This document shows, in pieces, positions 1 through 64,000 of a DNA stretch of 64,000 nt. This stretch comes from Isoetes taiwanensis (Eukaryota > Streptophyta > Lycopodiopsida > Isoetales > Isoetaceae): NCBI GenBank assembly GCA_021234155.1, contig JAJEKV010000059.1, positions 3,479,167 to 3,543,166 on the forward strand, read 5' to 3'. How positions within the stretch are numbered: position 1 is the stretch's first letter; each line of letters starts with the position of its first letter. The position numbers and the translations under genes were made by a program. The notes beneath the pieces are model-generated. The model was not told where the DNA came from. It did no database searches and saw nothing but the letters and a program-made list of their open reading frames with translations.

Positions 1-1189
1 GGGAACCCTGTAAGCATAGTATCTGCAAAAAAACAAGTCCGTGGCCTTTTCAGCATGCATATGCTTTCTAGACAGAAATAATATAAGAGAATCTTACCCT
101 TGGACGAGGATGCAATGCATCAGTTCTTAACTTCCTTTGTACATAGCAGAGTGCCATTGACAAAGCACCAGAAAGAAGTGAGAACGTTTTTTCCCCAACT
201 AGCTTTTCTGTATCTTTTGCAATGAACTCCTTCAGTTTCTCCAGAATCTTCGTGGATGGTTTGCTTTTGCTCTTTAAATCTTCAAAAGAATCATATAAGA
301 ATGCACTGAAGCATTTTCTGCAGTGGTCAGCAAGTGGATGAAAGTAATAAGGTCGAAATAATAAATGGCGTAAAATACCAGGAATTGCAGCCCACAGCAA
401 TTGCCACAATCTCGTTCATATGGTTCAAAAGTGAAATTGCATTCACAAAGGACAGTGTCTGCAATGACAACAAACTGATTGGAAATTATTCAACACGTAA
501 AACGCACGAAATGTTAACACTGCAATTGTAAGGCAAGTCATTTCCGAGTCTTGAGCAAAGGTAAGGTGCTCCAGCAATAAAATATATAACGTTATCAATT
601 ATTCAATCTTTGCATGGATTCCCTAGACATATAGCTCTTGTTGCAGTAAGATCTTGTAATCCATGTACATGGTATGTAAACTGAATTCAATTTTAGTCCT
701 CATATAGGTCCAAGGAGAATCAAACATACAAAATCTTACAAAATAGGAAGCATTTCAAGTTTACTCTCCCAATTTCCTAGGTATCTACACATCCCTAAAT
801 GGATCTTATTCTTACCCAAACCCAAGAGCTTGAAAAACATAGTTAAAAATGAAATATAATACAATACTCGGGATTACAAACAAGAAATCACATACATGTC
901 CCAAAAAAAGTGAAAAATCCATGTTGCTGCAGCCCCAGAAGTAAGGATTCACGTCAATCAAGACCACCACCAAACTTACATCATCTGCATTCGACACAAT
1001 TAGAATCTTGCAGCTCCAAAAAATATTTGGCATTCAGTAAAGAAGAAAGAAAGAAAAATCCGACCACCAAACTTACATCATCTGGATTCGACACAATTAG
1101 AATTTTGCAGCTCCAAAAAATATTTGACATTTGGTAAAGAAGAAAGAATAAGAAACCTTACCTGGGGGAGGATCAGAAGGCACAGCCAT
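1..1189 (-). CDS. TFB4: TFIIH core subunit p34 (TFB4/GTF2H3), 5' part, five exons
   Basis: This gene encodes the p34 subunit of TFIIH, a nuclear complex for transcription initiation and nucleotide excision repair. The exons read on the minus strand are 1162-1189, 896-984, 379-458, 98-305 and 1-22. Every junction has GT-AG ends and all phases agree. The start ATG at 1187-1189 gives MAVPSDPPP and splices to DDVSLVVVLIDVNPYFWG, the conserved opening of the p34 vWA-like fold. Exon 3 carries SLLNHMNEIVAIAVGCNS. Exon 4 carries SLLSGALSMALCYVQR and HPRPR. Exon 5 begins ILCLQGS. About 142 of an expected roughly 300 residues are present; the zinc-binding C-terminus lies left of the window. Part of exon 2 with its splice acceptor is duplicated in intron 1. 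The exon path rests on family knowledge plus visible splice sites, and the identification is strong. Confidence 0.88.
952..1150. repeat. Tandem duplication covering the TFB4 exon 2 acceptor
   Basis: Two direct copies (about 952-1050 and 1056-1150) share the sequence around ACACAATTAGAAT..TTGCAGC and the adjoining exon 2 start. The copy at 896-984 is the complete exon. The copy at 1056-1150 keeps the acceptor and the first codons (DDVSL) but runs into unrelated sequence, so it looks like a decoy acceptor. Confidence 0.8.
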
Positions 1190-4100
1190 TGGAGATACGC
1201 AGCCAACTCCAAAAGCTTTGAAGACTACTACAAATATTGGTTACCCGGAACAGGAACGTCGATCTACAATTTGGAACGTCCACCAACTGAAATTGTTACG
1301 AAGCATAGGAAGCAGAGGAAGGGATGCAAAAGTGCTGCAAGGATCTTATCGGCCATTGCCAACACAGTTCAAGCACCATTACCAAACTCCGTTGAGTGAT
1401 TCGCATTCCTATAAACAGATACAACTGGTTAGTAAGAACTCATCTAGAAAAAACAAGAATAGATAATATCCATACATGGTCTAGGCTTTATCGCCATAGC
1501 TTGGCACAACCGAGGTTTATATTAACGTCTACTAGAGACCGCTTCAGTCTATACGAGACCAAATATACATCAATCATGTCCAGCTAAGGGCGCATTTCCA
1601 GCCACCTAGAGATATTACTTAAGAAAAAGAACTAGCAGAATCACACCAGAAGCCTTTAGCAAGGCAAAAATATGTTTTCAAGCATTAGGCTTTACTTCCA
1701 CGTTTTGAGTTTGGTATTGTGGGAGTAACTTCTCGCAATGGCGTGGACTATGATTTCTGGGACGTATTGTATGCAAAACCGTATATTTTACTGTGTTTGA
1801 GGAGCTTAATTTCATTCAGAGGTCAGATTTGCTATTTTGGTGTGCTTTTTTGGATGGGTTTTTTTTTTGGTATGGTTAGGAAGAAGAAAGGTATTTTACG
1901 TGTTCTTTGGAGCCAGAGTAGGGAATGGATAAGATGTGACGATGTTTCCTATTTGCAGCCATGAACAGATTTGGTGAAGCCATGATTCGGTGGGCTCTAG
2001 CGAGGCTATGATTTGCTGCTTTGCTTGTAGCAGCACAGGCCTGATGGCGATAGGTTTTTTTTTTCCCATTTTTTTTAGGTGACATGATGTTTTTTTAGCA
2101 TGGATTTGTGGTGAAGCAGGTTCCAGAACAGGCAAGAAGAGCGGAAGGGGTGGATGAAGCAGTGGTGGAAAGGCATCTGGGGAGCTGTTGATGGATCAGG
2201 AGCAGATGGATGCCTGCCAGTTGTCACCATTGCGGCACAGGGGAGGGACGATTCCGGCCTATCCAGGATATGCATGGTCTGCGGACCTTTTCTTGAGTCA
2301 CCATGAGGTCCATGGAGACCTTAGGAACTGATCTGAGTAGATGTTGATGGCTTGTCTGTCATCGCTGTTGTGTGCCTCAGTTCTGGTTAATTGTAATTTT
2401 GCCTTGATGCTCTGAAATGGGGATGCTAGGAACCAATTCCGGCAACTAATCCGGCAGCTCCTCTGATTCATGGTTTCCTTGACCAAATCGGCCTATCTTG
2501 TTTGAATTTCGGCGTGATTCCGTGGATCCATACTGGGTTCCTACTCGGTTTCTTGCTTGGGTCTCTGCTCTATTCTGATGTTTTCATTTTTAATGTCATG
2601 GTCATGTGTAAAGGTTTTGAATGTAATGAAAGATAAAATTTAATGTTCATATATTTCAAAGTGTACCTTAGAACGTGGTAGAGGATTTTTTTGTGAAAGA
2701 AATATTGGGCGTTGATTTGGCATGATGCCTGGCATATGCTGGAGATCAATGGTCCGTGTGCAATCCTAAAAACAAAACCCATAAACCCGTGAAATAGAGA
2801 ATTTAATGATCTGTGAGAATTTAATGATTTTCAAGCATTAGGCTTTAGCAACATGTGAGTATCAGGAATTTAGGAATTTAGGGTTGGTGTCATTCGACAG
2901 TGGTAATTGGCAGTGTTTTAGGTATGTATTTGGGGTAAATTATTGTGTACTTGAAGACTAACTTGTATTTGGTGATTTTTTTTTTGTATTTCATCAGAGA
3001 AAACAATATTTCTTGGTTTTGCTTGATGTTCCTTCATTTTTTTGCGTACAAACGCTTGTTACAAATTGAATTGCAGAATCACAATATACATTTTTGAACT
3101 GAAGTACTTGTTGCAAAATAAACCTTGTGACATTAGCGGGTTGGTTGTAGACATTAATAGTTGCATGCATAAGTCATTGAACTCAAACATGTTCTCTGAT
3201 GGCTTTCTTTAGAACAATTTTTTTATCATTGAACCAATTATTCAGTGATGAGGGTGTTTTGAAGAAGTGATTGTTTGTTACGTAGTAAATTGTAAAGGGT
3301 ATCTCAAAGTCCTTCAAAGGTATAATTGATCGCTCAAGGTTATTATTAATTTTTCTGAAGTGTCCACTATTTGAGGGCATGTACGTAGTAAATTGTAAAG
3401 GGTATCTCATAGTCCTTCAAATGTATAATTGATCTCTCAAGGTTATTATTAATTTTTCTGAAGTGTCCACTATTTGAGGGCATGTTAAATCATTTCCTAT
3501 AAGAAACGTAAGGAGCAACATTAGCTCCCTCATAGAACAACAATGTGCAAACAAACATACAGTTCCCTGTTGTAACACTATTGTTGTAAGCAGATCTTAA
3601 TAGTGAATGCGAAAAATGTAGTTAGGATCTCTCTTTTAAACAAGATAGAACGTAACAATAATTGTGGGAATTGACAAGACATACAAAGGTCGTTAATGTG
3701 AAACACGTGGATCACAAGAAGATGGAACACCATGCAACCACATTCAAGCATCCTACTTATCAAGCATCTATACTGTTGCCCATCTATAGTAGATAAAAGT
3801 TGCAACATCTATTTGTCAAATTAATGTTGAAAGTCAACAATGTCAGCTAAGATTTTTTACTCACATATAGTTACAATAACGTGAAATTGGATTTTCATTG
3901 TTATTTAGTTCACAAAACGTTGCATTACTTAAATCAATAAGATGGATACACAAATTGTCAAATTACCCTGGGGTTTCCAGCTTGTGAGTTGTTGCAACTG
4001 ATGTTGTAGAATCACAGAGTCTATCTAAACTGTTGTTGATAAGTTGTATGTCCCATTTATCAAGAGGGTGGGCACAACAGCAGCCCTTTTTGCAATAAAA

Positions 4101-4582
4101 GGAGCCATAGATAGAGCTGGATCTTCTGATAAGGCTGGATCTTCAGCACAACACAGCATGTGAAAAATTTAACTCCCATCTCCACGAGGAAAACAGGTTA
4201 CAAAAAGCACATTACATGTGGATACTATATTAAAATTTCTGAAACGGTGATATAGGCAATGATGGAGTTGCCTCTTTGATTTCAGAGATATCAACAGGGA
4301 GGAGATCTGTGTGAAAAAACAGAATTGTGCACTCAATAACAGGCCTATAGATGCCATATCCTAGACAGTTTCTGCACTTAGACGCAAAGATGGAAACTTC
4401 TAAACCATATCTCTGGAGTCACTATGTACAATTGAATGGTTACTCTCTCAAAATAGACAAATGATCCATCCACAGTTGATGGAGTTACAATGTGCCTCAT
4501 GAATGCTGATAATGTAGCACCAAGATGAGCAAAAACCAAGACACATCCGCAGTATCCAAGGCATTGTCATTGTTGTTGCTAT
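1190..4582. other. Intergenic region, no gene recognised
   Basis: This 3.4-kb AT-rich stretch lies upstream of TFB4 and would hold its promoter. The open frames are short, lack recognisable motifs and overlap on both strands. The one clear structure is a 103-bp tandem repeat at 3280-3485. No RNA gene or transposon end was recognised. Confidence 0.6.
3280..3485. repeat. 103-bp tandem direct repeat, two copies
   Basis: Copies at 3280-3382 and 3383-3485 each begin at a ..ACGTAGTAAATTGTAAAGGG segment and end at TTTGAGGGCATGT. They differ at only a few bases, which suggests a fairly recent local duplication. No coding potential is seen. Confidence 0.85.
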
Positions 4583-4973
4583 CCTCATCAATTTTTTTTT
4601 TTTTTAAGAACGACAATCTATTATCAAGAAAAATCAAGATACATACAAGGGATCTGTGACATAAGACTCAAAACCTAGAGGACGAAATAGTTTACTAAGC
4701 AAAACCATCCATACACAGTATATACTCAATATACTCAAACTCCTTGTGCCACCTTGAGGTGTTTAATGGCCTCATCACAATCAACATATTTTGCCACATC
4801 GAGATGATCATCAACAGGCATCAAATTATCGTGCCATTGAATAGTACGAGGCGGGATAGTCTCATGAGATGATATAACAGACTTCTTTCTCATCGCCTTC
4901 TTCTAATTGACCTGCTGACATGACTCTTTTGCGCACAGAAGCTTAGGAACATCAGCCATAACAACCTCATCAA
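4583..4973 (-). mobile_element. Short poly(A) retroposon with 9-bp target duplication
   Basis: A poly(T) run at 4592-4605 marks the 3' end of a minus-strand retroposed copy filling 4592-4964. It is flanked by perfect CCTCATCAA repeats at 4583-4591 and 4965-4973. This arrangement is typical of target-primed reverse transcription by an L1-type LINE or of a SINE using its machinery. No internal RNA polymerase III promoter or reading frame was recognised, so the source family is undetermined. Confidence 0.7.
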
Positions 4974-5086
4974 TGCTGGCTCCGTCACTACTCTTGGAGA
5001 TAAATCTGTTAACATCATCTTCCTTTTTCTATGCAGAAGCAGTCAAATTGTATTTATTTACAATAACTGTAAGCAAGTGCATGATT

Positions 5087-6470
5087 GGTTGAGTGGGCAA
5101 CTCTTTAGCCTGCTTACAAAGTGCAACTAGTGGAAAATGGCTCTTCCTGATCAGATCCATAAGTTGTGCCATATTAAGGTTCTTGCTCCGGGTTCTCAAA
5201 ATTTTTTGAAACTGGGATTTGGACCCCGTTCATATCCCACCCATTTCTTATCCCAGTGATTAATTTGCCCATGACCTACTTGCCCAACCGATGCACATCT
5301 AAAAGAAATGATGGAAGAGAATATAATGTAGCTGGTCAACCGTTTTGCCTGCTGTAATACAGGGTGTCTTTTTTATTGACACACTCAAAAAAGCATGTCG
5401 CGACACTGGGCTGCACGAGTATTGACTGCCCTTCATTGCCCTTCGAGCTGCCCTTCATTGCCTTTCAAGCTGCACTGCTTCATTGCCCTTCCATAGACCT
5501 TCATCTCCTTTCTAAAAAGATGTTTTTTACATAAAATATGACATAAATAGCACATTAGTAATGCAAAAGAAGATAATATAAATTATTTGGAGAAGATGCT
5601 TATTTGTGTTGGGGATGTCCAAAAACTGGATAGAGCAATTAAAAACACGCTTACAGCATGCCGGCTATTTTTCCTCCAAACTTTGTGAGTACTTATATGA
5701 TGTTATGTGCATGTTGTTTGTGCTTACATTCCTGAGATCGATCCCAGGAGGGGGAGGGGGGGAGAGAGAGAAGGGGGGGTTGAGTGGGCAACTAGTGAGT
5801 ACTTATATGATCGGTTGAGTGGGCAACTCTTTAGCCTGCTTACAAAGTGCAACTAGTGGAAAATGGCTCTTCCTGATCAGATCCATAAGCTGTGCCATAT
5901 TAAGGTTCTTGCTCCGTGTTCTCAAAATTTTTTGAAACTGGGATTTGGACCCCTAAAATATCCCACCCATTTCTTATCCCAGTGATTAATTTGCCCATGA
6001 CCTACTTTCCCAACCAATGCACATCTAAAAGAAATGATGGAAGAGAATATAATGTAGCTGGTCAACCGTTTTGCCTGCTGTAATACAGGACGTCTTTTTA
6101 ATTGACACACTCAAAAAAGCATGTCGCGACACTGGGCTGCACGGGTATTGATAGCCCTTCATTGCCCTTCGAGCTGCCCTTCATTGCCTTTCAAGCTGCA
6201 TTGCTTCATTGCCCTTCCATAGACCTTCATCTCCATTCTAAAAAGATGTTTTTTACATAAAATATGACATAAATAGCACATTAGTAATGCAAAAGAAGAT
6301 AATATAAATTATTTGGAGAAGATGCTTATTTGTGCTGGGGATGTCCAAAAACTGGGTAGATCAATTAAAAACATGCCTACAGCATACCGGCTATTTTTCC
6401 TCCAAACTTTGTGAGTACTTATATGATGTTATATGCATATTGTTTGTGCTTACATTCCTGAGATCGATCC
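5087..6470. repeat. Tandem duplication, 726-bp period
   Basis: Segments 5087-5744 and 5813-6470 are near-identical over about 658 bp. Both start at GGTTGAGTGGGCAACTC and end at TTCCTGAGATCGATCC. They differ by scattered substitutions. The linker 5745-5812 is purine-rich (runs of G and GA). The short open frames starting MLGMSKNW in each copy are duplicated with the repeat and are not taken as genes. The shared end resembles the edge of a repeat family, but no LTR, TIR or coding domain was recognised. Confidence 0.85.
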
Positions 6471-7628
6471 GGGGGGGCAATGACACATCCTTGTGTCCAC
6501 ATCGACTTTGGACCACCAGCCAGTAACCGACATCTTGTGGATGGCCTCTTGCCAACTAGTGGATTCTTCATGCGGGAATCTCCTGATTCTATATAATGGG
6601 AGCATTGTATAGCGTAAGGGGACATCACGGATCTGTCGACCCTAGCCCCAAACCATATGCTTGGACTTTTGGGTGCCTCTATGGTCATTATGATTGGGGC
6701 CACCTATGAATTTGAAATATGAAATATGAGGTTGCATAAGGTTTAAAATAAATCAATGTCCTAATAAGAATGCTTTGACTAAATACAACCTACAACCTAA
6801 TATGGTTATCTTTTCTATTGTATCTATATAATAACTCATTCAATTGTTGTAGAGGCATGGTCTATGGTTGCAGAAACAATCATTTATACATCCATATGAA
6901 ATCCCCTAAGAGCCCCCTTGTTATTGTGCCACATATATGATTAAGGGTGCCTATGATTGGTATATGAAATACAGGGACTCGAACCTCTACCAATCTAATT
7001 CAATGTCCTAAAAAAATGCTTTGATCAATACAACCAATGAGTTAATGTAATTGTTTTCTATTGTGTCTCCCCCCCTCCCCCCCTTTTGAACATAACAACC
7101 CATTCAAGATATGGTCTATGGAATTAGGTATGGTAATTTATACATCCAAATCAAATCCCATAAAGCCTTTGTTATATCCCTTTTTCTTTTTTCTCAAATA
7201 TGGAAACTTTATGATGATTGTGCAAAAAAAGGTGATGATGTGGCAAAAGGACATGGTGCGGTAGCAAAAGAACCCCTTAAGGACTTTTATTACTAGGCAA
7301 CTTTTAGGATATGATACTTGATGACATGGAAAATTTTGGTGACTAGAATACGGTTTTCAACATTTTGAGGAGGTGGCATTATGACATAGATTCAAAACCT
7401 ACATTTTGGCATGCTTTTAAAAATCGTGACTTTTGACTGAAGATCTCCAATGGCATAGCCATATGAATGCACTCGTGTCATGCAGATATGACATATGGCT
7501 CTGAAGGTACAATTCGAGCATAAAAGCCTTGTCACTAGGATTTTTCATCATGCTTTGGCAAAGAACTAGGAAATACAAAGAAAATGGCAAAAACATGGCA
7601 GATTCCTCACATTAGCACAGGTTTGAAT
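6471..7628. other. Non-coding stretch
   Basis: This AT-rich sequence has no recognisable gene. Short frames at 7061-7296 overlap in two registers and contain no motif. The sequence around 6720-6800 and 6960-7030 contains loosely repeated phrases (for example 'AATGTCCTAA..AATGCTTTGA'), suggesting an old duplication. Confidence 0.5.
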
Positions 7629-8152
7629 TTATGAGAAACCGTTTTAATCTACTTTTCTGTTCCAATGATCCAGATGACACAAAAATTCCTACTATCCCCT
7701 CCACTTCCATCATATCAGAAATTGACAGCATTGGCTCCCTTTGAATGCAGTAACTCTTTTTGTGTATGCAGGTCAATTAGTACTTTTAGCAACAGGATTG
7801 GCATGGAGACTTTTTGGAGAACTGTTTTCAAGACTCTTCTTTGGGTTCTTAAACCTGAAAATTTTGACAGTTGCCTTCACTTATTACACTTGTGGAAACT
7901 ATTGAAGATCTTCTACATCAGATGTCAAGTTCTGTGGGATTTTAGTTGCTGCTTACTCTTAACATCATATCCACGGGATTTTTAGGACTACTTCTGCCAC
8001 AAAAACTTGTTTTCATAATTTCCTGTTTACCAGTTCATATTCTCTATTGTTAAGTCTTCATGGGACTTAACCATATTTTGTATGTTTTTCCTTCATTAAT
8101 GAAAAAATCATCTCATACCTTCAAAAAAAAAAAAAAAAAAATTATGAGAAAC
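7629..8152 (+). mobile_element. Truncated retroposon with poly(A) tail and 11-bp target duplication
   Basis: The insert occupies 7640-8141 and ends in an uninterrupted poly(A) run (8123-8141). It is bounded by TTATGAGAAAC at 7629-7639 and 8142-8152. The lack of any recognisable retrotransposon protein fits a 5'-truncated LINE 3' end or a retroposed transcript. The open frame at 7665-7985 has no recognised motif. Confidence 0.72.
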
Positions 8153-8159
8153 TTTTCTT

Positions 8160-11130
<2,971 letters not shown>

Positions 11131-11744
11131 AATAATAGATGTTCCTGTATATACAAAAAATTTCCCCTTAACTTTTCGTATCCTCGTGACAAAATTTCAA
11201 GACAAAACTTTTTACAACGGTAATAGCACATCTCTACATTTTAAATGAGGTGGCATAAGTCCAAATGGATGCTCTTGTTGAGCTCCATATGAAGTTGCTG
11301 TACATTTTATGACAGGGATCCTGAAAGATGGTGCTAAATCTCTTCCAGACACCCAAAAATGGGCTATCTATGCTGTTTTTTTTTTAAATGGAAATTATTG
11401 TTAACTATTCTGCCCAAAAGGCTCATCTGTGAGAGGACACAATAAATGATAGATATTGCTAACAGGTGGATAAAGGCCATTAACAATGATAATGGCAAAT
11501 ATGAGCTTACATTGATTGGCCAAAATGTTGTAAAGAGAGCGTTCTCAAGCCTTCCATGTCAAAATCAGAAGTATTAACTGAAACCTGCATGGTTAGAATG
11601 GAAAAGGATTAGTTTTATAAATGCTGGCATAACTCATATTCGAAATAACAATGGCCAAGTTTTTGTTTTGAGAGACCTATATGCAATAGGATCACGAGCA
11701 TGCTAAATAAGCAAGAGGAAAGAACAGCTAATTCCATGAGCACA
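11131..11744. other. Region downstream of GC1
   Basis: This sequence immediately follows the GC1 stop codon on the minus strand and should contain its 3' UTR. No other gene or RNA was recognised. The short frames here contain no motif. Confidence 0.45.
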
Positions 11745-14700
11745 TTATATGGACGTAGGCAAAGCATCAACCTGAAAAGATAATCATGCAACAAGAGGGA
11801 TCTTGCCACCCGTGCATGTCATTATGTTGTATACTTACTAATAAAAGATCTTCATCAGTTCCAAATGCCTTTCGAGCTTCTTCTAATGCTTCAAGAGAAA
11901 TTTTGCCACTGGCACTGCAGAAATATAGTCTACTTAGCCACCGGGAAAAATAGATTAGCAAAGTTCAAGCTTGATTGACATGATAAGGCATTACCTAGAA
12001 GTATCTGGATCTCTTATTTCAAATTCGTCTGTGTCCAAATCATACCCACATATCACAATGTAATGACCTGTGAAATGACTTGTCTCACTAAATTTCATAA
12101 CTCCGTCAGAAATCCCTGAAATCAGATATTTACCGGTAAAGCCTACATCAATCCCGCAGCATTCAATAAGACACAAATCACCTAGCCATCGATGACTGCA
12201 TTGCAGCAAATAGCAGATATAAGCAAATATGCCATAAATATATGTGTATCACATGAATGATCAGACCTGAGCTTCCTCTTGTCAACTAATGCTATAACAA
12301 GATATTGGCCTGACAACAACAACATGGCTAATTCCTCCCCAGATATGGATCTCCACTGCACAAAGGAAGGAAAGAAACACTGAATAAGCAGAATCTTAAT
12401 TAGTATACAGCCTGAACAACTTTGAAAATCCACTTCTAGAATCTTACACTATATAATACAACCAGATCCACTGAACTACTGAAAATACAGTGAACCAATG
12501 GGCTTTATGTGCTCTAAAAGCGTATTTTTCATACTTTTCAGTTAGCATACCATGACAAACATACAACAAATTCTATGCTTCTTGGGGCAATTTATTTTCC
12601 ACCTCATAATTTGAACAACATACTGTTCTGACATGGATATCTGCTTTACACTATCTACATAGTGAGGACCAAGAAGAAGATATGTTCCTTAGAATTCAAA
12701 ATTAAAGGTCCAATGCGGCTAATTGCACCTATTAGAATTTCCCACCACTGCTAGGCATACCTACATGGCAAGGATACTGATCTAGAAAGTGCACGGATAA
12801 ACTCCATTTTGTTGCGATCTTGTTCAAGCCTGACAGCAGTTGCTCTTAGGAAGGGGGCAAAGCTTTCACCCCACTCTCTATTACACTCTATAAATATCCT
12901 TTTGCTTCTTTCTAATTCAAAAAACCGTCCCAAATTCATTAATTTTCAACTGCCAGCAAATCTACAATTGTCTGCTCCAAACCAAACAAGATGAGCTTGA
13001 TTCTATTATGTAGGGAATATACTTCTATATGTAGCACTCTTATGCAGTTATAACTTTTGGATATTCCCAACAATGACCAATTGTTTACATAGAAAGCTGT
13101 ATACCATGTTCACTTGAATATGATAGAATTATTGGTCAAATAAGCAAATGCGAATGTACTATAAAGTCCAATGCATAAGAGTTTATATTCATCTAGTTTC
13201 AAAAATATCTAGGCCAGTCTCCAGAAGCAAGAAATCGTCTTACAGACTCAACACCATTTGTTATTTTGCAGTGATTGAATTTTCTCCCTAACCAAGTTCA
13301 ACCACTTCCTTGTGTTTCAAAACGACAAACTTTAAAAATGGATGTGAAACATTATTAACAACCATAGACATGCCTTGATATGTCGAGGACCTCTCTAATA
13401 GAATAATGGCGGCAGCCAACCGCAGCTATGCAGATATCTAAATAGCAGTAATTGTGAGAGTCCAAACTTCACCAATGCATTATTTGATGTCAAAACTACA
13501 TCAAACATTGGTAAGCTACTGATCTTCAAATTGGAATCAAGATGGTATATAATTATGATTATATTATGGAACTTAAGCTAATTCAAGCAACAAAAAACTA
13601 CCTGAATCTGTATGCCAACATGGGGAGCTTTTTCAAATAGCATATTCACCCTTTTACCATCCTCTTCCATGTCATCCTGGAATAAAAATCTTAGTTAGAC
13701 AAAGAGAGATGAAGGTCATTGAATTGAATAAAATATATCCACTTAAGCATGCATTCCAAATGTCTGCTATCTAATGCAAATGTTGCATTGTCATCCACAA
13801 TGTTTAAAATGTGAATGACACCCGTTAGCTAATAGATCTAAAAATAGGCTCATGTTAAGGGGGAAATCTTTTATCATGATAAGTGGAACAGAGAGAGACG
13901 AAGGTCATTGAATCAGATAAAGAATATCCATTGCATTCAGAGTGTCTGCTATCTAATGCAAATGCTACATCGTCATCCACCCGTTAGCTAACGGATCCAA
14001 AAATAGGCTCATGTTAAGTGTAGAATCATTTATCATGGCCACTGTCCCCAAATAACAATAGGACATAGCTACCCACTCACTAACATGTGACAAGATGAAA
14101 TATAAGAATTTTAAACTTTTATGGATATGTCAAATGGCAAGATGCCTTTGCCATAGCAATGCTTCAAAAGATATGCTTGCCTTGTAAAAGCTCTCCACGG
14201 CAAGGATTGGATTTGCACCAAGTGTTATCGTCAAGAAGGCTACATCTATTGAAAACTGCCGCAATAAATGAGCCAAATCTACAGTCCATATACTACAAAA
14301 ATACAGATAAAGAGAATGGATCAACACAAATAACAACAAAGATTTTCTAGATCATACAACTTGCCCCATGCACAGAAAACACAGGCTGTTCTATTCTAGA
14401 AATCTGTTATAAATAATCTCCTCAGTAATAAAGACTTGGAAGTAATAAATTGACTTGCTAATACTGAACTAGAACCATAAGAATTGGCACATGGAAAGGT
14501 TGTTAATGCTGCAGAATGTGTGTCTTATTCCAACAAAAATTTGCATGGGATCTTATGCTTCCCATCACGTCTACTATTCCACTTAGAATATCCAAAACTA
14601 TTAGATGCAAACCAACAAATTCTTGATTTACTTTTCTACCTTGTTTACAGGTTTCAAATCCACTACTTTTTCAAGTATGTTTGTCAGATGATATGTTCTC

Positions 14701-16241
14701 TGCTAACTTAATCTATATTTTACTTTCCATATCCTCTTCAATTTGTTCATAATCCAATTATTTATAGCAGACTTCACCTTCTGACATGGCACTGAATCTT
14801 GTATTATCAAGGAATTTGTTGTATCATCTGTTTTGCTGAGTGGTTTAAAAGTTGTACTTGGGCCTCAATCGTGCAATCTGCAAAGATCAATGGCTGCGCA
14901 CATGGCTTTATCATGGATAGGAGCAGATACGTTCAAAATTCCAACCACTCACGTGACTCTCCTTTGAGATGAAGGGAAAGCACTTTGGGTCGAACATCCC
15001 TCTGATTTAGGATGCTTTGTAATATTTTGCAGATGATTAAGTGAGACAAATCAGACACATCAGACCAAGACACAAATACGTCCAGAGATGAAACAGCAAA
15101 GCCCATAGACAAGATACATGTTACAAAAGTAGAAGCTTTTGTTATGATCCTACCAGTCCTCAATGAAGACTGATCAGATTTTCTTTAAGGCTAACTATAA
15201 GCCGCATATGTTTGCATGGAAGGCTTTTTACATTGCCAGCCAGACAAAGAGACCAGACCTAAAGTGTCACTTGCCATTTCCAACAAAAGCACTTAGACCA
15301 GTAAGTGCAGTCCAATAAGTGCAGAAGATAATCCCCACAACCTAGCCTATTTAACTATTGATGAATCGTACCTTGTGGTTCCGCAAAGGTCGCCTAAGTA
15401 TCTTAAATCACAGTCTTGTACACCAATTGCCTTCAAAACCATAGAGACACAAGCTAAGCCACAATCCCAACTCCACAATTGTCGAACGTGTGGAACCTGA
15501 GTACATGCAGTACACATGAATTAAGACAGAACAAGAAAGAGATTCGGACCTCATCAAATCTAACAAAGGGACTAGTAGTTTCACTTGAGGATGAAAATAT
15601 GCTTGCAAAAACTTGTAATGCTTGTATAAGGGAGGGCAGATGCCGACTGATGATAATTGCACGAAATAATGCACGAGATAAATATACGGAAGAAAAAAAG
15701 AGTTTTATCCTAATTCATGGGAACCAAACAACAAAGCAGCCACGAAGAAGACCTCCCTACCTCAATTCATTCCTAAAAGGGAGAGATCTACTCGCTGATT
15801 AAAGGATATTTGTAAACAAGATGCCAGAAACCCAACACATCCATTATTTCTGGTGCATTACATAACTAAGTTATGGAAATGAACTCAAGACATACAGTTT
15901 GTGTCAATGCTCGCCAATTACTGAGATATTTAATGCCTAAATAAAATGCCTCAGCGAGCATAAAATGCCTAAACCTTTATCATTGCGTCTAAAATGAAGC
16001 ATCAAATGACAAGCAAAGCGATCAAAATTATGAACACAAAATACTAACTTACTGATATAAAACGAGAGCGTGGAAGAGGCATGCTATAATCCATTAGAGG
16101 GGAATAAGAAGAATTCCAGGCATATGTATCAAGCAAAGAAGCCGTAGCCCACCCAATGTTTATTTTCTCATTGCAAGGGCAAGAGATACTTCTGTCAAGC
16201 CTTTGACAAGGTCTGAGGATAGCTGGTTTCGTTTCTTCCAT
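11745..16241 (-). CDS. GC1: Guanylyl cyclase 1-like (GUCD1 family), eight exons, complete
   Basis: This is the plant homologue of the GUCD1/GC1 family, annotated as a soluble guanylyl cyclase, though its fold is a cysteine-peptidase-like C39 type. The exons on the minus strand are 16053-16241, 15372-15496, 14181-14292, 13602-13676, 12267-12355, 11995-12195, 11839-11914 and 11745-11771. They total 894 nt (297 residues plus TAA) with all phases matching. Landmarks are LWSWDCGLACVSMVLKAIG in exon 2, WTVDLAHLLRQF in exon 3, WRSISGEELAMLLLSGQYL in exon 5, and HFTGHYIVICGYD followed by EFEIRDPDTS in exon 6. EEARKAFGTDEDLLL lies in exon 7. The Cys in WDCG and the His in GHY are the conserved pair. 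Seven introns are GT-AG except intron 3, which is GC-AG. The last exon (VDALPTSI) is short and least certain. Confidence 0.92.
12751..12939 (-). other. Open stretch inside GC1 intron 4, origin unknown
   Basis: This 62-residue minus-strand frame within the intron between exons 4 and 5 has a plausible protein composition (LERSKRIF, LRATAVRLEQDRNK). It is not needed for the GC1 frame, and exons 4 and 5 already join in the family's expected order. It may be a relic of an inserted gene or chance. No family was recognised. Confidence 0.3.
13697..14020. repeat. Tandem duplication in GC1 intron 3
   Basis: Segments about 13697-13860 and 13888-14020 share GAAGGTCATTGAAT, TGTCTGCTATCTAATGCAAA, CCCGTTAGCTAA and AAAATAGGCTCATGTTAAG in the same order. 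The second copy has a shorter middle. It is intronic and probably neutral. Confidence 0.75.
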
Positions 16242-16452
16242 GTTCTAATCCAGTTTTACAAGCCAGCGAAAATGCCCATCGGAGGAAGGAAGATCTAGCC
16301 TGCAGGACGTTGAGGAATCTCCACCGGAGGAACTGCACGACGTACTCCGCAGTCGTAGAATACCAGGCTTCATGTTTGGACGCGGAATTTGAATTTTAAA
16401 TAAATTAGCAGTTGCTTGAATTATTTAACCTTGTCATTTAATTATGGTGAAA
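16242..16452 (-). promoter_or_regulatory. GC1 upstream interval
   Basis: Only about 210 bp separates the GC1 start codon from the tail of the neighbouring LINE, so the GC1 core promoter must lie here or in the LINE. No clear TATA box is visible; an AT-rich stretch occurs around 16385-16450. Assignment is by position only. Confidence 0.35.
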
Positions 16453-18970
16453 AGAATAGAATAGAATAGAATATGATTTTATCGTCCACGGAGACCAACT
16501 GGCCTATGGGACCCAAGTACAAAGAGAGAGCAGCAGGCGCATTACTACCAGGATTAAAAAACCCCCGCCCCGAAGGGTTTTCGGGGGAAAAACCTTAGTA
16601 GCAATAAGGATGCTGACATACTGCACAGTTATATACATAATCACAAGCACAACTGAGGTTAATGCCGGACGAGGGGGCATAACCGAAGTCCGCGTATCCA
16701 TTACCTCACGAGGTAATGATCCCAACAAGCCCTCTGAGAGGCCGTGCTCGGTAGCTCATGCGTGGGGGGCGATGGGGGCACAACTAACCGAAAGCATACC
16801 GAGCCGGGATATGCTCCGTGCAGCCGGACAAGCACGGAGGGCGTGACTTTCATCCTCAATGGCTCGCTGACAAAGACGGCGGCGGACTCTGCCCTCCGCG
16901 GCTCCGAATCCATCTCTCCCTCCTCACGCGAGGTGGTGTGCACTGCGGCGAATGGAAGCAATCACCTGCGCTTTTTCATGGGTAGATGGGTGCGCGTGTA
17001 GTGGTGTGGGCCCCTCGTGAGCATGGGATTAACCCGTTGTCGATAATTTGCCACCTTGACATGTAGCGGGGCCCTCTGATCCCAAAGCTTGGCCATGAAG
17101 CAAGCATCAATCTTGCTTCAAAGGCGTAGCGTTCCTTCGGTGTATGCACCGGGTCCACATCTGTGTGCCGCACATTCCATCGCGAGAACCACCGGGCTTG
17201 CTTGTCTTTCCAGCCCGGGCTTTGAGTCATTTGCGGGCCCATCGCCACCGCCAAAGCAAGGTTGGGTAGTCGCTTCATCCATAGCCACCACCTTCCGGAA
17301 GTAAATAATGTGACGTTCCAGTGACCCTCCAGAATGGAAGGAAGCCTATTTCCTGGAGCAAGATCCGATATGGGGACCGTGGATTTGACTCCGGTGCAGG
17401 GCCAAGAAGGCCTTCGTACACTGCTCTAGATCGTTCCAAGTGGTGAGGGATATCACCGGCCCCCACACTTACGCCCCATAGAGGAGGACCGGCTCAACCA
17501 AGGCCCCGAACAAGTGTGCCTGGTGACCCCATGCATCTGACTACGCCTTGTGATTGTTGTTTTGCATTGCATCTGAGGGCTTTCCAAACTGCGGTGACCC
17601 GTAACGATGGATGCATCCCGGTGTGTGGTAGTAGAAAACTCAATGCCCAAATACTTATAAGATCGAGCCACCTCCACTACACCTTACGGTAAGTGAATGA
17701 GGGAAGGCGTGGGTGCCGGATGATGGGACCAACTTGACACCTCGTCTTGGCCAAGTTAACTCTCATGCCGGTGAATTGGCGTAAAGTGTCCAAAGCATCC
17801 GGTGGCGTTGCATGTCCTCAGGGGTATATCGCGGCGGTCAACATCATCAAAGATATATGAGTTGCGGATTATGTGGTGCATCAACCGGCGCCTCCCAGGT
17901 GCTCGGCCTAGCCATTCTTCTAGCCTGGTCAATGTACAAGTTCTAAGAGCGTCGGGGATAGAGGGCAGCCCGGGCGCACCCCAATGCTACTAACAACGGG
18001 CTCCCCGGCGCGGTGTGAGACGGCCGGAGCAAGCCTCGTATAGTGCGTAAATAGCATTACGCAAGTCGTCGGGGGTCCCCGGTTTGTCTCAATCCGTCCC
18101 ACAACTTATCCCGAGGCACCGCGGTCAAAAGCCTTTGCGAAATCCACAAAGCAACAAGTCATGTGTTCGGCGTTGATTCCGGCTATCCTCTATGAGTGTT
18201 TGCAGAGTGAAGATATGGTCAATAGTAGAATGCCGGGCGGAAGGCTTTGCTAGCGTGAGAGCCCGCGACTTCTCCATCCCTCGCCCAAAGTGTCGGGCCG
18301 CCAAGAATCGGCAAGCAACTTGGCAAAGGCGTAACCCGACCATAATGGTGCGATAGTTGGTCAGGGTGGGGGTCCCCCGCTTTGTATATGGGCACAACTC
18401 TTGGTAGTCAAGTCGCGGGGGTAAGCCTTCTTGCAATGCCCGTTGAAGAGTCTTTGTGGAGACCAAGCACCATTGGGGGGCCCGCCCACTTGAGAAGCTC
18501 TGCCGCATACCATCCAAATCATTTGCCTTCCCATTAGTTGTATGCTATGGGCCCATTATGACATCCCTTCAAGAATGACCGATAGGGCTAGGCTCATGGA
18601 GGTGCTATGGCTGCCCGGCTTCCCATTGGGTCATACAAAGCTGCCGCAAGTATCTCACCCATTGTTCCGGGGTAATATTTCACGTGAGGGGTGCGGGGCT
18701 TACTCAAGACCTTTCTCCAGAAGGCCCTAGGGTGGCGGTCTAGTAGACCAAACATCTGTTGCTGGTGCTCCGCAAGGTACCTGGCTTTCTTGGTCTTGAG
18801 GAAGGAGCGGTATTGACGGACGGCCTGCAGGCGAATGGTGGGGTCCAGCACTTGGCGGAGCCATCGTTTCAGCTCCCGACATTCGTCATCGAACCAGTGA
18901 TTGCGGGGGAAGGTGGTTGCAGCCCCTGTGGATCGTCGAGAGCGCTGGGCCTCACAAAGTGCTTCTCATG
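16453..18970 (-). mobile_element. 5'-truncated non-LTR retrotransposon (LINE), copy 1
   Basis: A GC-rich LINE lies on the minus strand. It ends at 16453 with a (GAATA)n tail following a conserved 3' end (ACTGGCCTATGGGACCCAAG on the plus strand near 16498). Frames in order from the 5' side encode a pre-RT segment (TIRLQAVRQYRSFLKTKKAR, GLLDRHPRAFWRKVLSKP), RT motifs (ELCPYTK, NYRTIMVGLRL, HSTIDHIFTLQTLIEDS), a decayed active site reading IFDDVD in place of YADDVD near 17850, and EVARSYKYLGIEF near 17660. Many frameshifts make it inactive. The motif style is that of animal-type LINEs rather than the usual plant L1. The 5' end near 18970 is approximate. Confidence 0.85.
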
Positions 18971-20001
18971 ACTCTTGTTTGTTCTATATTCTTGCGTTGA
19001 TTCCTCAATTAATAGTCAAGCCACTTTACAAGGAATTTCATTACATGATGATCCAATTAAAACAAAGCCAATGACATGCCTTACTGCATTTGAGAATCTA
19101 GATGCCAGCCAGCATATGAGATCAGATGTCAAATGTATTGGATTCAGATTGAGAGCTGGATTGGACGTTTCGTTAAAAATGGCAACACTTTGCAGCTGTA
19201 ACAAATGTCAAATCTACTGGATTCAGATTGAGAATTTTATTGAATGTTTCTTTAAAGATGGCAACCTTGCAGTTTTTTATAGCTGGCATGCAGGAATTGT
19301 GAACCACACTTGGGCATTTAGTTAATGCTAAAATAACTATCGAAGGAAAATGAGAGACAATCTCGAAGGCACTCACAGAGAGAAATAAATTGGTAATGGA
19401 TGGGCTAGCTTTTCCAAGATAATGGAAGTTGGGAAAGATGATGATAAAAGGATATTTTTCTAACCCATTGATAGATGTGCTATTGTACTTGTCTATAAAT
19501 TATGTAGAGAGAACTATCACATGATATTATAGACCTCACACGGTTTGGTGTAAATGATGTCCCATCATAGGACATATAATCAATGCCCATACTTCATTGT
19601 AATGTATCATGATAGGGAATGTGCTCATCTAGAATTGCTCAATTCTAAGCCATTTTGGTGCTCGATTTGGCGTAAATGATGTTCCTCTGTGGGACACATA
19701 ATCAATGCCATACTTCACAGTAATGTATCATGATACAGCTTTAGGTTAAGTAGTTGAGCAACAAAAAATTCTGAAAATTGCAGGTGAATCCAATAGGCCT
19801 ATATGCATTTGGGGATATACATTTTCTATAGGGGAGATGTCAGAAGCGTGCAAGGATCGACCAAAAATCCCTTGTATATATGGCTTATAAACTTTCTAAA
19901 AACCCCATTTCGGCCAGGTATGACTATATCTATGGTTCAACATTTTGGGTCACTCATCTTGTTCGTACGGCTAAAACTATTTGCTTTATGCATGGAATCA
20001 T
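18971..20001. other. Left flank of the copia insertion, with small direct repeats
   Basis: No gene was recognised. A direct repeat of about 65 bp (around GTCAAATGTATTGGATTCAGATTG) occurs at about 19127-19240. A second (GGCGTAAATGATGTTCC / GGTGTAAATGATGTCCC) occurs at about 19540-19620 and 19661-19740. The open frames here follow the repeats. Confidence 0.5.
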
Positions 20002-20006
20002 GGCAA

Positions 20007-20325
20007 TGTAAATTCTCACGGGCAATATCCTCCAACAGCCCAAGCTTTCAAATCCAGATTGACCTGATTCTCCTGCACACACTGTGATGAGTTCAGATAA
20101 CTCAGAGCACCTCCCTAGAATCATAGTGACCTGGGATTAATCTGATCCCAGACGCTTCAGTCCGATCTGCACGCCAAGCGCCAACTTGCTCCATTTTGAT
20201 TCCACATTTTTCAATCCGCTGCTTTGCTCTGATATAGTCCATTATCATGGCGGTTCACTTCTAGCCGTCCGTCTGTCTGCCAGAATTGACTCCACGTGGA
20301 GAATTATGCAGGCTGCATTTCTACA
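20007..20325 (-). repeat. 3' LTR of the copia element
   Basis: The 319-bp LTR reads TGTAAATTCT...TTTCTACA on the plus strand, so it has the canonical TG/CA ends. It matches 56083-56397 over its whole length. A polypurine tract (AAGGGGGAGAT on the element strand, 20326-20336) adjoins its inner edge. Confidence 0.93.
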
Positions 20326-21250
20326 ATCTCCCCCTTAGCCTGTGTAATCAAAGACACCCATCTGTTGTTTAGCCAAGATCAACTTCGGCTCCGTTAAGCA
20401 TATCTGCCTGTTGCAAAGTGGTGGGAATGTGTCTCACTTCGATTTCTCCCTTTTCAACCTCATCTCTTATGAAGTGATGATGTATCTCTATATGCTTTGT
20501 TCTCGAATGGCAAGTGGGATTTTGCTCATTGCAACTCCACTCTTATTATCACAATAAAGAATGCTTCGTAACCATATAATTTCTGGCGCTGCCAATGATA
20601 CCGCCACGTGTTCTGCCTCGGCACTTGATTTGGCTACACGTTCTTGTTTTTTACTAGCCCAAGATATGGCTGTATTTCTGATCTTGCAAATATATCCAGA
20701 AGTAAATTTCCTGTCATCTATGTCTCCTCCCCAGTTAGCATCAGGATATTCAACCAATTCGTTACCTTGATTTTGCGTGAAGTGGATGCCATGGTTGATT
20801 GTCCCCTTCAGATACCTCAACACCTGTTTAGCCGCAATTCAATATTGCATTCCAGGGTTATTGTTGAATCTGCTAAGTAAGTTCACTGCATCAGTGATTT
20901 CTGGTCTCGTGCCATTCGCAGTATACAACAAGCTGCCAATCAATTCACGATAAGGCCTCCTTTCCTCTTCTGCTAATTTAGGGCACATTTTGCCGCTAAT
21001 CCTTGTTCCAGGCACCATAGGAGTTTTTGCAGGGTTACATTCAAGCATCCGAAACCTATTTATCATCTTTTTGATGTGCTGCTCCTGAGTTAAATATAAC
21101 TCCCTCTTTATTCTATCTCTTCTAACCTCCATGCCCAGTAATTTTTTGAGTTCTCCTAGCTCTGTCATTTGGAAGCAGCTTTTCAACAATGCTTTGCATT
21201 TATTAAGCCAAGACTTGTCATTGCTAGTGATCACACAATCGTCCACATAC
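20326..21250 (-). pseudogene. Copia RT C-terminal half and RNase H
   Basis: The RT active site CLYVDDCVIT lies at the upper edge beside insertion A. It is followed by MTELGELKKLLGMEV, RPEITDAVNLLSRF, MLRYLKGT and the RNase H segment SWASKKQERVAKSSAEAEH. Frames break near 20830, and the RNase H end is altered before the polypurine tract. The frame starts exactly where insertion A interrupts it. Confidence 0.9.
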
Positions 21251-21274
21251 AAGCATGATTTCATTATTTGGAGA
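21251..21274 (+). repeat. Left terminal inverted repeat of the DUF7869 transposon
   Basis: Begins AAGCATGATTTCATTATTTG and pairs with the reverse complement of 31686-31709. Confidence 0.85.
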
Positions 21275-21487
21275 AAATAACGCAATTTTGAGAATTTTAA
21301 GCACACCTAATTTGCTCAAGCACAAATACTTTCACCTAGTTCTCGAGCCCAAGAAACTTGAGGTAAGTAACATACACATGTACATACAAATTATGTGTTA
21401 TACTTGTACGTGTACATGATACTTGTAGAAGCCCAATAATGGCCGTACATTCTACACCAATAATTCACATCAATAATTTTACTTCAC

Positions 21488-21494
21488 TATAAAA
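21488..21494 (+). promoter_or_regulatory. TATA box of the first small gene
   Basis: TATAAAA preceded by CTTCAC, 43 nt before the ATG at 21531. The same context recurs before the second small gene. Confidence 0.7.
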
Positions 21495-21530
21495 ATAGCT
21501 CGACTCGGGGGTAGAGGTCATTCATCTTCC

Positions 21531-21773
21531 ATGGCTTTCTCGATGCCTCGTCCAAAGCACATCCGATCTTTCAAGTGCTACTTGAGCTACAACGATCTGA
21601 ACGAATGCGCTAGAAATGGTATTAATCTTGATCCATGGCTCCAGTCTAAAGATGATGGTCCTGCTAGTGCTTGCAAGAAGCTCATTCGTGTTGTGGTCCA
21701 CATTTACTGGCTTCCTGATCAGGAAATCTATGAGCTGAATAGCATCACGAGCTTTGGTGTTGATGATGAGTGA
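21531..21773 (+). CDS. Small transposon-borne protein 1 (80 aa), unknown function
   Basis: An intact 80-residue frame begins at the ATG in TTCCATGG. It shares a pattern with the neighbour at 22209: an IRSFKC or IEAIKC segment, a Ser-x-x-Asp-Leu, LDPWL or LDPYL, an IYWLP or LIWLP core, then a Tyr-Glu and a terminal Asp-Asp-Glu. No family was recognised and there is no signal peptide or membrane segment. Conservation of both protein pattern and promoter spacing argues for a real gene. It might be an accessory protein of the transposon (DNA-binding or host-interaction), but that is a guess. Confidence 0.65.
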   Translation: MAFSMPRPKHIRSFKCYLSYNDLNECARNGINLDPWLQSKDDGPASACKKLIRVVVHIYWLPDQEIYELNSITSFGVDDE

Positions 21774-22165
21774 ATCTGTATCTGCTAAGGATATAATAAT
21801 GACATGAGTACCTATGCAGTATGTATTACAATCAATGTTATCAGTGATGACTATTGTATGTGTTTATGATATAATAATGGTATGAGCACCTATAAACTAT
21901 GTAAGGATGTAATAGCACATTGAATATTGTTTCATGTATCATACCTGAGTGTAGTGTAAGGGTGTACTCTTCGACTTCCAGTATATCTAATATTACTCAA
22001 GCACAAAAACTTCTACCATATTAAAATCCACAAAACATGTTTTAAAAGCATACACATATCCATACGAAAGATGTATTATACTTGTTTGTATACAACAGTC
22101 TTATACACGAGCAATAATGGCGGTAAAGTCTACCCCAATAATTCACCTCAATAATTCTACTTCAC

Positions 22166-22172
22166 TATAAAA
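22166..22172 (+). promoter_or_regulatory. TATA box of the second small gene
   Basis: TATAAAA in the same CTTCAC context, also 43 nt before its ATG (22209). Confidence 0.7.
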
Positions 22173-22208
22173 GCTTCTCACTTCGGGGCTAAAGTTCATT
22201 CATCTGCC

Positions 22209-22421
22209 ATGGATTTTTTGCCTTCATCAGTTCACCACATCGAGGCGATCAAGTGCTCAATGAGCCACTCTGATCTTGTCGGTTGCCTAGACAAGGGTCT
22301 TCTTCTTGATCCCTACCTGCGAAGAAAAGCTTTGGGTGTTATGATCCATCTGATTTGGCTTCCTGAGCGCAATAGCTATGAGATATCCGGGATCACCACT
22401 ACAGCTAGTGATGATGAATGA
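22209..22421 (+). CDS. Small transposon-borne protein 2 (70 aa), paralogue of the first
   Basis: An intact frame begins at the ATG in TGCCATGG and ends in Asp-Asp-Glu. Compared with the first copy it has a shorter middle: the segment after LDPYL lacks about ten residues. It keeps the KC, SxxDL, GxxLDP, LIWLPE and YEIxGIT positions. The sequences have clearly diverged at the protein level while the frame stayed open, which suggests selection at some stage. The function is unknown. Confidence 0.65.
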   Translation: MDFLPSSVHHIEAIKCSMSHSDLVGCLDKGLLLDPYLRRKALGVMIHLIWLPERNSYEISGITTTASDDE

Positions 22422-22557
22422 ATCACCTGTTTAGCATTGTATAGTGTAAGAGCTCTTGTGTTGAGATAAAAATGCAAGCGTAATGAATAATAACTAGTCT
22501 ATTGTAACTTGCATGTTATATATGATATAGTAATTATGTAAAAGAGCATTGCATACC

Positions 22558-25500
22558 TCAAGAATTCTCATCATCGTCGTTAGCTTCTTTAGCCACTAAT
22601 TCTTGCAACCGAGCCCCACACTCATGGGGATCACCATCGACAACGGCTCGGTCTCTACGCCCCAACCATAGTCTATTGTTTTCAAATGTTGGTAGCGTGG
22701 CGGGTCATTAGGATTGGGTCTCCAATTCTTGCTCCAAAGAATCCCTATATTGCATTGCATATGAGGTTCCCTTTTCGCAACAAAGCTCAAACCAAGAGAC
22801 AAACACCTCTTCGTAATGTGGGAGATTAGGGTCCCAGATTGGGTCCTCTTCGCAAAAGCCATCCACGCCGGGGCAGTTATCATGTGGCCCGATTAGCAAG
22901 AGCATTCCTTTCTTGACATCTTGGTAGGGGTCGAATATTTCAACCGGGTTCTTGGGTCTACCCGAAAGGCCCACGTGTAATGAGATGCTTCAAGGTGCTC
23001 ATCCACAAACACGTTTTGGGTTCTTCCAATGCACTTTGCCCGGTGTTGGGCCGAAATCCTGAATGACGGCTCTACCGGTGCACGCCCCCAAGCTTTTCGC
23101 AGCAAAGGTGGACCAAGAGTCAATAACTTCATTCATATATGTGTTGGACCATGAGTTATCGCCAAACTCTAGAAATAGCTGCCCCGGTGCATCATGTACT
23201 TGGCAATAGAAGCTCTCAATGCACCTATATCTTTCAAGCTCCCATATGGTGCGCATCTACCTTAGGTGACCCTCTCGGAATCATAGGTAAACCTTGGGCA
23301 TCCTCCTTCCACATTCTCCGATTCCCTTTTCGGGAGCCACCCCTATGCCCTGGCCTCATCTTGTAGAACATTAGTGGCCATCCATCCTTCATGCGAGAAC
23401 TTGAAGAGTAGAGGTTCCAAGTGACCACATAAACGGTCCTTCTTTTCGTGGATAAAACCTTTCACTAATTCCTTCCAATTAGGAACCTCTCGACACAAGG
23501 TAAGGTGAAGGAGACTTTGAACTACACCGGCTCAAGAGTTGCATAAGCTCGAATAGTCAATACATCTGATCTTCTCATTAGAGTAGAGTAGTTTCCAAAG
23601 AGGGCATCTATGTCATCGTGGGTGTGTCCAACCATCATGAATCCTACCGCACTTGATCAAAGACACCTAACCAAACCAAGTATGACAAGTAAGAGAAAAG
23701 ATATCTATTCTTATTTTGACCTGAGCAATTATCTAGCTGCAAGTAAAGCCTCCTAGGCAACTTGTTCGGTACCATGGGGCCTTTGTTAGGAGGCATAAAA
23801 TCATTTCTACTGCCATTTACCATTTTTGTCCTAAGGGCATCTGTGTTTAAAATTGCTCCACTCCAGCTGCTTTCAGGACGATCTGTATCTCTCAAATGGC
23901 CCCAATTATCCTCAGATTTATTCTCCAGTGTCTTCAAGGTATGATTCAAGGATCCCACATGAAAGTTAGAATCATCAGGCCAGAGGTCCAGTGAGAAGTG
24001 GCCCAAGGCACCTATACCATGGCCGTGCATGAGAGCACCTGTAACACTCACCTTCAGTCGTTCACCCCTCCATACAGACTTTGCTAGCTTTTCTAGACGA
24101 GGGACCATGGTCTTATTCTGATCCATCTTATCATGTATAATGGTTAAAGCGTGCTCAGGAGATCTATGAGACAAAGCTCTCCAGGACCAGTAAAGGCTCC
24201 TACATGAAATCTGGGCCGTCATATGTGATTTTCTCTCCATTGCAAGTACCCTTCTTTCATTTGGATCTCTGGTCTTAGCAAGCTTTTCCTTTATGACAAT
24301 ACAGGTGTTACACTTAGAAAATGCTATCCTTTTAGCTATTGCCACCTCTGAATGATTCTCTTTCCAAGCGCATTGAAATGACTTAAGGAGAAATATGCTT
24401 GCCCTGTCATCTCTCAGAAGCAGTAATATCTACTTCTTGGTGTATATCCTTCTTAGTCAAGACTGAAGGTAGCCTCTTAACATTTTGTCTGCTACCCTCG
24501 CTCGTAATTTTCGAGCGGTGTGGCATCGTCTCTGCGTTTTCATCTATGAACATAGATAGCACAGCATTGCCAGCCAAAGTATGAGACCTTGGCTTCTTAG
24601 AACCGCTATTTCCGTGCTCAGCAATTCTGTGGCCATCATTGAAGAGCTTCTTCCACTTGTAAAAAGTGGAAATGGGTACGCCATAGGCTTTATGCCATGC
24701 TTTGACGCGACTTTTTGTTTGTTATTCAACATCAGGTTGCGGACTACACCATTTTCAGAGCAAAGATCTAGTATGTTATATGCAAAGGTTGTGCGCTCCG
24801 AGGACTTCATGTTCCAGTAAAAGGTTCTCATGCAAGCTATCTCCCTGGATGTAAAATTTGCACAGCATCTTTTCATGCAGCACAGTGATGACCTGAAGTC
24901 TAAAATAGCCTCAGCACTAGTTTTTCTTTCACATTTGGTTTGTGATGGACGTGTCCTGGGTCTCCGATTGACCATGCGGTAAGGTCTCTTTTTGGTGATG
25001 CCAATTTCGGGTCTAATGGAGTAAGGTTCATTCTCCACATCCTTCTCCTTCACTGCAACCACGAGAGTAGAAACTGGAATGTTATCAACGAGCACGAAGG
25101 CTATGGGCCATCTTACAAGGTCATGCAGTTGGGGCATTTCTGCACAGGCTTGGCAGCGCATAGAGATCTTTTTGGGCATTGGAAATAGGCTCATGATAGT
25201 AGCAGCTATCGAGCCTTCCCCTAACTTCACGTCAGCGACAACATGGTTTGGATCGGCAAAAACGATAATACCATAACCGTAAGCCATGTGGCAGCATTCA
25301 TGCATGAGTGTGCATGCCTTCTCAATTAACTCATCTCTGGAAAGCCCTTGCACATGATTCGTCTCATTATTGGCTAATCTCTCATTGCATCCGACCCGCC
25401 CGGTTTATGCATTTAATCCGCCCCGGTGGCGTGCAAACTTCTTTCTCTCACAAGTCGACCATCAATGTCCTTCTTGTACCACAACACAAAACTCCCCACA

Positions 25501-25688
25501 GCTTCACAATTTTTTCTATTTCCTTTTGGGAATTGGTAGTGGCAACAAATGGGCCCATCCAAAACATTCACAATCGAAACAACCACCATACCCTCCGGGA
25601 CAATCGAATTGTGATGGCGCCAAATTGTGGACTCTTCCTTCTTCGCCACCTTTCTCCCAGCCAGATAAAGCGAGATTACATCCGCCAT
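22558..25688 (-). CDS. DUF7869-type DDE-like transposase, copy 1 (frame-broken)
   Basis: The likely start is ATG at 25686-25688 in a good plant context (AGGATGGCGG); the stop is at 22558-22560 after an acidic tail (ANDDDENS). Landmarks are a middle segment with MRTFYWNMKSSERTTFAYN (24.8 kb), then IIHDKMD near 24135, LYLQLDNCSGQNKN near 23730, and VGHTHDDIDALFG near 23615. The three Asp-bearing motifs are as expected for an RNase H-fold transposase; the catalytic role is inferred. A C-terminal segment (KKGMLLLIGPHDNCPG, then YQHLKTIDYGWG) also exists in the copy at 46.8-49.0 kb. Frames change near 25.4, 24.35 and 23.64 kb; the last looks like a single-base loss just before MVGHTHDD. It is probably not functional as it stands, unless some breaks are introns. 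Confidence 0.75.
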
Positions 25689-26712
25689 CCTACAAACAAG
25701 AGGTCATGAATATCGCGGCGCGATCTTCGTAAACAAATAGAACTCTACTACAAAAGACAAACGGGAGATAAAAAATGCTACGGACTTTCGCCACCGCGAT
25801 TTTATCGAAAGCATAGGCAAGAACGCGGTGGCCGCTTTACGCAAGCATTCACACTAGTCGTTTAGATAAGAACTCATGTGGAAAATACATGTCGAGATTA
25901 GCATGTGGTTTTCACTGCACTTGTAAATATATCGGAGTTCTTAAGTAAATAGCAAGTGTAGATGGTTGAAGATATCGCGATCAGCGATCATCGAGCACAA
26001 GAGTTAAAAAGCATTGACTTTCCGGACTAAAGCATTACTCTTACCTCACAGATCCGAAATGGTGGCGCCAACGTCTCCTTGTAGCCAATGACCCGTCAGA
26101 AGCTGCAGTGCCACAAAAACATGTTTTGTATCATCCACAAGGAGAAAGAAAGCATATATTTGAAACACGTGAACATTGTATAATAAATATAGCAGAGTGC
26201 ACAGGTTTGCTGAGAACATCTATTTTTAAATATTCTTGAAACATTCTTGAAGGAAACATTCTTGAAGGAAGAATTATTTATTATTGATCATGAACTAACA
26301 GCAGATTCTTAACAGGTTGTAGTTATCATTGAAATTCACCCTTTTACCTCGCCCAAAAGACACAAGTCGAAGCAGTGGAAGAAATCGAAATGTATAGTGG
26401 CGCAGTGCAAGCGGATTATCAGCGCCTTTGTCAGCGCCTTCAATTGATGCGGGATTCTGCAGCAAAACCTTTGGAGAACTTGGCACGCTTAGGGCGCTTT
26501 CGAAAGGCCTCCGAGATCTTGCAAAACAAACAAATTTGAATTGGCTTTTCCCGCTCTCTCCTAAAAATTAAACCAAAAAAATTTGTTTTCGCGGACGATA
26601 AAATCTTTATCTTATCCTAATGTTTGTTACCGAATTCAAATTTTCCTGTCACTGTCCATCCGTAATCTAGTTTCTTTTTCTGGCCTTTATGGCTGCTTAA
26701 TATGTCAGGTTC
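25689..26712. promoter_or_regulatory. Divergent intergenic region of the transposon, left part
   Basis: This is the sequence between the start of the transposase (minus) and the ParB/MTase-like gene (plus). It contains CpG-rich near-palindromes rare elsewhere in the window: ATCGCGGCGCGAT at 25712-25724, just upstream of the transposase ATG, and GATATCGCGATC at 25971-25982. No confident coding exon is seen. A LINE-tail-like phrase (GCGGACGATAAAATCTTTATC) occurs near 26595. Confidence 0.5.
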
Positions 26713-27391
26713 ATTTAAACGCGCTGCCTTGAAGCAGTACTTGGATGCTTGCTTCATGGCCAAGCTTTGGGATGCAGAGGCCCTGTCACATGTCAAGGTG
26801 GCAAATTATCGACAGCAGGTTAATCCCATGCTCACGAGGGGCCCACACCACTACACAAGCGCACCCATCTACCCATGAAAAGCGCGGGGTGATTGCTTCC
26901 ATTCGCGACGCAGTGCACACCACCTCCGCATTGAGACAGGGAGATGGATTCGAGCCGCTGAGGGGAGGGGAGTGCATCAATCGCCAACAGGAGCCATTGA
27001 GGATGAAAGTCACGCCCTCCGGGCTTGTCCGTAGACGCACGAGCATATCAGGGCTCGGTATGCTCGGTTAGTTGTGCCCCATCGCCCCTCGTGATGAGCT
27101 ACGAGCACGACCTCGTAGGCTTGTTGGGATCATTACCTCAGGAGGTAATGGATCGCGGACTTCAGTTATGCCCCCCCGTCCGACATTAACCTGTTTGTGC
27201 TTGTGATTATGTATATAAGCTGTGCAGTATGTCGGCATCCTTATTGCTACTAAGGTTTTCCCCAAAACCCTTTCGGGCGGGGTTTTTAATCCCGGTAGTA
27301 ATGCGCTCGTTGCTCTCTCTTTGTACTTGGGTCCCATAGGCCAGTTGGTCTCCGTGGACGATAAAATCATATTCTATTCTATTCTATTTAA
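26713..27391 (+). mobile_element. LINE copy 2, 5'-truncated 667-bp insertion with 6-bp target duplication
   Basis: The insert at 26719-27385 is bounded by ATTTAA at 26713-26718 and 27386-27391. It matches the 3' end of the larger LINE at 32.95-35.98 kb, starting in the segment that reads GCCTTGAAGCA in both. It ends with the conserved 3' segment (CAGTTGGTCTCCGTGGACGA) and a run of ATTCT units. It lies between the two divergent transposon genes and so arrived after that element. Confidence 0.88.
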
Positions 27392-27673
27392 TGAACTGAC
27401 TGTACGGGAGGAATTTGAACGCGGACGTCCAAGTAGATAAAGACCTCTTTTACCGATTGCGTGCTTTTTGCTTAGGGCCGATTTTCGCCGGTTCGTCGCA
27501 TTTACGACGGCGGTAATTCAATAAAGCCCATTATGGATGGGCACACATCATTATTATCACGGCAATTCCTTTTGTAATTAATCGCCATCGCGCGGGCGTC
27601 ATTATGGATGGCTAAACGCCAATCCACACATCATTATGCTTAAGGACTCCTTTAGAGAAGGTATTTAATTTCA

Positions 27674-27694
27674 GCGGCCGCGTTCCTTTATAAA
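27674..27694 (+). promoter_or_regulatory. GCGGCCGCG element next to a TATA box
   Basis: TTTATAAA at 27687-27694 is a good TATA box for the plus-strand ParB/MTase-like gene. GCGGCCGCG at 27674-27682, the core of the recurrent palindrome, lies five bases upstream. A further CGC-rich hairpin (TTTCGCGATA) is at about 27772-27781. Confidence 0.55.
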
Positions 27695-27794
27695 TTAAGC
27701 AAGATCGCCCATCAATCTCATATCATTCTAGTTTTGAGTAGTTGACCGCTTAGCGATTACACAACATCGCTATTTCGCGATATATTATAGTTGC

Positions 27795-30700
27795 TTGGAA
27801 AGATTAAGGTCCGCGGTTCTCTTGAGTAGTTTAACATTGTACAACGACCTATGCACTCACCACAGGCTTTTGTTAAAATCTCTTCTTCTTCTTCTGTTTC
27901 GTGGACTGGATGTCGAACCCATTCGTATTATAACCCCTTCTAATGAACGCAAATGGTGTATAGAGATTGCACAAGCAATACCACACATTAAAGGTGACCG
28001 CAGAAAGGACCTGTGCCTGTTCCTGCGAACTGGAAAGAAACCTGAGGACGTTGAACAAGTTGGCATAGTGGTGGCAATGTGGGAAGGCACGAAGAACAAT
28101 GTGCAAGATGCTATCATATGCAAAGATCGAGGACACACACCAATTGCGCCTCGGAGTACATTCGAAATGGCTAATTATGACCCATCTATGATGATGACAA
28201 CCAAAATGAAATAAGCCCGATACGAGGGGAAAAACATCCCAACATCAGCTAAGGGTTATGGATGGGTGTTGCCATCTTATGAATCTCTCTTTGTCGTATA
28301 AAGGGAAACAGAGACATCTTGGTAGGGTTCTCAAGATGCGTAAATGGTTTGTCCACGACAAGAAGCCTCCGAGCCTGTGCTTTGAAAGCGATTCGGGACG
28401 AGAAAATGCCCCTGTGATGGACACCAATTGGCTAAGAGCCGTGACCAAGAAAAAAAGTGTGAAGCCAATTGCTATTTTGGGAGAGCCTTCAAAGATCAAA
28501 AACAGCTTGTTGAAGAACCACAATCCATGATAAACCCCTCCCAGATTATTAACCCTACTCTTCCTCTTGCTTTTAAAGGCCCGAGATAGCACTACATCCG
28601 GTGGATTTATTCCAAAAAACTTACTACTTTCAAAATTAACCTTAGAAATCTGAACACTGATGATAGCCCGCAGCCCAGCAGTTCTCAAACCCCCCCTTCT
28701 GTTACGGAAGCCTCCTCTAGACTAGCATTGACATGTCCACACGCACCTGCCATTCCAGTCGAGTTGAAGTTCAATCCGGAAGAGGAACGCAAGATGGTAG
28801 AGCAAAGCACTCAAAAGCTTGAACAGTTTAAACGGTTTTACCCCTTAGGGGTTAATTGGTTTACCAAGATTTCTATTTTTGATTGTGAACCCGCACCAAA
28901 GAAACCCGACACACCGAATCGCGCATCAAATGACCATGTTCAAACTCTGGTTAAAAGCTTCAAAACATACCCAACAGAGGTCCTCACACCTGTTGACGTC
29001 GTGCCATTTGACCCTATTACCAGGTAACTGATTCTTTATCTTTTGGACACTCGTTGTTTAGATTTGACTTGATGGCTGTCTATTTTTCAGGAGGAGGGTG
29101 ACATGGAGCAATCCAGAGGATTTAAAGGGCAAGAAGTTTTACATTATTTCTGGCAACCACAATATTTGCGCGGCTCAACTTCTTTGTTCGGTCGTCGGCC
29201 AGTTGGAACTTCAACTAGAATTTGCTAAAGTATATGCTAGAAGAAGATCGAGAGTGCTCAACGGAAATCTTACAGACAAGGAATATATAGAGTTGAGTAT
29301 TCAATGCAACGAAGTAATTGCAAACACCGTCTACAGAGATCCACTGATTGAAAATCTGCAACAACTTCGTCATCAACACAAGGCTTATGGCTGTCCTCCA
29401 CAAGGACCGATAGGGACGGCTACAACTTCAGCTTGGAAGGTATTTATTCATTTTCTACTCGCCAACATCGCGGCCGCGATCTTGATGACCTTTGCTTCTG
29501 CAGGATTTCCATGAAATTGCAACGACCACTTTGAAAGTGCAGGAGCTTAAAGATGAAAAACAATTCATCTTTATGGATGAGAAAGTTTTCAAGAAGTTAA
29601 TGGAAGTTGCCGGACTGTGGGTGAACTGTAAGCTCAGTGACAACCATGGTGAGTTTCCGGACAAGCCATCCAAAACAAGGATCATACACTAGGTAACCTA
29701 CCTGTTCTGGAGCCAATCAGAAATATTCTAAAGCCAGAAGAGGCTAGAAAAAGAAAAGAGAAGAAAAATATTGGCATAGCAGTGACAAAGGATGGCATCC
29801 CTACTTCCTCCCCAGTGTCAGAGAATGCCACATTGATATTTATTGACGTCCGAGGGATGAACAAGGTATGGGATTGCAAGAAATACACAGACCTATTTAC
29901 AAGGATAGCTACCATGACTACTGCCAAAGTTTATCATTTGGTTAATATCATGCGCTCTGTGAATTTGCCCAATTGCTTGTACAGTCAGAAGCAAATTCAG
30001 GGAGGTGGCCACCTGTCTTTAGGTTCTTATGAAGAAATGGGTTGGGAGAACAAACGAAGGGTGAAAGAATATCAGTACTATATTAGTCATATGTGCATTA
30101 ACAGGAGTGATGTTCGTGTAGCATCTGTGCAACCTGAGCTGGAGCTTCGTCTATCTCCACACAGCAAGGCTCCTAAATCAACACCATTGCCTCCAATGCC
30201 GCTAACAGGTAATGAGGATGCCGATGAGAAGATAAAAAAGAAGTTTCAAACTCTTTTTACAGGCAAACCAAGATACAAATGGGCGGCAATGGAAGGAGAT
30301 CTTGTATTGAAATGCCAGCTGAAAACCTCGTATGCCTATTATATTGTTGATCAGTTGGTGCCCACCGACGGTTGCGTTCTGGATTTCTTTTCGGCTGGAA
30401 CAGCTTCTCGTGTCGCTCTTATGCAAGGCAAAAAGAGCATGGCCTTTGAAAGTTCAGGTAAAGTGTGTCGTTTCCTGAGGGCCTTCTTGGAAATACTTGA
30501 GAAAATGGCCAATCAAACTACGGGGGGATCTGAAGAAGAGGAGAAAGCAAAGAATGCAGAGCCTAATCCTTTGCTGCCCAACATCAGTATTACCCAAAAC
30601 ACAGATATATCAGGGTTGGATACCATTTTGGATAACCTCGATGCTAAATCCTACGAGGAGAGAATGCAAGAAACAAAGCGCTTGCTGGAAGCGACGGAAA

Positions 30701-31014
30701 AATGTATTGAAGCTCTGGAGCCCACTTTTCAAAAATTAAGTGCACTGAATGAGAAGATTGATGGGTACATGCCATTCTTGACAGACGAACATAAGTTTGA
30801 ATACACGGGCGTAGAGCACATGGAAATAGACCAACAACACATGGAAAATGAACCAACAAAGACATGGAAACGTAAGACCAAGATGAGGCAATTTGGGACA
30901 CAAGAGCATCGTGTACACTGCAAGAAGCAGAAGCTCTTTCATCCACACGAGATTGCTACTCAATCGGAGAAGGAACTTATAGGCGTGAACAGTGCAGGGG
31001 AGAGTGGTGCCTGA
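27795..31014 (+). CDS. ParB-like / DNA methyltransferase-like protein (spliced)
   Basis: A multi-exon gene diverges from the transposase. The 5' exons are uncertain: one open stretch is 27795-28214 and another 28258-28530 with MDTNWLRAVTKKK. The later part is firmer. An exon to 29023 (HVQTLVKSFKTYPTEVL) splices by GT-AG (29024-29090) to 29091-29439, which contains FYIISGNHNICAAQLL, a ParB-like GxH..AA motif. A 64-nt GT-AG intron (29440-29503) follows, then 29504-29648. Next comes either a 44-nt intron or a frameshift, then 29693-31014. The last exon has IDVRG (about 29842) where methyltransferases carry DPPY, then TSYAYYIVDQL and CVLDFFSAGTASRVAL (30373-30420), matching motifs X and I of beta-class DNA methyltransferases. 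A coiled-coil tail follows. The function is inferred; the enzyme may be inactive. Confidence 0.6.
29467..29480. promoter_or_regulatory. 14-bp palindrome inside an intron of the ParB/MTase-like gene
   Basis: ATCGCGGCCGCGAT is a perfect palindrome lying within the 64-nt intron 29440-29503. It is identical to the site at 31316-31329. Confidence 0.6.
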
Positions 31015-31315
31015 TTCACATGTGGAGCGCATCGCAAAGGTCATGGGTGTTGAGATTCCAGAGGTCACAGGTTATTCAGAGATGGACACAACACAAACTA
31101 TAGAATTGGGTAGAGCGCATGTCATCCCATGGCCAATGAAATGGGTGTGATACCCGATAGTGTATCCAAAACACAATCACGAGAATTATAATTGCATTCC
31201 TCAAGAATGATTACTGTACATTACTTCCTTCAATGGAAATTTTTGTTTCAGGAATATGTATTACCATATCTTTTTGTCCTTACTACTACTTCATGCATGT
31301 TTAATGTTAAAAATA

Positions 31316-31329
31316 ATCGCGGCCGCGAT
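31316..31329. promoter_or_regulatory. 14-bp palindrome near the right end of the transposon
   Basis: ATCGCGGCCGCGAT, identical to 29467-29480, about 380 bp inside the right TIR. A related site (ATCGCATTCGCGAT) follows at 31466-31479. Confidence 0.6.
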
Positions 31330-31424
31330 CCTCTGTGGCAAATACATAGCTTTAAATACTGAAATGTTTGTGCTATTCTTGCTCCACTGTACCTATTTTG
31401 TACGTAATGCTCTCATATGGTTTT

Positions 31425-31430
31425 AATAAA
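31425..31430 (+). terminator. Polyadenylation signal of the ParB/MTase-like gene
   Basis: AATAAA about 410 bp after the stop codon, followed by a T-rich stretch. Confidence 0.45.
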
Positions 31431-31685
31431 AAGCTCTTTATTTTGTCTCTTTTCTGCTGCGAAAGATCGCATTCGCGATTCTTGCGATAAGATAGAGCAT
31501 TCCCTCCTACTACATTCTACTCACGATGGACCTTTGCATGAGCTGTAAAAACTATATTTCCGAACAACACCGAATCATTGGTAGAATTTGTACAAAAAAA
31601 TGCCAACTTTTACTCAGTTGCTAGTAGTTTCTGCACTATATGGCTAACCACGAACCTATTTCATGCTAAACGAGAATTTCAAATT

Positions 31686-31709
31686 TCTCTAATTAATTAA
31701 TTCATGCTT
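31686..31709 (-). repeat. Right terminal inverted repeat of the DUF7869 transposon
   Basis: The reverse complement begins AAGCATGAATTAATTAATTA and pairs with 21251-21274. It is followed directly by the ATAC target copy and the resumed copia reading frame. Confidence 0.85.
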
Positions 31710-31713
31710 ATAC

Positions 31714-32746
31714 AATGCCATTACTAAGCACCTACCTTCTTCCTTCTACATATATAAGTTCCCTTCTGTTTTGAGTTTTATAAATCCAATGGATGTAAGG
31801 AATTTGCATAAATACCACTGTTTGGATGCTTGCCTTAGATCATACATTGCCTTTTTTAATTTGCAAACCATATTGATACCCTGCTCATGTCCTTCTGGCT
31901 GTTCCATGAATGTTTCTTCTTCCAAATCACCATTCAGGAAGGCAGTTTTCACATCCATGTATTCTATATCCATATTATTCTGCACTGCTAGTGCCATCAA
32001 TGCCCTTATACTGGTCAACTTTACAATGGATGAGAAGGTATCTTTGTAATCCACCCCTACTTCCTGCGTATACCCCTTTGCAACCAAGCGAGCTTTATAT
32101 CTTTCTATAGACCCATCCGCATTTTTCTTGATTTTAAAAAAATCCACTTACTTCCAACTATATTCTTATTCTTCGGTCTCTCCACTCTCATATGTACCAG
32201 TTTGCTTAAAGGATTTGAGTTCGCTTTCCATTGCTTCCTTCTAATTGGCAGCATCTGGACCTGTCATCGCTTGGTCAACCATCTTCGGCTCTACAATGCA
32301 AGATATTATCCTGGGCTTTGGAACTCTCTTCTTTTTGCCATATAATTCAGTATCAAAGGGCTCTTCTGATTTCAGCCGCTCCATTTCGCTACGACGACGA
32401 CTCTGCTCTCTGACTCGCGGGATCTCATCACCTTCTATTGCCTCTTCTTCAACACCTGCTGCTATTTCTTGAGCTTCTACCTGTTCAATTTCCGAAGCAC
32501 TATTGGCTTCTATAGCCTCATGCACCTCTTGATGCACTATCTCCAGTATATGAAGTGTACTTTTGGTCTCCACGACCTCATGCACTTCATTCGGTTCACG
32601 ATCAATCACCTCATTGACATCCATAGATGCTCGTCTGGGCTTGCTCGTCTACATATTTCTCCTCTCGGTTGTGCTCATCGCTGCCATCTTCAATGTATTC
32701 CAATGGCACCCATTCCTCCTTTCTTACCTTATTAAGATTTCTATTC
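31714..32746 (-). pseudogene. Copia linker and RT N-terminal half
   Basis: This piece encodes the acidic linker (EWVPLEYIEDGSDEHN, then EVEAQEIAAGVEEEAIEGDE) and RT segments ARLVAKGYTQEVGVDY, TSIRALMALAVQNN, DVKTAFLNGDLEE and KLKKAMYDLRQA. It contains stops and frameshifts. At 31714 it stops just before the RT active site, which is found at 21.24 kb across insertion A. Confidence 0.9.
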
Positions 32747-32945
32747 AGGTTCCTGCTCCATGGTTGTTCTGAGGGCGCCAAGCTACATATGTTGCTAGGT
32801 GATTCTTATCTCCTCTCCCTTTTGTTGTATTGACATCTTGGTATCGTGCTTCTCTTCAGATTGTTTCCTTTTCCCACTTTTAGTCTATTATGCAGTCTTC
32901 ACTTAGACTTCTTCCTCTTGGTATCCGCTTGTTTTTCATGGGACA

Positions 32946-35900
32946 ATGGGGAGTTATCCATTGCTATGGCATGTGCTTTCATTTCTAGCTGAGGATGTGT
33001 TGCAAATGGACCCCGCAGAGATGGTTTGGCCAAGGGCGTCAGATGACAGCCAGGTGACACGGTATGGCCGGCAGCTGCTGTTGCTGGGCAGTATCTTTGA
33101 CCTGGTCATTTGCAATGGGCTAGCACAGTGGCCTTCCTCCAGCCGCTTCACTTGTAGACAGGAGAACCAGGGGGGCGGCACCAGTGTGGTGGATTACGTG
33201 CTAGCAGACGAGCAATGCCTACACTTGGTCACTTTCGCTTGAGCCGGGGACGGGTGGTAGGGGCGAGGAAGTAGATTCCGACCATCAGCCCTTGTTCTTG
33301 CAGATAGATTGGCAGCCAACCAGAGCACCCATTGCCCCAACACCCCATGTACCACGGTTTGCGTCCCGGACTATGATCATGCGGCGGTCTATGCGAGGAT
33401 GCTTGAACATGAGCTGCGGAAGTCGCTGCAGCTCCCCACACTTCAACGGCCGAGACGGCCCGGTGAACCGGCTCCTTCCGAGGGTGGCGGCAGATGCTTT
33501 GGGAGAGGCCGCTCGGCGATCCACGAGGGGCTGCAACCACCTTCCCCGCAATCCGGTTCGATGGCGAATGTCGGGAGGCTGAAACGATGGCTCCGCCAAG
33601 TCTTTGGACCCCCCACCATTCGCTGCGGGCCGTCCGTCAATACCGCTCCTTCCTCAAGACCAAAGAAAGCGGGTACCTTGCGAACTTCGGCGTGATGTTT
33701 GGTCTACTAGACCGCCACCCTAGGGCCTTACGAGAAAGGTCTTGAGTAAGCTGCTTTGCCCCCCACGGGAAATATTACCCGGAACAATGGGTGAGATACT
33801 TGCGGCGGTTGTATGACCCAATGGGAAGCGAGGCAGCCCGAGTACCTCCATGAGCGAGGCCTAGCGGTCATTAATGAAGGGATGTCATAATGGGCACCTG
33901 GCGAACGCCGCTATGGGGAAGGAAGCAGATTTGGATGGTATCGTGGTGAGCTTCTCAAGTGGGCGGGCCCCAATGGTGCCGGTTCTCACGGACTCTTCAA
34001 CGGGGCATTGCAAGAAGGCTTACCCCCCAATGGACTACGGTAGAGTTGTGCCCATATACAAAGCGGGGGACCCCACGGCCCGCCAACTATCGTTACCATT
34101 ATGGTCGGGTTACGTCTTTGCCAAGTTGCTTTGCCGGGATTCTTGAGCGGCCCGACACTTTGGTAGAGGATGGAGAAGTCGCGGGCTCTCACGCAGGCGG
34201 GCTTCCGCCCGGCATTCTACTATTGACCATATCTTCACTCTGCGAACACTCATAGAGGATAGCGGAATCAACGCCATAACTGTCTTTGTTGCTTTGTGGA
34301 TTTCGCAAAGGCTTTTGACCACGGTTATTACCGGGATAAGTTGTGGGGATGATTGAGGCAAGTTGGGGACCCCGTCGACTTGAGAATGCTATTTACGCAC
34401 TATCACGAGGCTTGCTCGGTCGCGTCTCACCTTTGTCGGGGAGCCCGTTGTTAGTAGCATTGGGGTGCGCCGGGGCTGCCCTCTATCCCCGGCGCTCGCC
34501 GGCTTGTACATTGACCAGGCTAGAAGAATGGCTAGAGCACGGGGAGGCTTCAGTTGATGCACCACATAATCCGGCAACTCATATATGCCGATGATGTTGA
34601 CTGCTCGCATATACCCCGGAGGACATGCAACGCCACCGGATGCTTTGGACACTTTTACGCCAATTCACCGGCATGAGAGTTAACTTGGCCAAGACGAGGG
34701 TGCCGTTGGTCCCATCATCCGGCACCCACGCCTTCCCTCATTCACTTACGGTAAGGTAGTGGAGGTGGCTCAGTCTTATAAGTATTTGGGTATTGAGTTT
34801 TCTACTACCACACTTTGGGATGCATCCATCGGGTTACGGGTCCTTTGCAGTCGGAAAGCCCATGCAATGCAATGCAACAAACAACAAGGCGAGAAGTCAG
34901 ATGCATGGGGTCACCGGGCACACTTGTTGAGGGCCTTGGTTGAGCCGGTCCTCCTCTATGGGGGGCGTGTGGGGGGCAAAGTGATATCCCTCACCACTTG
35001 GAACGATCTAGAGCAGTCTGTAAGGCCTTCTTGGCCCGCACGGGAGTCAAATCCACGGTCCCATATCGATCTTGCTCCGGAAGCAGGCTTCCTTCCATTA
35101 CAGAGGGCTGCCTTTGGAACGTCACATTATTTACTTAAGGAAGGTGGTGGCTATGGATGAAGCCCGGCTGCCCAACCTTGCTTTTGGCGGGGCGATGGGC
35201 CCGCAGTGACTCAAAGCTTCTTTGGAAAGACAAGCAAGCCCAGTGGTTCTCGCGATGGAATGTGCGAGCACACAGATGTGGACCGGTGCATACACCGAAG
35301 GAACGCTACCGCCTTGAAGCAAGATTTTGGATGCTTGCTTCATGGCCAAGCTTTGGGATGCAGAGGCCCTGTCACATGTCAAGGTGGCAAATTATCGACA
35401 GCGAGGTTAATCCCATGCTCACGAGGGGCCCACACCACTACTCGCGCACCCATCTACCCATGAAAAAGCGCCCGGGGTGATTGCTTCCATTATACGAGGT
35501 GCACACCACCTCCGCATTGAGGCAGGGAGATGGATTCGGGAGCATGGGGAGGGACGAGTCCGCCGATCTTTGTCAACGAGCGCCATTGAGGATGAAAGTC
35601 ACGCCCTCCGGGCTTGTCCCGTGCACGAGCATATCGGGCTCGGTATGCTCGGTTAGTTGTGCCCCATCAGGCCCTGCATGAGCTACTGAGCACGGCCTCT
35701 GTAGGCTTGTTGGGATCGTACCTCCGTGAGAGGTAATGGATCGGACTCGGTTATGCCCCCTCGTCCGACATTAACCTCATTTTGTGCTTGTGATTATGTA
35801 TATAATCTGGCAAGTATGTCGCAAGATCCTTATTGCTACTAAGGTTTTTCCCAAAAACCCTTGGGCGGGGTTTTAATCACGGTAGTAATGCGCCTGCTAC

Positions 35901-35979
35901 TCTCTCTTTGTACTTGGGTCCCATAGGCCAGTTGGTCTCCGTGGACGATAAAATCATATTCTATTCTATTGATTGCACC
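32946..35979 (+). mobile_element. LINE copy 3, 3-kb partial element with endonuclease and RT
   Basis: This is the longest copy of the family. It starts in the apurinic-endonuclease domain (VTRYGRQLLLLGSIFDLVIC, then GGGTSVVDYVLADEQ at 33171-33215). It continues with the pre-RT region, then RT motifs (VVPIYKAGDP near 34040, IRQLIYADDVD near 34570 with an intact YADD, MRVNLAKTRV, VAQSYKYLGIEF near 34765). A C-terminal segment (LLRALVEPVLLYGGRV) follows. It ends with the conserved 3' sequence and ATTCT units at about 35960-35979. Frameshifts are numerous and no continuous protein remains. Base composition is GC-rich compared with the surroundings. Confidence 0.87.
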
Positions 35980-38300
35980 CAAGGTATACGACCATTTCAA
36001 TCTTAGATCCTCATTTGCTATCTTTTTATTCTCGTTTGTGATTATCTCACCAACTTTGTCAACCTCCTCGCTAGATACACTAGCTCATGACCTCGATTTT
36101 TGGTCCACAATTATTTTTAAGTATTGTTTTATATCAAAAACAACACCGAAATGGCATATAAAAGACCAATGGCCACTTTATCCGAAATTACTAGAAAAGA
36201 AGTGTGGTCTTTTGGAAGAAAAAGTCTATTAGTAGAAAATTGACATATTTTTTATTTTTTGTCAACGTCTAGCTTTTCTTTACTATTATCTCTACCAAAT
36301 TTTTGTCAACATGTTTTTTTTCTTAACTGTTGAGAGTAAAGCATCAATTTTGAGCTGAGAGAAGGGCTTGCGAGGTTCTAATGGGGTATTGCTTCCATTT
36401 CTAAACAAACCCTAGTTTGGAAGACAAAATTTTGGCTTTGAGCTGTCTAATTTTGGGTTTTAGGCTGTCTAATGGTCCTATTGCAACAAATTTCAGGCGA
36501 TTTGGAGCTGTCTATCTCAAGTTATGAAGGTTCAAATTTTTGACCCCTCACACAGTGCGCCCGAGGCTTGTTCAAAAATTTTGAAAGGGCTCCAGGCGCA
36601 CTCTGTGAGTGGTTGTCACCTGTTTAGGTCCTAGACGACTCTACATAACCTCTGCAATGGATGGAGATGGGTCTCCCATCCTAAAAGCCCCACTGTTGAA
36701 TACGTGTACTTCAAATTTGAGTTGTGTACTCAAGGGGAAAAGAAAAGACCCAATTTTACCTAAATGAATACTTATTTATGTGGACCCTAACATACTTCCA
36801 CTCTAATAGCGTATGCAAAAAGATCCACACAAAATCATATGAGATGGTGAACAATTTATTCCTTCTACAACCATCAATAAGGCATGATCCATCTGAGGTA
36901 ATTCACCCTTATGGGATCATGCTCACAATGAAAGCGAGGGGGCATACCAATAGTAAACCACTTAAGAATTATGGACAAGAAAATGTAAAAGTAAGTATTT
37001 TTGTTCATTAAATTGCATGACGTAATTGATCTTGGTTTGAGGTACTACATATACTTTTTCTTGAAAAAAGTTGGGTACATATCGTCCATGACACTTCCCC
37101 AAAAACGGGCTATCTATCTATTTATCTTTAATCTTCTCCATGCTTCATTTAAATTGCAGTAGAGAGTTCAAGTCTCTTGCAGAAAATTAACAACATCCTT
37201 TTCATGTACCATCATAACCTCTGCAATGGATGGAGATGGCCCATCCGAGAAGCCCCACTGATGAATATGTGTACTTCAAATTTGAATTCACAACGATCGA
37301 ATCACTAAGTGAGGGGGTATACCAATAGTGAACGTCTTAAGAATTATGGACAAGGAAATGTAGAAGTAAATATTTTTGTTAATTAAATTACATGACGTAA
37401 TTGATCTTGGTTTGAGGTATTAATTGAAAAAAGTTGGGTACTTATCGTCCTTGACACCTCCCTGAAATAGGCCTATCTAAAAATAGTGAGGACTACTCAA
37501 AACACCCTATTGCAGAACAAGATTGAATGATCAAAATTGGACTTATTTCTTTTACCAACTTCATTCAATGGTCTAGATGGAGACAATAACTTTGTGTTGG
37601 TCCACTATTGAAAAATTAGATCCATTTATCATGGCCCACTACTGGACCAGGACCATGGTTCAATATTGGTGACCCTCCCCTACCCCATCAAAACAGACCA
37701 ACGCCCGTTTCAAATAAGTTGAGTTGCAAAAGCCTAAACAAGAAGAGTCATGTTTTCTCTGCCTTGTAAAACAAGTTATTGGTTTCTTAATGCTTTGTGT
37801 TATAAAACAAGCTTAAGACAATTTGGATGTTGCTTTCTTTGACTTTCCTGAATTGGGAACCTTCCGGATCTCGTTAAGGCATAAGCACTAATTCAAGATT
37901 TTTAGTACAGGGTCTGTTGTAACAACCACAATCTTGTGGTCAAAACAAATCAGATAAAAGGTCAATTTAAAAGTTGATAAAACGTGAACTACACAAGAGA
38001 CACATCCGTAAAATAAATGCCAGACCAATAATGAGCGATGACACGAAAAGTTTAACTTAACCGTCACATTGAACACCTTGATTCCTTCTAGGTGGCAAAA
38101 TATGGTGGATCGGACAACTGCTATATGTTACAGCGCGAAGTGATCTTCTGTCTTTATGATGTTGAAGATACGGACAATATTAGTAGAATGTGTAACCTTT
38201 GGTAACTTTGATTGACAAACGTTCGGAAGAGAATATGTGAGTCATCAAAAATGAATTTATTTTGCACTATTGTGGGGAAAAAAGGACGTGGAAAAGGAAG
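35980..38300. repeat. AT-rich spacer with a partial tandem duplication
   Basis: Sequence at about 36642-37118 recurs at about 37207-37475 (shared CTCTGCAATGGATGGAGATG, GTACTTCAAATTTGA, TAAGAATTATGGACAAG, CATGACGTAATTGATCTTGG). The open frame 36724-37011 within the first copy was not recognised and is disrupted in the second. Nothing else was identified. Confidence 0.6.
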
Positions 38301-38314
38301 TGGTCCCTTTTGGG

Positions 38315-38374
38315 CCACGTGGACAAAAGGACCAATGCCTTCTCCGCGACCTTGGGTAACTTACCTTATATAAA
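38315..38374 (+). promoter_or_regulatory. G-box and TATA box of the sulfate transporter
   Basis: CCACGTGG at 38315-38322 is a perfect G-box, the core bound by plant bZIP and bHLH factors. TATATAAA at 38367-38374 lies 45 nt before the ATG at 38412. The arrangement is that of a usable plant promoter. Confidence 0.65.
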
Positions 38375-38411
38375 GCCTTCAACTGGGAGGAGAAGTTCCA
38401 TATTCAACTAG

Positions 38412-40487
38412 ATGGATCCGAGCAATGAAGAACCACTTCCTACAAGTGATGAAAGCAACGTAGAACCACTTCCTACACGTGATATGAGTAACGTAGAACC
38501 ACTTCCTATGAGTGATGAGAGCAACGAAGAACCACTTCCTACATTTGATGAGTATCTGGAACCTAAAAAAATGGAATTGCCATTACCACATGATGATCCT
38601 GTTCCCAAAATGCAGAGCAAGCCATCTGCACAATCAAAAAGCACATATTACAAAACCCGCAACTCCCTCAAGGAGACTCTTTTCCCTGATGATCCATTAA
38701 GAAAGTTCAAAGATCAAAAACGCCATAGAAAATGCTTTATGGCTTTAGAATATGTGCTTCCTATTTTGGGCTGGGGATCCAGATACAGTTTAGTAGACTT
38801 CAAGGCTGATATAGTCTCAGGCCTCACCATAGCAAGTGTGTCTATTCCTCAAGGCATTGCATATGCAAAATTAGCCAATCTGCCACCTCTGCTTGGCCTC
38901 TATTCCTGCTTTGTTCCTCCTTTAATGTATGCAATATTTGGCACATCCAAGCACATAGCAGCAGGTCCATCTGCAATGTTATCCCTTGTATTGGCCAGCA
39001 CGTTGGGGGCATTTGTAGATCATGAAGCGAATCCGTCGCTTTATTTAAGTCTTGCATTCACCGCAACACTTTTTGCAGGAGTGTTTCAAGCAGCTCTGGG
39101 AATTTTCAGGCTAGGATTTCTGATAGATTACATGTCTCATGCTACTATGTTAGGATTTATATCAGGAGCAGCGCTGGTCATATGCTGTCAGGTGTTGAAG
39201 GGGATCCTTGGGCTTAAGCATTTCACAAAGAAAACAGACATTGTTTCAATTCTGAGAGTAGTGTTTGAGAGGCATGGAGAGTGCAGCTGGGAACCTGTAC
39301 TCATAGCCATCTGCTTTGTGACATTCATATTATTTACCAAGTACATGAGCAAGAGGAAGAAATTTTTCTTTTGGCTATCTGTTGCAGCACCACTGATATC
39401 AGTAGTGTTGACAACCTTTTTTGTGTGGATTACAAAGGCAAATGAGAGAGGATTGGATGTGATTGGCCATTTGAAGAAGGGCTTGAATCCATCATCAGCT
39501 GATAAGATGATGTTCGGGGCCAAATACATAAGCAAAGCGGTAAAAACTGGAGCACTGATAGCATTCATTGGACTAATGGAAGCAGTGGCAGTAGGAAGAA
39601 AATTTGCATCAGCACATGGATACCATATAGATGGCAACAAGGAGATGGTTGCAGTAGGAATAATGAACATGGTAGGATCATGGAGTTCATGCTACGTTTC
39701 AACAGGATCATTATCCAGATCAGCATTGAATAGAAATGCAGGATGCAGAACTGCAGCTTCTAACATAGTGATGGCCATAGTAATAATGATTGCCCTACTT
39801 GTTTTGCTTCCTTTGTTCCACTACACACCTGAGGTAACCCTCGCCGCCATTGTTTTTTCTGCTGTAATTGGCCTGATTGATCCGCTTGGAGCCTATGCCA
39901 TATGGAGGGTAGACAAGGTGGATTTTATGGCATTCTTGGGAGGCTTTTTGGGTGTCATATTTGTGTCTGTTCAGTTTGGTCTGCTCATTGCTCTTATCAT
40001 CTCCATGCTGCGCATGTTGCTACAGCTTTCCAGGCCTCATACATCACTAATGGGTCAAATCCCTAATACTAATGTGTTCAGAAATGTTAAACAGTACTCA
40101 GAAGCATGCAAGATTGCAGGCATAGTCATCATCCGCATTGATGCAGCCATTTATTTCCCAAATGCAAATTACATACGAGAAAGAGTGATCAGATGGGTAG
40201 AAGATGAAGAGTCTGAGGACATACCTGTGCATTTTGTTATTCTGGATCTCAGCCCTGTTATGGCCATTGATACTACGGCGATTCATGCCCTGGAAGATAC
40301 ATACAGAAATCTGAAAGGTAGAGGTGTGCAACTTGCCATAGCTAATCCGGGCAATGGCGTGTTGATGAAACTCCACAAGTCTGGATTTGTTGAGCACATG
40401 AGCCACGACTGGTTCTTTATCACCGTCGCACAGGCTGTGAATGCATGCTTAAAGGAGGCTGGTATTAAGAAAGCAGACCTTGTTTAA
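38412..40487 (+). CDS. Sulfate/proton symporter (SULTR family), intronless, intact
   Basis: A single 691-residue frame encodes a SLC26/SulP transporter that moves sulfate across a cellular membrane. After a hydrophilic N-terminus with four SN.EPLP.xDE repeats (residues 4-47), the transporter domain starts around residue 123. It contains DFKADIVSGLTIASVSIPQG, YAKLANLPPLLGLYSCFVPP and FGTSKHIAAGPSAM, followed by a dozen or so hydrophobic segments to about residue 530. The STAS domain (about 560-685) contains AAIYFPNANYIRER and ILDLSPVMAIDTTAI. It resembles SULTR group 3, but the subgroup is not settled. Plant SULTR genes normally have many introns; this one has none, sits inside a nested insertion and keeps a G-box and TATA box. 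It looks like an intact retrogene. Its 3' end is partly duplicated at 42006. Confidence 0.92.
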   Translation: MDPSNEEPLPTSDESNVEPLPTRDMSNVEPLPMSDESNEEPLPTFDEYLEPKKMELPLPHDDPVPKMQSKPSAQSKSTYYKTRNSLKETLFPDDPLRKFKDQKRHRKCFMALEYVLPILGWGSRYSLVDFKADIVSGLTIASVSIPQGIAYAKLANLPPLLGLYSCFVPPLMYAIFGTSKHIAAGPSAMLSLVLASTLGAFVDHEANPSLYLSLAFTATLFAGVFQAALGIFRLGFLIDYMSHATMLGFISGAALVICCQVLKGILGLKHFTKKTDIVSILRVVFERHGECSWEPVLIAICFVTFILFTKYMSKRKKFFFWLSVAAPLISVVLTTFFVWITKANERGLDVIGHLKKGLNPSSADKMMFGAKYISKAVKTGALIAFIGLMEAVAVGRKFASAHGYHIDGNKEMVAVGIMNMVGSWSSCYVSTGSLSRSALNRNAGCRTAASNIVMAIVIMIALLVLLPLFHYTPEVTLAAIVFSAVIGLIDPLGAYAIWRVDKVDFMAFLGGFLGVIFVSVQFGLLIALIISMLRMLLQLSRPHTSLMGQIPNTNVFRNVKQYSEACKIAGIVIIRIDAAIYFPNANYIRERVIRWVEDEESEDIPVHFVILDLSPVMAIDTTAIHALEDTYRNLKGRGVQLAIANPGNGVLMKLHKSGFVEHMSHDWFFITVAQAVNACLKEAGIKKADLV
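38421..38555 (+). repeat. 36-bp coding minisatellite, about four units
   Basis: The unit centres on GAACCACTTCCTA and encodes twelve residues (SNxEPLPxxDE). The units differ by a few bases. They lie in the cytosolic N-terminus before the transporter domain. Confidence 0.8.
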
Positions 40488-42005
40488 CATATATCTACTT
40501 AATTCAAATATAAACACTAGTTAAGTCAATTCAGATTTTAAGTTATCGAGTTCAAGTCAATTCAATTCTTAAGCATTGAACTCAAGCAGTGGGGATGTAT
40601 TGAGAGCTGTGACGCATGATGGGTTGAAGCTAAAGGAAATATTGGCAGGAAGAATGAGTAAAATGCTTTGGTGGGTTTCTAATCTCAAAATATTACCTCC
40701 CGTCCTTATTAAGTTGCACTTGAACACATTGTTATTGGACCACGCCGGACCTCATAGTATGTTTCACCTTTTCACAGTATGCATTGTATTATGAGGAGCC
40801 TGCTTTTGATAATGAAATAGGCAGATCTTAGACAATCACCTTCAGTTTACCATCATTGCATCAAGCAAATATGCATCATGGAATCAAGTAACCCATGATC
40901 TTTATCCTTGATGCTTTATGGAAATTTAGGCAAGTCACTTGGTTTGAGAAATGTTAATGAGTGTTTTGAAAATAACATTTTGTTGCATGCATGACACAGG
41001 TTAAAGAGGTTTAATTGCATATTAAAAGAGTAGTAGGAAAATTTCCTCAGATGTATCAGGTTTAGAAGCAGTAAGAGACGCTAGATTATCTTCTTTTTAA
41101 TTTACACGATGCAAACAATTACTCAATATTTTGTGTAGTGCATAAACAATTATCCAATAGTTGCACAAACAATTATCCAATAGTTTGCTTATTATGTATG
41201 GCAACTTTTGTGCTATACTAGAAGAGGTGGTGTAGAGGTAAGTGTTGTGGATGCAAGAGTTTACAAACTCTAGATTCAACACGAAGTTACATGAACACAT
41301 CATTATAAACAAATTGTCTGTTATGTAGTCCAAGGTATGCTATTGTTACTCACGGGTTTACAATATGAATTTGTGCCTACATATTTATTTGAAACCCGAG
41401 TAAACACACCCTTATTATTCATGATGACGATGATAGAATATAGATAGATAAATAAAGATAAAATTGCATCTCTTATTATTGATGACTATGATAGAATATA
41501 TTATAGATAAATAAATAAAGATAAAATTGCATCTATTGAGACCGCCATAGGCAGCGCAATAATAAGGACAAACTATCCAAGCTCATCAATGTGTTGAATA
41601 AAGTTTTGGTACGTGTTGAGAAAAAATATCATGGTTGTTAAACGTAAATTTTGCCTAGCATCATTGGTCATAAAAAGTCTCCCGCCTCAATGCTTTTTAG
41701 GGCTTTTGTTCCACATTATTGGGGCACATTTGCTTTGATAAAAATTCCATAAATATCATAAAGATTATGAATAATGGACAATCTTACAGAAGATATATGG
41801 GTATAAACACACAACCCTACTTATGCCCAACAACATTGGGCACACATTTACTAGATGTTGTAGATACCTTCAAAATATACACGTTATAAAATTAGGACAT
41901 ATTAAACGGCTAAAAGAAAGAACACTCAAGAAGACAAACCCCGAATATGCTTCAGACGTTTGATGGCCAGTCACAGAATATGCTTCAGACGTTTACCCGG
42001 AATAT
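40488..42005. other. Spacer after the sulfate transporter
   Basis: No gene was recognised. A local duplication (ATAGATAAATAAAGATAAAATTGCATCT) lies at about 41435-41535. The phrase GAATATGCTTCAGACGTTT recurs at 41943, 41977 and 43387, linking this stretch to the region at 43.2-43.5 kb. Confidence 0.5.
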
Positions 42006-42065
42006 GCACAGGTTGTGAAAGCATGCTTAAAGGAGGCTGGTATTAAGAAAGCAGATCTTGTTTAG
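42006..42065 (+). pseudogene. Duplicate of the last 20 codons of the sulfate transporter
   Basis: This reads AQVVKACLKEAGIKKADLV-stop against AQAVNACLKEAGIKKADLV at the end of the intact gene. The similarity continues into the 3' flank (ATATATCTACTTA, AATTCAATTCTTAAGC). No transporter sequence precedes it, so only the gene's 3' end was copied. Confidence 0.85.
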
Positions 42066-42135
42066 CATATATCTACTTATTCAAATGAATACTCAGTTCA
42101 CGTCAATTCAATTCTTAAGCTTATTCTTTTAACTG

Positions 42136-42480
42136 ATCGAACAGAATAGAATAGAATAGAACAAGGGAATATTATATGGGTAAGCTAACTGGTCTGTCAT
42201 TCCCAGGCCAGTCACTACTAAACTAGGAATCACATTCCATCTTAGCCTACCCTAATAATATTACAATCTGGGAAAGATTTTTTTTATCAAGCTGAGATTG
42301 CTACACAGGATCTACCGGTGTTCATAGGTGCAGAATGCCGTTGATGACTGTAATCCGGAATTGTTGCGCCCGATTGTCATTCCCTGATATTGTGTCACAC
42401 CGAAAGAAATATTGAGTCGATGTCGTCTTGTCGAGGGCTCCATACATAAATACTAGGTCTTCCATTGAAAATTAAACACA
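42136..42480 (-). mobile_element. LINE 3' fragment with (GAATA)n tail
   Basis: GAATA units at 42144-42159 followed by a diverged version of the conserved 3' end (AACTGGTCTGTCATTCCCAGG compared with AACTGGCCTATGGGACCC of copy 1). It is a separate, older subfamily. The inner boundary is approximate. Confidence 0.55.
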
Positions 42481-42908
42481 AACTAGTGCATGCAATAGTT
42501 ACCCATACATTTAAGCTTTAAAAGAAGATGTCAAAAAATTGACGTAAAATTCATCTAGAGTTCATTCTATTGTTTCTATCCTCATTCTCCTATGGTTTTT
42601 CTTTTCAGAAATGTTATTGGTTTTTTAAGTTACTTGCAATTCCATCTTTAGTTGCATTCAGTTAAGAAACAAATTTCAAGACTGAGAAGTATCAGTTCCA
42701 CCAGAATTTGCAGAACCACCAAGACTAGTCGCAAAGCCAAAACCACCAAAATTTCCAAAAAATTTAGGGCTAAATCTCTTCATCATCTCGCTCATCACCT
42801 CCTTGAACATGACTGTATAATAATACTACCAGAATACTGGTATTCTGAAAACCTACATGCTTCACATCTAGAGAAGATTCCGTCAACATATCTATATCTT
42901 ATCATCCT

Positions 42909-44498
42909 TCAACTCCAATGCAGAAAATTGTAGATCAAAACTAGGAACAGTGGCAACAGAATTAACATTTCCAGCGGTGGCATGTTCCACAGAACTAGGA
43001 ACAATGTGCACAACATCCATACCACCAGATTCGGCACACCAGAACTACCTGGGCATTGGACATTAGAACTACCTGCATCTTGCATTCCAATTCGATCTAT
43101 ATCATCAAGCTTCTCGAGCCCTTTCCTGTATAAAGCTTCCAACATCCTTCTCTTTCCTTTCTCAACAAATGGCTGTGAAACACATGACGTAGCACACTTT
43201 GTTTGCAAATCTAAAGTCTTGTCATAATTGCAATGCACATTATAAAATTAGGACATACTAAGCAGCTAAAAGATAGATAGATAGATAGTATTTTTACGTC
43301 ATGCCACATTGGCAGCGTCCATGAGGACATATGACGGACCCCCAGAGACTTGAACACAAGATCTCTTAGTTGCCAACCCAAACCCAGAATATGCTTCAGA
43401 CGTTTGCTGGCCAGTCATTCTCATCCCAATATTCGTAGGAACATGAGCTCTCGTCATTATGGAAATTACAATATGTCTACCAAATGTATTGATGAATTGT
43501 CCCTCAACACCAACATTTAACAGCATATACTTGACCCAACCAGCCAATTTTCTAGCAGACACTCTATTCTTAGAATTAAATCAAATAGATCCCCTATGAT
43601 TCACAATTGTCTGCATGAAACAATAGCAATTCTTAGCAGTACCATCTCTGTTAGGCTTAGGCACAGGCAAATGTTTTTCCAATTGCCTAGACGTAAGAAC
43701 TACATTAGATTCTGCAGACCTTCAAGATGACAAATCGAACGATCTACATTAGCAAGAAGCAACTACTCACTACCATAAGGTATTTCTGCCACTTTCTTCC
43801 TCTTCTTGCAGACCCATGGAGTGTTTTTAAAACATCTCTGCTACATAAGCAAGCCTTGCCCTCTCAAATATAGGAGATTCTTTAATGCAGAATTTTACCT
43901 TAGAAACTCCACTATTAGCAATCCTGATTTTTGATGCCTCCTAACTATTACACCAAATTTCTGAAACATATCATAAAGTCTGCAAAGGAAAACCTAGTTA
44001 ATAACATTATTTAACAAATATAAAATATAAAACAAGTAACAATTTACGATTATAGAGGGTAGAATAATCTTTGCTTGTCTTTCTTCACTACTTGCATCAT
44101 ACACTTCTCTACTAAAGAAGCAAATACAAGAAGTTCCAACTCCTTAATAGGTTTCTTGAAAGAAATCCCATTAGTCTGCCTTTAAAGATCAAATCTATTC
44201 CTGGCCCAAGCAATTTTAGCAGCAGGTCTATTAATACCTCCAGCATCTACCTCTTTCTGCAATTTCTTGTCTAACTCAACAAATTGGGGTTTACTACCAC
44301 TAGGATCTGAAACATAAAATAATGACAAGTTGCAGTAGCTTCCTCTCCAGACTTGGACACTAAGGCATTCTCAAAATGAGCAACACTCTCATTAGGATCA
44401 CCTGAAATATTCAAATTAGCAACCTTGTGTGTCTGCAACTCCTTTTCAGCAATGTTAATCGTGATATCACAAAGAACAGGCTGTTGAAGATCATCCAT
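42909..44498 (-). pseudogene. Possible tyrosine-recombinase (Crypton-like) relic
   Basis: Minus-strand coding-like blocks lie at 44271-44498 (start MDDLQQPVLCD), 44060-44290 (VELDKKLQKEVDAGGINRP), 43299-43720 and 42909-43238. The block near 43400-43560 reads ARKLAGWVKYMLLNVGVEG, then FGRHIVISIMTRAHVP and MRMTGQQTSEAYSGF. That order (Arg in a helix, a TGx motif, then AYxxF) resembles the C-terminal half of tyrosine recombinases of the Crypton/DUF3504 type. The expected His of the GH motif is Gln here and stops interrupt the frame. The assignment is tentative; it could be an unrelated decayed host gene. Confidence 0.35.
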
Positions 44499-45239
44499 GA
44501 CACAAGCCTACAAGAAAGACTTTTAATTAGTAACAAGAAAAGAAAGAAGAAAAAAAGAGACGTCAAAAAACATGGAAGATGCCTTTTTTAACAGAATCCT
44601 CAAAGAACCCACCTAGATCAAATTAAAACCCAAACCTTGATCCAAGAAACTAAGCTCATTAGATTAGAAATCAGAACTTTAAACAAATTAGGAGGCTAAA
44701 AACTTCGACTAAAGAATCTGCATGCAAAATCCTTGCAAAAAGGCCATCCTAGACGTCTTAGTCATCCTACATGTTGGCGCACATATCTTGAAGCAAGAAA
44801 CCAACATGCAAGCGAAAAAAGTTTCTCAATCTTCCAGAACTTCATCAAACTAAACCCATCGGCTAGATGCAAGCAAAAACAAAAATGTCACCACCAGAAA
44901 CAAGGAAATCAATTATAGCGCCAGCAAAAACAAGCAAAAATAGCACGCAGATCATTCAAACGTCCTGAAACTTCATCAAGCTAAACCTAGCAGATAAATG
45001 GCACTGCCAGAAGCAAATAAGAAGATCAAGTATGGTGCCAGGAAGAACACAACAAACAAATGTTTGCAAAATGAAAACCCGGTGAACTTCACGTTTGTCG
45101 AATGGCACTTTTGTTGACATTCCCGCGTGTCAGCATTGCCTTCATGCTAATTCGTGTCTTTGTCAACAAAAGTGACATTCCCCTATACTGAAAGAACACA
45201 TATGAAATGAACCAATCTTTTTCTACGACCCCCAACTCT

Positions 45240-45990
45240 TGGACTATCAATCACAATTTTATACCATCCACTAGCTTTTTCTTCGAGAGCTAAATGTCAT
45301 ACTTTGGATGTATTAAATTGTCTTATATATGCAACGTACTCGAGTGTCAGACAAAGAGCCTCGGCTCTTATGACAGCATGCCAATCTCAACTAAAAGAAT
45401 ACAATATGACATTTGACTTTTCACTCCAAGTTCTTCCTGTAGAAAAGGCTCAAGCATACTTTCTACATTATTCCAGAGCTGTGGAGAGATTGATGGCCCC
45501 CAAATCTAAGTTCTACATAGAATGCTAGTTTGGATTAAAGCTTTAAAAAGCATTTTTTTTATAGTCCATCCATGTAGGCCTGCTAGACGACATCTATTTA
45601 GCATGGCATAGGGTGCTCTCTTGCCTCCTGCTATCCTATTCTTTACACGTTTCTTCTAAGTACATCCGTAAAAGTCAATAGTCACAATAGTGTTTAAGTG
45701 GCATTGTAGCCCTTCTCGAGTTTTTGACATTAGAACTATAGCTCATGTGCGTATAATAACAACTGCATAACTAGATGTCCAAGCTTAACCCTTGTCTCTC
45801 CACGTCTCTCCAAGCATTCCTGAAACTCATCAATGAAAGTCCCAAAGAGGATGGGGGATAAGGGGCATCCTTCCTTTACTCTAGTGGTGCTACTAGTTAT
45901 GCTCGGAATATCAGGAGAAAGTTTAGCCAATACCTCTTCATACAATCGTGCAACTGCTCCTCACAACTCAAGTGCTTGGGGTTCCACAAA
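45240..45990 (-). pseudogene. LINE relics: RNase H and RT fragments
   Basis: The minus-strand reading at 45736-45945 includes VKEGCPLSPILFGTFIDEF and VKLGHLVMQLLLYAHEL, a LINE RT with its YADDL altered to YAHEL. At 45290-45390 it reads VIRAEALCLTLEYVAYIR, an RNase H-like helix that also occurs near 51900. These are fragments of one or two dead elements. Confidence 0.6.
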
Positions 45991-46067
45991 ATTTTCAAAA
46001 CATAATTTATAGGCTCTATGAAAGTGTATTTGCTAAGTTTCCAACATCAGGTAACCAAATTAATAGC

Positions 46068-46333
46068 AACATTGGAGTGTGTCTGGGTTATCCTCCATCT
46101 TTCTAGATTCTTTGGCTATACGTTAATCAATTGGAAGCATGGCTTGATAATCATGGTGGCGGAGGACCACATATGGCACACTATATAATCAAGCAACTTA
46201 TGTATGCTGATAATGTTTCGCGTATGCTACATATAGTTGCTAGTATGCAGCAACATTTACAAGCTCTGCACACTTTTTGTTAGAACGCAGGCCTATGCAT
46301 TAATCTTCAAATGAATTGAATAGAATAGAATAG
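46068..46333 (+). pseudogene. LINE RT fragment, plus strand
   Basis: This reads YVNQLEAWLDNHGGGGPHM then YIIKQLMYADNVS. The latter is the RT active-site region with YADD changed to YADN. GAATA units follow at 46316-46332; their orientation suggests they belong to a different, minus-strand copy. Confidence 0.55.
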
Positions 46334-46752
46334 AACCAAGCTCTAACTACGATTCCGTTATTTTGAAATTATTCCATCATTTTGAAATTTACAAATAGTG
46401 ACAACCCAATTTCAACAATGTGGAATTGCATGTAAATTCTTTTTATTATCAGCTTTAATTCTAATAGGTCTCAAATTACAAGTTAACACTTAGTTAATCA
46501 CAAGCTAGTATTCCACATTCAAATAGATGTAACTCAGGTAGATGTAACTTAGTTAATTACAAGCCATTATTCCACATTCAAGTAGAGTAAGATACTCATA
46601 CACTGAAAGTAAGATTACAATGAAAGCACGAATTGAATGAAATGCACTGAAAGTAGGATTACAATGAAAGTAAGATTCACATCATAAGATACTCATGAAC
46701 TCTCATACTTTATTTTGTTTGTTCGACTATCTTCTATAGTGACTTCAGAACT
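46334..46752. other. Spacer with short direct repeats below the second transposase
   Basis: Short repeats such as TATTCCACATTCAA (46509 and 46570) and GAAAGTA.GATTACAATGAAAG (about 46604 and 46648) occur here. No gene was identified. Confidence 0.45.
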
Positions 46753-49023
46753 TTATCCTTCATAGAGATTGTACCCCTTTCTCGGATCCACCTTGTCCTT
46801 TCTGGGGTTCCATGACATCAACACAGATTTTATTTCCACCCATTGGGGCGGATCACTTGCATCATACTTGCATTGCTTATCAAAACAATCTTTGTAGTGC
46901 TCTTTTTCAGTAATGACTCCTTTTCCACTTACTGGGCGCCACCACTCCACATGCACCTTGTTTCTGTTAGGGTTATTAGCTTCTCTACAAATGCTCGAGA
47001 TGGTATACCCCGACCAAATAGGATAAGTATCTTCATCTGATGGCCTGACGATCAAATATTGGACATCCTTCAAATCCATCTCTGGATCATATGGAGCAAG
47101 TCCATAATACTTGGGACGCTCTTTTCTAGGTCCAACATAGTGCTCTTCTTCCTCTTCCATCTCCTCTTCGGACTCCTCTGTCATCAAGTGGATCGACTGC
47201 TGTTCATGTTGAAATTGACCATGGTCGAGCCTCCATCGACTTTGAGGTAGCCAACCCTCTCGAAGGATACTACTACTTGTGTCCAAACTCCCTAAAAGTA
47301 TATGAACTTCATTCCAATAATTTACAAGTGCTTTATTGCACACTCTTCTCTCTGGTGCTATGTGTTTATCTGCTAAGGATTTCTCCCAGTACTTTATATA
47401 CTCCATTATCCCTTCCATAGTCCGTTCACAGTCCTTCACTTCTCCTAATGGTTTCATAGCCTTAGGCTCTCCCGTCGGCACCATTGGTTCACCTGCCACA
47501 TCCTCTTTCAAATCAATATATCCTTATCTTCCAGTTTCCACACGGGATCTCCATCCCTCATCTTGTATTGCATTATTGGCTTTCCATTTTTCACCCAAAA
47601 CCTAAATTGCAATGGAGCACTATGCCCAATAAGGTCTTCAGAAGCATAACCCTCTATGAACTCTTTCCAGTCGGGGATTTCTTGTATCAATGAACCAATA
47701 GGAGGAGGTGAAGAACACTGCTTAAATAGCTCCAAAAGCCTCGGATAGATGGTGACATCACTTTTCTGCAATTTGATCCTATAATGCCCAAACATTGCAT
47801 CAATGTCTTCGTGAATGTGGCCAGGCATCACGTAACCAACATAGACAATTTCAAACACTCTAACCCATGTAAGATACAACAAGTATGAAAATAAGTATAT
47901 ATTTTTATTCTGGCCAGCACAATTGTCAAGTTGCAAGAGTAGCTTCTTGGGTAGTCGGCGCCCCGGTATTAGGTTCACGTGAATTGAAGGTGCTGGCCCA
48001 TTCATCCTTCCTATGTTCAAATCCTCTAGTTTCATGGGAGAAGTGCCATGCAATGCCTTGAAAAGATGTTGCAATGGCTTACAAGAATGAATATCTCCAT
48101 TAAAACCATGTTCCAAATCGCGCAATGCTTAATGCTATCAACATGGAAGTTTGGACCATCACCACATAATTCTAATGTAAAATGGTCGTGATGCACTGCT
48201 CTCTGGCCATGAGTTATGAATCCAGCTAGTGATATTTGCAATGGGAAAGACCTTGCAACAGACTTTGATATAGCCCTAAACTGAGGCAAACAGGTTTTTT
48301 GCCGATCCATCTAGTTTTTTGCCGATCCATCTTGTCATGAATGACGCATAAAAAATTCTCTAGTTCCATTGTAGACAAGCATCTCCACATCCAGTATGTT
48401 GATTGACATGACATTTGCTCCATCGTGTGAATTCTCATTTCCTTCCGAACCGCTGATCTTTCCACCTCAAGCTTCGAATTGTACTTTGAGAAATTGTTAT
48501 ATTACATTCTTTTGACATCTAAAAAATGCTTACTCCAGAGCTTACTGAATGCTAATTGTGAAATCTTGACCACACCCATTTCCTCTAGAAGATTGTTGAT
48601 CATTTGTGTGAAATATGCAGGCAACATTCGAACTACTTTCCTGCATCCCTCTTCATCAACCGTACTTTTATGAGGCATACTCTCAGCATGATAGTTAACA
48701 AACTTCTCGAATAAACTCTGAGCTGCAAGCACCCTGGGGTTTGTCCTTGCCTTTTTGTCTCGCCTTTCCCGGATTACCATGCCAACCTATTTGAGCCCCC
48801 CCTCTTTTGGTTCCGCCTTAATCTCCACTATGTAGAGGCTGATATACCTAGTATAGTTGTCACTGGATTGCTGCATATCCATTTTCCCACCAATAGGAAA
48901 TCCCATGTTCCTGACATCAGGTGATAGCCTAAATGCATGTTTTATGACATTGTAAATATAAGTTTTCTTAGCGTCATGACTTTTCTCCTTATAGATTGAT
49001 CTGGCTTCCACAAGTTCTTTCAT
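46753..49023 (-). pseudogene. DUF7869-type transposase, copy 2 (decayed)
   Basis: Same family as the transposase at 22.6-25.7 kb. Blocks from the 5' side are KELVEARSIYKEKSHDAKKT (49.0 kb), the HAESMPHKSTVDEEG block (48.7 kb), CVIHDKMDRQK (48.35 kb), LQLDNCAGQNKNIYLFSY (about 47930) and MPGHIHEDIDAMFGHY (about 47825). The C-terminal domain (46753-47511) is better preserved than in copy 1: an acidic stretch EESEEEMEEEEE, then DLKDVQYLIVRPSDEDTYP and NKVHVEWWRPVSGKG. That segment reads like a BAH- or chromo-type small barrel, though this is only an impression. Frameshifts near 48.12 and 47.51 kb break the frame. No TIRs were found around it. Confidence 0.7.
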
Positions 49024-49711
49024 TGTGAATCTACCAAAGCAATGGTTGGGGCTGCCACAAATCCCCCCCTGATGGCTTGCATGGTCTCTTCACTGCAGTT
49101 GTTAGTATCTTTCATAGTCTGAACCTATGACTCCTACCCAGCTCTGATTCTAGTGGGAGTCGACTGATGGCTAGGATCTTCATATAGCTTCAGACAGTCA
49201 TGGCAGTGGCTTTGGCTAGCAATAGATAATGGCTAGGGTTGACCACTCCATCCACTCCTCGTGCATACTTTGCAGATATGCGAGAACATGATCTGTCCTG
49301 ATTATAGTCTTTCAGAGATGCAATCCCATGGTATCACCTAATTAAGGAATTACTCTAAGTTTCATATCCCAAGTCTGATGAGGCCAAAGAAGTACAAGTC
49401 CCTTCCCGAGGCACAATGGTCTTGTGGGCAACTAGAGAATCGTGGCGATACATATCCGACATGAACCACCCCATCCCCCTCTTTCCAAGTACATGAGTCA
49501 GGACGACACCTGCAACTCCATGAGCCAAGGCAACACCTTCGACCTGGGGGGTGTCATACCATACTCGACCCGAGGTAAGTGACTGACTATAGGACTACTC
49601 CACTATAAGAACCCAAGTAGCTATGCTCAATAGGGTCATACTTCCACATCTTCAATGCCCATGTTGTCTTGTTCTCAATCACAACACTCAATCACAACAT
49701 AGCTTCTACAG

Positions 49712-49798
<87 letters not shown>

Positions 49799-51000
49799 GG
49801 GCTCTCTCGCAAAGGCCAAAATAGCATTTAGGAATTATTGGGTCTAACTAGAAGCATCTTCTCAATAATAGCTACTAGATCTCTACCCACCTTCTTGTAT
49901 ACACAAGAGGTGCGAACAATGATTGGCCAATATCATTTATCATCGATAACTTGATAAATAATCATAAGATCAACTAATCTCAATCACATGCATCTAACTT
50001 ACAATTAGGGTTTGTTGATTGGTGTTCATGATCAAAACTGTGGGTTCTAGAATGGCTCCACTTAAGATACAACGTGCAAACTCATCTGGAATGCTAGCTT
50101 TTATATGAACTACCTACTTAGTTGCTCAAAATACATGCCCCTGAAGAGTCTTGACGTCTCTATCTCTTGCAGGTAGTTTAAAGTAGATGCCCTTCAAGCT
50201 AATGCGAGTGCGCTCCTGGGGCTGCTGTTACAAGTTGTGCTGTCGAAGGCAATCCTTGAATGGGAGCTGAAAGAGCGATTCAAGGTTGCAGCAGATCATG
50301 GAGCAAAAGTGAGTTAGGTCAGAGTTTGGCCTTAAATAGGTTGGGGTTTATATGATGCCCCACTTGGCTTCAATTGGGCGCATCCACATGGCGTGATACC
50401 TATAAGGTGAGGTGAGCCCATGTGAAAAATAGGCTTTCATATCTTGAGCTAGCTAAGTGATAATAATAACTAGGCCTTTCCCTTGCTAGGTATGGCCTAT
50501 ATCGGTAAGTACAAATCTATTTGGCAAGACTTATACAGTGACGTGGCCATAGGACATGCATATTTATCCCATGTATTCTAACAAGAAAGTCACACAACAC
50601 CACCCCCTCCCCCCCCACAGCATAATGTCGTTAAGGTAATATGAACCTGCATCAACTTCATATAACAATACTTATAGATGAAACTTGAGAAGTTATTATA
50701 GAGATAAACTTCTGATATATTATTTGAATCTATAAATGTGAAGGCTATTGTTATACATTTACATACAAAATTTTATAGCCTCAACAAGTTTATTTGACAA
50801 AATTAAGAGTCACAAGATTAAGACATAATTTTATGGACTTTTTTTCTTTTTTTCTATTGGCTGCAAGTAGCACATCACATAAGTAATAAGTTGTAGTTTT
50901 AAGGGTCCACTTCCTTTTAATCTATTTTATTCTAATTATGAATAGAAAGGGGAATCTTACCCCATAATGGCCTTCAGATTTGTATCCTATAATGCCTAGA
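49024..51000. other. Spacer containing a (TG)n tract
   Basis: No gene was recognised in about 2 kb apart from the microsatellite at 49717-49792. The sequence is of mixed composition with short frames only. Confidence 0.45.
49717..49792. repeat. (TG)n microsatellite, about 38 units
   Basis: An uninterrupted dinucleotide array that ends in a G-rich stretch. The open frame through it (Cys-Val repeat) is an artefact. Alternating purine-pyrimidine tracts of this length can adopt Z-DNA. Confidence 0.97.
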
Positions 51001-51009
51001 ATGTATGCA

Positions 51010-51290
51010 TGTATGATGCCTACACCTTTCATCGGCTAAACCAAGAAATTGCCTTTCCTCTTCTTGAATGCTGGCCAATCTATTATGGCTTCGATCTTAA
51101 CTGGATTGATGGAGATCCCCTCTATTGTCACTATATGCCCCAAGTGCTCTCACTGCGAAGTGGCATTTCGAGAACTTCGCGTAGAGAGGATGCCATGTAA
51201 GCTTTTTCAAGATCCTTCATAAGTGACTAACATGCTCATCCATGAACTTGCTATAGACTAAGATGTCATCAAACAATATAAATAAAAGAA
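51010..51290 (-). pseudogene. Ty3/gypsy reverse transcriptase fragment
   Basis: The minus-strand reading gives LLFDDILVYSKFMDEHVSHL, then HPLYAKFSKCHFAVRALGHI and ISINPVKIEAIIDWP, the order seen after the RT active site of Ty3/gypsy elements (FDDILVYS, then the CxF..LGH motif). Only about 280 bp survives and stops are present. No LTRs were found. Confidence 0.75.
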
Positions 51291-51409
51291 AAAAATAAGC
51301 CATAATCCTCTGGATCTCAAGGGTCGCGAAGCAGCAACAGAATACATCATTGTTGTCATAGCTTAACTAAAAGTGCATCTCTTTAATGTAACACTTAGAA
51401 TCTTTGGTT

Positions 51410-53269
51410 CCATAGACACCAATGCCTGTAAATACGATATCCCTCGTGAATATCTTTAAAAGTAGGACAATATAATAAAGTATGAACTTCATCTTCAACC
51501 TGTTGCATATCACAAAGAAATACAATCTCTCTTCTTTTGGAATCTCAGCTCACCCTCTGTCTCAATATGTAATCTGTGTGACCTCGATGTAAATCGAGCA
51601 ATTATTTGTTTCAAATGTGGAGGTATATAAGCATGCAATTAATCCTGCAAGTATAGATTAATATCGGGTTAATCTCATTCTGATAAATAGCAGGCCTTGA
51701 ACCTTTTATTGTCAAAGCTTATCTATGAGCTAGAGATTGTACCAAATCTCGAGCTTCTACACTTGTAACTCCTCAAAAATTTCCCATTTCTCTGCCCAAA
51801 ACATCACATCCTGATACGATATAGTGTTTAGATTCAAGTCCAACTTCAACTACCTACCATCCTCCAATTTTCTTAATCTATTTACAAAATTAATTGTAAG
51901 GCAAAGAGCCTCTGCGTTTCAAGCTGTCATGTCAGTCTCAGCTAATATATTTATAAACAGAGTTTGTGATTTAACTCCCAGCTCCTCGCTGGTGCTAAAA
52001 GAAGGCGATATACTGATTTGACAAAGTGATTGCCTTTGTGAATATTTTCATGACAGTCTCAAGGCACCCTTTCAGTAACACCAACCTGCACCATAAGAGG
52101 CAAATGTTTTGCAACCTTCTCCCATACAAACACATCCCAACGAGAGAGCAGGAACTTTCCTGAAATTCAGGCCAAGACAGTAGGCGACCGGCTTCATACC
52201 ATGGTTGAATAGAGACAACACCTGCAAGAACCCATCGTCTCTGTGTAAGAAGATGAACTGATGCTGCCAGTAGAGATGCTGAAGGGTTTAGAAGCAGTGG
52301 TGCCCACTACCATGGAGTCTCCGATAGGGTATGGATGGAAGGGCACGACCAAAAGAGGTGTTTGACTGCCTCCCATGCTGTCAACAATCACGCAGAAATG
52401 GAGAAGCACTTAGAAAAGGCTGTGGAGGCTGAAATAATGCCCAAGATAGGACTAGTTTGACTGCCTTTTTGCCTAGAGGGATACAATGACCAAGAGCTTG
52501 TCTAAGAAGGCGTAAACTAGAAGAGTCATCTTCACTATTCAAGAGTCTCCAAATGAACTTTGAAATAAGGACTTTGCTCTGCAGTAAGAAGTCCATCATA
52601 ACTAGACCACCTGCCCATTTTGGAAGGATGCACTTCGACCAAGCCACCTTAATCACAGCATCTTCCTCAGTACCCCTCCATATAAAGTTTTCGAACTATT
52701 GCAGTGAGCTTACGTACTTTGAACTTGGGCGCTAGAAGGATGTTATATAGACATGGGTACTACTAAGACGTGACCTGGCCACTGTAATGCGGTCCACATG
52801 AGGCTTTGACGTGGACCACCAGAACAAGCGCTTCTCCAAACTGTTAGTGATCTCCTCCCATGCAGCTCCAGCAGGAACATTGCAATGTTTCTAACTGATA
52901 TGCCCTTAACCAACTGGGCAAAACCATCTAGACATTTATGAATAGTCGCTTCTAGCCATTTATGCCGGTGTCTCGGGAACGTGACACCCAGATCCACTCG
53001 AGCAGTCTCCCATGGGTCCGTTACAAACATAGATGCCAACTGGAATCACCAACAACTTGATGGCCTATCCGTGAGCAAGTAATTTCCATGGATAATCATG
53101 AACACATGCCGGAGTCGGAGTATCCAATGTCCATAAAGTTGTATACTTCTGCCACCCCACAAGGACATCGGAAGCCAGTGAGAAAGTGTCTAAGAGCAAT
53201 TTAGCAGCTTCTAGATTCTCAACATTAGCGATCAGGGAGAGGAACATGTCGTCTGTATATTGATTGCTT
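51410..53269 (-). pseudogene. L1-type LINE relic, 5'-truncated in the RT
   Basis: From its abrupt 5' edge at 53269 the minus strand reads LIANVENLEAAKLLLDTFSLA, then IKVAWSKCILPKWAGGLVMMD (52.6 kb; the typical L1 post-RT block with CxPKxxGGL). An RNase H-like AEALCLTI near 51910 and EDEVHTLLYCPTF near 51510, like the L1 zinc-binding end, follow. Stops and frameshifts are frequent. Its 5' edge coincides with the right end of insertion B. Confidence 0.65.
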
Positions 53270-53274
53270 TATTC

Positions 53275-53383
53275 TTGTATAGCATTGTCTCATCAAATAC
53301 TACATCCCAGCTTACATAAATATTTCGAGAAATGGGATCATACAACCTGTATCCATTAGCTTCTTCATCATACCGTACCATTA
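53275..53383 (-). pseudogene. Copia integrase C-terminal fragment
   Basis: This reads MVRYDEEANGYRLYDPISRN then VSWDVVFDETMLYKN, the conserved segment after the copia integrase core. It lies between the MITE and insertion B and links the two halves of the polyprotein. Confidence 0.88.
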
Positions 53384-53923
53384 GGGTTTTTTTGAGATTA
53401 AAAAAGGGCCTTCAAAACATGCCAACTAAGCCAAATGAAGATAAATGAACTACCAATCAGAAATCAGAGCCTGACGGGTCCAGTCAGCAAAACTGTTATA
53501 ACTAACTCACTGGATCACATTTTCTAGCATAACTATTGATAGAAAAGTCCAAATGAGCTCTCGTTTAGTGCACTAGATAGATCTCTGAGATCTTTCCAAC
53601 TTAGGTGCTTTGCACATATTTTAACCACTTATGATTGTCAAAACTCAAAAAAAAATTGGTTTTTACCATTTTTTACTATTCTACGGGGCTAAAAGATATG
53701 CAAACCACCCAGGATTGGAAAGATCTCAATGAGATCTATCTATTGCACTAAACAAGAGCTCATTTGGACTTTTCTATCAACACTTATACTAGAAAATGTG
53801 ATCCAGTGAGTTAGTTATAACTGTTTTGCTGACTGGATTACCAGTTCTGTTTTCTGATTGGTAGTTCATATAGCTTAGTCAGCAGTTCTTAGAAGGCCCT
53901 TTTATGATCTCAAAAAATCCCTA
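53382..53923. mobile_element. 538-bp foldback MITE
   Basis: The insert 53384-53921 lies within copia sequence, with TA at 53382-53383 and 53922-53923. Its two halves are inverted copies for almost the whole length. The ends read GGGTTTTTTTGAGAT and GGGATTTTTTGAGAT, and the inner arms share CTCATTTGGACTTTTCTATC, ATGTGATCCAGTGAG and AGATCTTTCCAA. Only a short centre near 53670 is unpaired. It has no coding capacity. The TA target copy suggests a mariner/Stowaway-like mobiliser, but the superfamily is uncertain. Confidence 0.82.
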
Positions 53924-56082
53924 ATGCAAGAACGTGCATATGCTCCCATCGTCAAGTTTCCCTCGCAGTTCTTTGGAAGACCAACATATATGCAAGGCAT
54001 CCATAGGCTTTCAGTCTCTTCACATGTTGTTTTTGACCTGTCCATACTTCTTCTGGCATAACTCCACTTATCCCTGTAGCAGGCAGTTTGTTTTGTATGT
54101 AACAAGCAACTGCAACTGCTTCTCCCCATAAATGGTTTGGTAAACCTGCATGTTTCAGCATACATATTGCCGCATTCATAAGGGTCCTATTCTTCTGCTC
54201 AGCCACTCCATTTTGCTGCGACGTATATCTGCACGTGAATTGTCTTCTAATTCCACGCAATTGACAAAACTTGATGAATTCTCCTGACTTATATTCTCTG
54301 CCCAAATCTGTTCTCAGACATTTCATTTGCAAGGATGTCTCTCGCTCTACCTCTGCAATAAACAATTTAAAAGCATTGAATACCTCATCCTTGGACCTAA
54401 GGAAGTAACATTTAGTATGTCGACTATAATCATCAATAAACGTGGCAAAATAATGCCTCCAAGGCTTTGTACCTACATGGGCCCACACACATCAGAGTGC
54501 ACTAGCTCCAATAATTCTTCTGCACATTTTTCCTATGTTTAAAAGGCAATCTACTTTGCTTACTAAGCATGCATGCCTTGCATATCCCATGATTCTCATT
54601 TTCAAATTCCAAATCATTCAACAAGTTGTGTTTTTTGGCAACCTTAATACTATTATAATTGACGTGCGCCAATCTTAAGTGCCAAATATGTATATCACTT
54701 AGCAAAGAAACTTTGTTAATTGTTTGCAAATCCAATTGAAATAAGTTCCCATTTCTCTTAGCTTCAAACAGTTTTATACCACCCTTGATAAACCTACACC
54801 TGTATTTATGAAATGTCAAATGATAACCATTATCAGCAATGTTTGCAACTGATACTAAATTAAAAAGCATTCCACTCCCTCCAACTAACAACTCTAGTTC
54901 TTCCGTCCACAAATCCTTTGCTCAGCTCCATTCCCCATTTGCACCACCCGTGATGACTTACTAGATTCAACATTTCTTAATAATCTAGAGAAATTCATTA
55001 CGGAGACCTCAGCTCCTGAATCTAAAGTCAATGTATCATTTTTTTCAAATTTGGATTTGCAAGCATTTACCATATCATGTTTAATTCCAAAATCAACTTT
55101 ACTTACTTCTCTATCTGTAAGAGCTCCAACAACTGATACCTCGTCTTTCCTTTCACTAGTTTCTCCACTCATACTTGCCACTGTTAAATGACGACCTCTA
55201 CTACGTGATCCATGACCTCTACTCCACCTTCCTCGGTTTGGACATTCAGCTTTTATGTGGCCGTATCCTTCACATCCATAACACTGAATACTCCCCCTTT
55301 CTTAGCCTCTTCCATCACCTCATCCATGCTTGCTTTGCTCAACTGCATACAAGGCAACAAAACGATCCTCTTCTCGCTCGTCCTTTATTTGCAAGTGTTG
55401 GATTTATTCTCGAATCTTTTTTTGCTCCAATTCAGTTTTAATAGCTTCCACAGCTTCATCTAGCATTTTTGCAGTACGTCGTACTAGCCCAGCAATATTT
55501 TTAGAAAAACCTTGAAAAGCTTGACCAACAATTTTTACCTTTGATTGCTCGGAGTAACCGCTTCAACGCCCTCAAGGTCATGAAAAAAAGTTCGAAATTT
55601 TCGAAAATATTGCACCTTATCTACTGCAGGGTTTGCAACCTCATTTCCAAAACATCAATTTGGGAAGAGGTTTGATATTCAAATCTCTCCAGCAAATAGC
55701 TCCACATGTCTACTGCTGTCTTGCTTTGAATCTCTAGCATTATATCTCCACTTAATTTGGCCATAACGAACGCCCTCGCTCTTTCTTCCTTCTCCTTATG
55801 TATGGCTTCATCTTTGCTTTCTCCTTTCATGGTCTTCCCTTTTTCCATTTTTATTTTGAGAGCACCTGGTGCTTTGTCTTTTGCCTTTCCACTGGGATCA
55901 ACCACGTCCTACAACTTATCAATTCTCAAGGCTTCCGCAATTTTGACTTTCCATACTTGAAAGCCAAGCTCTCCGTCAAACACCTCTGCGTTGTTGATGT
56001 AGGTGTGTGCAAGCCTGCTCACCATCGTTCCTGACACCGGCTTCTTCCTGAGAAGGGAAGGGTTTTAATGGCTTGATACCAC
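53924..56082 (-). pseudogene. Copia gag, protease and integrase
   Basis: From the PBS side this piece has gag (MAKLSGDIMLEIQ, WSYLLERFEYQ near 55.7 kb), a decayed CCHC zinc knuckle near 55270, and protease (LTLDSGAEVSVM near 55020). The pre-integrase block (IWHLRLAHVNYNSIK, HGICKACMLSKQSRLPF) and integrase follow, with FATFIDDYSRH, LRTDLGREYKSGEF and SQQNGVAEQKNRTLM (D, D and E positions visible). Internal stops and frame changes show that it is inactive. The PBS, TGGTATCAAGCC on the element strand near 56081, is complementary to an initiator tRNA-Met. Confidence 0.9.
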
Positions 56083-56397
56083 TGTAAATTCTTATGGGCA
56101 GTATTCTCCGACAGCCCAAGCCTTCAAATCCAGATCGACCTTATTCTCCTGCACATACTGTGATGAGTTCAGATAACTCAGAGCACCTCCCTGGAATCAG
56201 AGTGACCTGGAATTAATTCGATCCCGGACGCTTCAGTCCGATCTGCATGCCACGAGCCAACTTGCTCCATTTTGATTCCACATTTTTCAATCCATACTTT
56301 GCTCTGATATAGCCCGTTATCATGGCGATTCACTTCTAGCCGTCCGTCTGTCTGCCAGGATTAGCTCCTGGAGGATTGTGTAGGCTGCATTTCTACA
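56083..56397 (-). repeat. 5' LTR of the copia element
   Basis: A 315-bp LTR with TG/CA ends, matching 20007-20325. Differences are mainly C/T and G/A, as expected from decay of methylated cytosines. Confidence 0.93.
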
Positions 56398-56402
56398 GGC
56401 AA

Positions 56403-57050
56403 AGGGTTATGGTAAAACTATTTGCCTTATGCGTGGAATTAGGGCAAAGGGGTATTGTTCTCTACTTGCTAAGATAACAAGTTTGGTTAGTTAAGTTTGA
56501 AGCAATTGTGGTGCAGCATAAAAACATATAATGGTGCTAATACAAGTGAAAGAAAGGGCTGCAAACAATGACTTATGTCACTCTTGAGGGGGAGTGTTAG
56601 GAATAATAGATTTAGAGAACAAAAAGGAGACACAGTTCTGAAATCCGATTATCAATTCATGGACCAGCCTATTGACTCTGAGGCATTGTTTAGGGATCTT
56701 TTCTATTCTCGGTAGTATAGTTTAACATGAGCTAGCTTGGATTGTAGAAGCATGCAAATGGCGCCATTGCACCATTTTCTCAAAGATCGCTTATATGTCT
56801 ACTGATTGACTTTTTCATTGTTAATCAGTTATAGCCATTTTACTGTTTAAAAGTTACAAATGGCACCATGGCACCATTTGCTTGCTTGGTTAGGCCAGGA
56901 CAGATGCTTAAAATGCAACAGCAAGTTTGCTAAGTCAACATTAAAACTGTTGTGTGTATGCAAATGGCGCGATCACCACCTTCCTAATTACCTTTTTGAG
57001 CCGAACTACTAGCTCAAGGTTACCCCCACACACAGTGCATCATGGCGGAC
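56403..57050. other. Right flank of the copia element
   Basis: No gene was recognised. The first 50 bp repeats a segment just left of the element (GGTAAAACTATTTGCCTTATG against GGCTAAAACTATTTGCTTTATG), so the target lay in a short tandem repeat. The frame preceding the ParB-like relic may begin in the last 100 bp (the TCATGGCGGACATTAAAAAG region). Confidence 0.5.
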
Positions 57051-60026
57051 ATTAAAAAGGTCGCGATGAAATCTTGAGGGGGTATAATATTCTTCGTAAG
57101 CGTATGAACGAGTCCAAAATCCCCTTCACTTGTGTGAAGGCATTAGCCTCCCAAAAACCTTCCGTCATTGTGGACACGGGCTGGCTTCGGACAGTTACTA
57201 AGAAGAAGGCAAGACAAGTTAAAGAGGCAGCTGCAACTAAAAAAGACTCTTCTGATATGGAAGAGGGAGGTCATAGAGTAGAGGAAGCAAAAACTGCTGA
57301 GAAGGTTAAAGCTAAGAAGAAGGATCATAAAGATCCTAATAAAGAGAAAGAGGGAAAGGTTAGCAAGAAAGAAAGCAAAAAGGAGAAGAAATCGAAGAAG
57401 GTCAGAGATAGGAAGGAAGGGAAAGAGGTAATGGAAGAGGTTGAGGAAGAGAAAAAGGAAGAGCATGGGCTAGAGTCTTCTGACAAGGAGGCCACTCCTA
57501 AAAAACATTGCAGACAAATTCATACACCTGGTCTTGAGGCAAGTCCAGCCAGGGTGGAAAGGAATACAGAGCAGGTAACTGGAAGTGGTGGTGACCACCC
57601 TGCAAGCCCATCGCACACTAAGGAAGCTTCACAGGATACTACAAGCACTCCGACCAGAAGAGCCACTATGGAGCAGCAGCCTAAAGAGCACAGGCTAACA
57701 TTGAGGATCACCTAACACTTGCTAGAAGTGCCTCAGAATCTTAAGGTAGAAAGGTCGGAGGAGGAAAAGACGACAGAAACAACATTGCAGAAGACCTTTG
57801 ACCATTGCCATCTGTTTCCTCTGAGCATCACGTTCACGATATAGATAAACATATTCGATCTATACCATGGGCCTCCAAACTTAACGTCTAGCTAAGGAAT
57901 ATGAAGCACGTAAAAATATTAGTGGATTCTTTTCAAAGAGATCCCCATCTAGTGTTTCCATTAAACCCCCTCAAAAAAAAAACTAGGCCCTTGGAAATCT
58001 GAGGATGATCTTATAGGGACGCACTATTACATAGTGAATGGCAATCACTCAATCCTTACCGCTCAGCTGGTTTGTAAAAGACTAGGTAATGCGAAGTCCT
58101 AGGAACAAATGTCAAAGATTTATGAGTTTCGGACTTGTCGAGTTGTATTTGGTATAGTCAACGAACAAGAATGCCTGCAGCTTAGTTGTGAAGCCAATGA
58201 TATCGTTGCCAAGACTATCTTCAAGGAGCCTTACACTGCCAAAATAACCCACCTACAATACTAGTATGCTCTTCGTGGCAAGTGTGATCCTTCAGGTCGT
58301 GGTCAATCACGATCAGAACCCAATAAGATACTTAGAGTTTGCTTTGTATTAGCTTCTTAATTTTGATTTGAAATAGCGCCGTGATGTCATTTGCTGAGGT
58401 TTCAAAAATTATTTGCTTTGGTTTTAGTATTCCATTTTGCAGTTTAAGCTTAGAAATAGCGCCATGTTGCCATTTTCTTTCAGAAACTAAAGTCTTCTTG
58501 TTTTCGGCGTTATCTAGCTTTGGCTGAAGTTACCATGCGTGATAAGCAATCAAAGATATTTTTAACCAGTGGGTCTTTATGCTTGAAGATATTTTTCAGT
58601 TATTCTTGTCCCTTTAGATCTCGTGGAAGGGTAGCAAATTAAAAGATAACAAGGGCCAAGTTATTACCTGCACCTGGGCAAAAGACAGTGACTACTTCAG
58701 TCAAATCTATCAAAGGCGCATGTGGGGTCTCAACTATGAAGACTGCGGGTTCTGTTTCAGAAAATGCTAGTAAGAAGACCTATGTCAAGGCCACAAGTGA
58801 TTATATAGATAAGCACTTCTTTAAGACAAGGGCAAAGACACTAAGAACTATTGTGTTCTTGAAGACGAAAGTTTAATTTGAATATGTAAAGTATAATTTC
58901 CTGAAGAATAATATCTCATTCATAGATTTCAGGACAGCTGCGCCAGGATTTGACGATGCTAGCTTGATTGCCATAGGCACTCTGCATAATAAATGGGTTA
59001 CAGATGGAGCGACTAAGGAAGGAGTTTAAGGTAATATATCGCCAGCCTTGGCGAGGTTGATCTAAAATATGGTTTTGCAGAGAGAGAATACTGAAAACTT
59101 CCATTGCAAAGTGGAACTGACTGAATAGTAGGGGGCAAGTTGTGTGCATTCCTGTAGCAGTATCCTTGATTGTTCCGGACATTAGGGGCATAAATCCAAT
59201 GTGGAACAAAACAACATTACTTTAATACAGCTATGAAGAACACTACAACTGAGTTTTTCTGGATAGTATGCTTTGCAAGACTAGAGCATAATTTTTTGCT
59301 ATCATCTGTGTTGGATAATCTAGACTCCAGGTCCAGAGTTTTTATTGGCATATATGAGGATGAATACAAGAATCCATCTGCAACAGAGGTTCAGGAGCCA
59401 CATGCTCTTGTCACAAAAATTCAGCCCACTACATATTGACCTAAGATTCTCATTTACCAGTCATCCTCAGGAATTGTCACGTAATGAAGAAGAGGCAGAC
59501 GGGGAGAGTGAGGCCTAAGAAACTATTCAACAGCAGATTCAGATACAGCTTGCAAGGCATGCCATGGGATATAATCATGAGAAACCAGCTGGGACCTGCT
59601 ACATGTTCTTATCTCGTGCAGAAGCTGGTACAGCCAGGAACATGAGTCTTTCATTACTTCTCAGGTGGTTCATTTGGCTGGGCTGCATTGATCCATAAGA
59701 GATTTTGCATTTGTTTGAGCATGAGCCGGCCAGGCAACAGTGCATCCAGGGCATTCTTGATAGGCTTGACCGCCTTTGAACCCCATCCCTGTGGCCGAGA
59801 AACAAGGAGCTGCTATTCAACAAGGTGCATGACAATCAAGTCAACTAATACCTGAAGATGTTCCTGATGATGTGAACTATGATATGATCAAGAATACTGA
59901 GTCCGATTTGGACATTCTCAAAGATCCTGAGTTTATTGCCAGAGGGTTTAAGACATTTCAAGTTGATCCCATGGTCGGGACATCTAGTTATGGTACTGGC
60001 GCTGGGGAACTTGGTCCTACTGAGTG
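57043..60026 (+). pseudogene. Second ParB-like gene relic of the transposon family
   Basis: This is a decayed relative of the gene at 27.8-31.0 kb. The block 57074-57715 reads VIVDTGWLRTVTKKKARQ, matching MDTNWLRAVTKKK of copy 1, then a Lys/Glu-rich low-complexity region. At 57900-58260 it reads KHVKILVDSFQRDPHLVF and HYYIVNGNHSILTAQLVCKR, matching the ParB-like part, including the GNH motif and the final NDIVAKTIFKEPY. A frameshift in the A run at 57968 and a stop near 58100 break it. Farther on (58.6-60.03 kb), coding-like fragments such as ARGFKTFQVDPMVGTSSYG occur without a recognisable methyltransferase motif. It lies outside the copia element, so it is an independent insertion. Confidence 0.6.
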
Positions 60027-60554
60027 AACTAAATCCTCTCATGGAACAAATTTGTAAATTGTGTTGATTACATGTACAATAATACTTTTGTTTATAAACT
60101 CTTCCAAGTCTTGGCTTGGCGTGTCAACTCTTGTCTATGAATATATAAACTCTGCTATATTTCTTTAGCTCCATTTATCTGCACTGTTAATGTTTTTAGT
60201 GGCGGTGAAAAAATGGCACTTCAGATGCATGATTTCACATAATGGGGCGCCATAATAGCACAAAAAATGGCCATAAGACGTGCTTAAAAACAATTTTGTC
60301 CCCAATTAGAATCATGAAATTTCTTATTTTAATGAAATTGTGCTTGAATAGAAAACCAACATGGCATCTTAAGTGCATGAGCCATACCACAAGAAAACCC
60401 TAGGGATGGAGGGGGTGAAATTCGAATATGACACGGAAGGTAGAGATTCGTGGAGGCAGATGATTTGAGGGCTGCAATCAAATATTGGGGAGTAACCTCG
60501 TCAAAGCTGTGTGAACTAGAAAGAGCTACCAGTTCGAAGGAACTTATGCATGCA
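60027..60554. other. Spacer
   Basis: No gene was recognised between the ParB-like relic and the retroposon. Confidence 0.4.
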
Positions 60555-61182
60555 GCAGTGGGAGTGGTCTTTTTTTTTTTGAAGAACTGTGTCATCAATA
60601 TATTAAAAGAATGGTAATGTTACAAAGCAAGTGAGGAGGAAGGAGAATCGCCCCAAAGAGACCGATACCTCGACACTCCACAACAAACTCACATTAAAAA
60701 ACGCAACTCTTGTTGTACAAAACCGACCATCACCATCTACAACACCCAAGAAGTCCCGCCAAATGGCAAACTTCCCGCTCTACTACTCCCGGAACACCGT
60801 AAAGCTTTGAAATAGCTTGCACGAAGTCGAGGAATCGGAGAGGTCGCAGTCGCCAATCCCCCAAAAAGATCCACAACCGCCGCCTAAATCAGCCACACCA
60901 ACCAAGCCACGCGACAGATGCAGGTTTGTTGCCGCAAAAGCTGCCAAGCACCAGATACACATGAAGCAAAGAATCACCGGCTAGTCAATCTCACCGAAAT
61001 AGAGCCCTAACCCAATCCCGCATTACCGCAAGTGAGGGCATAAAACCGCATAATGCTCCACGGCCTCAACGATGAAGGCCACAACAAGGGCGAGAGAGGG
61101 CTCACACCGCCTAAAACCGACTCACAAGGGCATTCACCCCGACATAATGGCACCACCGCCATGTAGCGGTGGGAGTGGTCTT
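60555..61182 (-). mobile_element. 594-bp retroposon with 17-bp target duplication
   Basis: The insert 60572-61165 starts with poly(T) on the plus strand, so its 3' end is at the left. It is flanked by GC(A/G)GTGGGAGTGGTCTT at 60555-60571 and 61166-61182, 16 of 17 matching. No complete protein motif is present. The length, tail and target size fit a 5'-truncated L1 or a transcript mobilised by one. Confidence 0.82.
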
Positions 61183-62629
61183 GGATTGACCTTACAACTT
61201 GTTATGACTTGCAAAGAAGAGAAGGGTATGCCCCAATTGAATCAATGAACTCCAAAACTTTGATAAGTATCAAATTCTACTGCCAACAAGGTACTTATTC
61301 TGTCAACATCGAGCAGAACTAAGCTCCATTCGCTGGTATTTTCCAACATGTCTGCTTTGTTTTTAAATATGAAGAAGTTCATTCCATCACCTAACTTCCC
61401 TGAGTTTTAGGATGATCTAAAATGTAAAGGAAGTAGCGAAAGAGGAGTTTCGCTTTGGGTCTTATGCTACAGGTTTTCCCATTCTTAGATTTTCTCTTTC
61501 AGAATTTTTTTCAGACCCAAGATTTTTCTCATATTTCTTCATTCGGGCAATTATTTTTGCGAGATCACATTGCTTTTAAAGAGAAAAAAGAGGTGGATCA
61601 TATCACAAGATTGATCCTTGAACGAAAATTATTGAAAGGGAATACCTGCTATTATAAAATGATTGAAGACTATTACAATGCCTGGTTTGAGATGCTATGA
61701 CAAAACTGATTAAAAGCTCTTACAATGCAACATATGTGAATTGCGATGTGCTAAAGGTCTGATTAAATTGTAATGCAATATAACTTAAAACAGATATATG
61801 CGCCTCCACATCCTTCCCTCCAGTACTAAACTACAATTTATAGATTGGGAAAGCGTAAATAGTTCAAGTTGCATAAGGCAAACGTAAAAGCTTCATCAAA
61901 TAAAAGAGAATTGAATTAAATGAATTGATTTTTAACATCTACGAATATCAAAAGCGTATAGGTAAAAGAATGAAAGGCCTATAAATGGAAAATATGTCAT
62001 GCAAGCAGAAGATGGAACACCACAAACATGTTTCCATGACCCCTTGGCTTAAAAGCAAGATGAAACGCTTCATAGTGCAACATATATTATATTATATGTG
62101 AAAAAAAGAAAGTGCTTAACTTAATTACTGATTATTATTCTACGATTCAATGAGCCAGTAAACACCTAAATTCGACTTTGCCCAGAATGACATGGCCGAG
62201 TTATACCATTTGTTCTCACCTACTCGAATACTAAGAACGCCAGTTGTTTATTACAATGTTATTGCTAGAAGTTAGAATGGTAAGTAGAGGGGGCAAGTTG
62301 TATATCCTAATTTCTTGACTAGTTTAGGGTTACTAACCTTGAAAATTCTTTCGTCATTGGCACACCTTAGGCTATTTTCATAGAGTACTTTTATGGTATC
62401 CAAGTAGTGCAAACCATTTCACACGATAACATGCAATTGATGCCTATCTTGTAGCACACATATGTTACATTTGTGTCCTTAGAGCTTTCAATACCATCAC
62501 CTTGCTTAATAAAAGCATTTTCATAATTGGGATACATACTGTAGTAATTGATATTATTAAAAATTGTAGCTGTGGTAAACATATCCTAATAACAATGCAT
62601 ATGCCATTAGACAAATCCCATTTTGTTCG
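61183..62629. other. Region downstream of the aspartic protease
   Basis: No gene was confidently recognised. A plus-strand frame at 61455-61700 (81 codons) has no motif. The part nearest 62630 should include the protease 3' UTR. Confidence 0.45.
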
Positions 62630-64000
62630 TCAACATTGTTGAGGTGCAACAGAGATTAGAGATCTTTGTATATCAATTCCGAATCTGAATGTCTGTTGTT
62701 GAATATTACCTAGTATAGAAAGTGGAATGGAAGAGGGCGCAAAAGCAAGACAATAAGTACCATAATTATCGACGGGAATAACAATGTTGTTTCCAGGAAG
62801 GGGAAGATCAACTCCATTTTGAAGATGGAACACCACAGAGGGGACTTGAACTACTTGAAGACCAGAAAAGTTAAAGCAGGTGTCGAGAAGGTAAACAGGG
62901 GGAGCATAGGGGAGGTTGAGAGAAGCAGCTTTGAAAGCATCCCTAAAGGCAGTATAGGCAGGAGAGACGAGCCGAGAGACAGCAGTGCCAGTGTCGAGGA
63001 TGACACCACCAGTGCCATTAGGCTGGAGCTGGAAGAGGTAAGATGAGACGGGGACGAGAGAATTCCCCACAGAGATACCCAGTAGGGAGGTATAGTAATA
63101 CGTGGCGACGCGGGGGTGGCGATAGAGGGGGGTAAACGAGGACGAGGCGGGGATCGATCTGGGGCCGAAGGCGAGAGGCGAGGCGAGAGACGAACGGTCC
63201 CGATTGACAAGGCAGTAAGAGAAGGCAGAGCTAAAAGTGGCGCCGAGTTGGGAAAGGAACGAGAGGCGACCCCCGCCGAGCCCCAAGAGGCCGGCCTCGC
63301 CTTGGAAGAGGCCATAGTTAGAGTGGCCACAACCAAAGGCTATATTTGGGACAACTGCCCCATCCAATGAGAAGGACTCTGTACCAAAATCCCCAAATGT
63401 AACAGACTGGTCACTATACCTGAGCATATATGTGCATTGAAATCCTTTGCATGATCTATAATCCAGCATAGAACAGAGGGGCGATCCGCAGTAGACTGGC
63501 TGGTAACTGGAAGACCCTCTCGGATCGTAAATTGGATCGATCTGTCTGTAACAATTCTGGCATGGCGCACACTGTACCCATGATACATCGCTGCCTGTGT
63601 CAACCTCTAGATAGTATTCGTTCGCCGGATTTCCTATCCCCAATCTTACAAGATATTCCCCAATTCCTAGCCCCAATCCGGTTGTTACTGGTGCAGAAAT
63701 CAGGCTCCTTTTGGGCTTTTTGTGCACAAAACCAAGGTTTTTAGACATGGTTTTGATCCTCTGTTCATCCCCTTTTAGCAGATGTAGCAAATTCTGTTTG
63801 TGGGTCATTTTTTTGCTGTTGAATACTGTTCCTCTGTGCATAATTTGGGCTTGAAGGATCCCTTCTTGCAACCCATTTGGATTCTCCGGACCCCTTTCAA
63901 CATTTTTGGGAGCTTTATCAAGATGAAGATCCACGTTTGTAAAACCGAGATGGCCACATTGTGCCTGATACAGAGACAGGCATAGCAGAAGCAAGGAAAA
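62630..64000 (-). CDS. Aspartic protease, nepenthesin type (A1B), 5' end beyond the window
   Basis: The visible 450-odd residues form one uninterrupted frame ending at TGA 62630-62632. The true ATG lies right of the window. The first visible residues (LLLLCLSLYQAQC) look like the end of a secretory signal peptide. After a propeptide (about residues 20-100) comes EYLVRLGIGNPANEYYLEVD with the first catalytic motif DTGSD at residues 132-136. The cysteine-rich nepenthesin insertion (CAPCQNC to CTYMLRYSD) follows, then GVILDTGTAVSRL with the second catalytic Asp at residue 334. SILGNIQQQTFRFG is near the C-terminus. The layout matches the ASPG1/CDR1-like secreted proteases of plants, which act outside the cell or in the endomembrane system. 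It lacks introns here, which is common in this family. Confidence 0.93.
   Translation of the reverse strand, partial: FSLLLLCLSLYQAQCGHLGFTNVDLHLDKAPKNVERGPENPNGLQEGILQAQIMHRGTVFNSKKMTHKQNLLHLLKGDEQRIKTMSKNLGFVHKKPKRSLISAPVTTGLGLGIGEYLVRLGIGNPANEYYLEVDTGSDVSWVQCAPCQNCYRQIDPIYDPRGSSSYQPVYCGSPLCSMLDYRSCKGFQCTYMLRYSDQSVTFGDFGTESFSLDGAVVPNIAFGCGHSNYGLFQGEAGLLGLGGGRLSFLSQLGATFSSAFSYCLVNRDRSSLASPLAFGPRSIPASSSFTPLYRHPRVATYYYTSLLGISVGNSLVPVSSYLFQLQPNGTGGVILDTGTAVSRLVSPAYTAFRDAFKAASLNLPYAPPVYLLDTCFNFSGLQVVQVPSVVFHLQNGVDLPLPGNNIVIPVDNYGTYCLAFAPSSIPLSILGNIQQQTFRFGIDIQRSLISVAPQQC

Follow-up and report, generated by a model that had tools for sequence, protein, structure and literature searches.

A decayed, multi-copy DNA transposon of Isoetes taiwanensis with a DUF7869 transposase gene and a divergent ParB/methyltransferase-like gene

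A 64,000-nucleotide stretch of the Isoetes taiwanensis genome (hereafter the window) contains a copia RT sequence interrupted by a segment of some 10 kb, which an initial annotation described as a complete DNA transposon with four genes, i.e. a DDE-like DUF7869 transposase, a divergent spliced gene with ParB- and methyltransferase-like motifs, and two small genes. This raises the question of whether the segment is a real transposon whose gene set recurs in other copies and, if so, what the partner of the transposase may be.

Ends, copies and condition of the element

A multi-copy cut-and-paste DNA transposon of I. taiwanensis is represented in the window segment by a decayed copy. This copy spans positions 21251-31709 (10,459 bp; Table 1) and is bounded by 26-bp terminal inverted repeats (TIRs; left AAGCATGA..., right ...TCATGCTT) and the 4-bp target site duplication (TSD) ATAC, and fusing the copia flanks with a single TSD copy regains ...LVMALYVDDCVITSND... 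at the host site. The left end scored at at least 40 places in the genome, and 20 copies were fetched for comparison, 19 of which start with AAGCATGA (altered in L019). Both ends were readable in the window copy and in six fetched copies, and five of these seven showed an exact 4-bp TSD, i.e. ATAC in the window, AGTT in L017, TTAC in L018, GAAT in L024 and GCAT in L016, the last being counted with one altered base allowed at the right end; the other two were L012 (TTCT/TTAT) and L019 with its altered left end. Both ends together with all four genes, their frames not intact, were found in four of the 20 fetched copies (L012, L017, L018 and L019), while the partner gene was detected in 12.

The same four genes thus recur between matching ends in several copies, which bears out the proposal of a real DNA transposon with a four-gene set. 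The ends had also been placed correctly, as judged from the TIRs, the ATAC on either side and the regained copia frame, except that the range given (21247-31713) takes in both TSD copies. The term 'complete' holds for the ends and fails for the genes, considering the broken transposase, the deletion and frame breaks in the partner gene, the shortened small gene 2 and the nested repeat; as assembled, the window copy is not autonomous. The ~320 bp missing at position 29674 are kept in all eight close copies that cover the point (L009, L011, L012, L017, L018, L019, L024 and L026), and the nested repeat, probably a LINE-like 3' end, is missing from the ten copies spanning its insertion point (L009-L012, L016-L019, L021 and L026).

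Decay as the cause of all frame breaks was dropped, given that both the disagreements between copies and the short indels are concentrated at CWG. Disagreement was highest at CTG (0.249), CAG (0.240) and CGG (0.221), the other triplets shown ranging from 0.027 to 0.136; a CWG excess was seen in 10 of 11 sequences, L011 being the exception, and 178 of 373 short indels lie near CWG, the vicinity of which makes up 22% of positions. The pattern suggests nanopore errors at methylated CHG sites, real mutation also being possible, and part of the breaks in the window copy may be nanopore errors at CAG/CTG.

Table 1. Features of the element and of the second element in the window
Feature	Position	Strand	Remarks
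Left TSD copy ATAC	21247..21250	.	4-bp duplications likewise in L016, L017, L018, L024
Left terminal inverted repeat	21251..21276	+	22 of first 26 bases identical to right end
Small gene 1, 80 codons, conserved	21531..21773	+	tblastn across fetched copies
Small gene 2, paralogous to gene 1	22209..22421	+	~41% identity to gene 1 in other copies
Broken DUF7869 transposase gene	22596..25703	-	ORFs 23644-24429, 24544-25404 and smaller pieces
Nested repeat	26726..27388	+	~87% identity to 16455-17121 and 35311-35970
ParB/methyltransferase-like partner gene	27850..31014	+	Divergent from transposase; start codon uncertain; several frame breaks
Intron 1 (GT-AG)	29024..29090	+	Identical borders in L011, L017, L019, L024, L026; altered in L018
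IISGNHN box, ParB-like signature	29143..29163	+	Sequence
Intron 2 (GT-AG)	29440..29503	+	Length 64 and identical borders in L011, L017, L019
Deletion point, ~320 bp missing	29674..29675	+	DNA kept in eight close copies
FIDVRG, methyltransferase motif IV position	29839..29856	+	Without catalytic PPY
VLDFFSAG, methyltransferase motif I	30376..30399	+	
Right terminal inverted repeat	31684..31709	-	Common to L012, L017, L018, L019, L024; one base altered in L016
Right TSD copy ATAC	31710..31713	.	
Second, distant DUF7869 transposase gene, separate element	46753..49089	-	PF25273 1.2e-33, 116.8 bits, on one piece
Second ParB/methyltransferase-like gene, decayed	57740..59776	+	Divergent from second DUF7869 gene

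The DUF7869 transposase and the small genes

The transposase gene of the window element matches DUF7869 (PF25273) with an E-value of 2.8e-19 and 69.9 bits against a curated cut-off of 26, which backs its first description as a DUF7869 gene, to be qualified by the interruption of the reading frame within that domain. ORF 24407-24721 also carries a faint HTH_23 signal (E 0.0028), which is below the cut-off of that family. DUF7869 scores at at least 150 places in the genome, and the second transposase gene of the window matches it as well (tblastn 1.4e-31 to the first). The Pfam entry matched by both genes states no function, DUF7869 is named in no paper of the literature searched, and a search for a solved structural relative of the second element's domain found none. 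We infer that the DUF7869 protein is a DDE-type transposase cutting at AAGCATGA ends.

The two small genes proved to be a paralogous pair of ORFs, as annotated, with 80 codons each in most copies; small gene 2 of the window has 70, ten codons being missing, and small gene 1 gave no Pfam match.

The partner gene and its sister family

The partner gene is divergent and spliced, as had been proposed, with GT-AG borders at both introns; under a strict pattern, six of the 20 copies show intron 1, whose borders are altered in L018, and three show intron 2. It belongs to a family (family A) of which the lineages L017, L020 and L028 share 54-59% identity with L027 across the gene, and the second element of the window represents a fifth lineage, its partner-like gene reaching frame-tolerant scores of 276 and 149 versus 30-49 for six shuffled proteins each.

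Searches of the window gene against Pfam, PHROGs, NCBIfam, PDB, a set of 5.8 billion proteins, viral contigs and phages gave nothing significant, and querying the protein set with aligned copies found no relative either. The best Pfam match for family A was PF01555, with which L017 and consensus pieces reached E 0.047-0.09, below the cut-off; the L027 read-through and the window ORF gave none. A PDB profile match to a cytochrome trimer (E 2e-4) was discarded as one short stretch matched thrice in a repeated chain, and a single-sequence structure model of the window segment had a mean pLDDT of 32.1.

The same genome harbours a sister family (family B), which by sequence is unambiguously a methyltransferase family (PF01555 1.2e-19; phrog_67 7.1e-26; hhalign 4.7e-20 across the entire domain), with FSGSGTT as motif I and D(L/I)PY as motif IV, the latter present in 16 of 20 loci. 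PF01555 scores at at least 150 genome places, and of 150 listed PF01555 places, 24 have one of the 150 listed DUF7869 places no more than 15 kb away, versus 0.4 expected; 22 of these pairs are divergent, one is convergent and one lies on the same strand. Locus L014 looked as if family B genes had been fused to an end of family A; this reading was rejected, since family B's own terminal sequence starts at the junction, and we infer that a family B element has inserted into one of family A, with its far end outside the sequence seen. Likewise, a transposase piece lying tail-to-tail with the methylase at L054 was not accepted as part of one element, because it is located beyond the usual family B terminus; it would belong to a neighbouring element.

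Alignments link family A to such enzymes. Its motif I scored 46.1 in hhalign against beta-class methylases (null maximum 22.1, 60 shuffles), with a match to a single PDB molecule, RsrI (E 1), and 33.4 against family B (null maximum 19.2, 60 shuffles; probability 31%), while the motif IV region scored 21.4 against family B (null maximum 17.5, 100 shuffles; probability 6.6%); for the methylase family of the archaeal virus HSTV-1, the hhalign probability was 12.6%. Compared with beta-class N4/N6 methylases (RsrI, PF01555, HSTV-1), family A is alike in motif I and in motif order, i.e. IV before I, at a beta-class-like distance of ~180 residues, but it lacks PPY, for which family B has D(L/I)PY. 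Its motif I lacks one residue relative to FxGxG, the motif IV site reads FID(V/I/M)R(G/S/A), or PDIRG in the second element, and (D/N/S)PP(Y/F/W) was found in none of the five lineages read. These features support a methyltransferase-derived gene of prokaryote-like ancestry; the product of the window lineage is probably a pseudo-methyltransferase with a DIRG-like motif IV, and an active methylase is unlikely because (D/N/S)PP(Y/F/W) is missing from all five lineages. Hence, the initial call of a methyltransferase-like gene stands as regards motif I and the alignment to family B and falls short at the catalytic motif IV, while the suggested prokaryote-like ancestry is supported.

For the ParB-like region, the IISGNHN box of family A aligned with GGNHS of family B over 14 columns (hhalign 26.0, null maximum 22.0 in 100 shuffles, probability 11.9%), and phrog_723 (ParB-like) matched one of two family B sequences with an E-value of 0.019. 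A PF02195 (ParB) profile search of the whole genome gave no match, and in the hhalign comparison with the HSTV-1 ParB-methylase family the ParB part of family A stayed at null level. While HSTV-1 gene 52 matches both PF02195 and PF01555, the ParB part of the Isoetes gene is too diverged for a PF02195 match. A ParB-like region, as in the earlier call, is plausible, the evidence being suggestive and short of significance.

Possible roles and relation to algal transposons

We consider it fairly probable that this is a decayed multi-copy cut-and-paste transposon in which DUF7869 is accompanied by a divergent ParB/methyltransferase-derived gene with an accessory-factor role. The DUF7869 protein, as a DDE-type transposase, would act on the AAGCATGA ends, and the partner protein would be a DNA-binding accessory factor targeting the element's own DNA. 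In family B, its expected activity is methylation at N6 of adenine or N4 of cytosine, a mark on element DNA that may serve the timing of transposition or the escape from silencing; in family A, the loss of the catalytic motif would limit it to binding or bridging, the SAM-fold being kept as a scaffold. More tentatively, and with less than even confidence, at least 150 and perhaps more than 1000 transposons with DUF7869 and a divergent prokaryote-type amino-methyltransferase could form a self-marking N6-methyladenine/N4-methylcytosine system, of which one lineage has become a non-catalytic DNA-binding subunit.

An active self-marking DNA methyltransferase with an unusual motif IV, DIRG, appears quite improbable for the window family: the D and R conserved in all five lineages make the site look constrained and motif I is retained, but its motif I is one residue short of FxGxG and PP(Y/F/W), the target-base contact in known amino-methylases, is missing, whereas 16 of 20 sister loci carry D(L/I)PY. 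It is unlikely, if less so, that the partner is a passenger without a role in transposition, as might be thought from the many accessory genes of unknown function in giant algal transposons (PMC12477816). Loss or reshuffling would be expected of a passenger gene, whereas the divergent pairing is repeated in the sister family, the window family and the distant second element. The same orientation and partner as in the sister family, three collinear stretches aligning to family B above all shuffles and the beta-class spacing of motifs I and IV make chance motifs in an unrelated gene family very improbable, even though every direct database match of the window gene is below significance.

Sola elements have 4-bp TSDs, like the exact ones in five of the seven copies with both ends, and it is possible, albeit rather doubtful, that the element belongs to the Sola1 superfamily and that algal and lycophyte elements both have their ParB-methylase gene from an ancient accessory gene of Sola1. 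According to Dinatale et al. (2025; PMC12477816), Sola1-1_Ec32 of the brown alga Ectocarpus, a 21.5-kb DNA transposon with a Sola1-class transposase, has this gene type opposite the transposase, its product having ParB-like and N4C/N6A methyltransferase domains and being predicted by the authors to be a methylating enzyme. The possible Sola1 assignment draws on TSD length and gene arrangement. As described there, Sola1-1_Ec32 resembles the Isoetes element as a large DNA transposon with a ParB-methyltransferase-type gene opposite the transposase; the window element differs in its 10.5 kb, its lycophyte host, DUF7869 and the motif IV lost in its family. Similar ParB-methyltransferase proteins occur in green and red algal transposons (Iyer 2011; Petroll 2025, cited in PMC12477816). 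Like an algal-type accessory gene, the Isoetes gene lies within a TIR/TSD-bounded transposon on the strand opposite the transposase, with an N4/N6 beta-class domain matched in family B by PF01555 (1.2e-19) and in family A by alignments above shuffles, without a Pfam match above cut-off.

ParB-methyltransferase genes opposite the transposase are thus already known from algal transposons (PMC12477816). New here are the DUF7869 partner, the vascular plant host, the large expansion and one degenerate branch. The use of N6-methyladenine and N4-methylcytosine in land-plant DNA is disputed, and with numerous plant transposon genes bearing intact bacterial-type amino-methylase motifs, the location and target of such marks become testable. 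The degenerate lineage makes it possible to compare, in nature, how elements are controlled when catalysis is present and when it is absent, and the active-looking and dead-looking pair in one genome extends the algal transposon gene type to vascular plants, where it accompanies DUF7869 transposases.

Ends and gene content of the element

The transposon recognised in the initial annotation was confirmed, while the coordinates first assigned to it, 21247–31713, take in both copies of the target duplication. It starts with AAGCATGA and ends with TCATGCTT, with 22 of 26 terminal bases matching. In the genome searched (1,658,258,908 bases, 1110 contigs), its first 154 bases occur in at least 40 places at 95–100 % identity (the best 40 of 1043 first-look candidates, all scored). 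Twenty copies were fetched among the best left-end matches, 10 kb apiece, and six were lengthened by 0.7–0.9 kb of new sequence. Both ends could be read in the window and in six copies (L012, L016, L017, L018, L019 and L024); in the remaining 14 the right end was not found within the fetched stretch. Five of these seven sequences carry an exact 4 bp target duplication, i.e. ATAC in the window, AGTT in L017, TTAC in L018, GAAT in L024 and, only with one altered end base allowed, GCAT in L016. No exact duplication was found in L012 (TTCT/TTAT) or in L019, whose start is altered.

Two paralogous 80-codon genes adjoin the left end and are kept in most copies. The DUF7869 gene lies on the minus strand (PF25273 match, 2.8e-19), and the partner gene, which resembles ParB-methyltransferase genes, on the plus strand with two short introns, of which intron 1 was recovered in six and intron 2 in three of the 20 copies by a strict pattern; the second half of this gene was detected in 12/20 by tblastn. 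The anticipated recurrence of all four genes between matching ends was seen as recognisable sequence in L012, L017, L018 and L019, although with broken frames.

In five further copies (L020, L022, L025, L027 and L028), the first 580–710 bp, i.e. the left end and small gene 1, are 92–96 % identical to the window, while the interior is mostly 66–84 % identical, with short stretches of 88–96 % in L025 and L028. This suggests a possible exchange of ends between families, in a sample biased by selection of these copies through their left end.

Features of the window
Feature	Position	Strand	Remarks
Element	21251–31709		true ends
Repeat nested in element	26726–27388		87 % copy of a repeat found twice more in the window
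Inverted pair of 2.5 kb repeats	16455–18940 and 33512–35970		86 % identical; ends in the repeat that also sits within the element
Second element, DUF7869 gene	46753–49089	-	distant; divergent pair repeated in window
Second element, ParB/methyltransferase-like gene	57740–59776	+	divergent from 46753–49089
Copia-like ORFs	~53.9–55.3 kb		within second element; recognised by eye
Uninterrupted ORF	38412–40487	+	691 codons, four-unit 33 bp repeat at start; presumably resembles a plant sulfate transporter
(TCTA)42 array	9122–9289		perfect

Divergent pairing and a sister family

PF25273 (DUF7869) has at least 150 places in the genome (the best 150 of 9903 candidates scored), and so has PF01555 (the best 150 of 1442 candidates, all above the cut-off, best 3e-17). 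At least 24 of these best 150 PF01555 places have one of the best 150 PF25273 places no more than 15 kb away, against 0.4 expected; 22 of the 24 pairs are divergent, one is convergent and one is on the same strand. As far as read, the PF01555 places counted are those of family B, the sister of the window's own lineage, family A. The second DUF7869 element of the window (46753–59776) is more diverged than the first, and clear terminal inverted repeats were not found in it.

Family B, described here from 20 of the PF01555 loci (L052–L071), is large, with no fewer than 150 scored places; its ParB-methyltransferase genes sit in transposons that have a palindromic terminus. Its methylase ancestry is evident from motif I (VLDxFxGSGTT) in all 20 loci, motif IV (D(L/I)PYG) in 16, i.e. 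not found in L053, L059, L061 and L065, and the matches of one example joined from two exon reads (PF01555, 1.2e-19; phage methyltransferase phrog_67, 7.1e-26). An exact 14-mer, CAAATTAAACGGGA, lies within about 600 bp past the methylase gene in 11 of the 20 loci; it belongs to a shared terminus, AACA..TTGCAAATTAAACGGGAGTG, that has differing flanks and holds an 11 bp inverted repeat (AAACGGGAGTG, CACTCCCGTTT). Since L014 carries this terminus inside a family A element, elements of family B appear to be inserted as whole units.

Methyltransferase and possible ParB relationships of the partner gene

The window protein alone gave nothing significant against Pfam, PHROGs, NCBIfam, PDB, a 5.8-billion protein set, viral contigs or phages. 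PF01555 was the top Pfam match of L017 and of consensus pieces (E 0.047–0.09), the read-through of L027 had no Pfam match, and the sole PDB molecule matched was RsrI (E 1). By hhalign, family A scored 46.1 against nine beta-class viral methylases (null maximum 22.1 in 60 column shuffles) and matched the HSTV-1 family weakly (probability 12.6 %). The alignment of family A to family B reached 33.4 at motif I (null maximum 19.2, 60 shuffles; probability 31 %), 21.4 in the motif IV region (17.5, 100 shuffles; 6.6 %) and 26.0 at the GNHS box (22.0, 100 shuffles; 11.9 %). The methyltransferase-like character first proposed is supported for motif I, with an alignment above all shuffles, and not for catalytic motif IV, which family A has lost: four lineages, like the window itself, have FID(I/V/M)R(G/S/A) at this site, and the second element has PDIRG. 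Since the catalytic motif is absent in all five lineages read, we predict from sequence that the family A partner is a pseudo-methyltransferase.

The ParB resemblance was noted by eye in the box (I/V)(S/N)GNHS, with weak support from one of two family B sequences (ParB-like partition protein phrog_723, E 0.019; DUF6551, E 0.015). PF02195 had no match in the whole genome, the same profile being positive in 10 of 14 control genomes, and family A scored at null level against a ParB-methylase family by hhalign (14.7; null median 13.0, maximum 16.7).

For Sola1-1_Ec32, Dinatale et al. 2025 (PMC12477816) describe a comparable arrangement, in which a gene for a 1104 aa product, ParB-like plus N4C/N6A methyltransferase, is encoded opposite to the transposase. 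In the literature searched outside subscription journals, no paper naming DUF7869 was found, and ParB occurred in none of the papers that combine at least three of the subjects Isoetes, lycophyte, ParB, DNA transposon and N6-adenine methyltransferase. The DUF7869 protein would be the transposase and its partner would bind element DNA; the family B protein may also methylate that DNA, while the role of the family A protein would be binding only.

State of the window copy and probable assembly errors

The window copy is not the intact element it had been taken for: compared with all eight close copies covering position 29674, its partner gene is about 320 bp shorter there, and neither of the two large genes has an unbroken frame. 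The nested repeat is absent in all ten copies spanning its position.

Among 11 aligned sequences (from L009–L026; region 22901–26200 of the window), disagreement with the consensus peaks at the middle base of the triplets CTG (0.249), CAG (0.240) and CGG (0.221), the other triplets listed ranging from 0.027 to 0.136. The CWG excess is present in 10/11 sequences, the exception being L011, and 178 of 373 short indels of the partner gene region lie near CWG, which with two flanking bases makes up 22 % of positions. Deamination does not explain the CAG/CTG disagreement, because the methylated base is not the middle one. Nanopore miscalls at methylated CHG would probably account for it, and for CGG. 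The assembly is described as built from v9.4.1 nanopore reads and polished with racon and pilon (PMC8566536, in its account of the assembly). Therefore, part of the apparent frame breaks may be artefacts, and the probable miscalls at methylated CHG in the assembly will imitate pseudogenes in methylated repeats.
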